A DNA stretch of 64,000 bases from the NCBI GenBank assembly GCA_016215605.1, contig JACRJB010000025.1, positions 1 through 64,000 of the forward strand. Direction: 5' to 3'. Below are positions 1-64,000 of the stretch, in pieces (within the stretch, counting starts at the first letter, position 1; every line of letters starts with the position of its first letter). The stretch comes from Rhodopseudomonas palustris. Lineage in GTDB: Bacteria > Pseudomonadota > Alphaproteobacteria > Rhizobiales > Xanthobacteraceae. The notes under the pieces are model-generated. The model saw only the letters and a program-made list of their open reading frames with translations. It had not been told where the DNA came from and made no database searches. Both the position numbers and the translations under genes were made by a program.

Positions 1-136
1 CCGGAATTCGTCGCGCTGCGGCGAACTCCGGATGCGCGCGGCGCCGACCGGCGGTCGGCGCTGATCTGAAGTCGGAGCCTCGCATCTCGCGGCACGGAAT
101 TGTCCGCCGTCCTCTCGCAGAAAGGCCGTCACCCTC
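1..136. other. Left edge; possible 3' end of an upstream gene
   Basis: The frame starting at base 1 is open to a TGA at 67-69 and could be the last 22 codons of a gene cut by the window edge, but this is too short to identify. A perfect 9-bp inverted repeat (41-49 with 53-61, loop GGC) lies at its end without a following T run. Nothing else is seen before the GST start. Confidence 0.25.
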
Positions 137-763
137 ATGCTCACGCTTCACCACCTCAACGATTCCCGCTCGCAGCGCATCCTGTGGCTGCTGGAAGAAC
201 TCGGCACGCCGTACGAGCTGAAGCGCTATCAGCGCGACGCGACGACGCGGCTGGCGCCGCCGGAGCTCGCAGCGGTGCATCCGCTCGGCAAGTCGCCGGT
301 GATCACCGACGGCGATCTGACGCTGGTCGAGTCCGGCGCGATCGTCGACTACATCCTGCGCCGCCACGGCGCCGGCAGCGGCCTGCGCCCGGCGGAGGGC
401 ACGCCCGCGTTCGAGGCCTATCAGGAATGGCTGCACTACGCCGAAGGCTCGGCGATGCTGCCCTTGATGCTGCAGCTCTACACCAGCCGCCTGAAAGACG
501 CCGCCGCGCCGCTGCAGCCGCGGATCGACAGTGAAATCGCCAACCACCTCGGCTTCATCGAGGGCGCGCTGAAGGGCCGCGAGTACTTCGTCGGCACCAG
601 CCTGACCGGCGCCGACATCATGATGAGCTTCGTCGCCGAAGTCGCCGGCTCGTTCGGGAAGCTTGGGCCGTATCCGACGATGAGCGCGTGGATCGGGAGA
701 ATGCACGCGCGGCCGGCGTTTCGGCGGAGTGTGGAGAAGGGTGGGGCGTATCGGATGGGGTGA
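137..763 (+). CDS. Glutathione S-transferase family protein
   Basis: A 208-residue protein with the usual cytosolic GST layout: an N-terminal thioredoxin-fold half (about residues 1-80) opening with a Ser/Arg-rich active-site loop (NDSRSQR, residues 8-14) followed by ILWLLEEL, the VIxDGDLxLxESGAI glutathione-binding segment near residues 54-70, and an all-alpha C-terminal half. Family members conjugate glutathione to electrophiles or reduce peroxides; the substrate cannot be told from sequence. It stands alone, with no partner gene on the same strand. The ATG at 137 gives the standard family N-terminus (MLTLHHLNDS). Length is typical. Confidence 0.9.
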   Translation: MLTLHHLNDSRSQRILWLLEELGTPYELKRYQRDATTRLAPPELAAVHPLGKSPVITDGDLTLVESGAIVDYILRRHGAGSGLRPAEGTPAFEAYQEWLHYAEGSAMLPLMLQLYTSRLKDAAAPLQPRIDSEIANHLGFIEGALKGREYFVGTSLTGADIMMSFVAEVAGSFGKLGPYPTMSAWIGRMHARPAFRRSVEKGGAYRMG

Positions 764-1143
764 GGTAGGCCTGGAGGAGCGGAGCGAAGCCCAGGCGGAC
801 TGTCAGTTGGGCCGCCGATCGGAAAGCACCGCGCGGCTCGCCGCTCGCTTAGTTCAGCGCTTCGCTTGCCACCGATTGGAGCCGAACCCAGTACGCCGGC
901 CGATCGCTCAACCAGCGTGCTGTGACTGTCTGCCGATACCCTTGCCAGCACCAGAGTCGCGCGTCGCAAGCGCATCATCGTCGTCTGATCGCACGCTCGT
1001 CCCCTCTTGAGACTATTCATCACGGATCATCGCCCCTCGGGGCCGATCGGCGTTGGGGAGCGCCGACCGGCCGTCAGCCGCGTAGTTTCCCGGGGGCACG
1101 AGTGCGGCCGACGTTGTTTCCGAGGATCGTCGATGCAGCCCGC
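764..1143. other. Non-coding stretch between GST and small membrane ORF
   Basis: About 380 bases with no convincing gene. Open frames here, including a long one on the minus strand, have no recognisable protein and no ribosome site. The one structure seen is a GC-rich inverted repeat at 1041-1072 (12-bp arms, one mismatch, loop TTGGGGAG). It may terminate transcription of the minus-strand small ORF ending at 1144. Confidence 0.4.
1041..1072 (-). terminator. GC-rich hairpin downstream of the 33-residue ORF
   Basis: The arms GGCCGATCGGCG and CGCCGACCGGCC pair with one mismatch around an 8-base loop. No T tract follows on either strand, so calling it a terminator rests on position only: it lies about 70 bases past the stop of the minus-strand small ORF. 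Confidence 0.35.
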
Positions 1144-1245
1144 TCAGCCGAGCAGTGCGTAGGGCACCAGCGGGGCGATCGTCATCAGCAGCGCGGCGCC
1201 GATCACCGCGAGCTCCATACGGTTGAGTTTCCGGAAATTGGTCAT
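1144..1245 (-). CDS. 33-residue single-pass membrane protein, candidate sigma-E target
   Basis: A very short gene on the minus strand beginning MTNFRKLNR, followed by one hydrophobic segment (about residues 12-32, ending PLVPYALLG). The start at 1245 is supported by an exact AGGAGGT ribosome site at 1251-1257 with five bases of spacing. Upstream at 1275-1304 lies a good ECF-type promoter (TGATCC, 18-base spacer, TAAACA). It is divergent from the ECF sigma/ChrR operon, so it is probably a stress-induced membrane peptide of that regulon. The function is unknown. The strong ribosome site, the promoter and the basic-then-hydrophobic layout argue that it is real despite its length. Confidence 0.65.
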   Translation of the reverse strand: MTNFRKLNRMELAVIGAALLMTIAPLVPYALLG

Positions 1246-1274
1246 TGCAAACCTCCTCGTGGGTGTCAGTGCTT

Positions 1275-1304
1275 TGTTTACGAAGCGCGCCTCAGGGTGG
1301 ATCA
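1275..1304 (-). promoter_or_regulatory. ECF (RpoE/ChrR-type) promoter, minus strand
   Basis: Reading the minus strand, the -35 is TGATCC (1304-1299), the spacer is exactly 18 bases, and the -10 is TAAACA (1280-1275). TGATCC with an 18-base spacer and a TA-rich -10 is the form known for RpoE of the ChrR-regulated singlet-oxygen response in Rhodobacter. The predicted transcript would start about 25 bases before the ATG of the 33-residue ORF. Confidence 0.55.
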
Positions 1305-1380
1305 CCACGCGTCGATCACAGCCACGTGAGGCGGCGCTCCGCGCTGCGGCGAGCGACGCCGCTAATTTTTCGGACGGCGG

Positions 1381-1410
1381 TGATCCAATCGGCGAGTGGC
1401 GACGTATCAA
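1381..1410 (+). promoter_or_regulatory. ECF (RpoE/ChrR-type) promoter, autoregulatory
   Basis: TGATCC at 1381-1386, an 18-base spacer, then TATCAA at 1405-1410. It has the same form as the divergent site at 1275-1304 and lies about 230 bases ahead of the chosen sigma start. Autoregulation of rpoE-chrR by its own sigma factor is known in Rhodobacter. The rest of 1246-1640 holds only these two sites and an unremarkable leader. Confidence 0.55.
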
Positions 1411-1640
1411 GCCGGATGGAGATTTCTGGCGACCGCCACATCATGGTTCAGACGAGCAGCGCCGAATTAGCAACCGGATACCAGCGACTGATCCGCATGC
1501 CCCACGGCGCGACGCAGAACGCGACACACAGCGCGACACTTGGCGCAATGCGTCTGGTGATCGCCGACGATAGGCTCGGCATCCGGTCGAGCGCGATGCC
1601 TGACGCGAGGTCCCTCGACCGAGGCTCGCTCGGGAATGGA

Positions 1641-2237
1641 ATGGTCGCAATGGACGAACTGCGGAGCGACCCGTCGGACTGCAAGGACGTGCTGTCCGGC
1701 TGTATCGTTCGTATCGCCGAGGCGCAGGACGAGGCGGCGTTCGAGATGCTGTTTCGTCATTTCGCGCCGCGGCTGAAGTCCTACTTCACCAAGCGCGGCA
1801 GCGATCCGGCGATGGCGGAGGAGATCACGCAGGAAGCGATGGTGTCGGTGTGGAAGAACGCCGCGCAGTTCGACCCGGAGCGTGCGTCGGCGGCGACCTG
1901 GATCTTCACCATCGCGCGCAATCTGAGCGTCGACCGGTTTCGCCGGATGCGCCGCCCGTCGTTCGATCCGAACGATCCGGCGTTCATTCCGGACGACGAG
2001 GAGCCGCCGGACCGGCTGCTCGAACGCGCCGAGGCCGAACAGAAAGTCCGCGACGTGATGAACACGCTGTCCCCCAACGAGAAGAACGTGCTGATGTTGT
2101 CATTCTACGAAGACCGCTCCCACGGCGAAATCGCACAGCGGCTGGGCCTGCCGGTCGGGACGGTCAAATCCCGGATCAGGCTGGCGTTCGGCAAGCTGCG
2201 CGCGGCGCTGGGCGGCGATAGCGGAGCCGGGCGATGA
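1641..2237 (+). CDS. rpoE: ECF RNA polymerase sigma factor, RpoE/ChrR-associated class
   Basis: Group IV sigma factor. Region 2 is seen in the stretch running from AFEMLFRHFAPRLKSYF through EEITQEAMVSVW to TWIFTIARNLSVDRFRR. Region 4 is seen from LSPNEKNVLMLSFYEDRSHG through IAQRLGLPVGTVKSRIR. It directs polymerase to TGATCC-type promoters in the singlet-oxygen/peroxide response of this class. The downstream anti-sigma gene overlaps by four bases (ATGA), implying translational coupling. Start choice: the frame stays open upstream to 1245 but the extra residues do not look like a sigma factor. ATGs at 1641 and 1650 lead directly into the family N-terminus. An ATG at 1416 would be nearly leaderless from the candidate promoter and cannot be excluded. 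Confidence 0.88.
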   Translation: MVAMDELRSDPSDCKDVLSGCIVRIAEAQDEAAFEMLFRHFAPRLKSYFTKRGSDPAMAEEITQEAMVSVWKNAAQFDPERASAATWIFTIARNLSVDRFRRMRRPSFDPNDPAFIPDDEEPPDRLLERAEAEQKVRDVMNTLSPNEKNVLMLSFYEDRSHGEIAQRLGLPVGTVKSRIRLAFGKLRAALGGDSGAGR

Positions 2238-2887
2238 GCGTGCAGTTTCATGTCAGCGACGATCTGCTGCTGAGCTACGCCGCCGGCACGCTCGACGAGG
2301 CTTCGAGCCTGCTGGTTGCCACCCATCTGGCGCTGTGCCCGCATTGCCGCGCCCGCAATGCCGCGGCCGATGCGGTCGGCGGCCAGCTGCTCGAAGCGTT
2401 GCCGGCGGCGGACTTGTCCGACGGGCTGATGCCATCGGTGATGGCGCAGCTGCGCCGGCCGACGGCCGCCCCGCCGCCGGTGCCGGTCCGGCCGACCTCG
2501 GACATCGTGATCCCGGAGCCGCTGCGCAGCTATCTCGGCGGCGACCTCGCGTCGCTGCGCTGGAAGCGGGTGGCGCCGCGGGTGCAGCAGATCGTGATCG
2601 ACATTCCCGGCTGCCGCCCGCAGGCCCGGATGCTGCGGTTTCAATGCGGCACCCAGGTCCCGGCTCACAGCCATGCCGGCCGCGAACTGACGCTGGTGCT
2701 GAGCGGCAGCCTGTGCGACCGCGACGCCGTGCTGCAGCGTGGCGACGTCGCCGAGACCGACGAGCAGACCGAACATCAGCCGCATGCCGGCCCGGGCGAG
2801 GACTGCATCTGCCTCGCCGTCACCGACGCCCCGCTGCGCTTCAAGGGCGTGCTCGCCCGGCTGATGCAGCCGCTGCTGCGGATCTAG
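2234..2887 (+). CDS. chrR: ChrR-type zinc anti-sigma factor with C-terminal cupin
   Basis: A 217-residue anti-sigma factor that holds the preceding sigma inactive until singlet oxygen or related oxidants are sensed. The N-terminal zinc anti-sigma domain has ligands at His6, His31, Cys35 and Cys38, the same positions as in Rhodobacter ChrR. A proline-rich linker (about 75-95) leads to a C-terminal cupin whose metal ligands are visible as AHSH (His144, His146), Glu150 and His180, the known ChrR pattern shifted by three. The start overlaps the sigma stop as ATGA. All ligands are kept, so the sensor should be functional. Confidence 0.9.
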   Translation: MSVQFHVSDDLLLSYAAGTLDEASSLLVATHLALCPHCRARNAAADAVGGQLLEALPAADLSDGLMPSVMAQLRRPTAAPPPVPVRPTSDIVIPEPLRSYLGGDLASLRWKRVAPRVQQIVIDIPGCRPQARMLRFQCGTQVPAHSHAGRELTLVLSGSLCDRDAVLQRGDVAETDEQTEHQPHAGPGEDCICLAVTDAPLRFKGVLARLMQPLLRI

Positions 2888-2986
2888 CGGAGCGGGGAGA
2901 ACAGCCGTGAACAAGGCTGCGGAGGGCCTGTAGCGTTGCGCCGGCGCTTTTCAGTGCCGTGGAGGCACAGCGCTGCGTCGCCTTAG

Positions 2987-3379
2987 CTACTCCTCCGCCT
3001 GACCGAGATCGGTCTTCGCGAAATCGTCGCCCTTGTAGAGCAGCGGTTCGCCGCGCGTCAGCGCCAGGGCGTAGGCGAAGCAGTCGCCGTAGTTCAGGCC
3101 GGCCGCGTGCCTGCCTTTGCCGTAGCGCCGCCAGGCGCGACGCGCGGTCTCGGTCTGCTCGGCATCGACCGGGACGACGACGGCGCCGATCTTGAGCAGC
3201 CAAAGGTCGAGCTCGCGTCCGCCCGCATCGCCGAGCCGCGTTTCCAGGACGATCGTCGCCTCGAGCACGGTGGCCGCGGAGATCAGCCGAACCGCATCGT
3301 CCGCAATCCGCGCCTCGAACGTCGCCGCATCCGGCTCGTCGAGCGCGATCGCCACGATGGCGGAGGTGTCGATCACCAT
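2987..3379 (-). CDS. vapC: VapC-family PIN-domain ribonuclease toxin
   Basis: A 130-residue PIN domain. The acidic metal site is visible as Asp4 (MVIDTSA), Glu40 (VLEATIV), Asp99 (LNYGDCFAYALA) and Asp118/Asp119 near the end (LYKGDDF), the standard layout of VapC toxins that cut tRNA or rRNA. The start ATG overlaps the antitoxin stop by one base (TGATG), as expected for a coupled antitoxin-toxin pair. It is close to the chromosomal FitB/Rv0624-type subgroup. Target RNA unknown. Confidence 0.88.
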   Translation of the reverse strand: MVIDTSAIVAIALDEPDAATFEARIADDAVRLISAATVLEATIVLETRLGDAGGRELDLWLLKIGAVVVPVDAEQTETARRAWRRYGKGRHAAGLNYGDCFAYALALTRGEPLLYKGDDFAKTDLGQAEE

Positions 3380-3633
3380 CAGGCCGGCAATCCATTCTTG
3401 TCGTAACCAAGAATCTCGTCCGGCGTCCGGTCGTCGAGCACCGGCATGGCGCGCCAGCGCCGGCGGATCTCCGCCATGTCTTCGAGCAGAGCGGTGCGGC
3501 GGGACTGTCCGCCGATCCGGCGCAACCGCTCCTCCAGTGCCCGCTTGGTCGCCTGGGTAATGGTTTCGCCGGTCGCCTGCGCGAGATCGCGCGCCAGACG
3601 CTCCGTTTCGGCGTCTTTGATGCTTAGGGCCAT
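3379..3633 (-). CDS. vapB: VapB-family antitoxin (PSK/Rv0623 type)
   Basis: An 84-residue antitoxin beginning MALSIKDAETERLARDLA, the ribbon-helix-helix-like DNA-binding opening of the Rv0623/PSK antitoxin family, followed by a C-terminal tail (LDDRTPDEILGYDKNGLPA) that should wrap the toxin. It precedes vapC with a one-base overlap. The start at 3633 has an AAGGA ribosome site. That site is part of a tandem 8-base duplication (GGTTCCTT twice at 3638-3653 on the plus strand), so two ribosome sites stand in series. Such pairs normally repress their own promoter through the antitoxin. Confidence 0.88.
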   Translation of the reverse strand: MALSIKDAETERLARDLAQATGETITQATKRALEERLRRIGGQSRRTALLEDMAEIRRRWRAMPVLDDRTPDEILGYDKNGLPA

Positions 3634-3969
3634 CCGAGGTTCCTTGGTTCCTTGGAAGGTAACTTCTACCCCAAATGACGGCAGGGAGCCAAGAGGGCGA
3701 TCTCGGCCTGACGTCCCCTTGGCGCCGCACAGCAGGTCCAGTGGCTGGATTGTCGCGCCGGAGCCAGTTCGGCAGTGAACGGCCATCCCCTCCTGCAAAT
3801 CCCTCGCATCCACCATATCTGGGTCTGACTGGGGCGCATGGCCGCAAATGGTGGCGGCGTCCTTGGCCGGCGGGTCCGGATATGCTATGGCGCAGCCGCC
3901 GCTTCCGAACCGCTATCCCGTAACCGCACGCACCCGCAATTCGTGGCTGCGGCGGTGGAGAATTTGCCC
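3634..3969. other. Intergenic region between vapB and glyA
   Basis: About 336 bases between divergent genes. It contains the duplicated GGTTCCTT (3638-3653) and a short dyad GGTAACTTCTACC (3658-3670), both plausible operator elements for vapBC. No riboswitch fold or small gene is recognised ahead of glyA. The glyA frame runs upstream to 3838 but that extension does not match the family. Confidence 0.4.
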
Positions 3970-5271
3970 ATGAGCACATCAGCCAAAACCGCGTCCGCGC
4001 CCGACAGCTTCTTTTCCGCTTCGCTCGAACAGGCCGATCCCGAGATCGCCGCGGCGATCAAAGGCGAACTCGGCCGTCAGCGCCACGAGGTCGAGCTGAT
4101 CGCCTCCGAGAACATCGTCAGCCGCGCGGTGCTGGAAGCGCAGGGCTCGGTGATGACCAACAAATACGCCGAGGGCTATCCGGGCAATCGCTATTACGGC
4201 GGCTGCGAATTCGTCGACGTCGCCGAGAATCTGGCGATCGAGCGCGCCAAGAAGCTGTTCGGCGCGAATTTCGCCAACGTCCAGCCGAATTCCGGCAGCC
4301 AGATGAACCAGGCGGTGTTCCTGGCGCTGCTTGCCCCGGGCGACACCTTCATGGGCCTCGATCTCGCTGCCGGCGGCCATCTCACCCACGGCGCCCCGGT
4401 CAACATGAGCGGCAAGTGGTTCAAGCCGGTGCACTACACGGTGCGCCGCGAGGACCAGATGATCGACATGGATGCGGTCGCCAAGATCGCCGAGGAAACC
4501 AAGCCGAAGCTGATCATCGCCGGCGGCTCGGCCTATCCGCGCGCCTGGGACTTCAAGCGCTTCCGCGAGATCGCCGACAGCATCGGCGCGTATTTCATGG
4601 TCGACATGGCGCATTTCGCCGGCCTGGTGGCGGGCGGCGTCCATGCCTCGCCGGTGCCGCACGCCCATGTCGTCACCACCACCACCCACAAGTCGCTGCG
4701 CGGCCCGCGCGGCGGCCTGATCCTCACCAATGATGAGGCGCTGGCCAAGAAGTTCAACTCGGCGATCTTCCCCGGCCTGCAGGGCGGCCCGCTGATGCAC
4801 GTCATCGCCGCCAAGGCGGTGGCGTTCAAGGAAGCGCTGCAGCCGGACTTCAAGGTCTACGCGAAGAACGTCGTCGAAAACGCCAAGGCGCTTGCGGAAA
4901 CGCTGCGCGCGGCCGGCTTCGATCTGGTCTCGGGCGGCACCGACAACCACCTGATGCTGGTCGACCTGCGGGCGAAGGGGCTGAAGGGCAACGTCTCCGA
5001 GAAGGCGCTGGTCCGCGCCGCCATCACTTGCAACAAGAACGGTATCCCGTTCGACCCGGAGAAGCCGTTCGTCACCTCCGGCCTGCGCCTAGGCACCCCG
5101 GCGGCGACGACCCGCGGCTTCGGCGTCGCCGAGTTCAAGCAGGTCGGCAATCTGATCGCCGAAGTGCTGAACGCCATTGCGCAATCCCCCGACGGCACCG
5201 CGCCGCTGGTGGAAGCCTCGGTGAAGCAGCGCGTCAAGGAATTGACCGACCGCTTCCCGATCTATCAGTAA
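3970..5271 (+). CDS. glyA: Serine hydroxymethyltransferase
   Basis: A PLP enzyme of 433 residues that interconverts serine and glycine while charging tetrahydrofolate with a one-carbon unit, in the cytosol. Visible are the [10 protein letters not shown] opening motif, [20 protein letters not shown], and the PLP-lysine segment [13 protein letters not shown] with the lysine at residue 241. The length is normal. The chosen ATG at 3970 gives the usual short polar N-terminus, whereas the open frame upstream has no family similarity. It heads a run of + strand genes (nrdR, ribD, ribE, ribH, nusB, thiL) commonly found together in this group. Confidence 0.97.
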
Positions 5272-5278
5272 TCAAGAT

Positions 5279-5357
5279 CGTCATGCCCGGGCTTGACCCG
5301 GGCATCCATCTTCTTCGCAAGATGCTGGATTGCCGGGTCAAGCCCGGCAATGACGGC
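5279..5357. repeat. Dispersed palindromic repeat, class A
   Basis: An inverted-repeat unit opening GTCATGCCCGGGCTTGACC and closing with the mirror GGTCAAGCCCGGCAATGAC. Each half is also a hairpin on its own (GCCCGGGCTTGACCCGGGC). A related copy is at 7651-7751. The right end abuts the nrdR start: the ATG follows 12 bases after the repeat. This is the REP-like chromosomal repeat type common in Rhodopseudomonas and Bradyrhizobium. Confidence 0.8.
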
Positions 5358-5369
5358 GGGGGTGAGACG

Positions 5370-5852
5370 ATGCGCTGCCCGAACTGCAACAGCCTCGATA
5401 CCCAGGTGAAGGATAGCCGGCCGACCGAGGATTCGTCGGTGATCCGGCGGCGGCGGGTTTGCGTCGCCTGCAATTTCCGCTTCACCACCTTCGAACGGGT
5501 GCAGCTCCGCGAACTCACCGTGATCAAGCGCAACGGCCGCCGGGTGCCGTTCGACCGCGACAAGCTGGTGCGCTCGGTGCAGATCAGCTTGCGCAAGCGG
5601 CCGGTCGAGCCGGAGCGGGTCGAGCAGATGGTGTCGGCGATCGTGCGCGAGCTGGAGAGCGGCGGCGAGGCCGACATCTCGTCGGAGACCATCGGCGAGA
5701 TCGTGATGGATCACCTGCGCAAGCTCGACGACGTCGCCTATGTGCGGTTCGCCTCGGTGTATCGCAATTTCCGCGAGGCCAAGGATTTCGAGGCGGTGCT
5801 CGGCGAATTGTCCGGCGACGAGGATCCCCGGCCGGCGCTGGTCCGCAAATGA
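5370..5852 (+). CDS. nrdR: Transcriptional repressor NrdR
   Basis: A 160-residue repressor of ribonucleotide reductase genes. The N-terminal zinc ribbon shows CPNC (residues 3-6) and CVAC, followed by the ATP-cone domain ([18 protein letters not shown]) that senses ATP/dATP. The start at 5370 sits 12 bases past a palindromic repeat, and the only purine-rich ribosome site (GGGGGTGAG) lies at the repeat edge. The stop overlaps the ribD start as ATGA. The glyA-nrdR-rib order is conserved in alphaproteobacteria. Confidence 0.96.
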
Positions 5853-7018
5853 TCTTCCGGATCCTGGAAGATCAATATGCCGAGCGCGCCAAAGCCGAGA
5901 AGGCCGCCAAGGCGGCGGCCGCGGCGGATCTACGCTTCATGCAACTGGCGCTGACGCTCGGCCGCCGCGGGCTCGGTCGCACCGGCACCAATCCGGCCGT
6001 CGGCGCGGTGCTGGTCAAGGACGGACGGATCGTCGGCCGCGGCTGGACCGAGGTCGGCGGTCGGCCGCATGCCGAAATCGGGGCGCTGGCGCGGGCCGGC
6101 GAGGCGGCGCGCGGCGCGACGCTGTACGTGACGCTGGAGCCGTGCTCGCATTTCGGTCGCTCGCCGCCCTGCGCCGACGCGATCATCGCCGCGGGCGTCG
6201 CCCGCGTGGTGTCGGCGATCGAGGATCCCAATCCGCTGGTAGGCGGGCAGGGCCACGCCAAGCTCCGCGCCGCGGGCATTTCGGTCGATCTCGGTCTGTG
6301 TGCCGAAGAGGCGGCGCGCGATCACGCCGGGCATCTGCTGCGCGTCCGCGAGCGGCGGCCGCATGTCGTGCTCAAGCTCGCGGTCTCGACCGACGACAAG
6401 ATCGCGGCGGCCGGCCACCAGCCGGTCGCGATCACCGGCGAGGCGGCGCGGGCGCGGGTGCATCTGCTGCGCGCGCAATCGGACGCGATTCTGGTCGGGA
6501 TCGGCACCGTGCTGGCCGACGATCCGGAATTGAACGTGCGGCTGCCGGGCATGGCGTCGCAGTCGCCGATCCGCGTCGTGCTCGATCGCAGCCTGCGGAT
6601 TCCCGGCGACAGCAAGCTGGTGCATTCGGCGCGGACGACGCCACTGTGGCTGATGGCCTCCGAGGTCGCCGAAGCCGCCAGCGCGATGCGGCTCGGCGCG
6701 GCCGGTGCGCAGGTGATTCACGTCGCGGAGCGCCACGGCGCGCCGGGGCTCGATCTCGCGGCGGCGCTGACGGTGCTGTCCGAAAAGGGCGTGACGCGTC
6801 TGCTGGTCGAAGGCGGCGCGCGGGTGGCGCGCGGCTTCGTCGAAGCCGGGCTCGTCGACGAAATCTGGCTGCTGCGCGGCGCCGATCCGATCGGCGCCGA
6901 CGGCGTCGATGCGTTAGACGGCCTGCTGCTCACCGCCATCACCCAGGCGCCCGGCTGGCGCGCGCGCGACAGCGAGCGTCTCGGACCCGACACCCTGACG
7001 ATCTACGAACCTGTTTGA
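5849..7018 (+). CDS. ribD: Bifunctional riboflavin deaminase/reductase RibD
   Basis: A 389-residue enzyme carrying out the second and third steps of riboflavin synthesis. The N-terminal deaminase domain has the zinc site HAEIGAL and [11 protein letters not shown]. The C-terminal half is the NADPH-dependent pyrimidine reductase ([39 protein letters not shown]). It has an N-terminal extension of about 27 Lys/Ala-rich residues before the deaminase. The start overlaps the nrdR stop by four bases. Riboflavin synthase follows after 13 bases. Confidence 0.95.
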
Positions 7019-7031
7019 GAGTCCGCACCTC

Positions 7032-7640
7032 ATGTTCACCGGCATTGTCACCGACATCGGCGAGATCGAACGACTGACGCCCACGGCGCAGGGGCAACTG
7101 CACCGGCTGCGGATCGCTTGCCGCTTCGATCAGGCCACGATCGCCGACGGCGCCTCGATCGCCTCGAACGGCGTCTGCATGACCGTGGTCGGATCGGGTA
7201 CCGCGAATGGCCGCACCTGGTACGAGGTCGACGCCGGCGCCGAGACGCTGGCGCTGACCACGGCGAAATCGTGGGGCGTCGGCACCCGGCTCAATCTCGA
7301 ACGCGCGCTGAAGATCGGCGACGAACTCGGCGGTCACATCGTCACCGGCCATGTCGACGGCATCGCCACTATCGTGGCGCGCGAAGAATTGCCGGACATG
7401 GCGCGGTTCACGCTCGAGACCTCGCGCGAACTGGCGCGCTTCATCGCGCCGAAGGGCTCGGTGACGCTCGACGGCACCTCGCTGACGGTGAACACGGTCG
7501 ACGCCACGCGGTTCTCGGTGCTGATCATCCCGCACACGCTGAGCGCGACCATCCTGGGCGGCTGGCAGGTCGGCAGCGCCGTCAACATCGAGGTCGACCT
7601 GATGGCGCGCTATGCGGCGCGCTTGAGCGAGATGAAATAG
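7032..7640 (+). CDS. ribE: Riboflavin synthase, alpha subunit
   Basis: A 202-residue enzyme that dismutates two molecules of 6,7-dimethyl-8-ribityllumazine into riboflavin. It begins with the hallmark MFTGIV and has two tandem lumazine-binding barrels, the second opening near LNLERALKIGDELGGHIVTGHVDG. The substrate-binding segments SIASNGVCMTV and SVTLDGTSLTVN are both present. It sits in the ribD-ribE-ribH group, separated from ribH by a palindromic repeat at 7651-7751. Confidence 0.96.
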   Translation: MFTGIVTDIGEIERLTPTAQGQLHRLRIACRFDQATIADGASIASNGVCMTVVGSGTANGRTWYEVDAGAETLALTTAKSWGVGTRLNLERALKIGDELGGHIVTGHVDGIATIVAREELPDMARFTLETSRELARFIAPKGSVTLDGTSLTVNTVDATRFSVLIIPHTLSATILGGWQVGSAVNIEVDLMARYAARLSEMK

Positions 7641-7650
7641 GTCAAATCAC

Positions 7651-7751
7651 CGTCATGCGCGGGCTTGACCCGCGCATCCATCCTCTTAACAACAACGCAT
7701 CTAAACTCTCGCAAAGACGATGGATGGCCGGGTCGAGCCCGGCCATGACGA
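7651..7751. repeat. Dispersed palindromic repeat, class A
   Basis: It opens CGTCATGCGCGGGCTTGACC and closes GGGTCGAGCCCGGCCATGAC. The centre differs from the 5279-5357 copy and is AT-richer. It lies between ribE and ribH, 17 bases ahead of the ribH ATG. Confidence 0.8.
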
Positions 7752-7768
7752 CAAATCAGGATTGAACA

Positions 7769-8260
7769 ATGGCAGACGCGCGGCGCGCTCCCTTGAAAGA
7801 CCAGACCGACATTTCGGGCGCGCGCGTCCTGATCGTCGAGGCGCGGTTCTATGACGACATCCAGGACGCGCTGCTGGAAGGCGCGGTGGCCGAGCTCAAG
7901 GCCGCCGGCGCGACCCACGACGTGCTGACCGTGCCGGGCGCGCTGGAAATCCCCGCTGCGGTCGCGATCGCGATCGACGCCGCGGAGGCCGCCGGCAAGC
8001 CGTACGATGCGGCGATCGCGCTCGGCTGCGTGGTGCGCGGCGAGACCATCCATTTCGAGATCGTGTCGATGGAATCCGCCCGCGCCTTGATGGATCTGTC
8101 GGTCGCGCGAAAATTCCCGCTCGGCAACGGCATCATCACCGTCAACACTGACGAGCAGGCCTGGGCGCGGGCGAAGCCCGGCGACCTCAACAAGGGCGGT
8201 GACGCCGCGCGCGCCGCGCTGGCGATGCTGCGGATCAAGCGCCGTCTGGCGTGGGGCTGA
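7769..8260 (+). CDS. ribH: 6,7-dimethyl-8-ribityllumazine synthase
   Basis: A 163-residue enzyme that condenses the pyrimidine product of RibD with 3,4-dihydroxybutanone phosphate to form lumazine. Typical motifs are present: [39 protein letters not shown], and [12 protein letters not shown]. The catalytic histidine is in the GETIHFE stretch. Members assemble into hollow shells. It is followed after two bases by nusB. Confidence 0.96.
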
Positions 8261-8262
8261 CG

Positions 8263-8802
8263 ATGGCCGAAGCGAAGAAACCGTTCGACCGCAAGCCGCA
8301 GCCCAAGACCGGCGACAAGAAGCCCGGTGACAAGAAGCCGGGTGAGCGCAAGGCCAACCGCCGCGGCGCGGCGCGGCTCGCCGCGGTGCAGGCGCTGTAC
8401 CAGATGGACGTCGGCGGCGCCGGCATCGACGACACTTTCGCCGAGTTCGAGAGCCACTGGATCGGCAACGAGGTCGAGGGCGATCAATATCTGCCGGCCG
8501 AGGCGGCGTTCTTCCGCGACATCGTCGCTGGTGTGGTGCGCGACCAGAAGAAGCTCGATCCTTTGATCGACGAGGCGCTGGCCAAAGGCTGGCCGCTGGC
8601 GCGGATCGACGCCATCCTGCGCGCGGTGATGCGCGCCGGCGCCTACGAACTCGAGCACCGCAAGGACATCCCGGCGCGCGTCGTCGTCTCCGAATATGTC
8701 GACGTCGCCCACGCGTTCGTCGAGAAGGACGAGACCGGCATGGTCAACGCCGTGCTCGACCAGATCGCCCGGCAGTTCCGCGGCGATGAGTTTACGCGCT
8801 GA
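8263..8802 (+). CDS. nusB: Transcription antitermination factor NusB
   Basis: A 179-residue RNA-binding protein that joins NusE in rRNA antitermination. The all-helical NusB core begins at RRGAARLAAVQALYQMD and includes AILRAVMRAGAYEL and VVVSEYVDVAHAFV. It has an N-terminal basic, low-complexity extension of about 30 residues with a repeated DKKPG unit, not part of the core fold. The start ATG at 8263 is two bases after the ribH stop. The weak ribosome site suggests coupling to ribH translation. Confidence 0.95.
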   Translation: MAEAKKPFDRKPQPKTGDKKPGDKKPGERKANRRGAARLAAVQALYQMDVGGAGIDDTFAEFESHWIGNEVEGDQYLPAEAAFFRDIVAGVVRDQKKLDPLIDEALAKGWPLARIDAILRAVMRAGAYELEHRKDIPARVVVSEYVDVAHAFVEKDETGMVNAVLDQIARQFRGDEFTR

Positions 8803-8840
8803 GCCCATTGGGCCGTGGCGATGCCACGGATTCGGCGTAA

Positions 8841-8975
8841 CTTCTCCCCGCGGGCGGGGAGAGGTCGGATCGCATCGCCAGATGCGATCCGGGTGAGGGG
8901 GCGCCTCCGCGAGGCCGAGAGTCGGTGCCCGCGTCACCCTCACCCCAGCCCTCTCCCGCAAGCGGGAGAGGGAGC
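8841..8975. repeat. Dispersed palindromic repeat, class B
   Basis: A composite inverted repeat with outer hairpins (CTCCCCGCGGGCGGGGAG and CCTCTCCCGCAAGCGGGAGAGG) and a central palindrome GGATCGCATCGCCAGATGCG. It fills the gap between nusB and thiL and ends about 50 bases before the thiL start. Confidence 0.8.
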
Positions 8976-9026
8976 GCGCCGTGCCCTGGGCAACGTAGGT
9001 TCAATGACGGCGAGGTTATTACGTCG

Positions 9027-9998
9027 ATGCCCTCCGGTGAAGACGACCTGATCGCCCGTTACTTCAAGCCGCTCGCGACCGATCCCGGCGCGCTGGGGCT
9101 CGTGGACGATGCCGCAGTGCTGGCGGCTTCGGGCGACGATCTGGTGCTGACCACCGACGCGATCGTCGAGGGCGTCCACTATCTGCCCGGCGATCCGCCG
9201 GAGGCGATCGCCCGCAAGGTGCTGCGGGTGAATTTGTCAGATCTTGCCGCCAAGGGCGCGACGCCGGCCGGCTTCCTGCTGACGCTGGCGCTGCGCAATG
9301 CCGACGAGTCGTTTCTGGCGCCGTTCGCGCAGGCGCTCGGCGAGGACGCCGCGCAGTTCGGCTGCCCGCTGCTCGGCGGCGACACGGTCTCCACGCCGGG
9401 GCCGATGATGATCTCGGTCACCGCGTTCGGCCGGGTGCCGCCCGGCCGCATGGTGCGGCGCAATACGCTGCGCGCCGGGGATCGCATCGTCGTCAGCGGC
9501 ACGATCGGCGACGCCGCGCTGGGGCTCGATCTGCTGCAGGGCGCTGCTGCGACTGTGTCCGACGAGCATCGCGCCTTCCTGATCGATCGCTACCGGGTAC
9601 CGCAGCCGCGGTTAGCGCTGGCATACGCCGTCCGCGACCATGCCGGCGCGGCGATGGATATTTCCGACGGGCTGGCCGGCGATCTCGCCAAGATGTGCGC
9701 CGCCTCGGGCGTCACCGCGATCCTCGATGCCACCGCTGTTCCGTTGTCGGCGGCGGCGAGGGCAATGATCGCCGACTCGCCGGCGACGCTCGCGCGCGTG
9801 CTCGGCGGCGGCGATGACTACGAGCTGCTTTGCGGCGTTGCAGCAGGAAAGCTTGATGAGTTTCTTGCTGCGACGCAGCAAACGCATGTCAAAGTCAGCG
9901 TGATCGGAACTGCGGCGGCCGGAACCGCGCCGCCGCGCTGGCTCGATGCCGAATGCCGTGACATCTCGCTGTCAGCGCTGTCATACAGTCACTTCTAG
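9027..9998 (+). CDS. thiL: Thiamine-monophosphate kinase
   Basis: A 323-residue ATP-dependent kinase making thiamine diphosphate from the monophosphate. Visible features are the opening GEDDLIARYF, the metal-binding VDDAAVL and TTDAIVEGVHY, NLSDLAAKGATP, GGDTVSTPG, and the conserved DISDGLAGDL and GGGDDYELL. The frame is open upstream into the palindromic repeat, but MPSGEDD is the family N-terminus, so 9027 is chosen. Its position after nusB is conserved in alphaproteobacteria. Confidence 0.95.
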   Translation: MPSGEDDLIARYFKPLATDPGALGLVDDAAVLAASGDDLVLTTDAIVEGVHYLPGDPPEAIARKVLRVNLSDLAAKGATPAGFLLTLALRNADESFLAPFAQALGEDAAQFGCPLLGGDTVSTPGPMMISVTAFGRVPPGRMVRRNTLRAGDRIVVSGTIGDAALGLDLLQGAAATVSDEHRAFLIDRYRVPQPRLALAYAVRDHAGAAMDISDGLAGDLAKMCAASGVTAILDATAVPLSAAARAMIADSPATLARVLGGGDDYELLCGVAAGKLDEFLAATQQTHVKVSVIGTAAAGTAPPRWLDAECRDISLSALSYSHF

Positions 9999-10226
9999 TG
10001 GTTAGTCGCAGGTATTCCGGCGCGAGGGATGCGGCTGGAATTCGCCCAAGTCGGCGGGAAAAGCCGAGCTTAGTCCCTTCGCAGCGATTGCAGAGCACCA
10101 ACGATTTTGGCAAGGTCCGCCGCGATTTGAGACTGCCCCGGGAAGAGGGCACGTCGTCTTGTTGCGCGCCCGCGTCGCTCCCGCGTCGCAGGCACGGGGG
10201 TGAAACTCGGGACTGAGGCATCAGGA

Positions 10227-12347
<2,121 letters not shown>

Positions 12348-12370
12348 CCGCCAAAGCCGTTCGTTGAAAC

Positions 12371-12406
12371 AAAGCCCCGCGGCGCGAGCCGCGGGGCTTT
12401 TTGTTT
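12371..12406 (+). terminator. Rho-independent terminator of hppA
   Basis: The GC-rich stem AGCCCCGCGGC / GCCGCGGGGCT is followed by TTTTTGTTTT, 24 bases after the hppA stop. Confidence 0.9.
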
Positions 12407-12635
12407 TGGGCGGCGACCATGGCGCATCCCCGGCGCAGGGCAACGCAGGCGGCGAGGCCGCCTGCGTTGTTGCAGCTTCGCACACCGTCGTCGGTCCGGA
12501 TTCGACCGTCGTGCTTTCAGAGTTAGTTGCATTCGCAAATCCAAAGAGTTCAGCGCGCGCAATAGGGTTGAAAAATGAAAACAAGACTCGTTAAAGTTGT
12601 AGATTCATGCTGCTCGCGGAGGGGGACGTCAGGCG

Positions 12636-13367
12636 ATGCATTTGCTGCAGATCAATCTCTTCGGCGGAATCGATGTGCGCCTCGCGACCGGCGAGGCGGT
12701 GCCGATCACCAACCGGAAGGCCGCCATTCTGCTGGGCTATCTCGCGCTCGACGCGCCCGACGGCCGTTCGCGTGCCAAGCTCGCCGCGCTGCTCTGGGAC
12801 GGCTGTTTCGGTGACAATGCCCGGGCCAGTCTTCGGCAGGCGCTGCTGAGCTTGCGGCGTGTCCTGCCTCAATATGCCGAAGTGATCGTGACCGATCGCA
12901 TCGACATTCGCATGCGGCCGAATGCGGCCAGGACCGACGTCGGCGAATTCGAGCGGCTGCTGCAGGACGGTGATCCGGAACGTCTGGTCAGCGCGGCGAA
13001 GTTGTACCGCGGCGAATTGTTCGACGGCGTCCATGCGGATTCGTGCGCGTTCGACGCCTGGCTGTCGACGGAGCGTCAGCGCTTGAGGTTGAAAGCGATG
13101 CGGACGGTCACCGGTTTGTTGACCGATGGCGGCCGCGAACGGATTCCGATTGCGACGGCGCTCGCCCAGCGCCTGCTCGCGATCGATCCGCTGCAGGAGG
13201 ACGTCCACCGCGTCCTGATGCGCTGCTACGTTCAGCAAGGCCGCCGGGCGGATGCGCTGCGTCAGTACGATTTCTGCCGTGCCGCGCTGTGGAAGCACAT
13301 TCGCGCGACGCCGGATCACGAAACCGAAAGACTGCAGGGTGAAATTCGGCGTATGCTACGCGCCTGA
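12636..13367 (+). CDS. SARP-like transcriptional regulator with BTAD domain
   Basis: A 243-residue regulator. The N-terminal winged helix of the OmpR/SARP type covers roughly residues 5-90 (RKAAILLGYLAL, AKLAALLWDG, RASLRQALLSLRRVL). The C-terminal bacterial transcriptional activator domain covers roughly 95-243 (DVGEFERLL, YRGELFDG, RLLAIDPLQEDVHRVLMRCY, RRADALRQYDFCRAALW). No ATPase or TPR extension is present. SARP proteins usually activate a neighbouring specialised gene set. Here the next three + strand genes form a self-contained group with a secreted-type protease, so it is the likely activator. Its ligand and sites are unknown. Confidence 0.85.
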   Translation: MHLLQINLFGGIDVRLATGEAVPITNRKAAILLGYLALDAPDGRSRAKLAALLWDGCFGDNARASLRQALLSLRRVLPQYAEVIVTDRIDIRMRPNAARTDVGEFERLLQDGDPERLVSAAKLYRGELFDGVHADSCAFDAWLSTERQRLRLKAMRTVTGLLTDGGRERIPIATALAQRLLAIDPLQEDVHRVLMRCYVQQGRRADALRQYDFCRAALWKHIRATPDHETERLQGEIRRMLRA

Positions 13368-13547
13368 TAGCGTGCGTGCGTCACGGTCCCTCACGAAGTT
13401 TGACGATACTTTCACGCCACCTCTGACGTTCGTACGACGATCGAACGCGTAACACCGGCTCTGCGCCGATGCCTCACCGTCATTCCGGCGAGTTGGCAAG
13501 GCGCTTACTTCACGAATTGGACACGATGTCCTCGAAGGAGCTTTGGT

Positions 13548-14501
13548 ATGAACGCAACGCAGAACGCGGCTGACGACGTCAGCCAATTGGACCCTCAGGG
13601 AATCTTCGGCGCCATTCTCGGCGGTGCCGCTGGAAGACTGCTCGGGAACTTCCTGGGTGGTACGCCCGGCAAACAGGTCGGTGGAATCGCGGGCAAGGTC
13701 GCCGGCGGCTTCCTGCCGTTCGCGGCCGATCCCGCCGGCGGTCAAGTGTCGGAAACGGAGTTGCAGAGCTTCTGGGACGTGCTGAAGAAGGTCAGCCAGG
13801 TCGCGCAGAAGGGGCTCGATGTCGGCCGCCAGGTCGGCGTGTTCGACGCCGGCGTGCCGACGCTGCCGGCGGGCGTGGCGCCGCCGACGGCGGTCGAACT
13901 GCAGAGCTTCTGGGACGTGCTGAAGAAGGTCGGCCAGGTCGCGCAGAAGGGGCTCGATATCGGCCGCCAGGTCGGCGTGCTCGACGCCGGCGTGCCGACC
14001 TTGCCGGCGGGCGTGGCGCCGCCGACGGCGGTCGAACTGCAGAGCTTCTGGGACGTGCTGAAGAAGATCGGTCAGGTCACGCAGAAGGGGCTCGACGCTG
14101 GCCGCCAGATCGGCGTGTTCGATGCCGTTGTGCCGACGATGCCGGCAGGCGTGGCGCCGCCGACGGCGATCGAACTGCAGAGCTTCTGGGACGTGCTGAA
14201 GAAGATCGGCCAGGTCGCGCAGAAGGGCATCGACGTCGGTCGTCAGGTCGGTGTGTTCGATGCCGGCGTGCCGACCTTGCCGGCGGGCGTGGCGCCGCCG
14301 ACCGCGATCGAATTGCAGAGCTTCTGGGACGTGCTGAAGAAGATCGGTCAGGTCACGCAGAAGGGGCTCGACGCCGGCCGCCAGATCGGCGTGCTCGACG
14401 CCGGCGCGCCGACGATGGCCGCGGGCGTGACACCGCCGACGCCGATCGAACTGCAGAACTTCTGGCATGTGCTGAAGAAGGTCACGGCCGCTGGTGCGTA
14501 G
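13548..14501 (+). CDS. Repeat protein: glycine-zipper head plus five 46-residue units
   Basis: A 317-residue protein of unrecognised family. Residues 19-59 form a glycine/alanine-rich zipper (GAILGGAAGRLLGNFLGG and on) able to pack in a membrane or self-assemble. From residue 71 come five nearly identical 46-residue units, each a predicted amphipathic helix (ELQSFWDVLKKIGQV...) followed by a Pro-rich linker (VPTLPAGVAPPTA), then a truncated sixth unit of 17 residues. No signal peptide. The start has AAGGAG upstream. It is followed by a free prodomain-like protein and a subtilisin-family protease. It could be a multi-peptide precursor, a surface layer or scaffold protein, or a protease substrate. 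Confidence 0.8.
   Translation: MNATQNAADDVSQLDPQGIFGAILGGAAGRLLGNFLGGTPGKQVGGIAGKVAGGFLPFAADPAGGQVSETELQSFWDVLKKVSQVAQKGLDVGRQVGVFDAGVPTLPAGVAPPTAVELQSFWDVLKKVGQVAQKGLDIGRQVGVLDAGVPTLPAGVAPPTAVELQSFWDVLKKIGQVTQKGLDAGRQIGVFDAVVPTMPAGVAPPTAIELQSFWDVLKKIGQVAQKGIDVGRQVGVFDAGVPTLPAGVAPPTAIELQSFWDVLKKIGQVTQKGLDAGRQIGVLDAGAPTMAAGVTPPTPIELQNFWHVLKKVTAAGA
13758..14498 (+). repeat. Tandem 138-bp coding repeat, five full units and one partial
   Basis: Unit starts are 13758, 13896, 14034, 14172 and 14310, with a partial unit from 14448. Each full unit is 138 bp (46 codons). Units 3 and 5 share TQKGLDAGRQIGV and PTM; units 1, 2 and 4 share AQKG and PTLP. Units 2-3 and 4-5 therefore look like copies of a 276-bp dimer. 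Confidence 0.95.
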
Positions 14502-14523
14502 CAATCGTTTTCAGACAGCGTAA

Positions 14524-14541
14524 GGCGGGCGCAAGCCCGCC
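14524..14541 (+). terminator. Hairpin between repeat gene and prodomain gene
   Basis: The inverted repeat GGCGGGC-GCAA-GCCCGCC lies 22 bases after the repeat-protein stop and 26 bases before the next start, with no T tract. It more likely sets transcript stability or partial read-through within the cassette than full termination. Confidence 0.4.
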
Positions 14542-14567
14542 GGTCGCGCATCGACAACGGAGTGATG

Positions 14568-14804
14568 ATGGCAAAGTCCGACTCTCCTCAGGAGTTCATC
14601 GTGCAGGGCGAGGCTGTCCGAACCGGCGGACTCGCTGATCATCTGAGCAGCGAACCCGACGTGACACAGATCGCGCAGGTCTCGCCCGATGTCGTCGTCC
14701 TGTCGATGACGAAGACGCAGGCGGATCGCCTGAAGGCAGCCCTGAGCGATGTTGTGGTGGAGCCGAACGCCGAGCTGAAACCGTTCGATGCCGGCCAGAT
14801 CTAA
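14568..14804 (+). CDS. Free prodomain-like protein (candidate subtilase inhibitor/chaperone)
   Basis: A 78-residue soluble protein starting MAKSDSPQEFIVQGEAV. Its body (GGLADHLSSEPDVTQIAQ... VVVLSMTKTQADRLKAAL... VVEPNAELKPF) has the beta-alpha-beta, beta-alpha-beta pattern of inhibitor-I9 subtilisin prodomains. It aligns with residues 84-154 of the protease encoded next (ELVEQLSNNPGIEVVK... VILAQMAPEKADLLKA... VTLEHDKRL). Free I9 proteins are known as subtilisin-type protease inhibitors and folding chaperones (yeast IB2, Pleurotus POIA1). GTG/ATG/ATG stand in a row at 14562-14570; the third is best spaced from GGAG at 14559-14562. The inhibitor role is inference. Confidence 0.7.
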   Translation: MAKSDSPQEFIVQGEAVRTGGLADHLSSEPDVTQIAQVSPDVVVLSMTKTQADRLKAALSDVVVEPNAELKPFDAGQI

Positions 14805-14835
14805 CTCACCGATGTGAAGGATCATGGAGCCCGCA

Positions 14836-16809
14836 ATGACCACAGCCAACCAACCCGACTCTTTCAATAACACCCCCAACCCCGACGCCAATGCCGGTCC
14901 CCCGATCGCGGGCCAGCCGCCGGCCCGGCCGGTCGAGCAGCCGCGCGCCGCGGACCCGGAACCGATCCCGGCCGTAGCGGCAGCGGCAGAGAAGCCGGCT
15001 GAACACACGATCGGGCCGCGCCCGGCGCAATACATGCTGGCCCCCCGGCAGCAGGCCGGCTTTCAGACGCTCAGCGCCAATGAGCTGGTCGAGCAGCTGT
15101 CCAACAACCCGGGAATCGAGGTGGTGAAGACGCTGCACCCACCGCGCCTGCTCGGGGTTCAGAGCGACGAGTTCGGGCGGCCGCCGCTCGGTCCCGTTAT
15201 TCTCGCGCAGATGGCCCCCGAAAAGGCCGACCTGCTGAAGGCGCGGGCGGGGGCGAGCGTGACGCTCGAACACGACAAGCGGCTGACCTGCATGCTCGAC
15301 CCGACCCCGCCCGCGATCGGCATGCCCAGGAATGGAATTCTGGTGCCGCTGACCGAAGGCTTCTCGGCGACGTTCGAGGTGGTGGGTGAGGCCGGGCCGT
15401 TGTCCGGCGCCGAGATCTACGTGTTCGGCAGCGTGTGGCCGACCCAGGGCGTCACCGATGCCAGCGGCCGGGTCACGATGCGGATTCCGGGCGAGAGTCC
15501 GGACACCATCCGGGCGCTGCTGATCAAGCCGCGGATCGACTACTGGACGTTCTGGCTCGAGCGGCCGCGGATCGTTCCGGATGCCGTCAACCGGGTCGGC
15601 GTCAAGCCGCTCAGTACGCAGTTGCGCGACTTTCCCGGCAAACAGATGCTGGGCTGGGGGCAGCAGGCGATGGGCCTCGATCGGCTGCCACTGATCTACA
15701 ACGGCGCCGGCGTGAAGATCGCGGTGATCGATTCCGGTGCCGCGCCCACGCATCGCAATCTGCACAACGTCAATCTCGGCGCCAGCATGGTCGGCGACGA
15801 CCGCATGGCGTGGAAGATCGACACGATCGGTCACGGCTCGCATTGCACCGGCATCATTGCCGGCGGCCCGGTCGGCTCGACGTCGGCCGGCGGAATCCGC
15901 GGCTTCGCGCCGGCGGCCGAAATCCACGTCTGTCGGATCTTCCCCGGCGGGCGGTTCAGCGATCTCGTCGCCGCGCTCGACTACTGCATGGAGCAGGGCA
16001 TCGACGTCGCCAACATGAGCCTGGGCGGCGGCGATCCTTCGCAGGTGATCGAAGAACGCATCCTGCGGGCCAAGCAGATGGGAATGGCCTGCATCGTCGC
16101 CGCCGGAAACTCCGCCGGCCCGGTTCAGTTTCCGGCGTCGTCGCCGCATTGCCTCGCGGTCGCCGCGCTGGGCAAGTGGGGCGAATTTCCCGAGGACAGC
16201 TATCACGCCAAGCAGGCGCTCGAGGGATTCCAGAGTCGCGACGGATACTTCCCGGCGAAGTTCAGCTGCTTCGGCCCGGAGATCGATGTCTGCGCACCTG
16301 GCGTCGGCATCGTCTCGTCGCTACCGGCCGATGGCTTCGGCGCCTGGGACGGGACGTCGATGGCGACACCGCACGTCACCGGCCTCGCCGCGCTGGTGCT
16401 GGCGCATCACCCCGACTTCAAGGGGACGTTCCAGAACCGCGACGCGCGCCGCGTCGAACGGCTGTTCCAGATCCTGAAGGACACCGCCACCGAGTTGAAG
16501 TTCGACGATCGCAATCGCTCCGGCGCGGGATTGCCGAACGCGATGAGGGCGCTCGGCCTCGACGACGGGGTGACGAAATCCCGATCGGTCGAGCCGCCCG
16601 ACGATCTGCGGCGGCTCTTCGGGCTGGCGCAAAGCGACGGACTGGCGGTCGCCGAAATGGCCCCGCAGTCGCCGCAGCTGATGTCGGCCCCGATCGTCGG
16701 CGTCGCCCGCGGCCCGGCGGGGACCGGGGCACTGGCCGCCCCACCGCAGCGGCAGCCGAGCGGCGAAGAAATTCGCCAAATCCTGTGGAGTCTCGGATTG
16801 CGGATCTGA
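14836..16809 (+). CDS. Subtilisin-family (S8) serine protease with N-terminal prodomain
   Basis: Catalytic residues, numbered from the alternative ATG at 14824, are Asp303 (VIDSG), His337 (GHGSHCTG) and Ser512 (DGTSMATPHVTG), with oxyanion Asn429 (AAGNS). All are intact. A disordered Pro/Ala-rich N-terminus (about 10-70) precedes a prodomain-like region (80-155), a beta-rich domain (about 165-260) and the catalytic domain (about 280-555). No Sec or Tat signal peptide is seen, so it is cytosolic or uses a non-classical exporter not encoded here. The ATG at 14836 has GGAG six bases upstream and is preferred over 14824. It is last in a cassette with a free prodomain-like protein and a repeat protein, its plausible inhibitor and substrate. 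Confidence 0.9.
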   Translation: MTTANQPDSFNNTPNPDANAGPPIAGQPPARPVEQPRAADPEPIPAVAAAAEKPAEHTIGPRPAQYMLAPRQQAGFQTLSANELVEQLSNNPGIEVVKTLHPPRLLGVQSDEFGRPPLGPVILAQMAPEKADLLKARAGASVTLEHDKRLTCMLDPTPPAIGMPRNGILVPLTEGFSATFEVVGEAGPLSGAEIYVFGSVWPTQGVTDASGRVTMRIPGESPDTIRALLIKPRIDYWTFWLERPRIVPDAVNRVGVKPLSTQLRDFPGKQMLGWGQQAMGLDRLPLIYNGAGVKIAVIDSGAAPTHRNLHNVNLGASMVGDDRMAWKIDTIGHGSHCTGIIAGGPVGSTSAGGIRGFAPAAEIHVCRIFPGGRFSDLVAALDYCMEQGIDVANMSLGGGDPSQVIEERILRAKQMGMACIVAAGNSAGPVQFPASSPHCLAVAALGKWGEFPEDSYHAKQALEGFQSRDGYFPAKFSCFGPEIDVCAPGVGIVSSLPADGFGAWDGTSMATPHVTGLAALVLAHHPDFKGTFQNRDARRVERLFQILKDTATELKFDDRNRSGAGLPNAMRALGLDDGVTKSRSVEPPDDLRRLFGLAQSDGLAVAEMAPQSPQLMSAPIVGVARGPAGTGALAAPPQRQPSGEEIRQILWSLGLRI

Positions 16810-16860
16810 GCGGCCGTGTTGGGTCGTCTCGTCGGAAATTAGGATTTCGTCGATCAACCG

Positions 16861-16890
16861 GAGCTCCGCGGCGCAAGCCGCGGGGCTCTT
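16861..16890 (+). terminator. Terminator hairpin after the protease gene
   Basis: The 12-bp stem GAGCTCCGCGGC / GCCGCGGGGCTC has one G-T pair and loop GCAA, followed by a short CTT. It resembles the stems at 12371 and 17287. Confidence 0.65.
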
Positions 16891-16993
16891 GCATGGGGCG
16901 GATCCGTCGCGGCATTCGGCCGGGGACGCCCTGCAATTGAACCTATCGGAACCCGGCGCGTTACCCGCTCACAACATTCGCAAGGAACATGAC

Positions 16994-17236
16994 ATGAGCG
17001 GCGTGAGCGGAATCAAGGAACATATGGAAGTCATCGGCGCCGACGGCGCGCATGTCGGCACCGTCGACAAGGTCGAAGGCAGCCGCATCAAGCTGACCAA
17101 GAAGGACAGCGGCGAAGGCAGCCACAAGGGCCATCATCACTTCATCGACGGCGGCCTGGTCGCCGAAGTCGAAGGCGACAAGGTGCGGCTGTCGGCCAAC
17201 GCGGCCGTCGCGGTGACGATGGAAGAAGAGAAGTAG
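16994..17236 (+). CDS. DUF2171 small protein
   Basis: An 80-residue protein starting MSGVSGIKEHMEVIGADG with the PRC-barrel-like pattern of DUF2171 (VGTVDKVEGSRIKLTKKD, then a His-rich turn KGHHHFIDGGLVAEVEGDKVRL). Proteins of this type are often stress-associated in Rhizobiales, but no activity is established. The start at 16994 has AAGGAAC upstream; the longer open frame starts in unrelated sequence. It is a single gene between two terminators. Confidence 0.8.
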   Translation: MSGVSGIKEHMEVIGADGAHVGTVDKVEGSRIKLTKKDSGEGSHKGHHHFIDGGLVAEVEGDKVRLSANAAVAVTMEEEK

Positions 17237-17286
17237 ACCGAAGGGTCTTCGCAGCTTCGGCACGGTCCAGTCCGACGTGCGATGCA

Positions 17287-17321
17287 AACCCCGCGGCATC
17301 AGCCGCGGGGCTTTTCGTTTT
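17287..17321 (+). terminator. Rho-independent terminator of the DUF2171 gene
   Basis: The stem CCCCGCGGC / GCCGCGGGG with loop ATCA is followed by CTTTTCGTTTT, about 50 bases after the stop. Confidence 0.85.
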
Positions 17322-17350
17322 GCGGCAAGCCCAAAGCCTCCTGGTGCGCA

Positions 17351-17413
17351 GCCACGCCCTTGCGCGGCGTCTCGAACCATGACTGTTCTGCGCATCCGTC
17401 GAGACGCCCGACG
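17351..17413. repeat. Degenerate palindromic repeat, class C remnant
   Basis: TTGCGCGGCGTCTCGAACCA and the mirror CGTCGAGACGC match parts of the repeat at 45427-45528 (GCGCGTCTCGAACCATGA ... TTCGAGACGC). The copy here is shortened and diverged. Confidence 0.55.
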
Positions 17414-17509
17414 TCGCTCTGCGAGCGATGCCGGGCTGCCGCGGATCAGGGGCTGTGCGTGCTGCATGGGCCTGCATTGCCGTTTCAGACCGTCGCCAGG
17501 GAGCCTTGA

Positions 17510-17665
17510 ATGTCGCTGTCATCCGCCAAGAACTACGCGCTGCGCGCGGCCAAGTCGCAGGACCAGAAGGAGGCCATCGAGCTGCTGTCGAAGGCGATTC
17601 TCGAACTGGCGTCGTCGATCGAAACCACCGACGCCAAGATCAAGAAGATCAACAAGGCGGGCTGA
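17510..17665 (+). CDS. 51-residue conserved-looking helical small protein
   Basis: A short gene starting MSLSSAKNYALRAAKSQDQKE and ending AKIKKINKAG. It is one long amphipathic helix, rich in Lys, Ala and Ser, with a hydrophobic face (IELLSKAILELASSI). A GGGAG ribosome site lies at 17500-17504, five bases before the ATG. GC-rich third positions fit the genome. It stops three bases before the epoxide-hydrolase-like gene, so the two are probably co-transcribed. No function is recognised. Confidence 0.65.
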   Translation: MSLSSAKNYALRAAKSQDQKEAIELLSKAILELASSIETTDAKIKKINKAG

Positions 17666-17668
17666 CCA

Positions 17669-18538
17669 ATGGTGCCGTCGACCCGATCCGGGACGCTCGA
17701 AGCCAACGGTCTCAGCTTCGCCATCGACGAAGCCGGCGAGGGCGACACCACGGCGGTGCTGCTGCACGGTTTCCCCGAGGCCCGCCAGTCCTGGCACGCC
17801 CAGCTTCCGTGTCTGGCCCGGCTCGGCTGGCATGCCGTGGCGCCCGATCTGCGCGGCTATGGCGGCACCACCCGGCCGGCCGGGCAGTCGGCCTATCACC
17901 TCGACCATCTGACCGACGACGTCGCCGCGATCTTCGCCGCGCTCGGCGGCAGGCGCAAAATCCTGATCGGCCACGATTGGGGCGGGGTGATCGCCTGGCA
18001 GACCGCGCTGCGCGGAAAGGTGGCGCTCGACGCCCTGATCATTCTGAATGCGCCGCATCCGGACGTGTTCGCGCGGGTGCTGGGCGACGGCTGGCGGCAG
18101 AAGCGCAAGTCCTGGTACGTCGCGTTCTTCCAGCTGCCGTGGCTGCCGGAATGGCTGATGACGCGCAATCAGGGCAAGCCGCTGGCGCAGATGTTTCGTC
18201 AGCACAGCACGACGATTTCGGACGCGCAGATCGAGATCTACCGCCGCAACGCGATCCAGCCGGGCGCCGCGACCGCGATGATCAACTACTACCGCGCCAA
18301 CTTCACCGCGCTCGGCGGCGGCGCCGGCACGCATCCGAAGCTGACGGTGCCGACGCTGATGCTGTGGGGTGAGGACGATCTGGCGCTCGACATCGCGCTG
18401 ACCGAAGGCAACGAGGCGCATGTCGCGGACTTCACGCTGCGCCGGCTTCCGGGAGCGTCGCATTGGGTGCAGCAGGATGCGCCGGACCGCGTTAACGAGC
18501 TGATAACCGACTGGGCGCGCAGCAAGGGATTGGCCTGA
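17669..18538 (+). CDS. Alpha/beta-hydrolase, epoxide hydrolase-like
   Basis: A 289-residue alpha/beta-hydrolase. The oxyanion loop is HGFPEAR (residues 33-39), the nucleophile elbow is GHDWGG with Asp103 in place of Ser, the acid lies in WGEDDLALD, and the histidine is His265 (GASHWVQQ). An Asp nucleophile with an HGFPE loop is typical of soluble epoxide hydrolases and haloacetate dehalogenases. Substrate unknown. A related gene is at 52353-53300. It is probably in one operon with the 51-residue ORF. Confidence 0.85.
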   Translation: MVPSTRSGTLEANGLSFAIDEAGEGDTTAVLLHGFPEARQSWHAQLPCLARLGWHAVAPDLRGYGGTTRPAGQSAYHLDHLTDDVAAIFAALGGRRKILIGHDWGGVIAWQTALRGKVALDALIILNAPHPDVFARVLGDGWRQKRKSWYVAFFQLPWLPEWLMTRNQGKPLAQMFRQHSTTISDAQIEIYRRNAIQPGAATAMINYYRANFTALGGGAGTHPKLTVPTLMLWGEDDLALDIALTEGNEAHVADFTLRRLPGASHWVQQDAPDRVNELITDWARSKGLA

Positions 18539-18568
18539 TACGCGCCGGGTCTCAGCCGGTTAGCGCGA

Positions 18569-19564
18569 TTACTTCACTTCCATCTGCAAGCCTTCGCGAT
18601 CGATGATGCCCTTGAACTTGGCGGTCTCGGCCTCGACGAATTGCTGGAATTGCTGCGGCGTGCCGTAGTCGGGGCGGGCACCCATCGCGGCGATATTCTT
18701 TTTGATATCATCGCGTTCAAGGATGGCTTTGATCTCCTTGTTGAGCGCCGCGACGATCTCCGGCGAAGCGCCCTTGGGCAGGAAGACGCCGAACCAGGAC
18801 GACACGTCGAAACTCGCCAGCGACGGATCGGTCTCGCGCAGCGTCGGCAGCTGAGGCGCCTGGTCGCTGCGCTCCGACGTGGTGACGGCGAGGCCGATCA
18901 GCTTGCCGTCCTGCACCTGCGGCAGGCTCGGATACAGATTGTCGAACAGGATCTGGATGTCGCCGGCGAGCGCCGCCTGCAGCGCCGGCCCGGCGCCGCG
19001 GAACGGCACGTGGGTCATCTTCAGCCCGGTCAGCTGCAGAAACCACGCGCCGGTCAGATGCGGGCTCTGGCCGGTGCCGGACGAGCCGTAATTCAGCTTG
19101 TCGGGGTTGGCCTTGAGATAGGCGATCAGCTCCGGGATCGATTTGATGTTCGCCGACGGATGCGCCGCGACGATGTTCGGAATCCGGATCATGTTGGAGA
19201 CCGGCTGCAACTGATCGGGCTTGTAGCTGAGGTTCTTGAAGATGCTGTAGGCGATGGCGTTGGGGCCGGGATTGCCGACCAGGATGGTGTGGCCGTCGCC
19301 CTTCTGCCGCGCCGCCTCCGCGGTGCCGATGGTGCCGCCGCCGCCGGAGCGATTCTCCACCACGGTCGACTGGCCCCATGTCGCCTGTAGATGCTGCGCG
19401 AGCAGCCGGCCCATCACGTCGGTCGAGCCGCCGGCCGCGGCCGGCACGATGATTCGGATGGTTTCGCTCGGCCGCCAGTCGCCGAGCGCAGTGCGGGGCA
19501 GGATGGCGGCGGCGGACAGGGCGGCAGCCCCGGACAGCAGGCTGCGGCGCGAGAAGGTCGACAT
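18569..19564 (-). CDS. Bug/TctC-family periplasmic solute-binding protein
   Basis: A 331-residue periplasmic binding protein of the tripartite tricarboxylate transporter type. The N-terminus MSTFSRRSLLSGAAALSAAA has a twin-arginine (Tat) type signal. The mature protein shows the family pattern (IRIIVPAAAGGSTDVMGRLLA, VENRSGGGGTIG, VGNPGPNAIA, LNYGSSGTGQSPHL, MTHVPFRGAGPALQAALAGD). Such proteins bind carboxylates or related small molecules. No TctA or TctB membrane gene is nearby, which is common for the expanded Bug family. Ligand unknown. Confidence 0.88.
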   Translation of the reverse strand: MSTFSRRSLLSGAAALSAAAILPRTALGDWRPSETIRIIVPAAAGGSTDVMGRLLAQHLQATWGQSTVVENRSGGGGTIGTAEAARQKGDGHTILVGNPGPNAIAYSIFKNLSYKPDQLQPVSNMIRIPNIVAAHPSANIKSIPELIAYLKANPDKLNYGSSGTGQSPHLTGAWFLQLTGLKMTHVPFRGAGPALQAALAGDIQILFDNLYPSLPQVQDGKLIGLAVTTSERSDQAPQLPTLRETDPSLASFDVSSWFGVFLPKGASPEIVAALNKEIKAILERDDIKKNIAAMGARPDYGTPQQFQQFVEAETAKFKGIIDREGLQMEVK

Positions 19565-19698
19565 GACGGTGGCTCCCTGACGTTTCTATTTTCAGGAAGC
19601 GTAGAGGCGGGTGAGCGCCGCCGCAAGCGGCAGCCGGTCGCGGCGCGGGATCGCGCGTCGTCGGGCGGGCCGCTTCGTGCGGCCCGCGAGCGCTGCGA

Positions 19699-20175
19699 TC
19701 AGCGGAAGCTGATCAGCCGGAACAGCGGCGCCAGATAGCTCATTTCCTGGCCCGAGGTCGGCGTGGTGCGGCTGATGAAGTCGAAGATCTTGCCGTCCTG
19801 CATGCCGTAATTGGCGATCCGGCGGACCTGGCGGTTCTGGTCGAAATACACCGCGATCACCCGCTGATCGACCACCTTCTGCGGCATGAAGGCCACCGGG
19901 CGCTCCGAGCGCTGCGAGATGTAGTAGAACACTTCGCCGTTCAGGGTCGCGACCGTGGACGGCGTGCCCATCACCAGCAGCACCTGATCCTGGCTGGAGC
20001 CGATCGGAATCTGCTCGAGCGCGCCGTTCGGCAGGATGTAGCCCTTCTGGAATTGCTCCGAGGTGCAGGCCGACAGTCCGGCGCCGAGCAGTCCCAATGC
20101 CAGCACCGGGCCGAGCGTGCGACGGGCCAGCGCGTTGAGGCCGTTGCGACGGCTTCGTTCGATCGAATTACGCAT
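19699..20175 (-). CDS. bamE: Outer-membrane lipoprotein BamE (SmpA/OmlA)
   Basis: A 158-residue lipoprotein with signal sequence and lipobox LSAC (about residues 30-33). The SmpA/OmlA fold follows (GYILPNGALEQIPIGSSQDQVLLVMGTP, a beta-alpha start, then FYYISQR and VIAVYFD strands). It belongs to the BAM machine that inserts outer-membrane proteins. The start at 20175 gives a proper signal peptide; the frame is open further upstream without signal character. It is divergent from the cytochrome bc1 chaperone gene, an arrangement conserved in alphaproteobacteria. Confidence 0.9.
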   Translation of the reverse strand: MRNSIERSRRNGLNALARRTLGPVLALGLLGAGLSACTSEQFQKGYILPNGALEQIPIGSSQDQVLLVMGTPSTVATLNGEVFYYISQRSERPVAFMPQKVVDQRVIAVYFDQNRQVRRIANYGMQDGKIFDFISRTTPTSGQEMSYLAPLFRLISFR

Positions 20176-20273
20176 TCGGAAGCAGGCTCCATCCCCTTGC
20201 ATCGCGCAGGGCGTTGACGTACCGGGCAGGCATTCGGATTGCAATCCCGAAGGGCCCGCGTCAGGAACCCGCA

Positions 20274-20813
20274 ATGATCTGGCCGTTCAATCTCGTCCGT
20301 TCGCCCCGGACACCGCCGCGCCGCACCATCGAGACGATCTATGGCACGATCGTGGCGCAGGCGCGAGAACCGGCGTTTTATCAGCATTGTGGCGTCGCCG
20401 ATACGGTGAACGGCCGATTCGAGATGATCGTGGTGCATCTCTGGCTGGTTTTGCGACGAATTCGCGCCATTCCGGACGCCGCCGGCTTCGCCCAGGCGCT
20501 GTTCGACTATTTCTGCAGCGATCTCGACGCGAATCTGCGCGAGCTCGGCGTCGGCGACCTGACCGTGCCGAAGCGGATGCAGGCGTTCGGCGAGGCGTTC
20601 TACGGCCGTTCGGCCGCCTACGACCTGGCGCTGACCGAGGGCGACGAGGCGGTGGCCATGGCGCTCGACCGGAACGTTCTGTACGGCGCCGACATTGAAA
20701 ACGCGCGGCGGCTGGCCGCCTATGTCGGCGAGGTGATCAAGACACTCGACGGCATCGAGCCGTCCAAGCTACGCAGTGGCGAATTGCGGTTTCCCAAGCC
20801 GCCGGCTGCCTGA
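20274..20813 (+). CDS. Ubiquinol-cytochrome c chaperone (CBP3 family)
   Basis: A 179-residue member of the ubiquinol-cytochrome c chaperone family (mitochondrial Cbp3 homologue), assisting cytochrome b assembly of the bc1 complex. It starts MIWPFNLVRSP. Family pattern: TIETIYGTIVAQAREPAFYQ, FEMIVVHLWLVLRRI, FCSDLDANLRELGVGDLTVPKRM, FYGRSAAYD. The DUF177 gene follows after 17 bases. The longer frame from 20214 overlaps the divergent promoter region and is not used. Confidence 0.9.
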   Translation: MIWPFNLVRSPRTPPRRTIETIYGTIVAQAREPAFYQHCGVADTVNGRFEMIVVHLWLVLRRIRAIPDAAGFAQALFDYFCSDLDANLRELGVGDLTVPKRMQAFGEAFYGRSAAYDLALTEGDEAVAMALDRNVLYGADIENARRLAAYVGEVIKTLDGIEPSKLRSGELRFPKPPAA

Positions 20814-20830
20814 GCGCGGAAGGACAAACG

Positions 20831-21394
20831 ATGAGCGGCGACAATCCCTGGCGCGTCCCGATCGTGGTGATGCAGATCCCCGACACCGGGCTGCATCGCG
20901 AGATCGAAGCCGGCGAGGCCGAACGCGCGGCGATGGCCGCGCTCGGGGATCTGCGCGAGATCGTCTCGGCCAAGGCGGCGTTCGATCTGGTGCCGGAGAG
21001 CGGCGGCCGGGTCCGGGTCACCGGGCGGGTGCAGGCGCGCGTCGGCCAGACCTGCGTGGTGACGCTGGAGCCGATCGAAAGCAGCATCGACGAGGACGTC
21101 GACCTGACCTTCGTGCCGCCGGAGCAGATTCGCGAATTGTCCGAGACCGTCGATGACGACGGCGATCCCGATCCCGGCGATCCGCCGGAGGCGATCGAAC
21201 GCGGCATGATCGACATCGGCCGAGTCGCGGCCGACGCGCTGTTTCTCGGCATCGATCCCTATCCGCGCAAGCCCGACGCGGTGTTCGAGCCGATCGTCGA
21301 GCCGGACGATCCCGACGAGCACCCGTTCGCGGCGCTGCAGGCGCTGAAGGCGCCGGCGAAGCCCAAGCGATCGCGCAAGCCGAAGGACGATTAG
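20831..21394 (+). CDS. DUF177/YceD-family protein (23S rRNA accumulation)
   Basis: A 187-residue protein of the YceD/DUF177 family, implicated in 23S rRNA accumulation in E. coli and plants. The conserved core includes the central VTGRVQARVGQTCVVTLEPI and VDLTFVPPEQ, here Cys-poor, followed by acidic stretches and a basic C-terminal tail (KAPAKPKRSRKPKDD). It has an AAGGAC ribosome site. In this group it lies between the bc1 chaperone and plsX, as here. The usual rpmF gene seen between yceD and plsX in gammaproteobacteria is not present. Confidence 0.88.
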   Translation: MSGDNPWRVPIVVMQIPDTGLHREIEAGEAERAAMAALGDLREIVSAKAAFDLVPESGGRVRVTGRVQARVGQTCVVTLEPIESSIDEDVDLTFVPPEQIRELSETVDDDGDPDPGDPPEAIERGMIDIGRVAADALFLGIDPYPRKPDAVFEPIVEPDDPDEHPFAALQALKAPAKPKRSRKPKDD

Positions 21395-21626
21395 CGACGC
21401 GCCGCAGCGGCGGTCGCGATAACGCCCGGGATTCTCATCTAGGACGCTTTTTCCACCGGCGGAATGCGACTTAAATCTGCCCGGTCAAGATGTTGTATCG
21501 GGGCCGAGAAAGGCTATTGTCCGCCCCAATCGGCGTGCAGCGCTGCACGCTCGAGCGCCGTCAGGCGCATTTTCAAGTCGCGGCCAAGCGCTTCATGGCC
21601 GCAAGCGAACGGGTTTCCGAAACGCC

Positions 21627-22688
21627 ATGCCGGTGAAGGTTCGAATCGCGCTGGACGCAATGGGTGGTGATTTCGGTCCGTCCGTCGTCGTTCCAGGCGC
21701 CGCCATCTCGCTCGGTCGCCATCCGGACACGGAGTTTCTGCTGTTCGGCGACAGCGCGCTGATCGAGAAAGAACTGGCCGCGCATCCGGCGCTGAAGAAA
21801 GTCTCCCGCGTCATCCACACCGACGTCGCCGTCAGCATGCACGACAAGCCGAGCCAGGCGCTGCGGCGAGGCCGCAAGGTCTCGTCGATGTGGCTGGCGA
21901 TCGAGGCGGTGAAGAAGGGCGAGGCCGACGTCGCGGTGTCGGCCGGCAACACCGGCGCGCTGATGGCGATGGCGCGGTTCTGCCTGCGGACGCTGCCCGG
22001 CATCGACCGCCCGGCGATCGCCGCGACCTGGCCGACGGTGCGCGGCGATTCGGTGGTGCTCGATCTCGGCGCCACGATCGGCGGCGACGCCCAGCATCTC
22101 AAGGCGCTGGCGGTGATGGGCGCGGCGATGGCCAGCGTGCTGTTCGACCTAGAGCGGCCGACCGTCGGCCTGCTCAACATCGGCGTCGAGGAGATCAAGG
22201 GCGGCGAGGAAATCCGCGAGGCGGCCGAGCTGCTGCGGGCGATGCAGTCGCCGCGGTTCGAGTTCATCGGCTTCGTCGAGGGCGACGGCATCGGCAAGGG
22301 CGCCGCCGACGTGATCGTGTCGGAGGGCTTTTCCGGCAATATCGCGCTCAAGGCGGCGGAGGGAACCGCCCGGCAGATCAGCGAATATCTGAAAGCCGCG
22401 ATGTCCCGGACCTGGCGCTCCAAGATCGGCTATCTGTTCGCCCGCGACGCCTTCAAGGCGCTGAAGGACAAGATGGACCCGAACAAGTCCAACGGCGGGG
22501 TGTTCCTCGGTCTTAACGGAATCGTGGTCAAGAGCCACGGCGGAACCAGCGCCGACGGCTTTGCCTATGCGGTCGATGTTGGCTATGACATGGTCCGCTA
22601 CGATCTCCTGACCAAGATCAATCAAACGCTCAATCGTGAAGCCGGCGCGCTGGTCTCGACGCCGACGGCTCAGGAGGCTGTCTCGTGA
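21627..22688 (+). CDS. plsX: Phosphate acyltransferase PlsX
   Basis: A 353-residue enzyme that converts acyl-ACP to acyl-phosphate for phospholipid synthesis. It begins with the hallmark [12 protein letters not shown] and shows [26 protein letters not shown], and [23 protein letters not shown]. Length is normal. Its stop overlaps the GTG start of fabH by four bases. The 230-base gap upstream holds no recognised gene. Confidence 0.96.
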
Positions 22689-23662
22689 CTGTTGTTCGTT
22701 CGGTGGTGCTGGGCTGCGGTTCTTACCTTCCGGAGCGGGTCCTCACCAACGCCGAACTGTCCAAACAGGTCGACACCTCGGACGAATGGATCGTGCAGCG
22801 CACCGGCATCCGGGAGCGCCACATCGCCGCCGAGGGCGAATACACCTCGCATCTCGCCATCAAGGCCGCGCAGGCGGCGCTGGAGAATGCCGGCGTCGAC
22901 GCGCAGTCGATCGACCTGATCGTGCTGGCGACCTCGACGCCGGACAACACCTTTCCGGCCACTGCGGTCGCGGTGCAGGCCGCGCTCGGCATCACCCACG
23001 GCGTTGCGTTCGATCTGCAGGCGGTGTGCTCGGGCTTCGTGTTCGCGGTGGCGACCGCCGACAATTTCCTGCGCGCCGGATCGGCCAAGCGGGCGCTGGT
23101 GATCGGCGCCGAAACCTTTTCGCGGATTCTCGACTGGACCGATCGCGGCACCTGCGTGCTGTTCGGCGACGGCGCCGGCGCGATCGTCCTGGATGCGCAG
23201 GAAGGCTGGGGCACCTCGGCGGATCGCGGCGTGCTGACCACGCATCTGCGCTCCGACGGACGCCACAAACACAAATTGTACGTCGACGGCGGACCGAGCA
23301 CGACGCAGACCGTCGGCCATCTCCGGATGGAAGGCCGCGAAGTGTTCAAGCACGCGGTCGGCATGATCACCGGCGTGATCGTCGATGCGTTCAACGCCAG
23401 CGGCACCAGCGCCGACAATGTCGACTGGTTCGTGCCGCATCAGGCCAACAAGCGGATCATCGATGCGTCCGCGCAGAAATTGCATATTGCACCGCAGAAG
23501 GTGGTGATGACCGTGGATCGCCACGGCAACACCTCGGCGGCCTCGATTCCGCTGGCGCTGGCCGCCGCAGTGGCCGACAGACGCATCCAGAAGGGCCATC
23601 TGGTGCTGCTGGAAGCGATGGGCGGAGGTTTCACCTGGGGCGCCGCGTTGCTCCGCTGGTAG
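22685..23662 (+). CDS. fabH: 3-oxoacyl-ACP synthase III (FabH)
   Basis: A 325-residue enzyme that starts fatty acid synthesis by condensing acetyl-CoA with malonyl-ACP. The catalytic Cys is in DLQAVCSGF, the His in VPHQANKRI, and the Asn in [10 protein letters not shown], all intact. It has a GTG start overlapping the plsX stop (GTGA), implying coupled translation. It is followed by ihfA, the conserved order. Confidence 0.96.
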
Positions 23663-23795
23663 TTGCGCGCGTAAAATTTTAACAGCATTTCCATCGCGTT
23701 CCGTGCTATTCTGAATGTCGGCAGAGGTTGACCGCCGATTGTTAAACTCATAGTTTCAGCACGGAATTTTCTTTCGCCGTGAGGTGGGGCAGGCG

Positions 23796-24164
23796 ATGAC
23801 GGGGACCGGACGAACAGTCACACGTGTCGATCTTTGCGAGGCGGTCTACCAAAAGGTGGGCCTGTCGCGCACGGAGTCGTCGGCATTTGTCGAACTGGTA
23901 TTGAAAGAAATCACCGACTGCCTGGAGAAGGGCGAGACGGTGAAGCTGTCGTCGTTCGGTTCGTTCCTGGTGCGGCAGAAGGGGCAGCGGATCGGACGCA
24001 ACCCCAAAACCGGGACCGAGGTGCCGATCTCGCCGCGGCGGGTGATGGTGTTCAAGCCATCGGCGATCCTCAAGCAGCGCATCAACGCCAACGGCGCGAC
24101 GTCGTCGATGTCGTCGGCGAGCGCCACGGCCGACGACAAGTCCGAGTCGGCATCCGGCACCTGA
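23796..24164 (+). CDS. ihfA: Integration host factor alpha subunit
   Basis: A 122-residue DNA-bending protein that pairs with IhfB. The HU/IHF fold is clear ([34 protein letters not shown]), and the DNA-intercalating beta arm contains [13 protein letters not shown] with the proline tip. A Ser/Ala-rich tail of about 25 residues extends beyond the usual end. The start at 23796 is preferred over the GTG at 23784. A promoter probably lies in the AT-richer 23663-23795 gap. Confidence 0.95.
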
Positions 24165-24180
24165 CGACAGGAGACTGCAT

Positions 24181-24867
24181 TTGGACAAAGCGCCGGATGC
24201 ATTCCGAACCATCAGCGAAGTCGCCGACGAGCTCGACATTCCGCAGCACGTGCTGAGGTTCTGGGAGACGCGGTTCACCCAGATCAAGCCGATGAAGCGC
24301 TCGGGCGGCCGGCGCTACTACCGGCCGGACGATGTCGATCTGCTGAAAGGCATCCGCCGGCTGCTGTACGGCGAAGGCTACACCATCCGCGGCGTGCAGC
24401 GCATCCTCAAGGAGCACGGCATCAAGTCGGTGCAGCGGCTGGCCGACAACGAGGCGAGCGCCACCTTCGGCGCGGTCGAGGAAGCGATCGGCCGCACCGT
24501 CGCCGAGGACGACTACGAGCCCGCGCCCGGCGGCGGCATCGATCTCGACGACGACGATTACGATGGCGAGAACGAGGGCCTCGACCTCCACGCGATGATG
24601 GAGGAACCCGATCTGCGCGCGGCACCGGCGCCGGCGCCGGCCCGTTCGGCCAGCCCGGTCGCGGCCCGCCGCGCCCCGGTGTTCGACGCCGAGGACGACG
24701 AGGAGTTTTCCGCTCCGCCCGCGCCGCGGCTCAATCTGCCGCCGCTGGATCTGCCGGTCGATGCGGCCCCCGTACGCCCGCCGGTCGATCTGGCGCCGCT
24801 GCGCGCCGTGCTGCAGGACCTGATCGCCTGCCGCGAAGCGCTCGACGCCGCGATGAAGGACGGCTGA
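24181..24867 (+). CDS. MerR-family transcriptional regulator
   Basis: A 228-residue protein. The N-terminal MerR winged helix ([22 protein letters not shown] and [18 protein letters not shown]) is typical. The C-terminal half is acidic and proline-rich, without metal or drug-binding motifs, ending in a short helix. It starts with TTG at 24181, with AGGAG eight bases upstream. This ihfA-merR-tRNA-Pro order is widespread in alphaproteobacteria. Targets unknown. Confidence 0.9.
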
Positions 24868-24887
24868 ACCGGCCGTTCCGCCGGTTC
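24866..24887 (+). terminator. Hairpin at the merR stop
   Basis: GAACCGGC / GCCGGTTC with loop CGTTCC spans the end of the merR gene. No T tract follows. Confidence 0.45.
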
Positions 24888-24962
24888 GGGACCGGCGAAT
24901 TGACGCCGCGCGCCTTGCGCAAGGCGCCGATCGAAGCTACAGCATCATGGCCGAAACGGCAT

Positions 24963-25040
24963 CGGAGCGTGGCGCAGCCCGGTTAGCGCACTAGTCTGGG
25001 AGACTAGGGGTCGAAGGTTCAAATCCTTTCGCTCCGACCA
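24963..25040 (+). tRNA. tRNA-Pro (GGG anticodon)
   Basis: The cloverleaf reads directly: acceptor CGGAGCG / CGCTCCG, a D arm with GCGCAGCCCGGTTAGCGC, anticodon stem CTAGT / ACTAG closing the loop CTGGGAG (anticodon GGG), and the T arm GAAGGTTCAAATCCTTTC. The encoded 3' end is ACCA. It lies after merR and just upstream of an AT-richer orphan gene. Confidence 0.97.
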
Positions 25041-25089
25041 TTTTGATTAAACTGCTGGAATCTTCAATCTCCGGGGGCGTGGGGAATGA

Positions 25090-25695
25090 ATGAGACCAAT
25101 TCATATTCAGAGCCGGCCAAAATCACCTTCAAAGGCTTTCGCGCTCGAATCGCCACTTCATCTACTTAGCAAGCTCCATTGGGAGGTCCACCAACTGAGA
25201 TCGTCTCTAAAGACGACACAGCCCGTGGGGCTTTTGCATGTGCCAGCCTACCATGCTTTCAACTGCGCGATAACAAGCTGGCACCTCTCGGATTGGACAT
25301 GGGAGTATATTGACGACAAGACCAAGCAGTTAGTTTCCGAGCAACTGAGTAAACCACTTGAGACCCTCGAACACTTCCAAAGAGCTCTTCGGAAGAAACA
25401 TCGTACACTCCACCTCTGTTGGCAGCTCTGCAATGGGTCCAAACATTTCCGGCTGAAAAGGGTAGACGACGTCGAGATCGAAACGCAGAGCGTCTGGCAA
25501 CATCATCCACCGATGGCAGGATCGCTACAAGCCGGACAGTCCGTAGAGTCGCACCAGTACACACTAAGCGTGACCGACCAAGGCAAGCGCCTTCAGGCTT
25601 TGCAACTTTTCGAGAATGCCGGGTCCATCTGGTGCGATGAATTAGCCTCGTGGTTCGTGATCGAAGGTCGTTTTATCGACGAGTCGACCGAATAA
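25090..25695 (+). CDS. Orphan hypothetical protein beside tRNA-Pro, low GC
   Basis: A 201-residue protein of no recognised family. It is rich in Trp, His, Gln and Lys (SWHLSDWTWEYIDDKTKQL, LCWQLCNGSKHFRLKR), likely soluble and helical, with no signal or membrane segment. Base composition is about 47% GC where counted (25321-25380), against about 65% around it, and codon use differs from its neighbours. It starts 50 bases past a tRNA 3' end, a usual integration site, so recent acquisition is likely. An out-of-frame ATG at 25086 gives a short overlapping frame (27 codons). No integrase or second attachment site is seen. Confidence 0.6.
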   Translation: MRPIHIQSRPKSPSKAFALESPLHLLSKLHWEVHQLRSSLKTTQPVGLLHVPAYHAFNCAITSWHLSDWTWEYIDDKTKQLVSEQLSKPLETLEHFQRALRKKHRTLHLCWQLCNGSKHFRLKRVDDVEIETQSVWQHHPPMAGSLQAGQSVESHQYTLSVTDQGKRLQALQLFENAGSIWCDELASWFVIEGRFIDESTE

Positions 25696-25947
25696 TACCC
25701 AGATAGGCTGTCCTCGCCTTAGAGGAATTCTCGTGCAACAGATCGGTCCGAGGCGGCAGCGGTGCCGATTGCCGATGCATGCGATACATCGTTGATAGTA
25801 GCGGAAAAACGCCGAGCGCCGCAAGGCTGCGAACGGTGTTGACGTGAATCGATAGCCTCATTTCTTCGACCTCTTCTAACCCCGCCTGCGGTGCTTCGCG
25901 GCGCGTGATCCTGTACGCGACGAGCGTCACGTGAAGGGGGCTTTCAA

Positions 25948-28218
25948 ATGACGACAACAACATTCGGGCGAACCGGAGCGGTCGGAATTCTGGCGGCGAT
26001 GTCGTTCGCCATGCTTTCATCGACTTCGCTCGCTCAGACCAATCTGCCCGCGGTCACCGTCGACGCGCCGCGCACCGAGCGCGGCCGCGCGGCGCGCCCC
26101 GTGGCCAGCAACCGCGCCGGCACCACGCGCCGCGTGACCGCGCGCCGCGATACGCCGCCGCCGGTCGCGCCGGTGCCGTATCTCGTGCCGCGCACCGGCA
26201 CGCTCGGTGCGCTGCCCGCGCCTTATGCGGGTGGTCAGGTCGCGAGCGGCGGGCAGGTCGGCTTTCTCGGCAATCGCGGCATTCTCGACACGCCGTTCAG
26301 CCAGACCAGCTACACCGCGCAATTGATGCAGGACCAGCAGGCGCGGACGATCCGCGACGTCGTCGCCCACGATCCGTCGGTCCGCGCGGTGACGTCGGCG
26401 GGCGGCGGTCAGGACGGCTATTTCATTCGCGGCTTCTACTACGACGTCGGCGATCTGGCGCTCAACGGGATGTACGGCATGGCGCCGTTCTGGAGCGTCG
26501 GCGCCAATTTCATCGAGCGCGTCGAGATCCTCAAAGGTCCGACCGCACTGCTCAACGGCATCTCGCCGCTCGGCGCGGTCGGCGGCAGCATCAATCTGGT
26601 CACCAAGAAGGCGCCGGACTACGACATCACCCAGCTCACCGCGACCTACGCGTCGCGCTCGCAATTCGGCCTGCAGGCCGACGTCGCGCGGCGCTATGGC
26701 GCGCACAAGGAGTGGGGCGTCCGCTTCAACGGCAGCTACAGCGACGGCAAGACGGCGTTCGACCGCCAGACCAGCGAATTCGGCAATGCGGTGCTCGGCC
26801 TGGACTATCGCGGCGAGAACGTCCGCGTCTCCGCCGACGTCGGCTATCAGGCCAACAACCTGAACCCGCCGATCCGGTTCTTCAGCTTCCCGGCGACGCT
26901 CGTGCCGCTGCCGCCGGCGCCCGCCGCGAATTCCAACGCGATCCCGGATTGGGCGTATTGGAAGCCGAAAGACACCTTCGCGACGGTGCGCGCCGAAGTC
27001 GACGTCGCGCAGGGGCTGACGGTGTACGGCGCCGCCGGCTATCACCAGGCCAAGATCGACTTCAAGTTCCTGTCGCCGGGCATCCTCAACCGGGCGGGCG
27101 ACTACAGCTCGCGGCCGTTCGGCGGCGAGCAGACCTTCACGGCCAAGACCGGCGAAGTCGGGCTGCGCGCGGAAACCGACACCGGCCCGGTCAACCACAA
27201 ATTCGTGGTCAACTACGGCGTGTTCGACCGGCCCAACGAGAATTCCTATCTTGCCGCGGGCGGTGTCGTCGGCTCGAACATCTACAACTACAAGCCGATC
27301 CCGGAGCCGCTGTTCACCGTTCCGATCCGCAACACGGTCGGCCTGACGCAGTGGAGCGTCGGCGCGGCGGATACGATGTCGATCCTGAACGGCGCGGTGC
27401 AGGCCGTCGTCGGCGTCCGTCGCCAGCATGTCAGCAACAGCTCGACCGATCTGCTCACCAATGTCACCACGGGACAGGACGGCGCCGCCTGGAGCCCGGC
27501 CTACGCGCTGCTGCTGCGGCCGATGTCGAATGTGACGCTGTACGCCAACTACATCGAGGGGCTGCAGCCGGGCACCACGGTCGGCGCCGGTTACATCAAT
27601 GTCGGCCAGGTGTTTCCACCATTCCAGACCAAGCAGGTCGAGACCGGCGTGAAGGTCGATTTCGGCCGGATCAGCGTCACCGGCAGCCTGTTCGACATCA
27701 AACAGCCGAGCGCGATCGCATCCAGCTCGAACGGCCTGCTGACGCTGTCGGTCGACGGCGTGCAGCGCAATCGCGGCGCCGAACTCAACGTCTTCGGCGA
27801 AGTGGCGCCGGGGCTGCGGCTGCTGGGCGGCATGGCCTACATCGAGGGCGCGTTGGAGAAGACCGATCGAGGCGTCAACGACGGACACCGCGCGCCCGGC
27901 GTGGCGCGGGCCAACGTCAATCTCGGCGCCGAGGTCGACGTGCCGTGGATCCAGGGGTTCACGCTGACCGGGCGGGTGATCCACACCGGGGCGAGCTACG
28001 CCAATGCCGCCAACACCCAGGTGCTGCCGGCATGGACGCGGTTCGACGTCGGCGCACGCTACACCTTCCTGTCGCCGTGGAACGGCAAGCCGATCGTGGT
28101 CCGCGCCGCGATCGAGAACGTCGAGAACCTGGCCTACTACGCGTCGTCCTACAGCGGCAGCGCGATCGGGCTCGGCGCGCCGCGAACCTATCTGGTGTCG
28201 ACGACGTTCAACTTCTGA
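25948..28218 (+). CDS. TonB-dependent siderophore receptor
   Basis: A 756-residue outer-membrane receptor. The signal peptide runs to about residue 30 (SSTSLAQ). A TonB-box-like stretch LPAVTVDAP (about 34-42) and a Pro/Arg-rich spacer follow. The plug domain covers about 105-225 (ARTIRDVVAHDPSVRAV, GYFIRGFYYD, VERVEILKGPTALL-like segment ERVEILKGPTALLNG, GGSINLVTKKAP). A 22-strand barrel ends with the terminal aromatic TFNF. The family imports ferric siderophores. It stands alone, with no transport or biosynthesis genes beside it. No clear iron-regulator box was found in the 250-base upstream gap. Confidence 0.92.
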   Translation: MTTTTFGRTGAVGILAAMSFAMLSSTSLAQTNLPAVTVDAPRTERGRAARPVASNRAGTTRRVTARRDTPPPVAPVPYLVPRTGTLGALPAPYAGGQVASGGQVGFLGNRGILDTPFSQTSYTAQLMQDQQARTIRDVVAHDPSVRAVTSAGGGQDGYFIRGFYYDVGDLALNGMYGMAPFWSVGANFIERVEILKGPTALLNGISPLGAVGGSINLVTKKAPDYDITQLTATYASRSQFGLQADVARRYGAHKEWGVRFNGSYSDGKTAFDRQTSEFGNAVLGLDYRGENVRVSADVGYQANNLNPPIRFFSFPATLVPLPPAPAANSNAIPDWAYWKPKDTFATVRAEVDVAQGLTVYGAAGYHQAKIDFKFLSPGILNRAGDYSSRPFGGEQTFTAKTGEVGLRAETDTGPVNHKFVVNYGVFDRPNENSYLAAGGVVGSNIYNYKPIPEPLFTVPIRNTVGLTQWSVGAADTMSILNGAVQAVVGVRRQHVSNSSTDLLTNVTTGQDGAAWSPAYALLLRPMSNVTLYANYIEGLQPGTTVGAGYINVGQVFPPFQTKQVETGVKVDFGRISVTGSLFDIKQPSAIASSSNGLLTLSVDGVQRNRGAELNVFGEVAPGLRLLGGMAYIEGALEKTDRGVNDGHRAPGVARANVNLGAEVDVPWIQGFTLTGRVIHTGASYANAANTQVLPAWTRFDVGARYTFLSPWNGKPIVVRAAIENVENLAYYASSYSGSAIGLGAPRTYLVSTTFNF

Positions 28219-28429
28219 GTGCGCGCGCCGCTCCCTCGCGATCGCACGCGGGCGGAGCGGCGCGCGGGTCGCCACGGCCGGCGACGCCAGCCGTCGACCT
28301 CGGCCCGTCCTATCGACGCGCCAGCGACGATGGGAAGCAGTTGCGTCTTTCGGCCGTCGTCTGCCGCGCTTTCGCCCGTCATGGAAATGTCATAGCGTGC
28401 CGACTCTCTGCAACGCCGAGGACACGACC

Positions 28430-28861
28430 ATGCAACTCCGTGTGCGAAGGGCCGCCCACTTTCTCGAACGCAGCGGGCTGGCGATGGCCGGCGCGGCGTG
28501 CGGATTGTTCGTCGGCGCGCATGTCGGCAGCAGCATCGGCGCGCTGACCACGGTCGCGTTCCTGCTGGCGATGATGGCGGTCGGCGCGATCGGATTCTAT
28601 CTCGGCATCGACATTCCGCCGCTGCCGTTCCACGCCGGCGAGAGCGAGGCGCAGCACGCGCAGCGCGGCAAGATCGACGCCGCCGAGTTTCTGAGCGCGG
28701 TCGGCACGTTCTGCGCGACGCTGGCGGCGTTCGCCTCGGTCGCGCTGGTGGTGCTGCATCTCGCCCCGCATCTCGCCTGGACCGGCATGATCCTCGCCGC
28801 CTGGCTGGGCGGCGTGGCGATGCAGATCGTCGCCGGCGCCATCGGCCGGGCGCGGCGCTGA
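28430..28861 (+). CDS. Four-helix membrane protein, unknown
   Basis: A 143-residue protein with about four hydrophobic segments (residues 18-30, 38-60, 90-110, 117-137) and an acidic loop with His and Gln between helices two and three. It begins MQLRVRRAAHFLERSG. No family is recognised with certainty. The start is chosen by the end of the TonB receptor region and an upstream GAGGAC. It ends in a strong bidirectional hairpin shared with the convergent gene. Confidence 0.7.
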   Translation: MQLRVRRAAHFLERSGLAMAGAACGLFVGAHVGSSIGALTTVAFLLAMMAVGAIGFYLGIDIPPLPFHAGESEAQHAQRGKIDAAEFLSAVGTFCATLAAFASVALVVLHLAPHLAWTGMILAAWLGGVAMQIVAGAIGRARR

Positions 28862-28901
28862 TCGGCGGCCCGGTTCGCCGCGAACCGGACGGCCGACAAC
28901 G

Positions 28902-28927
28902 AGCCGCCCTCGCAAGCGAGGGCGGCT
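28902..28927. terminator. Bidirectional hairpin between convergent genes
   Basis: A perfect 12-bp inverted repeat AGCCGCCCTCGC / GCGAGGGCGGCT with loop AA, placed between a + gene ending at 28861 and a - gene ending at 28992. Confidence 0.65.
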
Positions 28928-28991
28928 GTCAGAACCAAGCCGGGGAGGACACCCGCCGCCGCGATGGGCGGCGGACGGGTGGTGGCGTTGG

Positions 28992-29309
28992 CTATCTCTT
29001 GCCGAGCAGGCCGGTGACGGCCGCCGGCAGCGGGATCCTGGCGACGAGCTGCGGCGCGAACACCACGGCGGCGATCGCCAGCGCGATCAACACCGGCAGC
29101 AGCTCGAATTCGCTGACCTGCACCACCAGCCACACCGCGACGACCAGGGCCGCGAGTTCGGCGGCGAGATACAGCAGCACCGTGGTCAGGCTCGGCCGCG
29201 GCAGCCGGTCGAGCGGCTTGGCGATGAACGCGATGAACACCGCGACGACCAGAACCGCGACCAGCAGCAGGAACAGGAAGGCCGCGGTCTGAAAGGTGGC
29301 TGCCAGCAT
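28992..29309 (-). CDS. Small membrane protein, unknown
   Basis: A 105-residue protein with three strongly hydrophobic segments (about 6-30, 40-62, 68-90) and a basic end (LGKR). The start MLAATFQTAAF at 29309 has a GAGGAG ribosome site seven bases upstream; the frame open to 29339 has none. It is convergent with the 143-residue membrane protein. No family recognised. Confidence 0.75.
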   Translation of the reverse strand: MLAATFQTAAFLFLLLVAVLVVAVFIAFIAKPLDRLPRPSLTTVLLYLAAELAALVVAVWLVVQVSEFELLPVLIALAIAAVVFAPQLVARIPLPAAVTGLLGKR

Positions 29310-29526
29310 CGTCGGGCTCCTCGATCGAAGTGAGGGCAAAGACTAGGACGATTCCGGCGGGTGCGAAAGCAGTGCCGCTGTCAGGAACGCGCCTGACGAC
29401 GAACGGCAATCCTGGGATCGCATGGCAACGGCGATGGACTCGCGCGCGCCGCGCCCTCTATGCTGCGCCGACGCAGCCGCGGCTCGACCCGCGGCGCGAC
29501 AAGACCAGGGGATGGAGACGCGCGGC

Positions 29527-30495
29527 ATGAGGGACTTTGCCGGCAGGATTGCCGTGATCACCGGCGGCGGCACCGGCATGGGCCGCGAGCTCGCGCGCCA
29601 GCTCGTCGCCGAAGGTTGCCACGTCGCGCTGTGCGACGTCTCAGCTGAAGCGATGGCCGAGACCCGGCGGCTGTGCGAAGCCGACGGCCTGCCGCAGGGG
29701 CTGCGCGTCACCACCCACATCGCCGACGTCGCGCTCGAAGCGCAGATGCGGCGCTTCCGCGACGAGGTCGCGGCGCAGCACCGCACCGATTGCATCCATC
29801 TGCTGTTCAACAACGCCGGCATCGGCGGCGGCGGCAGCATGATCGCCAACAGCCGCGAGCAGTGGGAGCGCACCTTCAACATCTGCTGGGGCGGCGTCTA
29901 TCTCGGCACGCGAATCTTTCTGCCGATGCTGATCGCGGCGGACGAAGGCCACATCGTCAACACCTCGAGCGTCAACGGCTTCTGGGCCTCGATCGGCCCG
30001 ACCACACCGCACACCGCCTACAGCGCCGCGAAATTCGCCGTGAAGGGATTCTCCGAGGCGCTGATCGCCGATCTGCGGCTCAACGCGCCGCATGTGAAAT
30101 GCTCGGTGGTGATGCCGGGGCACATCGGCACCTCGATCGTCGCCAATTCGCGCAAGATCCAGAGTAGCGACGCCGGCGACGACCTCAGCACCGAGGAGAT
30201 CGCCGCGGCCCGCAAGCGGCTGGCCGCAGCCGGCGTCGACGAGGCGCCGCTGTCGGACGACGACATCCGGGCGATGGCCAAGGAGCGGGCGCGCAGCTTC
30301 CTCGAGGACGCACCGACCAGCGCGGCGGCCGCGGCGCGCGTCATTCTCGACGGCGTCCGCGCCGATCGCTGGCGCATCCTGGTCGGCGACGACGCGCATC
30401 TGCTCGACCAGCGCGTCCGCACCATGCCGGAGCGCGCCTACGAGATCGACTTCTACCAGAGCTTCGCCGCCGAAGTCGGTTGGAAGCTCGGCTGA
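29527..30495 (+). CDS. Short-chain dehydrogenase/reductase
   Basis: A 322-residue oxidoreductase. The Rossmann opening GGGTGMGRELA binds NAD(P), NNAGI follows the fourth strand, and the catalytic set is Ser in NTSSVNG plus YSAAK (Tyr and Lys intact). It is longer than the common 250-residue SDR by a C-terminal helical extension after the PGHIGTSI motif, suggesting a subfamily with its own lid. The ATG at 29527 has GGAG in the right place; 29512 is an alternative. Substrate unknown. Confidence 0.88.
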   Translation: MRDFAGRIAVITGGGTGMGRELARQLVAEGCHVALCDVSAEAMAETRRLCEADGLPQGLRVTTHIADVALEAQMRRFRDEVAAQHRTDCIHLLFNNAGIGGGGSMIANSREQWERTFNICWGGVYLGTRIFLPMLIAADEGHIVNTSSVNGFWASIGPTTPHTAYSAAKFAVKGFSEALIADLRLNAPHVKCSVVMPGHIGTSIVANSRKIQSSDAGDDLSTEEIAAARKRLAAAGVDEAPLSDDDIRAMAKERARSFLEDAPTSAAAAARVILDGVRADRWRILVGDDAHLLDQRVRTMPERAYEIDFYQSFAAEVGWKLG

Positions 30496-30592
30496 GCGGT
30501 GCGACATAAAGAATCCATTCGAGATCGACGCGCGCGATGTAAGGGACCCGTAAAGATCCGTTCATGTTCCGCCTCGGGAAGCTACTTATCCT

Positions 30593-30649
30593 CACTGCAG
30601 TGGGAGAACTGAGATACTCACGTCCGGCGACTTGACCTATAGCTGTCGC
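30593..30649 (+). promoter_or_regulatory. Dyad-rich leader upstream of kup
   Basis: Three dyads lie in a row: CACTGCAGTG (30593-30602, perfect), TGAGATACTCA (30610-30620) and GCGAC...GTCGC (30627-30631 with 30645-30649). They sit 33-90 bases ahead of the kup ATG and could be operator or RNA-fold elements. No named riboswitch class fits. Confidence 0.35.
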
Positions 30650-30681
30650 AGAACACGGCCTGACGTTTCAGAGGTTCTTCC

Positions 30682-32586
30682 ATGAGCGACGCAGTCTCCA
30701 CGCCGCAAGCAGCCTTGCCGGCCCACCGTCCGACCTCGTTCCTGACGCTGTCGCTCGGCTCGATCGGCGTGGTCTATGGCGACATCGGCACCAGCCCGCT
30801 GTATGCGCTGAAGGAAAGCCTGACCGCCGCGTCGGCCGGCGCTCCGCTGACCCAGGCCATGGTGCTCGGCGTGCTGTCGCTGGTGCTGTGGACGCTGATC
30901 ATCATCGTCACGCTGAAATACGTGCTGCTGATCATGCGCGCCGACAATCACGGCGAGGGCGGCACGCTGACGCTGATGGCGCTGCTGCAGCACGTGATGC
31001 ACCGGCGCTTCGCGGCGATCTCGCTGCTCGGCATGGCCGGCGCGGCGCTGTTCTACGGCGACGCCATCATCACCCCGGCGATCTCGGTGCTGTCGGCGGT
31101 GGAAGGCCTCAAGCTGGTCGAGCCGGCGTTCGAGCCGTACATCCTGCCGCTGTCGATGGCGATCCTGATCGGGCTGTTCGTGGTGCAGAGCCGCGGCACC
31201 GCCGCGGTCGCCGCCTGGTTCGGGCCGATCATGCTGCTGTGGTTCGGTGTGCTCGCGGTCGGCGGCATCATGAATCTCATGAGCGATCTCAGCGTGCTGA
31301 ACGCGATCAATCCGCTCTACGGCATCGACTTCCTGCTGCATCACGGCCGCGCCGGACTGCTCGCGCTCGGCGCGGTGTTCCTCACCGTCACCGGCGCCGA
31401 GGCGCTGTATGCCGACATGGGGCATTTCGGCCGCAAGCCGATCCGGCTGGCGTGGTTCGTCGTGGTGTTTCCGGCGCTGGCGCTGTGCTATCTCGGGCAG
31501 GGCGCGATGCTGCTCGACCATCCGGAGAAGCTGGAGAATCCGTTCTTCTTCCTGTTCCCGGAATGGGCGCTGCTGCCGATGGTCGGGCTCGCGACCGCGG
31601 CGACGATCATCGCCAGCCAGGCGGTGATCTCCGGCGCGTACTCGCTGACCCAGCAGGCGATTCAGCTCGGCCTGCTGCCGCGGATGGACATCCGCCGCAC
31701 CTCGGAGACCGAGAAGGGCCAGATCTACATCCCGCGCGCCAACTGGCTGCTGCTGATCGCGGTGCTGTATCTGGTGTTCGCGTTCAAATCGTCGAGCGCG
31801 CTGGCCTCGGCCTACGGCATCGCGGTGACCGGCACGATGGTGATCACCAGCATCATGGCGTATTTCGTGATGCGGAAATGCTGGCGCTGGTCGACCGCGG
31901 CCGCCACGCTGGTGATCGCGCCGTTCCTCGCCGTCGACATGATCTTCCTGATGGCCAACATGCTGAAGATCTTCGAGGGCGGCTGGATTCCGCTGCTGAT
32001 CGGCGTCGGCCTGATGGCGGTGATGATCACCTGGCGGCGCGGCAGCAAGATCGTCGCCCGCAAGACCATTCGCGACGAGGTCGATCTCGACGACTTCATC
32101 GCCTCGATCTCGCATTCGTCGTCGATCGGCCGGGTGCGCGGCGTCGCGGTGTTCCTCACCGGAAACCCGAATTCGACGCCGACCTCGCTGATGCACAACC
32201 TCAAGCACAACAAGGTGCTGCACGACAAGAACATCATCCTGCGGGTGGTCACCGAGGACGTGCCGCGCGTGCCGGAACACGAGCGCTCCAGCGTCGAGAT
32301 CGTCAACGACCGGTTCTCGCGGATGGTGCTGCGGTTCGGCTACATGGAAAGCCCGAACGTGCCGAAGGCGATGGCCGGCTGCAAGGCGAACGACTTTGCG
32401 TTCGACATCATGAACACCTCGTTCTTCCTGTCGCGCCGGGTGATCCGTCCGGCGACGCCGTCCGAGATGCCGCGCTGGCAGAGCCTGCTGTTTGCCAACA
32501 TGGCGAAATGGGCCGACGATGCCAGCCTCTATTTCCGAATTCCGACCGGACGCGCGGTCGAAGTGGGGATGCAGATCAATGCCTGA
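30682..32586 (+). CDS. kup: Low-affinity potassium transport protein Kup
   Basis: A 634-residue K+/H+ symporter of the KUP/HAK/KT family with about 12 membrane helices and a cytosolic C-terminal domain. Typical motifs are GVVYGDIGTSPLYALKE, GEGGTLTLMALL, FYGDAIITPAISVLSA, and GAYSLTQQAIQLGLLPR. Length is normal. The start at 30682 gives a short polar N-terminus before helix one. Its last codons overlap the start of a DUF169 gene by eight bases, suggesting coupled translation. Confidence 0.95.
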   Translation: MSDAVSTPQAALPAHRPTSFLTLSLGSIGVVYGDIGTSPLYALKESLTAASAGAPLTQAMVLGVLSLVLWTLIIIVTLKYVLLIMRADNHGEGGTLTLMALLQHVMHRRFAAISLLGMAGAALFYGDAIITPAISVLSAVEGLKLVEPAFEPYILPLSMAILIGLFVVQSRGTAAVAAWFGPIMLLWFGVLAVGGIMNLMSDLSVLNAINPLYGIDFLLHHGRAGLLALGAVFLTVTGAEALYADMGHFGRKPIRLAWFVVVFPALALCYLGQGAMLLDHPEKLENPFFFLFPEWALLPMVGLATAATIIASQAVISGAYSLTQQAIQLGLLPRMDIRRTSETEKGQIYIPRANWLLLIAVLYLVFAFKSSSALASAYGIAVTGTMVITSIMAYFVMRKCWRWSTAAATLVIAPFLAVDMIFLMANMLKIFEGGWIPLLIGVGLMAVMITWRRGSKIVARKTIRDEVDLDDFIASISHSSSIGRVRGVAVFLTGNPNSTPTSLMHNLKHNKVLHDKNIILRVVTEDVPRVPEHERSSVEIVNDRFSRMVLRFGYMESPNVPKAMAGCKANDFAFDIMNTSFFLSRRVIRPATPSEMPRWQSLLFANMAKWADDASLYFRIPTGRAVEVGMQINA

Positions 32587-33373
32587 TGCGACGACGCCGC
32601 AGCCGACCGAGACGTTCGATTTCGCCACGATGGTCGCCGACCTCAACGCGCTGCTGCGGCTGAAGACCACCGTGATCGGCATGAAGATGTTCGCGAGCGC
32701 CGCCGAGATGCAGGCGATCCCGAAGATCCGGCGGCCGAACGCGATCCACACCACCGACCAGATCGTCAGCATGGCGTCGCGGCTCGGCTGGACCGTCGGC
32801 ATCACCGGCGACGATCTGGTCGGCGCGCAGTGCCGTGCGGTGATCGGGCTCGGGCCGCAGGACGAGCAGTGGCTCGACGGCCGCTCCTATGTCGGCGTCT
32901 GGCACGCCACGCAGGAGGACGCGCGCAAGCGCCAGGAGGCGCTGAGCGTGGTGCCGTTCGGCCAGTATCAGGCGATGGCGGTGTCGCCGCTGAGCAGCGG
33001 CCGGCTCGATCCGCCGGACATCTGCCTGGTCTATGCGACGCCCGGGCAGATGATCATCCTGATCAACGGCCTGCAATATGCCGGCTACAAGAAGTTCGAA
33101 TGGGGCGTGGTCGGCGAGACCGCCTGCGCGGATTCATGGGGCAGGGCGCTCGTCACCGGTGAGCCCAGCCTGTCGCTGCCGTGCTTCGCCGAGCGCCGCT
33201 ACGGCGGCGTGCCGGACGAGGAGATGCTGATGGCGCTGAAGCCGGCGCAGCTGGCGAAAGCGATCGACGGCATGAAGCAGCTCGCCAACAACGGCCTGCG
33301 CTACCCGATCGCTCCCTACGGCATCCAGGCCGACGTCCGCGCCGGCATGGGCGTGTCCTACGCGAAGACGTAG
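32579..33373 (+). CDS. DUF169 family protein
   Basis: A 264-residue protein of the DUF169 family (LLRLKTTVIGMKMF near the start, then CRAVIGLG, YQAMAVSPLSSGRLDPPDICLVYATPGQMIILINGLQY, CFAERRYGGVPDEEMLMALKP). Members are of unknown activity. Several Cys residues (in AQCRAV, DICLVY, ETACADSW, LPCFAERR) could bind a metal or cofactor. The ATG at 32579 lies inside the end of kup. The family has no established link to potassium, so any shared role is guesswork. Confidence 0.8.
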   Translation: MPDATTPQPTETFDFATMVADLNALLRLKTTVIGMKMFASAAEMQAIPKIRRPNAIHTTDQIVSMASRLGWTVGITGDDLVGAQCRAVIGLGPQDEQWLDGRSYVGVWHATQEDARKRQEALSVVPFGQYQAMAVSPLSSGRLDPPDICLVYATPGQMIILINGLQYAGYKKFEWGVVGETACADSWGRALVTGEPSLSLPCFAERRYGGVPDEEMLMALKPAQLAKAIDGMKQLANNGLRYPIAPYGIQADVRAGMGVSYAKT

Positions 33374-33387
33374 CAGCCCCACCCCGA

Positions 33388-33536
33388 GTCATTCCGGGGC
33401 GCTCGCTCTTGCGAGCGAACCCGGAATCCATACGCCGTGTGCTATCGAGAGCGCACCGTGTCTGACGCGCAGTCGCTGACCGTTGACGTCAGGGGATATG
33501 GATTCCGGGCTCGCGCTGCGCGCGCCCCGGAATGAC
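33388..33536. repeat. Dispersed palindromic repeat, class D
   Basis: It opens GTCATTCCGGGGCGCTCGC with the inner hairpin CTCGCTCTTGCGAG, and closes GGATTCCGGGCTCGCGCTGC ... CCCCGGAATGAC. It lies between the convergent DUF169 and sugar transferase genes. Two more copies are at 59955 and 60191. Confidence 0.85.
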
Positions 33537-33567
33537 GAACGAGAGGGCGATAGGTGACTACGGCAAC

Positions 33568-35124
33568 CTAGTACGCGTTCTCGCCTTTCAGCAGCGCCCA
33601 CGGCGTCTTCAGCAGGATGTAGAGGTCGAACAGCACCGACCAGTTCTCGATGTAGTACAGGTCGAACTCGACGCGCTTCTGGATCTTCTCTTCGTTGTCG
33701 ATCTCGCCGCGCCAGCCGTTGATCTGGGCCCAGCCGGTGATGCCCGGCTTGACGCGATGCCGCGCGAAATAGCCGTCGACCGCTTCGTCGAACAGCCGGC
33801 TCTGCAGCTTGCCCTGCACCGCGTGCGGGCGCGGGCCGACTAGCGACAGATTGCTCTTGAACACCACGTTGAACAGCTGCGGCAGCTCGTCGAGGCTGGT
33901 GCGGCGGATGAACTTGCCGACGCGGGTGACGCGCGGATCGTTGCGGGTGACCACCTTCGACGCGGTCGGGTCGGCGAGGTGATGATACATCGAGCGGAAC
34001 TTGAACACGTCGATGCGTTCGTTGTTGAAGCCGAACCGCTTCTGCCGGAACAGCACCGGGCCCGGACTGTCGAGCTTGATCGCCAGCGCGACCAGCGCCA
34101 TCACCGGCGACGCCGCGAGCAGGATCAGACTGCCGACGATGTGGTCGAACAGCCGCTTCGTCACCTGGTCCCAGTCGGTGATCGGCGCCTCGAACACGTC
34201 GAGCGTGGGCACGTTGCCGAGATAGGAATAGGCGCGGGGACGGAAGCGCAGCTTGTTGGTGTGCGCCGACAGCCGGATGTCGACCGGCAGCACCCAGAGC
34301 TTCTTCAGCATCTCGAGGATGCGGGTTTCGGCCGAGATCGGCAGCGCGAACAGCACCAGATCGACGCGGGTGCGGCGGGCGAATTCGAGGATGTCGTCGA
34401 TCTTGCCGAGCTTCGGCGAGCCGGCGCAGGTGTCGAGCGCGCGGCTGTCGTTGCGGTCGTCGAACACGCCGAGCACGCGGATGTCGGAATCGTCGTTCTG
34501 GCTGGCGTTCAGCGCTCTGATCAGTTTCTCGCCGTTCTCGTCGGAGCCGACGATGATGGTGCGGCGATCGAGCCGGCCCTGGCGCGCCCAGTGCCGCACC
34601 ATGCTGCGCAGGATCAGCCGCTCCACGATCAGCACCGCGAGGCCGAGCAGATAGAACGACGACAGCCACAGGCGCGACACTTCGCCGCCGAGCTTGGCCA
34701 GAAACGACGCGCCGATGAACAGCAGAAACACGAACGACCACGCCGAGATCATGCGGGTCATCTGCTTGAGCGTGCCGCGAAACACCTGGACCTGATAGAT
34801 GTCGGCGGCCTGGAAGCTGATCACGGCGCTGACGGTCATCGCCAGGATGGCGGCGATGTATTCCCATTGCAGCCCGTCGCGACGCGCGACGTAGCCGAGA
34901 TACAGCGCGATGCCGACGACGGCGATCAGCACGAAATCGGCCAGCCGGACCAGGCCGGCGATCACGATCGGCGAGTAGGCGGGCGGCACCTTCTCGTTGG
35001 TCACCGCGAGCGCAGCCGGCGACAGCCGCTTGCGCCGCTCGACCGCCGGCCGGTTGGGCTCATGGCCGACCACTGCCTCGGCAGCGGCGGCGTCGATCAT
35101 GGAGCGGGCGCTGATCGGTTCCAC
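33568..35124 (-). CDS. Undecaprenyl-phosphate glucose/galactose phosphotransferase (WcaJ type)
   Basis: A 518-residue polyprenol-phosphate hexose-1-P transferase that starts exopolysaccharide repeat-unit assembly on the membrane. It has an N-terminal block of four to five membrane helices (about 50-180), a nucleotide-sugar-like domain ([19 protein letters not shown]), a fifth membrane segment ([18 protein letters not shown]) and the catalytic bacterial sugar transferase domain ([30 protein letters not shown]). It starts with GTG at 35124; an ATG at 35100 is an alternative. It stands in an EPS gene block on both strands. Confidence 0.92.
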
Positions 35125-35229
35125 GTCACGATTCCGTTGTCACACCGGCGCACGGCAACGCCCGCGCGCAAAGTCTCGGCGGACTAGACGCTAAAACTTG
35201 CAAGAAAACGTTAGCGCAATCGTAGACTG

Positions 35230-36366
35230 TTAACGATCGGCGAAGGCTTCGCGGTATCCCGCAATCACGCCCTCGACCATCGCCTTCTGGGAAAAATGCA
35301 GGAAGATCCGCTCGCGCAGGGCGCGGGCGCGCTGCTGCGCGGCGGGCAGATCGTCGAGCGCCGCCTTGATCGCGTCGGCCATCGCGGCGGGCCGGTTCGG
35401 CGCGAACAAAGCCGCGGTATGGTCCGGGCCGAAGATTTCCGGAATGCCGCCGACATTGGCGGCCACCATCGGGATACCGGCGGCGGCGGCCTCGATCACC
35501 ACATAGGGCATCGAATCGCCGCGCGACGGCACCACCAGCAGCCGGCCCTTGGCGAAGCCGTCGCGCGCCTTGACGTGGCCGACGAACCGCACGGTGTCGT
35601 TCAGTCCGAGCTGCTTGACCTGCGCCTTCAGCGCCTCGGATTCCTCGCCGTCGCCGCCGAGCGTCAGCGTCAGCGGGCGACCGTCGGCGCGCAGCCGCGC
35701 GACCGCATCGACCAGCAGATCGGCGCCCTTGATCCTGCGGAATTCGCCGACATAGGCGACGTCGGTGGCATCGGCGGCGAGCTTGATCGGATCGAATTCG
35801 CCGGCGGTGACGCCGTTGAACACGCAGTGCACCAGCCCGTCGGGCTTGCCGATCATCCGCTCGTAGGTGTTGCGGGCGAACTCGCTCTCGAACAGGAACA
35901 GCTCGGTGCGGTTCATCAGCAGCCGTTCCATCCGGCTGTAGAGCTGCCCTTTGGCGGTCGAGGTCGGATAATGCAGCGAGCCGCCGTGCGGGGTGTAGAC
36001 CCGGATCGCGTGGGCGGGCTTCGGCACGATGCGCATGAACACGCCGGCCTTGGCGCCGTGGCCGTGCAGCACGTCGGGTTTCAGCCGGCCGACCAGCCGC
36101 GCGAACCGAGCCCAGATCCACGGATCGGTCGGCGACGGCTCGCGATGGATCGGCATCCGGTAGACGCCGAGCGTCAGCCGCGGCGCGATCTCGGCGAGCG
36201 CGGCCTCGGCGCGCGCGCCGCCGGTCAGGCTGTCGGTGATCAGCGCGACATCGTGGCCGCGATCGGCCTGGCCGTTGGCGAGGTCGAGGATGTGGCGGAT
36301 GATGCCGCCCACCGGCGCCCGCACAGCATGAACGATCCGCAGCGGCTGGTCCGGACGCGGCGACAT
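35230..36366 (-). CDS. Glycosyltransferase family 4-like protein
   Basis: A 378-residue GT-B fold transferase. The N-terminal acceptor half starts LRIVHAVRAPVGGIIRHILDLANG. The C-terminal donor half shows VAYVGEFRRIKGADLLVDAVA, LTLGGDGEESEALK, VRFVGHV, and the sugar-nucleotide binding RGDSMPYVVIEAAAAGIPMVA with the Glu of the EX7E motif. It probably adds a sugar to the EPS repeat unit. It is transcribed with the downstream sugar transferase and divergent from the Wzz-like gene. The start is chosen at MSPRPDQPLR; the frame is open further up to 36438. Confidence 0.9.
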   Translation of the reverse strand: MSPRPDQPLRIVHAVRAPVGGIIRHILDLANGQADRGHDVALITDSLTGGARAEAALAEIAPRLTLGVYRMPIHREPSPTDPWIWARFARLVGRLKPDVLHGHGAKAGVFMRIVPKPAHAIRVYTPHGGSLHYPTSTAKGQLYSRMERLLMNRTELFLFESEFARNTYERMIGKPDGLVHCVFNGVTAGEFDPIKLAADATDVAYVGEFRRIKGADLLVDAVARLRADGRPLTLTLGGDGEESEALKAQVKQLGLNDTVRFVGHVKARDGFAKGRLLVVPSRGDSMPYVVIEAAAAGIPMVAANVGGIPEIFGPDHTAALFAPNRPAAMADAIKAALDDLPAAQQRARALRERIFLHFSQKAMVEGVIAGYREAFADR

Positions 36367-36665
36367 GTCAGACCCGGCGCCCGGCGCAGGCGGCGGGGCG
36401 CTGCCGGCGGGGCAACGGGCGATCGACCGCGGATGCAACCGCAGCGATCAGCAGGGAGACGATGGGAAGGCCACGATGCATTGCAGGGTCCGGACGAAAT
36501 TCTCGATTCAGATTAAGGGCTTTCGTGGTTAACAATCGATGAGGGCGCTGCGCGACACTACACGATTTGGGTAGTTCGGAACCCGGATTTTAACGTCGCA
36601 GCAACCTTAATCGTTTGTAATCGCCCCATCACGAGACCGGTCGTCGCGTCAAGTAGGAGTGTGCA
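36367..36665. other. Divergent promoter region of the EPS block
   Basis: 299 bases between the divergent glycosyltransferase and Wzz-like genes. From about 36510 it is AT-richer than the surroundings and holds GGTTAACAATCGAT and a direct repeat TAATCG-TTTG-TAATCG (36610-36625). These are candidate regulator sites. No named box is recognised. Confidence 0.4.
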
Positions 36666-38972
36666 ATGCGGTTCGCGTTCTGGCGTCGGACGAAGGGCGA
36701 TGCGGCAGGCCGGCAGGTCGCCACATCCGCCGAGTCAGCCCCCGCGGCGCCTTCGAAGGCGGAGCGGATCAAGGCCGCCGTCAAAGAGCCGTTGTTCAGC
36801 AAGGCGGTGACCGACGAGCCGATCATCCGGCGCGCGCGGCCGGCGGCGATCGCGCCGCCCACCAATGGCGACATCGATCTGCGGCTGATCGGGCAGGCGC
36901 TGGCACGCAAGAAACATCTGATCATCGCGCCGACTCTGCTGGCGCTGGTGCTGTCGCTCGCCGTCGTCAACCTGATCACGCCGCGCTACAAATCCGAAGC
37001 GCGCATCCTGATCGACGGCCGTGAAAACATCTTCCTGCGGCCGAACGGCGAACGCGACGAACAACGCAACGCGATCGATCCGGAAGCCGTCACCAGCCAG
37101 GTGCAATTGCTGCTGTCGCGCGAACTCGCGATCGAGGTCATCAAGAAGAACAAACTCGCCGAGCGCCCCGAATTCGATCCGGTGCTGCAGGGAATCAACC
37201 CGCTGAAATCGCTGCTGGCGCTGATCGGCATCGGCCGTGACCCGTTCTCGATGAGTCCCGAGGAGCGCGTACTCGACGCGTATTACGATCGGCTCACCGC
37301 CTATGCGGTCGACAAGTCGCGCGTCATGGTGGTCGAATTCCAGTCGAGCGATCCCGAGCTCGCGGCGCGGGTTGCGAATTCGATCGCCGACGGCTATCTG
37401 GTGCTGCAGCAGAACGCGCGGCAGGCGCAGGCGCGCTCCGCGGGACAGTGGCTGTCCGGCGAGATCGAATCGCTGCGCAAGAAGGTCGCCGACGCCGAAT
37501 CCAAGGCCGAGGACTTCCGCTCGAAGTCGAGCCTGTTCATCGGCACCAACAACACCACGCTGTCGAATCAGCAGCTCGGCGAACTCAACACCCAGCTCGG
37601 CAATGCGCGCGCGCTGAAGTCCGACGCCGAATCCAAGTCGCGGCTGATCAAGGAGATGCTGCAGGGTGGCCGTCCGATCGAGGCTTCCGAGGTGCTGAAC
37701 TCCGACGTGATGCGGCGGCTGTCCGAACAGCGCGTGACGCTGCGCACCCAGCTCGCCGAACAATCCTCGACCCTGCTCGACAACCATCCGCGGATCAAGG
37801 AGCTGCGGGCGCAGCTCGCCGATCTCGACCGGCAATTGCGCGACGAGGCGATGAAGCTGTCGCGCTCGTTCGAGAGCGACGCCCGGATCGCCAGCGGCCG
37901 GGTCGACAGCCTGACCGCCAGCCTCGAGCAGTTGAAGAAGCAGGCGACGTCGACCAACGGCCAGGACGTCCAGCTCCGCGCGCTGGAGCGTGAGGCCAAG
38001 GCGCAGCGCGATCTGCTCGAATCCTATCTGGCGAAATATCGCGAGGCGACGACGCGAGAAACCATCGACCAGGCGCCGGCCGACGGCCGCATCATCTCGC
38101 GTGCGATCGTGTCGAACACGCCGGCCTATCCGAAGAAGCTGCCGATCGTGCTGATCGCCACGCTGGCGACGCTGATCCTGAGCGCGGGCGGAATCGCCAC
38201 CGGCGAATTGCTGCGGATGACGCAGCCGCGCGGCGTCGAGACCGCCGTGCTGGCGACCGAACCGCCACCGGCGCCGATCGCTGCGGCGGCCCCGGTGTTT
38301 GCGACGACGACGCCGGCCGCGCCGCCGCCGATGCCGCCGGTCCGCGAGAGCCTGGTCGAAACCAGCTCTGCAACAGACGATCTCGAAACTTTGGCGCAGC
38401 GGCTGCACGGTGCCGGCGACGCGGCGCGCAAGCTCGCCGTGCTCGGCACCGGTGACACCGACGCTGTCACTGCGACGGCGCTGACGCTGGCGCGCCGGCT
38501 GGCGCGCGACGCCAAGGTGGTGCTGATCGACCTGTCGGAATCCTCCGCGATGCTGAAGGCGGCGTCGGCCGATCCGGCCGCGCCGGGGCTGGCGGAATTG
38601 ATGCTGGGGGAGGCCACGTTCGGGCAGGTGATCACGCGCGATCGCAGCACGTCGCTGCATCTGGTCAGCGCCGGCCGTCCCGGCTTCGACCGCAATTTGC
38701 TGCAGTCGCCGCGGCTGATCCTGGCGCTGAATGCGCTGCTGCGGGTCTACGACCACGTGCTGCTCGATGCCGGCACCGCGGCCGATCTGCCGGCCGAACT
38801 GCTGACCGCCCAGGCGCAGGCCGTGGTGGTGCCGGCGCCCGGCATGCCGGCGGACGACCGCGCCAAGATGGCCGAGCAGCTCAAGGCGGTCGGCTTCACC
38901 GAGGCGACGATGGTGCGGGCGGCGGCGCGCCCCGCGGACGTCGAGCCGGGCGAGCGCACCGTCGCTGCCTGA
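36666..38972 (+). CDS. Exopolysaccharide chain-length/export protein (Wzz/GumC) with degenerate tyrosine-kinase domain
   Basis: A 768-residue polysaccharide co-polymerase. After a disordered N-terminus come a membrane helix (about 85-105), the Wzz domain (YKSEARILIDGRENIFLRP), long coiled coils (about 245-430, ending at AQRDLLESYLAKYREATTRE), and a second membrane helix (LPIVLIATLATLILSAGG). The C-terminal part (about 580-755) resembles a BY-kinase, but the P-loop position reads LGTGDTDAVTATAL with no GK[ST], and no Tyr-rich tail is present. It therefore probably lacks kinase activity. AGGAG lies seven bases before the ATG. Confidence 0.9.
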   Translation: MRFAFWRRTKGDAAGRQVATSAESAPAAPSKAERIKAAVKEPLFSKAVTDEPIIRRARPAAIAPPTNGDIDLRLIGQALARKKHLIIAPTLLALVLSLAVVNLITPRYKSEARILIDGRENIFLRPNGERDEQRNAIDPEAVTSQVQLLLSRELAIEVIKKNKLAERPEFDPVLQGINPLKSLLALIGIGRDPFSMSPEERVLDAYYDRLTAYAVDKSRVMVVEFQSSDPELAARVANSIADGYLVLQQNARQAQARSAGQWLSGEIESLRKKVADAESKAEDFRSKSSLFIGTNNTTLSNQQLGELNTQLGNARALKSDAESKSRLIKEMLQGGRPIEASEVLNSDVMRRLSEQRVTLRTQLAEQSSTLLDNHPRIKELRAQLADLDRQLRDEAMKLSRSFESDARIASGRVDSLTASLEQLKKQATSTNGQDVQLRALEREAKAQRDLLESYLAKYREATTRETIDQAPADGRIISRAIVSNTPAYPKKLPIVLIATLATLILSAGGIATGELLRMTQPRGVETAVLATEPPPAPIAAAAPVFATTTPAAPPPMPPVRESLVETSSATDDLETLAQRLHGAGDAARKLAVLGTGDTDAVTATALTLARRLARDAKVVLIDLSESSAMLKAASADPAAPGLAELMLGEATFGQVITRDRSTSLHLVSAGRPGFDRNLLQSPRLILALNALLRVYDHVLLDAGTAADLPAELLTAQAQAVVVPAPGMPADDRAKMAEQLKAVGFTEATMVRAAARPADVEPGERTVAA

Positions 38973-38998
38973 GCGGCTCGTCATCCGCTGACAATCAA

Positions 38999-39030
38999 AT
39001 GCCCGGGCTGGACCCGGGCATTTTCGTTTC
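38999..39030 (+). terminator. Rho-independent terminator of the Wzz-like gene
   Basis: ATGCCCGGG / CCCGGGCAT with loop CTGGA is followed by TTTTCGTTT, about 27 bases after the stop. The stem resembles half of the class A palindromic repeat and may derive from one. Confidence 0.85.
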
Positions 39031-39069
39031 GACGATAAGTGATGGGGGGCGAGAGCGCCCGGGCCGGTC

Positions 39070-40272
39070 TCAGCGCGGCAGCGCGCCGCGCAGCCGCTGG
39101 GCGAACTGCATCAGCGCCGGGGTCTGCTTGACCAGGCGCTTGGCGCGCCCCAGCGAGGCCATCGCCGTGGCGGCGATCCGGCCGCGCGGCGACAGCGCGA
39201 CAAAACTGTCGAAGATCGGCTCGAGATCCTTGCAGAACATCTTCTTGTACTCGTCGGAGCCGATGCCGAGATCGAGCCGGCGATAGCCGCGTTCGGCGTA
39301 GTAATCGATGATCGAGCGCATCAGGATCAGGCCGGGGCTGGAGCGCGACGCCTCCGACAGCGTGTAGGTGTTGAACATCATCGAGTAGCGGTGGCCGTCG
39401 GCGACGCCGGCGAACATCGCGATCATCTCGTCGTCGGATTGCAGCGCGTGGATGTCGATCGCCCGTCCGCCGCCGGCGAGTTCGGTCAGGCAGGCCTCGC
39501 GAACGAAACTCTCGACGCCGGGATCGGCGAACACGTTCGGCAGCTTCTGCGCCGCCATCCGCACCGGCTTGATCCGGAAGAACGCGTCGAGCACGCGCGC
39601 GATGTCGGCGTCGCTCTCGACCCGGCCGTAGCGATAGCCGGGCAACGCCTGCAGCTTCTTTTCCTTGGCGCGCAGGCGGCGGCGAAACGAGGTGCTGACA
39701 CGATCGGTCGGCGGCGCGGCCGGGTCGACCACCAGCACCGGACAGTCGTTGACCGACGGCTGGTGCGGAAGCTGCGCCATCGGATTGGCGAGGTCGCGCC
39801 AGCGCAGCGGCTGCTGACACAGCGCCAGCACGTCGGCGCCGTCGGGCCGCGCGCGCAGCCCGGCGATCAGCGCGGCGAGGTCGCTCGCATCGGCGGTCTG
39901 CGCGACGTCGCGCCGCCACAGCGGCATGTTGAACGTCGGATGCTTGTCGCCGAGGAACGACGCGACGCGGACGCCGAAGCGCTGCCGCAGGCCGAGCGGC
40001 AGCAGCAGCAACGGCCGCTGCTCGGCGTCGCTGGCGACCACGATGAACGGTTCGAGGCCTTCGGCGGCGCCGACATGGCGCTGCCACGCATTGAGGAAAT
40101 CGAAGCGCTGATACGGCGTCGAAAACTGCTCGGGCTGCTCCAGCGTCCGCCAGACCGTTTCCGCCGCTGCCATGTCGTGGAAGATCTCGACCCGGGCAAT
40201 CCGGCCCGGCTGCACCGACGACGCCGCGCGATCCGCGGATCGGCCTTCGCTGCGCACGGCCATCGTCGTCAT
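39070..40272 (-). CDS. CelD/BioF2-like GNAT acyltransferase
   Basis: A 400-residue protein of the cellulose-biosynthesis CelD/FemAB-like GNAT group. It starts ARVEIFHDMAAAETVWRTLEQ, then PYQRFDFLNAWQRHVG. The acyl-CoA-binding part follows RRRLRAKEKKLQALPGYRYG, with AIDIHALQSDDEMIAMFAGV, YSMMFNTY and DLGIGSDEYKKMFC. The group acylates polysaccharides or lipid-linked sugars, fitting its place in the EPS block. The start MTTMAVRSEG at 40272 has AAGGGA upstream. Confidence 0.85.
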   Translation of the reverse strand: MTTMAVRSEGRSADRAASSVQPGRIARVEIFHDMAAAETVWRTLEQPEQFSTPYQRFDFLNAWQRHVGAAEGLEPFIVVASDAEQRPLLLLPLGLRQRFGVRVASFLGDKHPTFNMPLWRRDVAQTADASDLAALIAGLRARPDGADVLALCQQPLRWRDLANPMAQLPHQPSVNDCPVLVVDPAAPPTDRVSTSFRRRLRAKEKKLQALPGYRYGRVESDADIARVLDAFFRIKPVRMAAQKLPNVFADPGVESFVREACLTELAGGGRAIDIHALQSDDEMIAMFAGVADGHRYSMMFNTYTLSEASRSSPGLILMRSIIDYYAERGYRRLDLGIGSDEYKKMFCKDLEPIFDSFVALSPRGRIAATAMASLGRAKRLVKQTPALMQFAQRLRGALPR

Positions 40273-40357
40273 CTGCAATCCCTTTAGACAATTCTTTACG
40301 CTTTTCGGCGTGTCGGGACCTTTACAAAGAAATCTCAACAAACAGTAATGGCTGCTC

Positions 40358-41440
40358 GTGAAACGGGGCAGAGGGCGCCGTGGCGTCGGGGAGCGAGCCT
40401 TGTCAGCGAGGGGGTGGTCGGCGGCTGCGGGGCTCGAATTCGCCTATTTCTCCGGCCTGGCGCGGCTCGCACAGCTCGGCGGCCGCGGTTGCGGCGTCAT
40501 CCTGCGGTTCGAGCGCGTGCGCCCGACGCGCAAGGACGGGTTCCAGCCGCTGCGAAGCCGCGAGATCACGCCGCAATTTCTCGATCGCCTGCTGCGCGCG
40601 TTGCGGCGCTGGAACTGCGACGTGGTGTCCATCGACGAGGTGCTCGACCGCATCGCCCGGCCGGAGGGACCGGGGCGGTTCGTCTGCCTCAGCTTCGACG
40701 GCGGTTCGCGCGACCTGATCACTTACGGACATCCGGTGCTGGCGCGGCACAAGGCGCCGTTCGCGGTGTATCTGCCGACCGCGTTTCCGGACGGGCTCGG
40801 CGAAGCCTGGTGGCTGGCGCTCGAACAAGTGATCGCCCATCACGACCGCATCGCGCTGGTGATCGATCACAACGAGCGCCACTTCGACACCGCCAGCATC
40901 GACGACAAGTACCGGGTGTTCTACTTCCTCGGCAGTTGGATGCGCGCGCTGCAGCCGCAGGATCTCACCGCGGCGATCCACGATCTGTGCAAGCGCTACG
41001 GCGTCGACGTGGTGCGGCTCACGCGCGAGGCGGTGATGAGCTGGGAGGAGGTCGGGCAGCTGGCGTCGGATCCGCAGGTCACGATCGGCAGCGCCACGGT
41101 GAACTACCCGCTGCTCGGCAATGTCGACGACGCCGCCGCGCAGCGCGAAATCGCGATGGGCCGCGCCGTGCTGCGCTCCGCGCTCGGCGGCGACGCGCCG
41201 CACTTCGCCTATCCGTACGGCGAGCGCGGCAGCTTCACCCGGCGCGATGTGCAGATCGTAGAGACCGCGGGCTTCGCCAGCGCCGTCACCGCGATTCCCG
41301 GCGTGATCAAGCGCAACTCGCCGCCGCGGATGCTGCCGCGGATCGCATGGGACGGCCGCCGGCTGTCGTTGCGCGGGCTGCGGGTGGTTCTGTCGGGCGT
41401 GATGCCGGGCGCCGCCGCGCAGCTCGGCCGGCGTTACTGA
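40358..41440 (+). CDS. NodB-fold protein lacking deacetylase metal ligands
   Basis: A 360-residue protein of the polysaccharide deacetylase (CE4) fold. Motif 1, normally TFDDG, reads LSFDGG (Asp114 kept, metal Asp replaced by Gly115). Motif 2, normally H[ST]xxH, reads SATVNY (Ala246 and Tyr250 in place of both metal His). Motif 3 (FAYPYGERG, about 283-291) is kept. With all three metal ligands gone, zinc-dependent deacetylation is unlikely; a binding or scaffolding role in EPS assembly is possible. The GTG at 40358 opens the frame; a TTG at 40403 with GGGGAG upstream is an alternative start. Confidence 0.85.
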   Translation: MKRGRGRRGVGERALSARGWSAAAGLEFAYFSGLARLAQLGGRGCGVILRFERVRPTRKDGFQPLRSREITPQFLDRLLRALRRWNCDVVSIDEVLDRIARPEGPGRFVCLSFDGGSRDLITYGHPVLARHKAPFAVYLPTAFPDGLGEAWWLALEQVIAHHDRIALVIDHNERHFDTASIDDKYRVFYFLGSWMRALQPQDLTAAIHDLCKRYGVDVVRLTREAVMSWEEVGQLASDPQVTIGSATVNYPLLGNVDDAAAQREIAMGRAVLRSALGGDAPHFAYPYGERGSFTRRDVQIVETAGFASAVTAIPGVIKRNSPPRMLPRIAWDGRRLSLRGLRVVLSGVMPGAAAQLGRRY

Positions 41441-41643
41441 GGATCGGGCCGCGACATCCAGGTCACGATCGGCATCGCCGGCAGCACCCAGCCGAGCCCG
41501 GCGACGACGTAATACACCACCTGCAGCCACTTCGACTCGGCGATCAAAGGCGCCTGCGCGATCGCCATCGCGAGCAGCGACCACACGATCGCGAGCACCA
41601 ACAGCGCGACGGTTCCAATCAGTTTTCGGGTTCGGATGTTCAT
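41434..41643 (-). CDS. DUF2842 small membrane protein
   Basis: A 69-residue protein with two membrane helices (about 8-30 and 40-62), beginning MNIRTRKLIGTVALLVL and holding the conserved GWVLPAMPIVTWM stretch of the DUF2842 family. Activity unknown. It is divergent from ctaA; the pairing is common in alphaproteobacteria. Its end overlaps the NodB-fold gene end by seven bases. Confidence 0.85.
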   Translation of the reverse strand: MNIRTRKLIGTVALLVLAIVWSLLAMAIAQAPLIAESKWLQVVYYVVAGLGWVLPAMPIVTWMSRPDPQ

Positions 41644-41739
41644 CTCGAAATCACACGCACTTGATGCGTTCTCGCGACGCCTTGCGCGTGGGAACGGCGC
41701 GACTATAAGGGGCCGGAAAATCCGTTCAAGGTATGCTTT

Positions 41740-42828
41740 ATGACCGCTGCCGCGGAGCCACGTCCGTCTCGCGTTGCCGCCGTCCGGATCTGGCTGACGC
41801 TGGTCGCCGCGCTGATCGCCGTGATGGTGCTGGTCGGCGGCGCGACGCGGCTGACCGAGTCCGGACTGTCGATCGTCGAATGGAAGCCGGTCACCGGCAC
41901 GCTGCCGCCGCTCACCGACACGCAATGGCACGCGGCCTTCGACGCCTACAAGACCATCCCGCAATATCGCGAACTCAACGCCGGCATGACGCTGCACGAG
42001 TTCAAGACGATCTTCTGGTGGGAGTGGAGTCACCGCCTGCTCGGGCGGGTGATCGGCATCGCCTATCTGCTGCCGTTCCTGTGGTTCCTGTGGCGCGGCG
42101 CGATCGGGCCGCAGTGGAAGCGGGCGCTGTGGGGGATCTTCGCGCTCGGCGCGCTGCAGGGCGCGGTCGGCTGGTGGATGGTGGCGTCGGGGCTGTCGCA
42201 GCGCACCGAAGTGTCGCAGGTCCGGCTCGCGGTGCATCTGACGCTGGCGCTGATCATCTACGCGTCGATCGTCTGGACGCTGCGGCGGCTCAGCGACAAA
42301 CCGCCGCTGGTCGCGGCCGCACGGCTGAAATTCACCGCGGTCGCGCTGCTGGCGATGACGCTGCTGCAGCTGTTTCTCGGCGCGCTGGTCGCGGGGCTGC
42401 GGGCCGGGCGGGTGTTCAACACCTGGCCGACGATCGACGGCGCGCTGATCCCGTCCGCGGACCGGCTGTGGTTCGAGACGCCGTGGTGGAAGAACCTGTT
42501 CGACAATCATCTGACGGTGCAGTTCGATCATCGCATGATGGCCTATGCGCTGTGGGCGCTGGCGGCATGGCATGCGATCGACGCATTGCGGGCGCGGGCC
42601 GGAGGCGTCGCCGCAGGAGCGCTGTGGCTGTTCGCCGCGCTGACGCTGCAGGCCGTGCTCGGCATTCTGACCGTGCTGCACGCGGCGCCGATCGGCCTGG
42701 CGCTGGCGCATCAGGCGCTCGGCATCGTCGTGCTGACGCTGGTGGTGCTGCAGGTCGAACGGCTGACGGTGCCGCGACAGTGGACCGCGATTGCGGGACT
42801 AACCGCTCCGGTCGCTCAGCGGGGCTGA
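41740..42828 (+). CDS. ctaA: Heme A synthase (CtaA/COX15)
   Basis: A 362-residue membrane enzyme that oxidises heme O to heme A for cytochrome aa3 oxidase. Eight helices. The typical sequence is visible: [33 protein letters not shown] (heme-binding His), VHLTLAL (His), [11 protein letters not shown] (His) and HQALGI (His), all four heme-binding His intact. It overlaps the convergent TMEM175-like gene by 13 bases. Confidence 0.95.
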
Positions 42829-43421
42829 TTTTCCCCGATATCGAACCCTCGTCGCCGCTCGATATAGGCGCTGATCAACGGGGACAGGAACGCCAGCGGC
42901 CAGATGAATTTCGGCCAGTGCGGGTCGATCAGACATCCCACCAGGGCGGCCGCCATCACCACGAGTGCGGCGGCCGGCGTCATCAACGTCAGCCAGTCGC
43001 GCTGCCGTGCCACCGCGATCGCCCACAGCGTCGTGTTGAACAGCGAAATCATGAACAGGTTGAAGCTGTACAGCGTGGTGATGTTCGGCGAGTCGTAGTT
43101 GTTGCCGTACAGCCCGCAGGTCACCGGCAGCACGATGATCGACAGCAGAAAGAACAAATTCCCCAGCACTTCGACGCGGCCGGCATGGGTCGCATAGCTC
43201 AGCCTGCGCTGGTGGCTGTACCAGAACATTCCGGCGACGATGAAGCTGAGCAGCAGCGTCGACAGAAAGGCGCCGTAGAGGTGCCAGATCTCGCGCCACT
43301 GCGGATCGGCGCTGGTGAATTTGTCGCGCGGGGCCTGATAGGCGAGGAGGGTCATCGCGACACCGAACACGGTGTTGCTCAGCGCCTCCATCCGCCGCAT
43401 TTCGAGATGGCCGCCGCTCAT
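42816..43421 (-). CDS. TMEM175/DUF1211-like membrane protein
   Basis: A 201-residue protein with about six membrane helices. Helix one reads [21 protein letters not shown], which fits the TMEM175 potassium-channel family signature RxxxFSDxxFAxxxTLL but with LSN replacing FSD. The remaining pattern ([38 protein letters not shown]) also fits the family. Whether this variant passes K+ is unclear. The start at 43421 lies 26 bases from the stop of metY. Confidence 0.75.
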
Positions 43422-43447
43422 GGTCGTCTCCGATCGGCGTCGCGGCC

Positions 43448-44728
43448 TCAGCCGCCGAGCGCCTCGTCGAGATCCGCGATCAGGTCTTCCTTGTCCTCGA
43501 TGCCGATCGAGACCCGCACCATGTCCGGCGCGGCGCCGGCCGCGGTCTTCTGCGCGTCGTCGAGCTGGCTGTGGGTGGTCGAGGCCGGATGGATCACCAG
43601 CGAGCGGGTGTCGCCGACATTGGCGAGATGCGAGAACAACTTCAGATTGGAGACCAGGTCGACGCCGGCCTGATAGCCGCCCTTGAGGCTGAAGGTGAAC
43701 ACCGCGCCGGCGCCCTTCGGCGCGTATTTGCGGGCCAGCGCGTTGTACTTGCTCGAGGCCAGGCCGGAATAGTTCACCGCCGACACCGCCTTGTGGGTCG
43801 ACAGGAATTCGGCGATCGCCTTGGCGTTCTCGCAATGCTTCTGCATCCGCAGCGGCAGCGTCTCGATGCCGGTCATCAGCAGGAAGGCGTTGAACGGCGA
43901 CAGCGCCGGGCCGAGATCGCGCAGGCCGAGCACGCGGCAGGCGATCGCGAAGGAGAAATTACCGAACGTCTCCTGCAGCTTCAGCCCGTGATATTCCGGG
44001 CGCGGTTCGCTCAGCATCGGATATTTGCCGTCCTTCGACCAGTCGAAGGTGCCGGCGTCGACGATGATGCCGCCGAGCGAATTGCCGTGGCCGCCGAGAA
44101 ACTTGGTCAGCGAATGCACGACGATGTCGGCGCCGTGGTCGATCGGGCGGATCAGATACGGCGTCGCCAGCGTGTTGTCGACGATCAGCGGCACGCCGGC
44201 ATTGCGCGCGACTTCGGCGATCGCCTCGATGTCGGTGATGCTGCCGGCCGGATTGGCGATCGACTCGATGAAGATCGCCTTGGTCTTCGGCGTCACCGCG
44301 CGCTGGAAGCTGCCGATGTCGTCCGGATCGGCCCACACCACGTTCCAGCCGAAGCTCTTGAAGGCGTGGGTGAACTGGTTGATCGAGCCGCCGTAGAGCT
44401 TGCGTGCGGCGATGAATTCGTCGCCGGGCATCAGCAATTGCTGCATCACCACCAGCTGCGCGGCGTGGCCGGACGCGGTCGCGAGCGCCGCGGTGCCGCC
44501 TTCGAGCGCGGCGACGCGCTCTTCCAGCACCGACGTCGTCGGATTGGTGATGCGGGTGTAGATGTTGCCGAACGCCTGCAACCCGAACAGCGAGGCGGCG
44601 TGGTCGGCGTCGTTGAACACGAACGAGGTGGTCTGGTAGATCGGCGTCGCGCGCGCGCCGGTGGTGGGATCGGGCTGCGCGCCGGCGTGAACGGCGAGCG
44701 TGGCAAAGCCTGGGGTGCGGTCGGTCAT
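43448..44728 (-). CDS. metY: O-acetylhomoserine sulfhydrylase
   Basis: A 426-residue PLP enzyme of the Cys/Met metabolism family that makes homocysteine from O-acetylhomoserine and sulfide. It opens FATLAVHAGAQPDPTTGARATPIYQTTSF. The PLP lysine is in VVHSLTKFLGGHGNSLGG, the Asp in VIVDNTLATPYL-like LIVDNTLATPYL. The family C-terminus RVSIGIEDKEDLIADLDEALGG is intact. A GAGGGA ribosome site precedes the ATG. No SAM riboswitch is recognised in the 94-base gap upstream. Confidence 0.95.
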   Translation of the reverse strand: MTDRTPGFATLAVHAGAQPDPTTGARATPIYQTTSFVFNDADHAASLFGLQAFGNIYTRITNPTTSVLEERVAALEGGTAALATASGHAAQLVVMQQLLMPGDEFIAARKLYGGSINQFTHAFKSFGWNVVWADPDDIGSFQRAVTPKTKAIFIESIANPAGSITDIEAIAEVARNAGVPLIVDNTLATPYLIRPIDHGADIVVHSLTKFLGGHGNSLGGIIVDAGTFDWSKDGKYPMLSEPRPEYHGLKLQETFGNFSFAIACRVLGLRDLGPALSPFNAFLLMTGIETLPLRMQKHCENAKAIAEFLSTHKAVSAVNYSGLASSKYNALARKYAPKGAGAVFTFSLKGGYQAGVDLVSNLKLFSHLANVGDTRSLVIHPASTTHSQLDDAQKTAAGAAPDMVRVSIGIEDKEDLIADLDEALGG

Positions 44729-44822
44729 GGTCGATCCCTCCGTCGGTGTGGCTGATGGTTTGCCGCTATCTGAGCGTAACCCCGGGGAAGGTCAAGCAAG
44801 CTCGCGCACGCTGCGCGCGGCG

Positions 44823-45419
44823 TCAGCTGGTCCCGCTGCGCGGGCGGGTGGCGCGATCGGACGCGGCGGTATCGCCGCCGGCGACGCTGGCGCGGTCGAG
44901 CGACAGCCGCATGCCCTTGACCGGCGCCGGCGCCCGCTTCGAGCTGAGGGTGCGCGAATTGACGCCCATCCACGAGATTTCCGACGACAGCCGGCCGTAT
45001 TCGATCTTCGGGCAGCGGTTCATCACCACTTGCAGCCCGGCGGCTTCCGCCCGCGCGGCGGCGTCGTCGTTGCGAACGCCGATCTGCATCCAGATCACCT
45101 TCGGCTGCGGCGTCAGCGCCAGCGCCTCCTCGACGATCGGCATCACATGAGCGGAGGCGCGGAAGATGTCGACCATGTCGACCGGCCGATCGATGTCGCG
45201 CAGGCTGGCGACGAACGGCTTGCCGAGCAGGCTGTTGCCGACCTGACCAGGGTTGATCGGAATCATGTCGTAGCCGCGCTCGGCGAGATATTTGAACACG
45301 AAGTAACTCGGCCGCACGTTGAGCGGCGAGGCGCCGACGACAGCGATCGTCTTCACCCCGTTGAGGATCGCGCGGATGTAGCTGTCGGGATAGGCGTCGT
45401 GGTTCATGCGGTTCAACAT
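44823..45419 (-). CDS. CoA-binding domain protein (YccU-like)
   Basis: A 198-residue protein with a Rossmann CoA-binding core (VKTIAVVGASPLNVRPSYFVFKYLAERGYDMIPINPG... VDMVDIFRASAHVMPIVEEAL... VIWMQIGVRNDDAAARAEAAGLQVVMNRCPKIE) and a basic tail of about 45 residues. Such proteins bind CoA and may protect thiols or act as redox-linked regulators. The start at 45419 uses a GAGGA ribosome site that is the outer edge of the class C palindromic repeat; the ATG at 45407 is an alternative. Confidence 0.85.
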   Translation of the reverse strand: MLNRMNHDAYPDSYIRAILNGVKTIAVVGASPLNVRPSYFVFKYLAERGYDMIPINPGQVGNSLLGKPFVASLRDIDRPVDMVDIFRASAHVMPIVEEALALTPQPKVIWMQIGVRNDDAAARAEAAGLQVVMNRCPKIEYGRLSSEISWMGVNSRTLSSKRAPAPVKGMRLSLDRASVAGGDTAASDRATRPRSGTS

Positions 45420-45426
45420 TCCGAGG

Positions 45427-45528
45427 TCCTCATGGTGAGGAGCGCGCTCTTGCGCGCGTCTCGAACCATGAGTGCGTGAGGCCCCATCCTTCGAGACGCG
45501 GCCTGCGGCCGCGCCTCAGGATGAGGAA
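45427..45528. repeat. Dispersed palindromic repeat, class C
   Basis: It opens CCTCATGGTGAGGAGCGCGC and closes GCGCGGCCGC...CCTCAGGATGAGG, with inner TCTCGAACCATGA and TTCGAGACGC arms. It lies between the CoA-binding gene and the enoyl-CoA hydratase gene. A degraded relative is at 17351-17413. Confidence 0.8.
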
Positions 45529-45549
45529 GCCGTGCTGGCGGCGGCGTGT

Positions 45550-46377
45550 TTATCTGTCCTTCCACTCCGGCTTGCGCTTCTCCAGAAACGCGCCGATGCC
45601 TTCCTCCGCGTCGGCCGCCATCATGTTCTCCGCCATCACTTGAGAGGCGTAGTGATAGGCGTCGGCGAGGTTCAGCTCGGCCTGGCGATAGAACGCTTCC
45701 TTGCCGATCTTGATGGTGTACGACGACTTGCTGGCGATCTTCTCGGCGAGCGCGATCGCGGCGTCGCGCTCGGTGCCGTGCGGCACCACCTGATTGATCA
45801 GCCCGATGGCGCGGGCGTCGTCGGCCTTCACCGGCTCGCCGGTCAGCAGCATGTGCATCGCCTGCTTGCGCGGCACGTTGCGCGACAACGCCACCATCGG
45901 GGTGGAGCAGAACAAACCGATGTCGACACCGGGCGTCGCGAAACTCGCCTGCTCGGAGGCGATCGCGAGATCGCAGCTCGCCACCAGCTGGCAGCCTGCG
46001 GCGGTGGCGACGCCTTGCACCGCGGCGATCACCGGCTTCGGCAGCAGCACGATCGCCTGCATCATCGCGCTGCAGCCGGTCATGATCCGGGTGAAGCTGG
46101 CGCGGCCGCGATCGGCGTCGTTGCGATGCGCGGTCAGCTCCTTCATGTCGTGCCCGGCCGAGAACACCGGTCCATTCGCCGCGATCACCACTGCGCGAAC
46201 GCCGTCGTCGCGGCCGATCAGATCGAGCGCGGCGTGCAGGTCGGCGATCAGTTCGAGCGACAGGCTGTTGCGCGCGGCGGGGCGATTGAGCGTCAGCACC
46301 GCGACACCGCCATCGATGGTCTCGCGCAGCAAGATCGGCGACGGCGACGGCGCCGTGAAGGCGGGCAGGGCAGTCAT
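45550..46377 (-). CDS. Enoyl-CoA hydratase/isomerase family protein
   Basis: A 275-residue crotonase-fold protein. It shows VAVLTLNRPAARNSLSLEL, the oxyanion loop NGPVFSAGHDMKEL, VIAAVQGVATAAGCQLVASCDLAIASE and the helix GLFCSTPMVALSRNV. The usual catalytic Glu positions are not both obvious (AGCQLV replaces AGGGAEL), so the exact reaction is uncertain; FadB-type hydration of enoyl-CoA is only one option. It is divergent from the PaaI thioesterase gene, which acts on similar acyl-CoA compounds. Confidence 0.87.
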   Translation of the reverse strand: MTALPAFTAPSPSPILLRETIDGGVAVLTLNRPAARNSLSLELIADLHAALDLIGRDDGVRAVVIAANGPVFSAGHDMKELTAHRNDADRGRASFTRIMTGCSAMMQAIVLLPKPVIAAVQGVATAAGCQLVASCDLAIASEQASFATPGVDIGLFCSTPMVALSRNVPRKQAMHMLLTGEPVKADDARAIGLINQVVPHGTERDAAIALAEKIASKSSYTIKIGKEAFYRQAELNLADAYHYASQVMAENMMAADAEEGIGAFLEKRKPEWKDR

Positions 46378-46466
46378 GAAACCATCCGGGACGAGAATCC
46401 AGCGCTGGGAACGGGCGTCACGTTATTGTAACAAACCCCGCGAAGCGAGAGCAGGGTGGGAACGAC

Positions 46467-46895
46467 ATGACACATGCGAGAATGAGTGTAGCTGATCTCG
46501 AGAGCTTTTTGAATCGGGAGTTCCCGCAGGCTTTCAGCCATGGCGACATTTCGATCGAATCCGCCGACGGCCGCAGCAGTCTGCTGCGGCAGCGCTACAG
46601 CGATCGCATGCTGCGTCCCGGCGGAACCGTGTCGGGGCCGACGCTGATGGCGCTGGCGGATTTCGCCATGTACGTCGTGCTGCTGTCGGCGATCGGCCCG
46701 GTCGCGCTCGCGGTCACCACCAATCTCAACATCAACTTCCTGCGCAAGGGCCAGCCCGGCCAGGACGTGGTCGCGGTGGCGCGGCTGCTGAAGCTCGGCA
46801 AGCGGCTCGCGGTCGGCGAGGTGACGCTGTTGTCCGGGACCTCGCCCGATCCGATCGCCCACGTCACCTCCACCTATTCCATTCCGATCGCTTGA
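46467..46895 (+). CDS. PaaI-family hotdog thioesterase
   Basis: A 142-residue hotdog-fold protein (LRPGGTVSGPTLMALADFAMYVVLLSAIG, TTNLNINFLRKGQPGQDVVAVARLLKLGKRLAVGEVTLL). PaaI-type enzymes hydrolyse acyl- and aryl-CoA thioesters. The start at 46467 follows GGTGGGAA; ATG 46482 is possible. It is followed by an AT-rich gap with the promoter region of rplM. Confidence 0.88.
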   Translation: MTHARMSVADLESFLNREFPQAFSHGDISIESADGRSSLLRQRYSDRMLRPGGTVSGPTLMALADFAMYVVLLSAIGPVALAVTTNLNINFLRKGQPGQDVVAVARLLKLGKRLAVGEVTLLSGTSPDPIAHVTSTYSIPIA

Positions 46896-46969
46896 AGTTT
46901 TGAAAGGTATTATTGCACCATAATTACAAGCTACTGATTTCACAGCTGAATTTGGTGCGGACGGGGATT

Positions 46970-46998
46970 GACGGCGACCGGCCGGTTATCTACAAGCA
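46970..46998 (+). promoter_or_regulatory. Possible promoter of rplM-rpsI
   Basis: TTGACG at about 46970 is followed after 17 bases by TACAAG. It lies about 50 bases ahead of the rplM ATG, within the AT-richest intergenic stretch nearby (46896-46960). The -10 is weak, so the call is tentative. Confidence 0.35.
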
Positions 46999-47049
46999 CG
47001 CCAAGTCCGGTGCGCTGCGCCGAATTTCCCCCTGTCATGGATCATTCTC

Positions 47050-47514
47050 ATGAAGACGTTTTCGGCCAAGCCCGCCGAAGTCACGAAGAAGTGGGTCGTC
47101 ATCGACGCCACCGGTCTCGTGGTCGGCCGGCTCGCCACGCTGGTCGCGATGCGGCTGCGCGGCAAGCACCTCCCGACCTACACCCCGCACGTCGACTGCG
47201 GTGACAACATCATCATCATCAACGCCGCCAAGGTGGTGCTGACCGGTCGCAAGCGCGACAACAAGGTCTATTATCACCACACCGGTTTCATCGGCGGCAT
47301 CAAGGAACGCACCGCGAAGTCGATCCTGGAAGGTCGCTTCCCGGAGCGCGTCGTCGAGAAGGCGGTCGAACGCATGATCCCGCGCGGCCCGCTCGGCCGT
47401 GTGCAGATGGGAAATCTGCGTGTCTATGCCGGCGCCGAGCACCCGCATGAAGCTCAGCAGCCCGAAGCGCTCGACGTTGGCGCAATGAACCGCAAGAACA
47501 AGAGGGCCGCATAA
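47050..47514 (+). CDS. rplM: 50S ribosomal protein L13
   Basis: A 154-residue ribosomal protein, [70 protein letters not shown] and the C-terminal [14 protein letters not shown], all typical of L13. It is followed after one base by rpsI, the universal order. Confidence 0.98.
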
Positions 47515-47515
47515 G

Positions 47516-47992
47516 ATGTCCGAAACCATGCAGTCCCTCGACCAGCTCTCGGCGCTGAAGACGACGCAGCCGGACTCCCCGACCTACACCAAGAAGGTCG
47601 ACAAGTTCGGTCGCGCTTATGCCACCGGCAAGCGCAAGGACGCGGTCGCCCGCGTCTGGATCAAGCCCGGCGCCGGCAAGGTCACGGTCAATTCGCGTGA
47701 AGTCGAAGTCTACTTCGCCCGCCCGGTTCTGCGCATGATGATCCAGCAGCCGCTGGTCGCCGCGGCCCGTGCCGGCCAGTACGACGTGATCTGCACCGTC
47801 GCCGGCGGCGGTCTGTCCGGCCAGGCCGGTGCGGTTCGTCACGGCATCTCCAAGGCGCTCACCAATTTCGAGCCGGAGCTGCGCGGCGTGCTGAAAAAGG
47901 GCGGCTTCCTGACCCGCGACTCGCGCGTCGTCGAGCGCAAGAAGTACGGCAAGGCCAAGGCCCGTCGGTCGTTCCAGTTCTCGAAGCGCTGA
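47516..47992 (+). CDS. rpsI: 30S ribosomal protein S9
   Basis: A 158-residue ribosomal protein. The alphaproteobacterial N-terminal extension of about 30 residues precedes the S9 core ([73 protein letters not shown]). The C-terminal SKR that reaches the P-site tRNA is intact. A terminator follows. Confidence 0.98.
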
Positions 47993-48016
47993 TCGTTCGC
48001 TTCCTCATCGTTCGGC

Positions 48017-48048
48017 AAAGGGCGTCCTTCGGGGCGCCCTTTTTGTTT
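48017..48048 (+). terminator. Rho-independent terminator of rplM-rpsI
   Basis: AAAGGGCG / CGCCCTTT with an inner TCC-TTCG-GGG cap is followed by TTTTTGTTT, 25 bases after the rpsI stop. Confidence 0.92.
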
Positions 48049-48222
48049 GGCCGCGCCGGGCCGGCAATTTGCGCCGCATTTGTCGAAACTTCGCTGTCAA
48101 AGCAACCAGTTGCACACACCCGATCTCAACGCGGTGCAGCGACATTGGGCGCGATAAGGGGCACTTCCGCACTTCCCTCGCGTTGCAGCCTGCTCACTCG
48201 ACTCGCCTTGGAAATTCGCATC

Positions 48223-49458
48223 ATGTCGCTTGATTTCTCGACGCTGTTCCTGGTCGCGACGCTGATCTGCACGCTACTCGGGGGAATGCTTCTCTATTTC
48301 GGCCGGCAGGAAAACATCTCTGCGCTCAACTGGTGGGGCACCGCCTATCTGATCGGCGCGGCGACCGTCGCGCAGTGGCAGATTCTCGGATCGATTCTGC
48401 CGGACACCGTGGTGCTGGCGCTGGCCAGCGCCGGCTTCATCGCCTGCGGCATGATGTGGAATGCGGCGCGGGTGTTTCACGGCCACAAGCCGAACTGGCC
48501 GGGCCTCGTGCTCGGCGCGATCGCCTGGGTCACCGCGGTCGTCAGCCTGCCGGCGGAGGCGTCGTCGCTGCGCATGACGATCGGCGCCGCGATTGTCGCG
48601 ATCTACGCGGCGCTCACCGCCAGCCAGCTGTTCGCCGAGCGCCGCAAGGCGATGCAGCGGCGCTGGCCGGCGATGCTGGTGCCGCTGCTGCACGGCTCCG
48701 TGCTGATGCTGCCGATCGTGCTCGCCGAAACGCTGCCGACGCACGGCACCGGTTACACCACCAACATCTGGGTGCTGATCTTCGCGATCGAACTGGTGCT
48801 GTATGCGATCGGCACCGTGTTCGTGATCTTCATGCTGGTGTCGGAGCGCACCGTGCGCGCCCACAAGACCGCGGCCTCGCTCGATCCGCTGACCGGGCTG
48901 TTCAACCGGCGCGGCTTCTCGGAAGCCACCGCGCGGATGATCGAGCGCGAGGCCGACGCCGGCCGCCCGGTCACGGTGATGATCTTCGATCTCGATCACT
49001 TCAAGTCGATCAACGATCGCTTCGGCCATCCGGCCGGCGACGAGGTGATCAAGCTGTTCGCCACCATCGTCTCCGGCTCGCTGCGGATGTCGGATCTGTG
49101 CGGCCGGATCGGCGGCGAGGAATTCGCCGCGCTGCTGCCGTGCTCGATCGACGAGGCGATGACCGCGGCCGAGCGGGTGCGCGAGGCGTTCGAAGGCTGC
49201 GGCCTGGAAGTCGACGGCGCGCCGATCGCCACCACGGTGAGCATCGGCGTCGCCGGCGGACCGGCGAATATCGAGCTCGACGTGCTGCTCGCGGCGGCCG
49301 ACACCGCGCTGTACCAGGCCAAGCGCGGCGGCCGTAACCGCGTCGTCGCGACCGTCGAGCAGCCGTTGTCGCTGGAGCAGGGCCGGCGGAAGGCGGCGCA
49401 GCGACACGAGCCGGTGCAACAGGTGATCGTCCGCAACGCGATGAGCATCGGCGCATAA
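48223..49458 (+). CDS. Membrane diguanylate cyclase (GGDEF)
   Basis: A 411-residue c-di-GMP synthase. The N-terminal half has about seven membrane helices (residues 5-195) and a Pro/Trp-rich sensor region of unknown ligand. The C-terminal GGDEF domain (about 220-375) shows LDPLTGLFNRRGF, IFDLDHFKSINDRFGHPAGDEVI and the active-site GGEEF. An RxxD inhibitory site (RMSD) stands five residues before it, so product inhibition is expected. The frame is open upstream to 48043, but MSLDFSTLFLV starts the first membrane helix. No EAL domain. Confidence 0.93.
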   Translation: MSLDFSTLFLVATLICTLLGGMLLYFGRQENISALNWWGTAYLIGAATVAQWQILGSILPDTVVLALASAGFIACGMMWNAARVFHGHKPNWPGLVLGAIAWVTAVVSLPAEASSLRMTIGAAIVAIYAALTASQLFAERRKAMQRRWPAMLVPLLHGSVLMLPIVLAETLPTHGTGYTTNIWVLIFAIELVLYAIGTVFVIFMLVSERTVRAHKTAASLDPLTGLFNRRGFSEATARMIEREADAGRPVTVMIFDLDHFKSINDRFGHPAGDEVIKLFATIVSGSLRMSDLCGRIGGEEFAALLPCSIDEAMTAAERVREAFEGCGLEVDGAPIATTVSIGVAGGPANIELDVLLAAADTALYQAKRGGRNRVVATVEQPLSLEQGRRKAAQRHEPVQQVIVRNAMSIGA

Positions 49459-49486
49459 GGCGGGGCGCTATCGCGCAGGGTTGCGC

Positions 49487-49580
49487 GTCATTGCGAGGAG
49501 CGAAGCGACGAAGCAATCCAGCGCAGAGCCCTTGCGCAGAGCCCTGGGCCTCTGGATTGCTTCGCTTCGCTCGCAATGAC
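49487..49580. repeat. Dispersed palindromic repeat, class E
   Basis: It opens GTCATTGCGAGGAGCGAAGC and closes TTCGCTTCGCTCGCAATGAC, with the inner arms GCAATCCAG / CTGGATTGC. Located between the diguanylate cyclase and the ABM protein genes. Confidence 0.85.
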
Positions 49581-49672
49581 GATCACCCCAATTCAGGCGC
49601 CAGCCAGCCCGCTTCATTTGCGGCTCCGGGTGCGATAAGGCTCTTGCCCTCACGGACCAAGAGGAAACGCGC

Positions 49673-49975
49673 ATGATCACCGAAATCGCACAGATCGACG
49701 TCAAGCCGGGCAGCGAAGCTGACTTCGAGGCCGCCGTCGCCAAGGCCGGCGCCGCGTTCGGCCGCTCCAAGGGCTTCCACGGCTTCGAACTGCACCGCTC
49801 GATCGAGAAGCCGCAGCGCTATCGGCTGATGGTGAAGTGGGAGACGCTGGAAAACCACACCGTGGATTTCCGCGGCTCCGAGAACTTCGCCGAATGGCGC
49901 GGCCTGGTCGGCGCGTTCTTCGCGGCGCCGCCGGACGTCGAGCACACCACCACGGTGCTCACGATTCCGGGCTAG
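49673..49975 (+). CDS. Antibiotic biosynthesis monooxygenase (ABM)-domain protein
   Basis: A 100-residue ferredoxin-like ABM fold: MITEIAQIDVKPGSEADFEAAVAKAGAAF, FHGFELHRSIEKPQRYRLMVKWETLENH, FAEWRGLVGAFFAAPPDVEHTTTV. Members include cofactor-free monooxygenases and heme-degrading proteins; no heme-ligand pattern is obvious. The last 17 bases overlap the convergent AI-2E transporter gene. Confidence 0.85.
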   Translation: MITEIAQIDVKPGSEADFEAAVAKAGAAFGRSKGFHGFELHRSIEKPQRYRLMVKWETLENHTVDFRGSENFAEWRGLVGAFFAAPPDVEHTTTVLTIPG

Positions 49976-51191
49976 AGGCCAGCACGATCGGCGGCGCGGC
50001 GGTGACCGCCTCGGTGGCCGGTCCCTCCGCGCGCAGATGGTTGATCACGACCCGTCCGATTGCCATCAGCGGCAGCGCCATCGCCAGACCCCACAGCCCG
50101 AACACGATGCCGAGCAGGATCTGCATCGCGAACAGCGTCGCCGGCGGAATGTCGATCGCCTGACGCTGGATCAGCGGCGTCAGGATGTAGCTTTCCAGCG
50201 CGTGCACGCCGAGGAACAGCACGAAGGCGCTGACCACGGCGAACCAGCCCGAGGCGATCGCGGCGAGCACGATGATCAGGCCGCCGAGGATCGCGCCGAC
50301 GGTCGGGATGAAGGCGAGCAGGCCGGCCTGGATGCCGAGGATGAAGGCGCCGGGGATCCCGATCAGCGACAGGCCGATCGCCGTCACCGCGAACACCGCG
50401 CTCATGGTGATCAGCTGCGCCAGCAGCCAGCGCTTCAGCATCTCGCCTGTGTCCCGGACGATGGCGCTGGCCTGGGTGCGATAGCGTAGCGGCGCGACCC
50501 GCTCGAGACCGCGCCGGTAGACGTCGGGCTGTGCCGCGAAGGCGAGGCCGAGAAACATCACGATGAAGAAGTTGCCGACCGCACCGATGGTGCCGAGGAT
50601 CAGCTTCAGGGTCTGGCTGACGATCGCGCCGCCGCCGGAGGCGATCTCGCCGGCGCTGGGCAGGTTGCGCGGCTGCGGATTGGGCTGCGGCTCGGCCGCG
50701 GTGCTGCCGGCATTGGCGGAATTCGCCGCGTTGGTGGCGACGTTGAGTTCCATGAAGCTGGTGTCGACGCCCTGCCGCTCCAGGAAGGTCTTCACGTTGA
50801 CGATCTGGGTCTTGATGGTGCCGGACAGCGCGGTCGCCTGCTGGGCGATGGTGCTGCCGCCGAGCACTGCGATGCCGATGAACGCCGCCGTCAGCACCAC
50901 GCACACCAGCGTCAGCCGCAGCCCGTGCGGTCCGCCGATCACCTTGCCGGCCAGCTCGGTCAGCGCGTTGAGAAACACGCCGAACAGGATGCCGGCGAAG
51001 ATCAGGAACAGCGTCCCGGCGAAATGCCAGGAGGTGTAGAGCAGGGCGCCGAAGGCGACGGTGCTGACACCGCCGACGGCGATCGCCCAAGCGAGATCGT
51101 TGCGGGCCTGGAGACGATCGAAAACAGGAGCGGTCACGGGCAATTCCTCTGATGATCGCCCGAACATTCCGTCAAATCGCGGGCGACGCAA
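49959..51191 (-). CDS. AI-2E (PerM/TqsA)-family transporter
   Basis: A 410-residue membrane protein with about eight helices in the AI-2E exporter pattern (WHFAGTLFLIFAGILFGVFLNALTEL, LTLVCVVLTAAFIGIAVLG, then the long loop with NP-rich stretch, LAQLITMSAVFAVTAIGLSLIGIPGAFILG, FIPTVGAILGGLIIVLAAIASG, YILTPLIQRQAIDIPPATL). The family exports small molecules or ions, and an autoinducer role is seldom true outside E. coli. ATG at 51191 or 51167. Confidence 0.88.
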   Translation of the reverse strand: MRRPRFDGMFGRSSEELPVTAPVFDRLQARNDLAWAIAVGGVSTVAFGALLYTSWHFAGTLFLIFAGILFGVFLNALTELAGKVIGGPHGLRLTLVCVVLTAAFIGIAVLGGSTIAQQATALSGTIKTQIVNVKTFLERQGVDTSFMELNVATNAANSANAGSTAAEPQPNPQPRNLPSAGEIASGGGAIVSQTLKLILGTIGAVGNFFIVMFLGLAFAAQPDVYRRGLERVAPLRYRTQASAIVRDTGEMLKRWLLAQLITMSAVFAVTAIGLSLIGIPGAFILGIQAGLLAFIPTVGAILGGLIIVLAAIASGWFAVVSAFVLFLGVHALESYILTPLIQRQAIDIPPATLFAMQILLGIVFGLWGLAMALPLMAIGRVVINHLRAEGPATEAVTAAPPIVLASSPES

Positions 51192-51391
51192 GCGGCTCGC
51201 GATAGTCCGCGCAAGTCACTCGCATGTCACGCATTTGAAGCGATCGGTTAACCATGCGGCAGGCGTCCCCATTTTCGCCGTGATCCCTCTGCGATATGGT
51301 CACACTTCGCTGCCGATGTGGGTGGGCAGCGACCGCGGCTCGTGCAAGTCCGTGATGGGCGGCTGACCGCGGCAATGGTATTTGGGGATCT

Positions 51392-52342
51392 ATGGGGATT
51401 CGCGAGCGAGAATCGTATGGCCGCGCCGCGCGTGCGGTTGCCGCTGCGGGCGCGTGTCTGGTTCTCGCCAACTGCGCCCAATCCGGCAAGTTCAGCCGCG
51501 TCGATCCGAAATACGGCGTGTCCTCCAGCCCGCGCGTGGTCGGGCCGGGCGAACCGGTGCCCAAGGGCGGCGGAACCTACCGCGTCGGCAAGCCCTATAC
51601 GGTCGCCGGCCGGATGTACGTTCCCGAAGAGAATGCCAACTACCGCGCCGAGGGCATGGCGTCCTGGTATGGCGACGATTTCCACGGCCGCCTGACCGCC
51701 AATGGCGAAGTGTTCGACATGGCGTCGCTGTCGGCGGCGCATCCGACCCTGCCGATCCCGTCCTATGCCCGCGTCACCAATCTGAGCAACGGCCGCTCGC
51801 TGGTCGTCCGCGTCAACGACCGCGGCCCGTACCACGGCAACCGGCTCATCGACGTCTCGAACAGAGCCGCCGATCTGCTTGATTTCAAAAAGAATGGCGT
51901 CGCCCGCGTGCGGGTCGAATATGTCGGCCGGGCGCCGCTCGAAGGCTCCGACGACCGTCAGCTGGTCGCCACGCTGCGGACCAACGAACCGGCCCCGGCA
52001 CCGTCCACGGTCCGGATCGCGTCGGCCAAGCCGTTCGTGCCGGACATGCAGGGCGGCGGGCTCGCCACCCGGGCGATCCGCGGCGACGTTCCGATGCCGG
52101 AAGGCCGTCCGTATTCGCTCGGCAACACCTCGGTGGATGTCGCCTCGGTCAGCGCCACCTCGGAAATCTCGGCGTCGCGCAGCTCGCGCGGCGGCCGGAC
52201 CCTGGCGCGCAATCAGCACGCGGTGTCCTACGACAACGACGGCAACTACGCGGCGTCCGAGCCGCGCGCGCTGCAGCGCGAATCCGCCCCCCGCGGCAAC
52301 GACGAGATCGGCAGCCTGCTGTCGGCGCGCGGGCTTTACTGA
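51392..52342 (+). CDS. rlpA: RlpA-type septal lytic transglycosylase-like lipoprotein
   Basis: A 316-residue lipoprotein with lipobox LANC (about residues 26-29). The double-psi beta-barrel domain (MASWYGDDFHGRLTANGEVFDM, ALSAAHPTLPIPSYARVTNL, VVRVNDRGPYHGNRLIDVSNRAADLL) is complete. RlpA cuts denuded glycan strands at the septum. The C-terminal part (about 200-316) is disordered and lacks the SPOR domain usual in E. coli RlpA. Start at the ATG at 51392. Confidence 0.9.
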   Translation: MGIRERESYGRAARAVAAAGACLVLANCAQSGKFSRVDPKYGVSSSPRVVGPGEPVPKGGGTYRVGKPYTVAGRMYVPEENANYRAEGMASWYGDDFHGRLTANGEVFDMASLSAAHPTLPIPSYARVTNLSNGRSLVVRVNDRGPYHGNRLIDVSNRAADLLDFKKNGVARVRVEYVGRAPLEGSDDRQLVATLRTNEPAPAPSTVRIASAKPFVPDMQGGGLATRAIRGDVPMPEGRPYSLGNTSVDVASVSATSEISASRSSRGGRTLARNQHAVSYDNDGNYAASEPRALQRESAPRGNDEIGSLLSARGLY

Positions 52343-52352
52343 GCCGGACCGC

Positions 52353-53300
52353 TCAGGTCACCTGCCTGAGAAACTCGATCAGCGCCGCGTTGACCTCGGC
52401 GGGCTTCTCCTGCTGGATCCAGTGGCCGGCGCCGTCGATGATCAGCTTGCGCGTCAGGTTCGGCAGCACGCGCTCGATCGCGGCCAGATGCTTGCCGCTC
52501 ATCTTGTCGGAAATCACCGGGTCGTTCGCGCCGGCGATGAACAGCGCCGGCTGACGGATCTGGGCGTTCTGCCACGGCGCGGTCAGGTCCCAGTTGCGGT
52601 CGATGTTGCGATACCAGTTCAGCCCGCCGCGGAAACCGCTCTGCTTGTACTGCTCGATGAAATAGGCGAGCTCGGTTTCGCCGAGCCAGTCCGGCAGCGG
52701 CAAGGTTGCCGCCGACCGGCCGATGAAGCCGCGGCCCTCCGGCACGAACAGCGAGCGTGACGGATCGGCGAAACCGCCGCACAGCATGCCGCGCACCGTC
52801 GCGGCGACGTCGCGCTCGAATTCGGCCTCGGCGACGCCGGGCGTCTGGAAATATTGCCAATAGAAATTGCTGATTCCCGCCGCACTCAACAGCTCGAGCG
52901 GACGGCCCTTGCCGCGCCACGGCGGCGGCACGCTCAGTCCCGCGACCGCGGTGAACAGATCCGGCCGGAACAGCGCCGCATGCCAGGCGACCGGCGCGCC
53001 CCAGTCGTGGCCGACGATCACCGCGCTGGTCTGTTTCAATTCGCCGACGAGGGCGACCATGTCGCCGACCAGATCGAAGATGCTGTAGGCCTCGATCGGT
53101 TGCGGCGCCGACGAGCGGCCGAAGCCGCGCATGTCGGGCGCCACCACGCGAAAGCCGGCCTCGGCGAGCGCGGCGATCTGATGCCGCCACGAATAGGACA
53201 GTTCCGGCCAGCCGTGGCACAGCAGCACCAATGGCCCTTCGCCCTGTTCGCGCAGGAACAGTTCGATGCCGTTGACCGCAACGGTCCTGGTCGTTTCCAT
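52353..53300 (-). CDS. Alpha/beta-hydrolase, epoxide hydrolase-like
   Basis: A 315-residue relative of soluble epoxide hydrolases, with oxyanion loop HGWPELSYSW, nucleophile Asp99 (GHDWGAPVAW), lid tyrosines in the FYWQYFQTPGVAE stretch, and His293 (GAGHWIQQEKP). The paired lid Tyr and Asp nucleophile fit epoxide hydrolysis. It is distinct from the shorter relative at 17669. The start METTRTVAVNG is chosen; the frame runs on upstream into the divergent dacC promoter region. It is convergent with rlpA, whose stop is 10 bases away. Confidence 0.88.
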   Translation of the reverse strand: METTRTVAVNGIELFLREQGEGPLVLLCHGWPELSYSWRHQIAALAEAGFRVVAPDMRGFGRSSAPQPIEAYSIFDLVGDMVALVGELKQTSAVIVGHDWGAPVAWHAALFRPDLFTAVAGLSVPPPWRGKGRPLELLSAAGISNFYWQYFQTPGVAEAEFERDVAATVRGMLCGGFADPSRSLFVPEGRGFIGRSAATLPLPDWLGETELAYFIEQYKQSGFRGGLNWYRNIDRNWDLTAPWQNAQIRQPALFIAGANDPVISDKMSGKHLAAIERVLPNLTRKLIIDGAGHWIQQEKPAEVNAALIEFLRQVT

Positions 53301-53466
53301 CGCGTTTCCGCCCTGTTTTGATTGGAGTTTATGTGGCAGCGAAGCGGTCCGCACGATAGGATTGATCCGGCGCCACCACAATCGAAAACGGTCCGCGGCC
53401 ACCGTCCGGCCGGATGGGTGGAGAAGGTGCGCGCGGGTCGTTGAAAGCAGCTCCGGAACAATTTTC

Positions 53467-54726
53467 ATGGCTCGGTTCATCTCGTCATCGTCGATCGGAC
53501 TCCGCAGCCGCCGTCCGATCGGACGCGGGCTGCTCGCCGCGCTGCTGGTGCTGGCGATCGGCGCGGGTCCGGTCGTCGCCGCGAACCAGAGCGTGCAGGG
53601 CGCCAAGAAGGAGGAGGTCGTCGGCGGCTTCGAGACCGAAGCGCCGAGCGCGATCCTGATCGACGGCGAGAGCGGCAGCGTGCTGTTCGAGAAGAACGCC
53701 GACGAATTGCGGCCGCCGTCGAGCATGATGAAGCTGATGACCGTGGAGCTGGTGTTTCACCTGCTGACCAAGGGCGACATCAAGTTCACCGACGAGTACC
53801 GCATCAGCGAATACGCCTGGCGCCGCGGCGGCGCCCCGGCCGGCAATTCGACGATGTTCGCCGAGATCCACAGCAAGGTCTCGGTCGACGATCTCTTGAA
53901 GGGCGCCATCATCCAGAGCGGCAACGATTCCTGCATCGCGCTCGCCGAGGGCATCGCCGGCACCGAGCAGGCGTTCACCGAGCGGCTGAACAAGCGCGCC
54001 CGCGAAATCGGGCTGACCCAGTCGACCTTCGCCAATTCCAACGGGCTGCCGGATCCGGCCAACAAGATGAGCGTGCGCGAACTCGGCCGGCTCGCACGCC
54101 ACATCATCCAGACCTATCCGGACTACTACAAACTATTCAGCGAGAAGGAATTCACCTGGAACAAGATCCGGCAGACCAACCGCAACCCGCTGCTCAACGC
54201 GGTGACCGGCGCTGACGGCCTGAAGACCGGCTACACCAAGGACGGCGGCTACGGTCTGGTCGGCTCCGCGGTGCAGAACGGGATGCGGCTGATCGTGGTG
54301 GTCAACGGCGTCGAGGACATCGACGACCGCTCCACCGAGGCCAAGAAGCTGCTGGAATGGGGCTTCCGCAATTTCGAATCGCGGTCGCTGTTCGCCAGCG
54401 ACGCCACGGTCGGCTACGCCCGGGTGTTCGGCGGCGAGAAGCGCTACGTCCCGTTGATCCCGGCCGAGCCGGTGCGGGTGATGGTGCGCAAGAACGGCAG
54501 CGACAAGCTGATCGCGCGGATCGTCTATACCGGGCCGGTGGCCGCGCCGGTCGAGGCCGGCCGCCGCATCGGCGTGGTGCGGGTGTGGCGCGGCCCCAAC
54601 CTCGCCGTCGAGGTGCCGCTGCAGGCGGCCGACGCCAATCCGGTCGGCTCGACCATGCGGCGGGCGATGGACGGCGCCAGCGAGCTGGTGATCGGGGTGT
54701 TTCGCGCCGGCTTTGCAAAGCTCTGA
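53467..54726 (+). CDS. dacC: D-alanyl-D-alanine carboxypeptidase (PBP5 family)
   Basis: A 419-residue periplasmic penicillin-binding protein trimming peptidoglycan stem peptides. Signal peptide to about residue 39 (GAGPVVAAN). Active-site motifs are SSMMK (SxxK), SGN and KTGYT, all intact. A C-terminal PBP5 beta domain follows (about 310-395), with a final amphipathic helix for membrane attachment. It heads an operon with tmk two bases after its stop. The symbol is by family; exact paralogue type (dacA or dacC) is not certain. Confidence 0.9.
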   Translation: MARFISSSSIGLRSRRPIGRGLLAALLVLAIGAGPVVAANQSVQGAKKEEVVGGFETEAPSAILIDGESGSVLFEKNADELRPPSSMMKLMTVELVFHLLTKGDIKFTDEYRISEYAWRRGGAPAGNSTMFAEIHSKVSVDDLLKGAIIQSGNDSCIALAEGIAGTEQAFTERLNKRAREIGLTQSTFANSNGLPDPANKMSVRELGRLARHIIQTYPDYYKLFSEKEFTWNKIRQTNRNPLLNAVTGADGLKTGYTKDGGYGLVGSAVQNGMRLIVVVNGVEDIDDRSTEAKKLLEWGFRNFESRSLFASDATVGYARVFGGEKRYVPLIPAEPVRVMVRKNGSDKLIARIVYTGPVAAPVEAGRRIGVVRVWRGPNLAVEVPLQAADANPVGSTMRRAMDGASELVIGVFRAGFAKL

Positions 54727-54728
54727 AA

Positions 54729-55484
54729 ATGGTTGAACAAACCGAACAAACCATCTCGCCGATCGGCCGTTTCATCACCTTTGAAGGCGGTGAGGGGGCC
54801 GGCAAATCGACCCAGATCAAGCTGCTGGCGCAGCGGCTGGAGAAGGCCGGGCTGCAGACGCTGGTGACGCGCGAGCCGGGCGGCTCGCCTGGCGCCGAAG
54901 TGATCCGGCATCTGCTGCTGTCCGGGATCGGGCATCTGATCGGCGGCGCGCAGGCCGAGGCGCTGCTGTTCGCGGCCGCGCGCGACGATCACGTCCGCAC
55001 CCTGATCGAGCCGGCGCTGGCCCGCGGTGTCTGGGTGCTGTGCGACCGGTTCTACGATTCGACCCGGGTGTATCAGGGCAAGCTCGGCGACGTCAGCCCG
55101 GCGCTGCTCAACGCGCTGCAGGACGTCACCATCGGGACGATGCAGCCGGACCTGACCATCATCCTCGATGTTCCAGTCGAGATCGGACTGAAGCGCGCCG
55201 CGGTCCGCCGCGGCACTGCCGCGCCCGACCGGTTCGAGGGCGAGACCACCGATTTCCATCGCAAGCTGCGCGACGCCTATCGCCAGATCGCCACCGCCGA
55301 GCCGGGGCGCTGCGTGCTGATCGACGCCGATGCCGAGCCGAAGCTGGTCGCCGACCGGATCTGGCTGGCGGTGCAGGACCGTCTGCTCGGCTGGCCGCAG
55401 GCCAAGGTGAAGGCCGGCGCCAAGACCGCTGCCAAGGCCGGTGCCAAACCCGGCAAGGCCAAGGCGAAAGCGAAGACGGCATGA
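54729..55484 (+). CDS. tmk: Thymidylate kinase
   Basis: A 251-residue dTMP kinase. P-loop GGEGAGKST (about residues 20-28), TREPGGSPGAE, the DR of CDRFYDSTRVYQG, and the LID. It has a C-terminal tail of about 30 residues made of Lys/Ala/Gly repeats (AGAKTAAKAGAKPGKAKAKAK), not part of the kinase fold. The stop overlaps the holB start as ATGA. Confidence 0.95.
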   Translation: MVEQTEQTISPIGRFITFEGGEGAGKSTQIKLLAQRLEKAGLQTLVTREPGGSPGAEVIRHLLLSGIGHLIGGAQAEALLFAAARDDHVRTLIEPALARGVWVLCDRFYDSTRVYQGKLGDVSPALLNALQDVTIGTMQPDLTIILDVPVEIGLKRAAVRRGTAAPDRFEGETTDFHRKLRDAYRQIATAEPGRCVLIDADAEPKLVADRIWLAVQDRLLGWPQAKVKAGAKTAAKAGAKPGKAKAKAKTA

Positions 55485-56521
55485 GCGCGCGCAAGGCGGC
55501 GACCGAGATCGCGGCGAAAGCGCCGCGCGAGACCACGGCGCTGTTCGGCCACGCCGCCGCCGAGCAGGCGCTGCTCGACGCCTATCGCAGCGGCCGGATC
55601 GCCCACGCCTGGCTGATCGGCGGCCCGCAGGGCATCGGCAAGGCGACGCTGGCCTACCGGATGGCGCGGTTCGTGCTGGCGCATCGCGACCCGATGGCGG
55701 ATGCGGTGCAGGGCGCGGCGACGCTCGATCTCGACCCGTCGCATCCGGTGGTGCGCCACGTCGCCGCCGAGGCGCATGGCGGGCTGCTGACGCTGGAGCG
55801 CTCGGTCAACGACAAGGGTGTGCTGCGCAACGTCATCACCGTCGACGAGTCGCGCGAAACCATCGGCTTCTTCGGCTCGACCGCCGCGATCGAAGGCTGG
55901 CGGGTCTGCATCGTCGATACCGTCGACGACCTCAACGCCTCGTCCGCCAATGCGCTGCTGAAGGTGATCGAGGAGCCGCCGCAGCGCTCGCTGTTTCTGT
56001 TGATCAGCAACTCGCCGGCGCGGCTGCTGCCGACCATCCTGTCGCGCTGCCGCAAGCTGATGCTGCGGCCGCTGGCGACCGCCGACGTCGTCGCCGCCGC
56101 GCTCGAAGCCACCGATCTTTCGCCGGGCGACACCAAGCTCGCCGAGGCAGCCGAAGCGGCCGAAGGCAGCGTGTCGCGGGCGCTGACGCTGCTCGGCGGC
56201 GACGCGCTGACGCTGCAGCAGAAGACCACGGCGCTGCTCGACAGCTTGCCGAATGTCGACCCGCGCGCGCTGCATGCGCTGGGCGAGGCGATCGGCGGCA
56301 CCGACCGCGCCACACTCGCCGCCTTCGTCGACGGGCTCGACCGCTGGATCGCGCAGCGGCTGCGCACGCCCGACGCCAACGCGAATCTGCCGCGCCTTGC
56401 ACGGCTGGCGGAGGTGTGGGAAAAGATCGGCCGCGCCGCGCGCGACACCGAAGCCTATAATTTGGAGCGCAAGCCGCTGGTTTTCTCGGTGTTCGGGCTC
56501 CTCGCGGAGGCGGTGCGCTGA
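55481..56521 (+). CDS. holB: DNA polymerase III delta' subunit
   Basis: A 346-residue clamp-loader subunit. It shows AWLIGGPQGIGKATLAYRMARF (Walker A), VDDLNASSANALLKVIEEPP, LLISNSPARLLPTILSRCRKL (sensor 1 and SRC motif), typical of delta'. The zinc-finger Cys found in E. coli delta' is not obvious. It is in the dacC-tmk-holB-metG-tatD operon that is widespread in alphaproteobacteria. Confidence 0.93.
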   Translation: MSARKAATEIAAKAPRETTALFGHAAAEQALLDAYRSGRIAHAWLIGGPQGIGKATLAYRMARFVLAHRDPMADAVQGAATLDLDPSHPVVRHVAAEAHGGLLTLERSVNDKGVLRNVITVDESRETIGFFGSTAAIEGWRVCIVDTVDDLNASSANALLKVIEEPPQRSLFLLISNSPARLLPTILSRCRKLMLRPLATADVVAAALEATDLSPGDTKLAEAAEAAEGSVSRALTLLGGDALTLQQKTTALLDSLPNVDPRALHALGEAIGGTDRATLAAFVDGLDRWIAQRLRTPDANANLPRLARLAEVWEKIGRAARDTEAYNLERKPLVFSVFGLLAEAVR

Positions 56522-56600
56522 TGCGCTTGGGCGATCACACCGGCTGATGGTCAGCGCCGCCGCCCTCACTCGATCCTGTTGTTGAAAGGCGTCCGCGCAC

Positions 56601-58331
56601 ATGGCGCAGCGAAATTCATTCTACATCACCACCGCGATCTCCTATCCGAACGGCGCGCCGCATATCGGCCACGCCTACGAGGCGATCGCGACCGACGCGC
56701 TGGCGCGGTTCCAGCGGCTCGACGGCAAGGACGTGTTCTTCCTGACCGGCACCGACGAGCACGGCCTGAAGATGATCCAGACCGCGCAGAAGGAGGGGGT
56801 CGAGACGCACGTTCTCGCCGACCGCAATGCGGCGCGCTTCCGTGCCATGGACGACCGCTTCGGCGTGTCCTACGACCGCTTCATCCGCACCACGGAGGGG
56901 CAGCATCACCGCTCGGTCAAGGAAATCTGGAAGCGGATGGAGAAGAACGGCGACATCTATCTCGACTCCTATGCCGGCTGGTACTCGGTTCGCGATGAAG
57001 CCTATTACGCCGAGGACGAAACGACCGTCGGCGAAGACCAGGTGCGCCGCGGCCCGCAGGGCACGCCGGTCGAATGGGTCGAGGAGAAGAGCTACTTCTT
57101 CAAGCTGTCGGCCTATCAGGACAAGCTCCTGAAGCTGTACGAGGACCAGCCGGATTTCATCGGCCCGGACGCGCGCCGCAACGAGGTGGTCAGCTTCGTC
57201 AAGGGCGGGCTGAAGGACCTGTCGGTGTCGCGCACCACCTTCGACTGGGGCGTCAAGGTGCCGGGTGATCCGAAGCACGTGATGTATGTCTGGGTCGACG
57301 CCCTGACCAACTACATCACCGGCGTCGGATTTCCGAGTACCAAACTCTCTGCAAAACGATTGACACTTGATGAACGGCATGAGGTGAAAACGTATCGAGG
57401 CTTGCGAGAGAAAGGCAAAACGGCAGAGGAAGCCGCAAGAGAAATCGGACGGAATCGACAAACGCTTTATCGTTGGGAACGCAAATACGACGCTGAGACA
57501 TTCGAACTTTACTGGCCGGCCGACGTCCACGTCATCGGCAAGGACATCATCCGCTTTCATGCGGTGTACTGGCCGGCGTTCCTGATGTCGGCGGGCATCC
57601 CGATCCAGAAGCGCGTCTACGCCCACGGCTTCCTGTTCAACAAGGGCGAGAAGATGTCGAAGTCGGTCGGCAACATCGTCGACCCGTTCAACCTGGCCGA
57701 CCAGTACGGCGTCGATCAGGTGCGCTACTTCTTCCTGCGCGAGGTGCCGTTCGGCTCCGACGGCAGCTACAATCACGAGGCGATCGTCAACCGCATCAAC
57801 GCCGATCTCGCCAACGATCTCGGCAACCTCGCGCAGCGCTCGCTGACCATGGTGGCCAAGCAGTGCGACGGCGAGGTGCCAGCGCATGGCGCGTTCAGCG
57901 AGGCCGACAAGGCGATGCTGGCGATGGCTGACGGCATGATCGCGATCGCCCGCCCGGCGATGGCGACGCAGCAGATCCATCAGGCGCTCAATGCCGTTTG
58001 GGCCGTGGTTGCGGAAGCCAACCGCTACTTCGCCGGCGAGGCGCCGTGGGCGCTGGCCAAGACCGATCCGCCGCGGCAGAAGACGGTGCTGTACGTCACC
58101 GCCGAAGTACTGCGGCAGGTCGGCATTTTGGCGCAGCCGGTGATGCCGACCTCGGCGGCGAAGCTGCTCGACATCCTCGGCGTCGCGCAGGATGCGCGCG
58201 ACTTCGCGGCGCTGCCGACGCGGATCGTGCCCGGCACGAAGCTGCCGGCGCCGGCGCCGATCTTCCCGCGCTATGTCGAGCCGGTTCCGAAGGACGACAA
58301 CAAGCCAACGCCTAAGGATGGCCCTTGGTAA
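56601..58331 (+). CDS. metG: Methionyl-tRNA synthetase with in-frame HTH-like insert
   Basis: A 576-residue class I synthetase charging tRNA-Met. The HIGH-type motif [10 protein letters not shown] (about 20-29), the connecting domain, the KMSKS motif ([10 protein letters not shown]) and the anticodon-binding helices are all present and in frame. Between YITGVGFP (to residue 245) and [16 protein letters not shown] (from 301), relatives have a short loop. Here about 50 extra residues (about 246-300) read as a helix-turn-helix unit ([30 protein letters not shown]). The insert is about 47% GC against 62% on each side and uses A/T-ending codons. No stop or splice motif is present. It is probably functional with the insert as a surface loop. 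Confidence 0.95.
57336..57500 (+). mobile_element. In-frame foreign insert in metG (HTH-like, possibly mobile)
   Basis: A segment of about 165 bases that keeps the metG frame. Counted over 57336-57512 it is about 47% GC, versus 62% in 57241-57300 and 57541-57600. The encoded peptide resembles the N-terminal HTH of IS30/IS3-like transposases or resolvase-type proteins. No terminal inverted repeats or clear target duplication were found by eye. Calling it mobile is inference. Confidence 0.5.
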
Positions 58332-59122
58332 TGCTGATCGACAGCCACTGCCATCTCGACTTCCCCGACTTTGCCGACGACCTCGCCGGCATCGTCGCCC
58401 GCGCCGAGGCGAGCGGGGTGGGGCGGATAGTGACGATCTCGACCCGCGTCAAGCGGCTGCCGGAGTTGCTGGCGATCGCCGAGCGGTTTGCCAACGTCTA
58501 CTGCTCGGTCGGCACCCATCCGCATCACGTCGACGAGGAAGACGGCATCAGCGCCGACGAACTCGTCGAGCTGGCGCAGCACCCGAAGGTGGTGGCGTTC
58601 GGCGAGGCCGGGCTCGATTACTTCTACGAGCACGGCTCGCGGGACGCGCAGGAGCGGGGCTTTCGCACCCACATCGCGGCGGCGCGCGCAACCGGCCTGC
58701 CGCTGGTGATCCACACTCGCGAGGCGGACGAAAATTGCGGCCGCATCCTCGAAGACGAGATGGCCAAGGGCACGTTTCGCGCGGTGCTGCATTGCTACAC
58801 CGGCGGCCGCGATCTCGCGCTGCAGGCGATCGAGCTCGGACTGTTCATCGGCTTCACCGGCATCCTGACCTTCAAGAAGTCGCAGGCGCTGCGCGACCTC
58901 GCCGCCGAACTGCCGGCCGATCGCGTGCTGGTCGAGACCGACTCGCCGTACCTGGCGCCGGGCAAATATCGCGGCAAGCGCAACGAGCCGGCCTATGTGG
59001 TCGAGACCGCCAAGGTGCTGGCCGAGGTTCGCGGCGTGACGCCGGACGAGATCGCGCGCCAGACGACCGAGAACTTCTTCCGCCTGTTCGGCAAGGTGCC
59101 GGCGCCGGACGTCGCCGCATGA
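58331..59122 (+). CDS. tatD: TatD-family metal-dependent DNase
   Basis: A 263-residue TIM-barrel hydrolase ([77 protein letters not shown]). The metal ligands His6, His8, the Glu of GEAGLD, His of VIHTR, His of LHCYTG and Asp of ETDSPYL are present. Family members are 3'-5' exonucleases involved in DNA repair or tRNA turnover. The start overlaps the metG stop by one base (TAATG). Confidence 0.92.
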   Translation: MLIDSHCHLDFPDFADDLAGIVARAEASGVGRIVTISTRVKRLPELLAIAERFANVYCSVGTHPHHVDEEDGISADELVELAQHPKVVAFGEAGLDYFYEHGSRDAQERGFRTHIAAARATGLPLVIHTREADENCGRILEDEMAKGTFRAVLHCYTGGRDLALQAIELGLFIGFTGILTFKKSQALRDLAAELPADRVLVETDSPYLAPGKYRGKRNEPAYVVETAKVLAEVRGVTPDEIARQTTENFFRLFGKVPAPDVAA

Positions 59123-59919
59123 CGCTGACGCTCACCATCCTCGGCTCGGGCTCCTCCGCCGGCGTGCCGCGCCCGGCGCTCGGCTGGGGCGCCGCCGATC
59201 CGAGCAATCCGAAGAACCGCCGCCGCCGCTGTTCGCTACTCGCCGAACGCGTGACCCCGGACGGCATCACCCGCGTGCTGATCGACACCTCGCCGGATCT
59301 GCGCGAGCAACTGATCGACGCCGACGTCGATCATCTCGACGCGGTGTTCCTCACCCACGAGCACGCCGACCAGACCCACGGCATCGACGATTTGCGCTCG
59401 GTCGCGATGCACATGAAGCGGCGGATTCCGGTCTACCTCAATCAGTCGACCGCCGAGCACGTCGTGTTCCGCTTCAACTACTGCTTCGTCACGCCGCCCG
59501 GCAGTTCCTATCCGCCGATCCTCGACAAGCACCGCATCGAGGCCGGCGAGAGCCGCAGCATCGCGGGGGCGGGGGGCGAGCTGACGCTGTCGCCGTTCCT
59601 GGTGCAGCACGGCGACATCCCGGCGCTCGGCTACCGCATCGGCGGCGCGGCCTACACGCCCGACGTCCACGACATTCCGGAAGCGAGCTTCGCGGCGCTC
59701 GAAGGCCTCGACCTCTGGATCATCGACGGCCTGCGCTACAAGCACCACGGCAGCCACTTCAACATCGAAGCCGCACTGAAATGGATCGCCCGCTTCAAGC
59801 CGAACCGCGCCGTGATCACCAACATGCACGCCGACATCGACTACGAAACGCTGCGCAAGGAACTGCCGGCCGGCGTCGTGCCGGGCTTCGACGGGATGCG
59901 GCTGGAGGTTGGGGGCTGA
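59119..59919 (+). CDS. MBL-fold hydrolase, PhnP-like
   Basis: A 266-residue metallo-beta-lactamase-fold phosphodiesterase (LTILGSGSSAGVPRP, LIDTSPDLREQL, THEHADQTHGIDDLR, QHGDIPALGYRIGG, DGLRYKHHGSHFNIEAAL, NMHADIDY). The HxHxDxxH motif is intact. Relatives of PhnP act on cyclic phosphates; in this operon position the role is probably general nucleotide phosphodiester cleavage. The start overlaps the tatD stop as ATGA. Confidence 0.9.
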   Translation: MTLTLTILGSGSSAGVPRPALGWGAADPSNPKNRRRRCSLLAERVTPDGITRVLIDTSPDLREQLIDADVDHLDAVFLTHEHADQTHGIDDLRSVAMHMKRRIPVYLNQSTAEHVVFRFNYCFVTPPGSSYPPILDKHRIEAGESRSIAGAGGELTLSPFLVQHGDIPALGYRIGGAAYTPDVHDIPEASFAALEGLDLWIIDGLRYKHHGSHFNIEAALKWIARFKPNRAVITNMHADIDYETLRKELPAGVVPGFDGMRLEVGG

Positions 59920-59954
59920 TAGCAGCGCCGCGAGTGGCCTAAAGCCTCTCGTCC

Positions 59955-60104
59955 GTCATTCCGGGGCGCTCACGAAGTGAGCGAACCCGGAATCCATACG
60001 CCGCAGCGGTGCGGTTACGACGGGCGCCCGTTGACCTCCGTCGCCAATTGGCAAGCACAGTGGTTATGGATTCCGGGTTCGCGCTGCGCGCGCCCCGGAA
60101 TGAC
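59955..60104. repeat. Dispersed palindromic repeat, class D, first of a pair
   Basis: It opens GTCATTCCGGGGCGCTCACG with CTCACGAAGTGAG inside, and closes ATGGATTCCGGGTTCGCGCT ... CCCCGGAATGAC. Same class as 33388-33536. It lies between convergent genes. Confidence 0.88.
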
Positions 60105-60190
60105 GTGCCTGGGATGGGAGTGCCGCGAAGATTCGCGAGCCTTGCAACTACTCGCCACGACCAGCAATAGCGTGTACGAGCCTCTCATCT

Positions 60191-60342
60191 GTCATTCCGG
60201 GGCGCGCGAAGCGCGAGCCCGGAATCCATAACCCCAGAAGCCAGCGACTTGATGGAGGCGGTTGGACGAGCGCCCTGCGTCGCCGCGCCGCTGCGGCGTA
60301 TGGATTCCGGGCTCGCGAGCTTCGCTCGCGCCCCGGAATGAC
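60191..60342. repeat. Dispersed palindromic repeat, class D, second of a pair
   Basis: It opens GTCATTCCGGGGCGCGCGAA with the inner GCGCGAAGCGCG hairpin, and closes CCGGGCTCGCGAGCTTCGC ... CCCCGGAATGAC. Only 86 bases after the previous copy and in the same orientation. Together they fill most of the 477-base gap 59920-60396. Confidence 0.88.
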
Positions 60343-60396
60343 GAACGTGAGGCCGTCCCGCCGCGGCGCGCGTCTGCCCGGAATGAGGTGAAGTGA

Positions 60397-62046
60397 CTAC
60401 TCGCTGATCGCCTTCGCCGACTTCACCTGATCGCGCAGCATGAATTTCTGGATCTTGCCGGTCGAGGTCTTCGGGATCGACGAGAACACGATGCTCTTGG
60501 GCGTCTTGAAGCCGGGCAAATGTTCGCGGCAGTAGGCGATGATTTCGGCTTCGGTGGCGCTGGCGCCGTCTTTCAGTTCGACGAAGGCGCAGGGCACTTC
60601 GCCCCATTTCGGGTCGGGCTTGGCGACCACCGCGGCGAACAGGATGGCCGGGTGCTTGTACAGCACGTCCTCGACCTCGACCGAGGAAACGTTCTCGCCG
60701 CCGGAGATGATGATGTCCTTGGAGCGGTCCTTGATGATGACGTAGCCGTGCTCGTCGAGCACGCCGAGATCGCCGGTGTGAAACCAGCCGCCGGCGAGCG
60801 CCTCCTTGGTGGCCTTCTCGTTCTTCAGATAGCCCTTCATCACGATGTTGCCGCGGAACATCACCTCGCCGATGGTCTCGCCGTCGCGCGGCACTTCCTG
60901 CATCGTCTCGGGATCGAGCACGGTGACGGCTTCCTGCAGCGGGTAGGGCACGCCCTGGCGGCGCTTGAGCTGGGCGCGCTCGGCGACCGGCAGGTCGTCC
61001 CAGCCGGGCTGCTCGGCGCAGACCGAGGCGGGGCCGTAGACTTCGGTCAGGCCGTAGACGTGGGTCAGCTTGATGCCGACCTGCTCGGCGCCGGCCAGCA
61101 CCGCGACCGGCGGCGCCGCGCCGGCGATCAGCCCGACGACCGGGCGCGCGGCCGCGCCCTTCGGCGCCTCGGGCGCGTTGATCAGCGAATTGTAGACGAT
61201 CGGCGCGCCGGACATGTGGGTGACGCCGTGGCGCGGGATCAGGTCGAAGATCTTCGCCGGATCGACCTTGCGCAGGCAGACATTGACGCCGGCTGCCGCG
61301 GCGATGGTCCAGGGGAAGCACCAGCCGTTGCAGTGGAACATCGGCAGCGTCCACAGATACACCGGATGCGCGCCGAGATTGGCGGCGAGGATGTTGCTGA
61401 CGGCGTTGAGATAGGCGCCGCGGTGATGCGTCACCACGCCCTTGGGATTGCCGGTGGTGCCCGAAGTGTAGCCGAGCGCGATCGCATCCCATTCGTCCTG
61501 CGGCCGGACGCCGGCATAGCCCGGATCGCCCGAAGCGACGGCGTATTCGTATTCGAGTTCGCCGATATGGTGCTGGCCGGGATACATCTTGTCGTCGACG
61601 TCGATCACCAGCGGCTTCGGCCCCTTCATCAGCTTCAGCGCGTCGGCGATCACCGCGGCGAATTCCGGATCAACCAGGATGATTTTGGCGCCGCCGTGCT
61701 CGAGCTGAAACGCGATCGCCGGCGCGTCGAGCCGGATGTTCAGCGCGTTCAGCACCGCGCCGGCCATCGGCACCGCGAAATGCGCCTCGTACATCGCCGG
61801 GACGTTGGGCAGCATCGCCGCCACGGTGTCGCCGCGGCCGATGCCGCTGCGCGACAGCCAGGACGCGAAGCGATGGCAGCGGGCGCGAGTTTCCTTCCAG
61901 GTGTAGTGGCGGCCCTCGTAGACCACGCTGGTGTGGTCCGGATAGACGGCGGCGGTGCGCTCGAGGAAGCTCAGCGGCGACAGCGGCACGTAATTCGCCG
62001 GCGTCTTGTCCAGCCCGATGCTGTAATGGCCTTGCGGAGCACTCAT
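60397..62046 (-). CDS. Acyl-CoA synthetase (AMP-forming)
   Basis: A 549-residue ANL-superfamily ligase. Motif A3 GYTSGTTGNPKGV, A5 YGLTEVYGPA, GWFHTGDLG (A7), KDIIISGGENVSS (A8) and the C-terminal lysine in KTSTGKIQK are intact. Most similar in pattern to medium- or long-chain fatty acyl-CoA or acetoacetyl-CoA-type ligases. It is followed on the same strand by the TRAP transporter in reverse order (transporter first), so one operon could import and activate an organic acid. Confidence 0.9.
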   Translation of the reverse strand: MSAPQGHYSIGLDKTPANYVPLSPLSFLERTAAVYPDHTSVVYEGRHYTWKETRARCHRFASWLSRSGIGRGDTVAAMLPNVPAMYEAHFAVPMAGAVLNALNIRLDAPAIAFQLEHGGAKIILVDPEFAAVIADALKLMKGPKPLVIDVDDKMYPGQHHIGELEYEYAVASGDPGYAGVRPQDEWDAIALGYTSGTTGNPKGVVTHHRGAYLNAVSNILAANLGAHPVYLWTLPMFHCNGWCFPWTIAAAAGVNVCLRKVDPAKIFDLIPRHGVTHMSGAPIVYNSLINAPEAPKGAAARPVVGLIAGAAPPVAVLAGAEQVGIKLTHVYGLTEVYGPASVCAEQPGWDDLPVAERAQLKRRQGVPYPLQEAVTVLDPETMQEVPRDGETIGEVMFRGNIVMKGYLKNEKATKEALAGGWFHTGDLGVLDEHGYVIIKDRSKDIIISGGENVSSVEVEDVLYKHPAILFAAVVAKPDPKWGEVPCAFVELKDGASATEAEIIAYCREHLPGFKTPKSIVFSSIPKTSTGKIQKFMLRDQVKSAKAISE

Positions 62047-62098
62047 GACGACCTGCCTCTCACTTCACGATGGCGGCGCGTCGTGCGACCCGCGCGCC

Positions 62099-63982
62099 TT
62101 ACAAAAATCCGATCGAGATCCACGGCACCGCGGCGACGATGATCAGACCGATCAGCAGCGCCAGCATGTAACCCCAGATCGGGCGAACGCCCTCGGCCGG
62201 ATCGACCCGGCCGATCGCACAGGCCGCATAATAGCCGACGCCGAACGGCGGTGCGAACAATCCGATGCCCATCGCCAGGATGATGACCATCGCATAGTGC
62301 ACCTCGTGGATGCCGACCGCGCGGGCAATCGGAAACAGCAACGGACCGAACAGCACGATCGCCGGAATACCTTCGAGCACGCTGCCGAGGATGACGAAGG
62401 CGACGATCGACACCGCCAGGAAGGTCGGCGGACCGCCGGGCAGGCCGGTCATCGCCGCCGCCAGCGACCGCGAGAAGCCGGACTGCGTCAGGCCCCAGGC
62501 CATCCCGGTGGCGGTGCCGATGATCAGCAGGATCGCGCCGGACAGCGCCGCGGTGTCGATCAGCATCGGCATCAGCCGCTTGAAATCGAACTTGCGGTAG
62601 ATCAGCAGCCCGGCCAGCACCGCATAGACGATGCCGATGGTCGACACCTCGGTGGCGGTGGCGACGCCTTCGACCACGGCGGCGCGGATCACGAACGGCA
62701 GCGCCAATGCGGGCAGGGCGATGATCAGCGTCTTGCCGATCTGGCTGCCGCTGGCGCGCTTGATGTGGCTGAGGTCCTCGCCGCGATAGCGCCACCACAC
62801 CAGCGCCGACAGCGTGATCGCCAGCACCACGCCCGGTAACAGGCCACCCGTGAACAGCGCCGAGATCGACACGCCGGTGACCGAGCCGATGGTGATCAGC
62901 ACCAGGCTCGGCGGAATGGTTTCGGTCTGCGCGCCGGTGGCGGCGAGCAGGGCGACCAGATCGCCCGGTTTGGCGCCCCGCTCCTTCATTTCCGGAAACA
63001 GCACCGGCGCCACCGCCGCCATGTCGGCGGCCTTCGAGCCGGAAATGCCGGACACCAGATACATCGCGCCGACCAGCACGTAATGCAGGCCGCCGCGGAC
63101 GTGGCCGAGCAGGCTGGCGAGAAACGCCACCATCGCCCGCGCCATCCCGGTCATCTCGATCAACAGGCCGAGAAACACGAACAGCGGCACCGACAGCAGG
63201 ATCAGATGGCTCATGCCCTCGTCCATCCGGCCGACCAGCACCATCAGCGGCGTCCGCGTCGTCAGCGCCAGATAGCCGTAGATCGACAGGCCGAATCCGA
63301 ACGCGATCGGCACGCCGGCAAACACGCAACAGCCCGCGACGCCGACGAAGAAGATCAAGAGATTGATATTGCCGAGCGGCTTCAGCAGCGGCTGCGCCAG
63401 CCAGAACGCGCCGATCAGCACGGCGACGGTGAGGGCGGCCGTCGCCACCAGCCGCCAGTCGCCGAACCGCACCAGCCGCAGCAGCGCGAACATCGCCATC
63501 AGCGCGGTGCCGACCGGCAGCGCCGCGGCCCGCCAGCTGTTCGACAGCGACAGCGCCGGGGTGGTGATGTAGCTCTCCTCATAGGCGTATTCGGCCGCCG
63601 GCGCCGCGATCAGCAAGAGAAACGCCAGCGCAGCGCAGATCGCCACCAGATCGAGAAACGCGCGCAGCCGCGGCGAAGCGCTCGCCACCAGCGCGGTCAT
63701 CCGCATGTGCTCGCCGCGGCGGAACGCCACCGCCGCGCCGAACATCGCCAGCCACAGGAACAGGATCGAGGCGAGCTCGTCCGACCAGATCAGCGGGCTG
63801 TGAAACACGTAGCGCGACACCACGCCGGCAAACAGCACGACGATCTCCGCGACCACCAGAAGCGCCGCGGGGATCTCGACCAGCAGACCCAGCCCGGATT
63901 CCAGCGCGCTCGTCAGCGACTTGCGCGTTGGACCCTCGAGCGGTTCGGCCGCCGCCAGTTGCGGAATGTCGGCGTGAGCCAT
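62099..63982 (-). CDS. dctM: TRAP transporter fused small and large permease (DctQM)
   Basis: A 627-residue membrane protein. Residues about 30-175 are the DctQ small permease (four helices, FAGVVSRYVFHSPLIWSDELASILFLWLAMFGAAVAFRRGEHM, the family signature). Residues about 190-627 are the 12-helix DctM large permease (GVAGCCVFAGVPIAFGFGLSIYGYLALTT, SGSKAADMAAVAPVLFPEM, GAILLIIGTATGMAWGLTQSG). The two are one polypeptide. No DctP-binding protein is within the window; it may lie beyond the right edge. TRAP systems import carboxylates on a sodium gradient. Confidence 0.9.
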   Translation of the reverse strand: MAHADIPQLAAAEPLEGPTRKSLTSALESGLGLLVEIPAALLVVAEIVVLFAGVVSRYVFHSPLIWSDELASILFLWLAMFGAAVAFRRGEHMRMTALVASASPRLRAFLDLVAICAALAFLLLIAAPAAEYAYEESYITTPALSLSNSWRAAALPVGTALMAMFALLRLVRFGDWRLVATAALTVAVLIGAFWLAQPLLKPLGNINLLIFFVGVAGCCVFAGVPIAFGFGLSIYGYLALTTRTPLMVLVGRMDEGMSHLILLSVPLFVFLGLLIEMTGMARAMVAFLASLLGHVRGGLHYVLVGAMYLVSGISGSKAADMAAVAPVLFPEMKERGAKPGDLVALLAATGAQTETIPPSLVLITIGSVTGVSISALFTGGLLPGVVLAITLSALVWWRYRGEDLSHIKRASGSQIGKTLIIALPALALPFVIRAAVVEGVATATEVSTIGIVYAVLAGLLIYRKFDFKRLMPMLIDTAALSGAILLIIGTATGMAWGLTQSGFSRSLAAAMTGLPGGPPTFLAVSIVAFVILGSVLEGIPAIVLFGPLLFPIARAVGIHEVHYAMVIILAMGIGLFAPPFGVGYYAACAIGRVDPAEGVRPIWGYMLALLIGLIIVAAVPWISIGFL

Positions 63983-64000
63983 CGCGCTGGATCAGGCCAG

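Follow-up and report, generated by a model that had tools for sequence, protein, structure and literature searches.

An in-frame helix-turn-helix tract of foreign appearance within the methionyl-tRNA synthetase gene of Rhodopseudomonas palustris

The metG locus and the limits of the foreign tract

The window analysed here is a stretch of 64,000 nucleotides from a draft genome of Rhodopseudomonas palustris (78 contigs), in which a forward-strand open reading frame (56601–58331; 576 amino acids, without internal in-frame stops) encodes methionyl-tRNA synthetase (MetRS). The product matches the models of the complete enzyme (NCBIfam NF008900, 648.6 bits against a cut-off of 598; TIGR00398, 496.8 bits), contains the catalytic and anticodon-binding domains, and, when aligned with six further MetRS, proves to retain its HIGH-type and KMSKS motifs, in agreement with the preliminary description of this DNA, which had regarded the motifs as intact. 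A single full-length metG match was found in the draft genome. Since the motifs are intact and the search gave no other metG that could stand in, the insert-bearing product should, as judged from its sequence, be a working enzyme. The features referred to below are as follows.

56601–58331, forward strand: metG, methionyl-tRNA synthetase, 576 aa (NF008900, TIGR00398; HIGH-type and KMSKS motifs present)
57329–57509, forward strand: foreign-looking tract replacing the native loop (GGA TTT CCG ... CTT), delimited by private bases at 57332–57508 and the blastn gap, with a GC3 of 0.40
57336–57341, forward strand: left loop remnant, S246–T247, assigned by loop comparison
57342–57488, forward strand: core of the helix-turn-helix (HTH), K248–Y296, 49 codons (49 aa), with Pfam HTH_28 at 30.0 bits and three modelled helices
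57489–57509, forward strand: right loop remnant, D297–L303 (DAETFEL), assigned by loop comparison; it resembles MetRS loops from outside the family, with 4,261/20,000 shuffles scoring as high on a 13-loop set

Compared by blastn with a genome of the same genus (G008), metG shows a single internal break (57334/57509), at which 174 nt in the window stand against 24 nt in G008, with a net gain of 50 codons at 57335–57508; the flanks align at 87% (49611–57334) and 89% identity (57509–59998). In an alignment with metG from 15 same-genus genomes, private bases of the tract begin at 57332 and continue to 57508, where the normal flank resumes, base 57329 being rare and shared with 1/15, and the adjoining 30-nt blocks contain 0–1 private bases each over more than 150 nt on either side. 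At the left edge, the codon GGA is found in 1/15 relatives and TTT in 0/15, both still reading G-F. The foreign codons extend from S246 to L303 (57336–57509), limits slightly wider than those first given. The GC3 of codons 246–300 is 0.40, against ~0.90 (0.89–0.91) in the rest of metG and a minimum of 0.818 among 55-codon stretches elsewhere in the gene, and, at 48.3% GC, 57335–57508 ranks among the lowest 0.1% of window stretches of its length (174 nt). Because of the blastn gap, the private-base limits, and the GC3 contrast, the in-frame foreign tract within metG is confirmed, and with it the low-GC, foreign composition originally noted. That a contaminant fragment was joined into the contig during assembly or sequencing is improbable: the draft state of the genome with its contamination estimate of 2.34%, the foreign composition, and the single record of the insert would be compatible with such an artefact, but the tract is exactly in frame with the motifs intact, both of its edges fall within one variable loop, and same-genus synteny continues on both sides.

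Several other segments of the window also differ from the relatives. The C-terminus of MetRS (58272–58331) extends beyond that of the 15 same-genus relatives and ends in a private tail that contains lysine and proline. Low-GC stretches (24995–25216 and 25231–25479) overlap a tRNA-Pro gene (24963–25040) and continue past it, and the block from 25043 to 28312 has no good match in G008 apart from a short weak one; this arrangement (24963–28312) would suit an island joined at a tRNA gene. An isolated low-GC stretch (12500–12674) is located shortly past the end of a G008-alignable block, and the blocks 766–3788, 12406–16931, and 30498–32609 are without a G008 match at the settings used.

The predicted HTH domain and its resemblance to mobile elements

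The mildly basic insert peptide (net charge about +5 by hand count) is above the cut-off of Pfam HTH_28 (25 bits) both by itself (30.0 bits) and within the whole protein (26.7 bits), and by itself also passes HTH_23 (25.4 against 24.6 bits), the other models listed being below their own cut-offs; the HTH identity proposed earlier is thereby upheld. An AlphaFold2 model of the whole MetRS, made from an alignment of 8 sequences, has a mean pLDDT of 88.6 and a pTM of 0.86, and contains the folded HTH with helices at residues 256–270, 275–282, and 286–304; the pLDDT drops below 50 at residues 249–251 and, taken in blocks of ten residues between 241 and 300, averages 73–87. Modelled alone, the insert peptide forms three helices with a mean pLDDT of 85.3 in the best model and 66–74 in the other four. 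We propose from these models that the insert encodes an independently folding three-helix HTH domain, and the MetRS core is predicted to be left undisturbed by its folding, in line with the initial expectation that MetRS would fold with the insert in place. The loop bearing the insert would be surface-exposed.

The relatives of this domain bear on one of the two leading accounts of its origin, namely that part of an HTH gene of the transposase, resolvase, or terminase type was captured directly by illegitimate recombination, coming into frame by chance and exchanging 24 nt for 174 nt. The best sequence resemblances of the insert are indeed to HTHs of mobile elements, all of them weak: the nearest HTHs, which we take on reading by eye to be of the IS3 OrfA type, show 48–57% over ~30 aa, IS30 elements on plasmids match at E 1 or worse, and the NCBIfam models of IS630, IS3, and IS481 score the insert far below cut-off. 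Phage DNA-binding and terminase families match at E 6e-5 or worse. A Foldseek search against the PDB gave 702 matches at E up to 10, all weak and none at E up to 0.001, the top ones being chains of a serine recombinase and of the IstA transposase, both with E above 0.1. The insert is thus of the same general HTH type (HTH_28) as the IS3, IS481, IS630, and IS30 transposases, but unlike them it has no catalytic part, IS ends were not seen, and its closest relatives share ~45–57% identity over ~30 residues. The insert neither scores as a transposase family (IS630, IS3, and IS481 models) nor lies next to IS sequence, its flanks being metG on both sides and alignable to the same genus. The captured transposase HTH of the preliminary description is still plausible, but a donor for it was not found and the IS3 OrfA-type, IS30, and IS630 resemblances are weak. 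At the DNA level, searches of the own genome, plasmids, and phages gave as the best hit one 33-nt plasmid match (E 0.1), which counts against direct capture; the adjacent synonymous changes and the MetRS-like DAETFEL-YW join are also left unexplained by it. We regard direct capture as a serious but tentative account, and it ranks as a near-equal second to acquisition from a foreign HTH-bearing metG, discussed below.

A small protein-coding element inserting in frame into many genes, comparable to the Rickettsia palindromic elements, was also suggested initially. The size (147–174 nt), the open frame, and the in-frame position within a conserved housekeeping gene fit such an element, but no second copy was found in the draft genome: at the protein level the search yielded one further match (E 0.138, 27 aa), apparently a piece of a long frame of unrelated content, and at the DNA level six further matches, 15–28 nt long (E 0.088 or worse). 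RNA folding of the insert is ordinary (z 0.64; 144/200 shuffles fold at least as well), with no stem-loop signal, and its ends have no convincing terminal repeats, showing a weak and asymmetric 14-nt inverted pair (12 of 14). No direct repeat was found at both ends as a target-site duplication, the diverged empty site keeping the target from being read exactly. HTH_28 was matched 24 times in the own genome (E up to 0.1), and 14 of these loci were read for sister inserts (the frames of L134 and L143 probably not being the matching ones); apart from metG itself, they are presumably, as read by eye, transposases, a sigma factor, sigma54-type activators, regulators of the LysR, LuxR, and GntR types, and similar proteins. 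Copies of the peptide inside unrelated genes, which the preliminary description had proposed to look for, were not found: besides the E 0.138 match in the own genome, the peptide gave weak HTH matches in 14 other genomes among the 391 of the family (best E 2.6e-4) and in 10 others among the 398 of the phylum (best E 0.0012). It is therefore very improbable that the insert is such a jumping element. Self-splicing introns and structured RNAs were likewise rejected, as Rfam gave nothing across 57000–57900 at E up to 1 and the folding is ordinary, and an intein, which we presume to be excluded by size alone, was set aside.

With respect to the known elements, the insert resembles the Rickettsia palindromic elements and ORF-bearing MITEs in being a coding, in-frame insert of ~100–200 bp in a conserved gene, and the open frame of this length fused in frame to the host gene was found; the multiple copies and the terminal inverted repeats or long stem-loop of these elements were not. 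Reviews describe the Rickettsia elements as palindromic repeats that occur in many genes (PMC2229807, PMC10969869), and a product carrying one can stay active, as in the gmk case (PMC2229807). The metG insert is, in contrast, single-copy and without a palindrome or stem-loop signal, and encodes a recognisable HTH, so that it resembles the Rickettsia elements only as an apparently tolerated in-frame coding insert. Among the lineage-specific domains inserted into or fused with aminoacyl-tRNA synthetases, the MetRS fusion of Mycoplasma penetrans (PMC13215547) is reported likewise to add a domain while leaving the catalytic core in place; the metG HTH differs from it in being an internal loop insertion with foreign codon usage in one sampled species.

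Distribution of the insert among relatives and other genomes

MetRS was present in all 16 same-genus genomes searched, and the insert was absent from all of the other 15, where the MetRS match breaks in two around the insert (query residues 1–246 or 3–246, then from 303 or 304); the absence of residues 246–300 from relatives, predicted at the outset, was thus observed. A 160-aa query spanning the insert, with the HTH core at residues 48–96, matched 363/391 family genomes, with an E value of 1.1e-109 for the source genome and 1.1e-34 for the best of the other 362, whose matches, among those listed, begin at query residue 96 at the earliest. An 86-aa query, with the HTH core at residues 13–61, was used on the genomes of the class and the order and matched 260/385 (E up to 1e-3) and 95/397 (E up to 1e-6), respectively; the E value of the source genome was 8.0e-56, those of the best others were 3.9e-8 (class) and 5.2e-9 (order), and the matches listed begin at residue 54 or later in the class and 61 or later in the order. 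Among the matches listed, no HTH-bearing MetRS other than that of the source genome was seen in these genomes of the family, class, and order, in searches where unrelated or strongly diverged loop inserts would not stand out. Two findings that would have spoken against the preliminary description, an insert common in the group and a second intact metG, did not appear in the draft genome or, among the matches listed, in the family.

Mobile DNA was also surveyed. MetRS matches on plasmids (30 listed of 255) span 315–348 nt and the 22 phage matches span 288–357 nt, with a query of up to 480, and no HTH-bearing MetRS donor was found among these plasmid matches, the phage matches, or the class, order, and family genomes. 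The insert peptide had no match in viral contigs, where a long-loop MetRS pattern gave 32 stretches, none of them recognisable as MetRS. No close donor of the insert was found in plasmids, phages, IMG/VR, and the species collection, the last of which gave one locus, in a Verrucomicrobiaceae MAG, with 57% over 30 residues of the insert; by eye, we take this locus to be an IS3 OrfA-like HTH. In the literature covered by titles and abstract openings, with most subscription journals outside, no HTH insertion in a bacterial MetRS was found. Altogether, the insert looks like a unique acquisition, recorded in a single species of those sampled.

As separate observations from the viral survey, MetRS genes of their own are carried by a large phage (L111, 1407–4306) and by viral contigs L101, L102, L112, L114, and L115. 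In the Microcystis phage MaAM05, metG is followed by one hypothetical gene and then a ycfH-type hydrolase gene, which recalls the metG–TatD order of L109 and L110.

The residual loop, the probable donor, and the meaning of the insert

When residues 248–296 are removed, a 17-residue segment remains, of which 12 residues are the loop proper. All 29 family loci read (29/29) have a nine-residue loop separating GF/GY from YW, which follows the pattern PDESDxNW(H/R) or a variant of it and has W at -2, and the loops of the class and order are ten residues long in 36/43 loci read, with F at -3 before YW in 40/43 and another aromatic residue in 3/43. Against a profile of 36 of these non-family loops the residual loop scores 12.6 bits, a value reached by 43/20,000 shuffles, in a test biased in its favour because the 43 loops were retrieved with a query containing DAETFEL; the 36 loops score themselves 18.9 at the lowest and 28.4 on average, so that the residual loop lies below all of them. 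Against the family profile it scores -7.0, reached by 12,380/20,000 shuffles. With 13 loops chosen otherwise, mostly from distant bacteria, the residual loop scored 2.78, level with a family loop (2.75), and 4,261/20,000 shuffles reached the former, the enumeration omitting the exact ST/DAETFEL join. Among 12 unselected loops (stretch L224, without a readable loop, being dropped), four have F at -3, four have Y, and four have neither, including the three from Alphaproteobacteria (Shinella, Sphingomonas, and Sinorhizobium). The comparison no more than suggests that the residual loop is closer to the MetRS loops found in other Alphaproteobacteria than to the family type.

The reading that we tentatively prefer, and to which we give somewhat less than even weight, is that a single recombination replaced ~180 bp of the variable metG loop with foreign DNA from a diverged metG bearing an HTH. 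One event would have swapped this stretch of one loop for foreign coding DNA of ~48% GC, joining through the conserved NYITGVGFP and YWPAD codons, and the incoming DNA would have added a three-helix HTH domain in frame, most likely from a donor whose metG already had the HTH in its loop. The product would be a MetRS with the HTH in the loop between a 16-residue and a 12-residue segment. Such a donor is favoured because the tract has sharp edges and normal flanks, because it seems to begin inside metG codons (GGA and TTT, still G-F), and because the residual loop fits the non-family profile (43/20,000) and not the family one (12,380/20,000); the GC3 of 0.40, the in-frame HTH above the Pfam cut-off and folded in the model, and the single metG lend further support. 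It is weakened by the bias of the profile, by a residual loop scoring below the lowest profile member, by the 13-loop set, which did not single out the residual loop, and by the failure to find an HTH-bearing MetRS donor in the searches described above. With all of this weighed, a foreign metG already carrying the HTH may be a slightly better reading than direct capture; we infer both the type of donor and the number of steps.

As to its effect, the HTH domain is most likely neutral, and a tolerated passenger is taken as the default because the HTH has been seen in one sampled species only. A selected function, such as an affinity of MetRS for tRNA, for its own transcript, or for DNA that would serve autoregulation, is improbable: the HTH scores above the Pfam cut-off, its three-helix model is confident, and the open frame is kept in a normally essential gene, but a single sequence from one sampled species gives no measure of selection, and the domain has no recognised binding site or partner. 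Somewhat less unlikely, though still a long shot, is an unsampled lineage of MetRS with a loop HTH for nucleic-acid binding (e.g. autoregulation), the module passing between species by short-tract recombination; if so, species would trade new domains at the metG loop.

The insert makes what seems a clean case of a foldable domain placed in frame in a single-copy housekeeping enzyme, with the composition of the donor still visible. It also offers an easy test of the tolerance of a tRNA synthetase loop for a new domain. Discovery of a donor MetRS bearing this domain would show that domains are exchanged within such an enzyme by sub-gene recombination.
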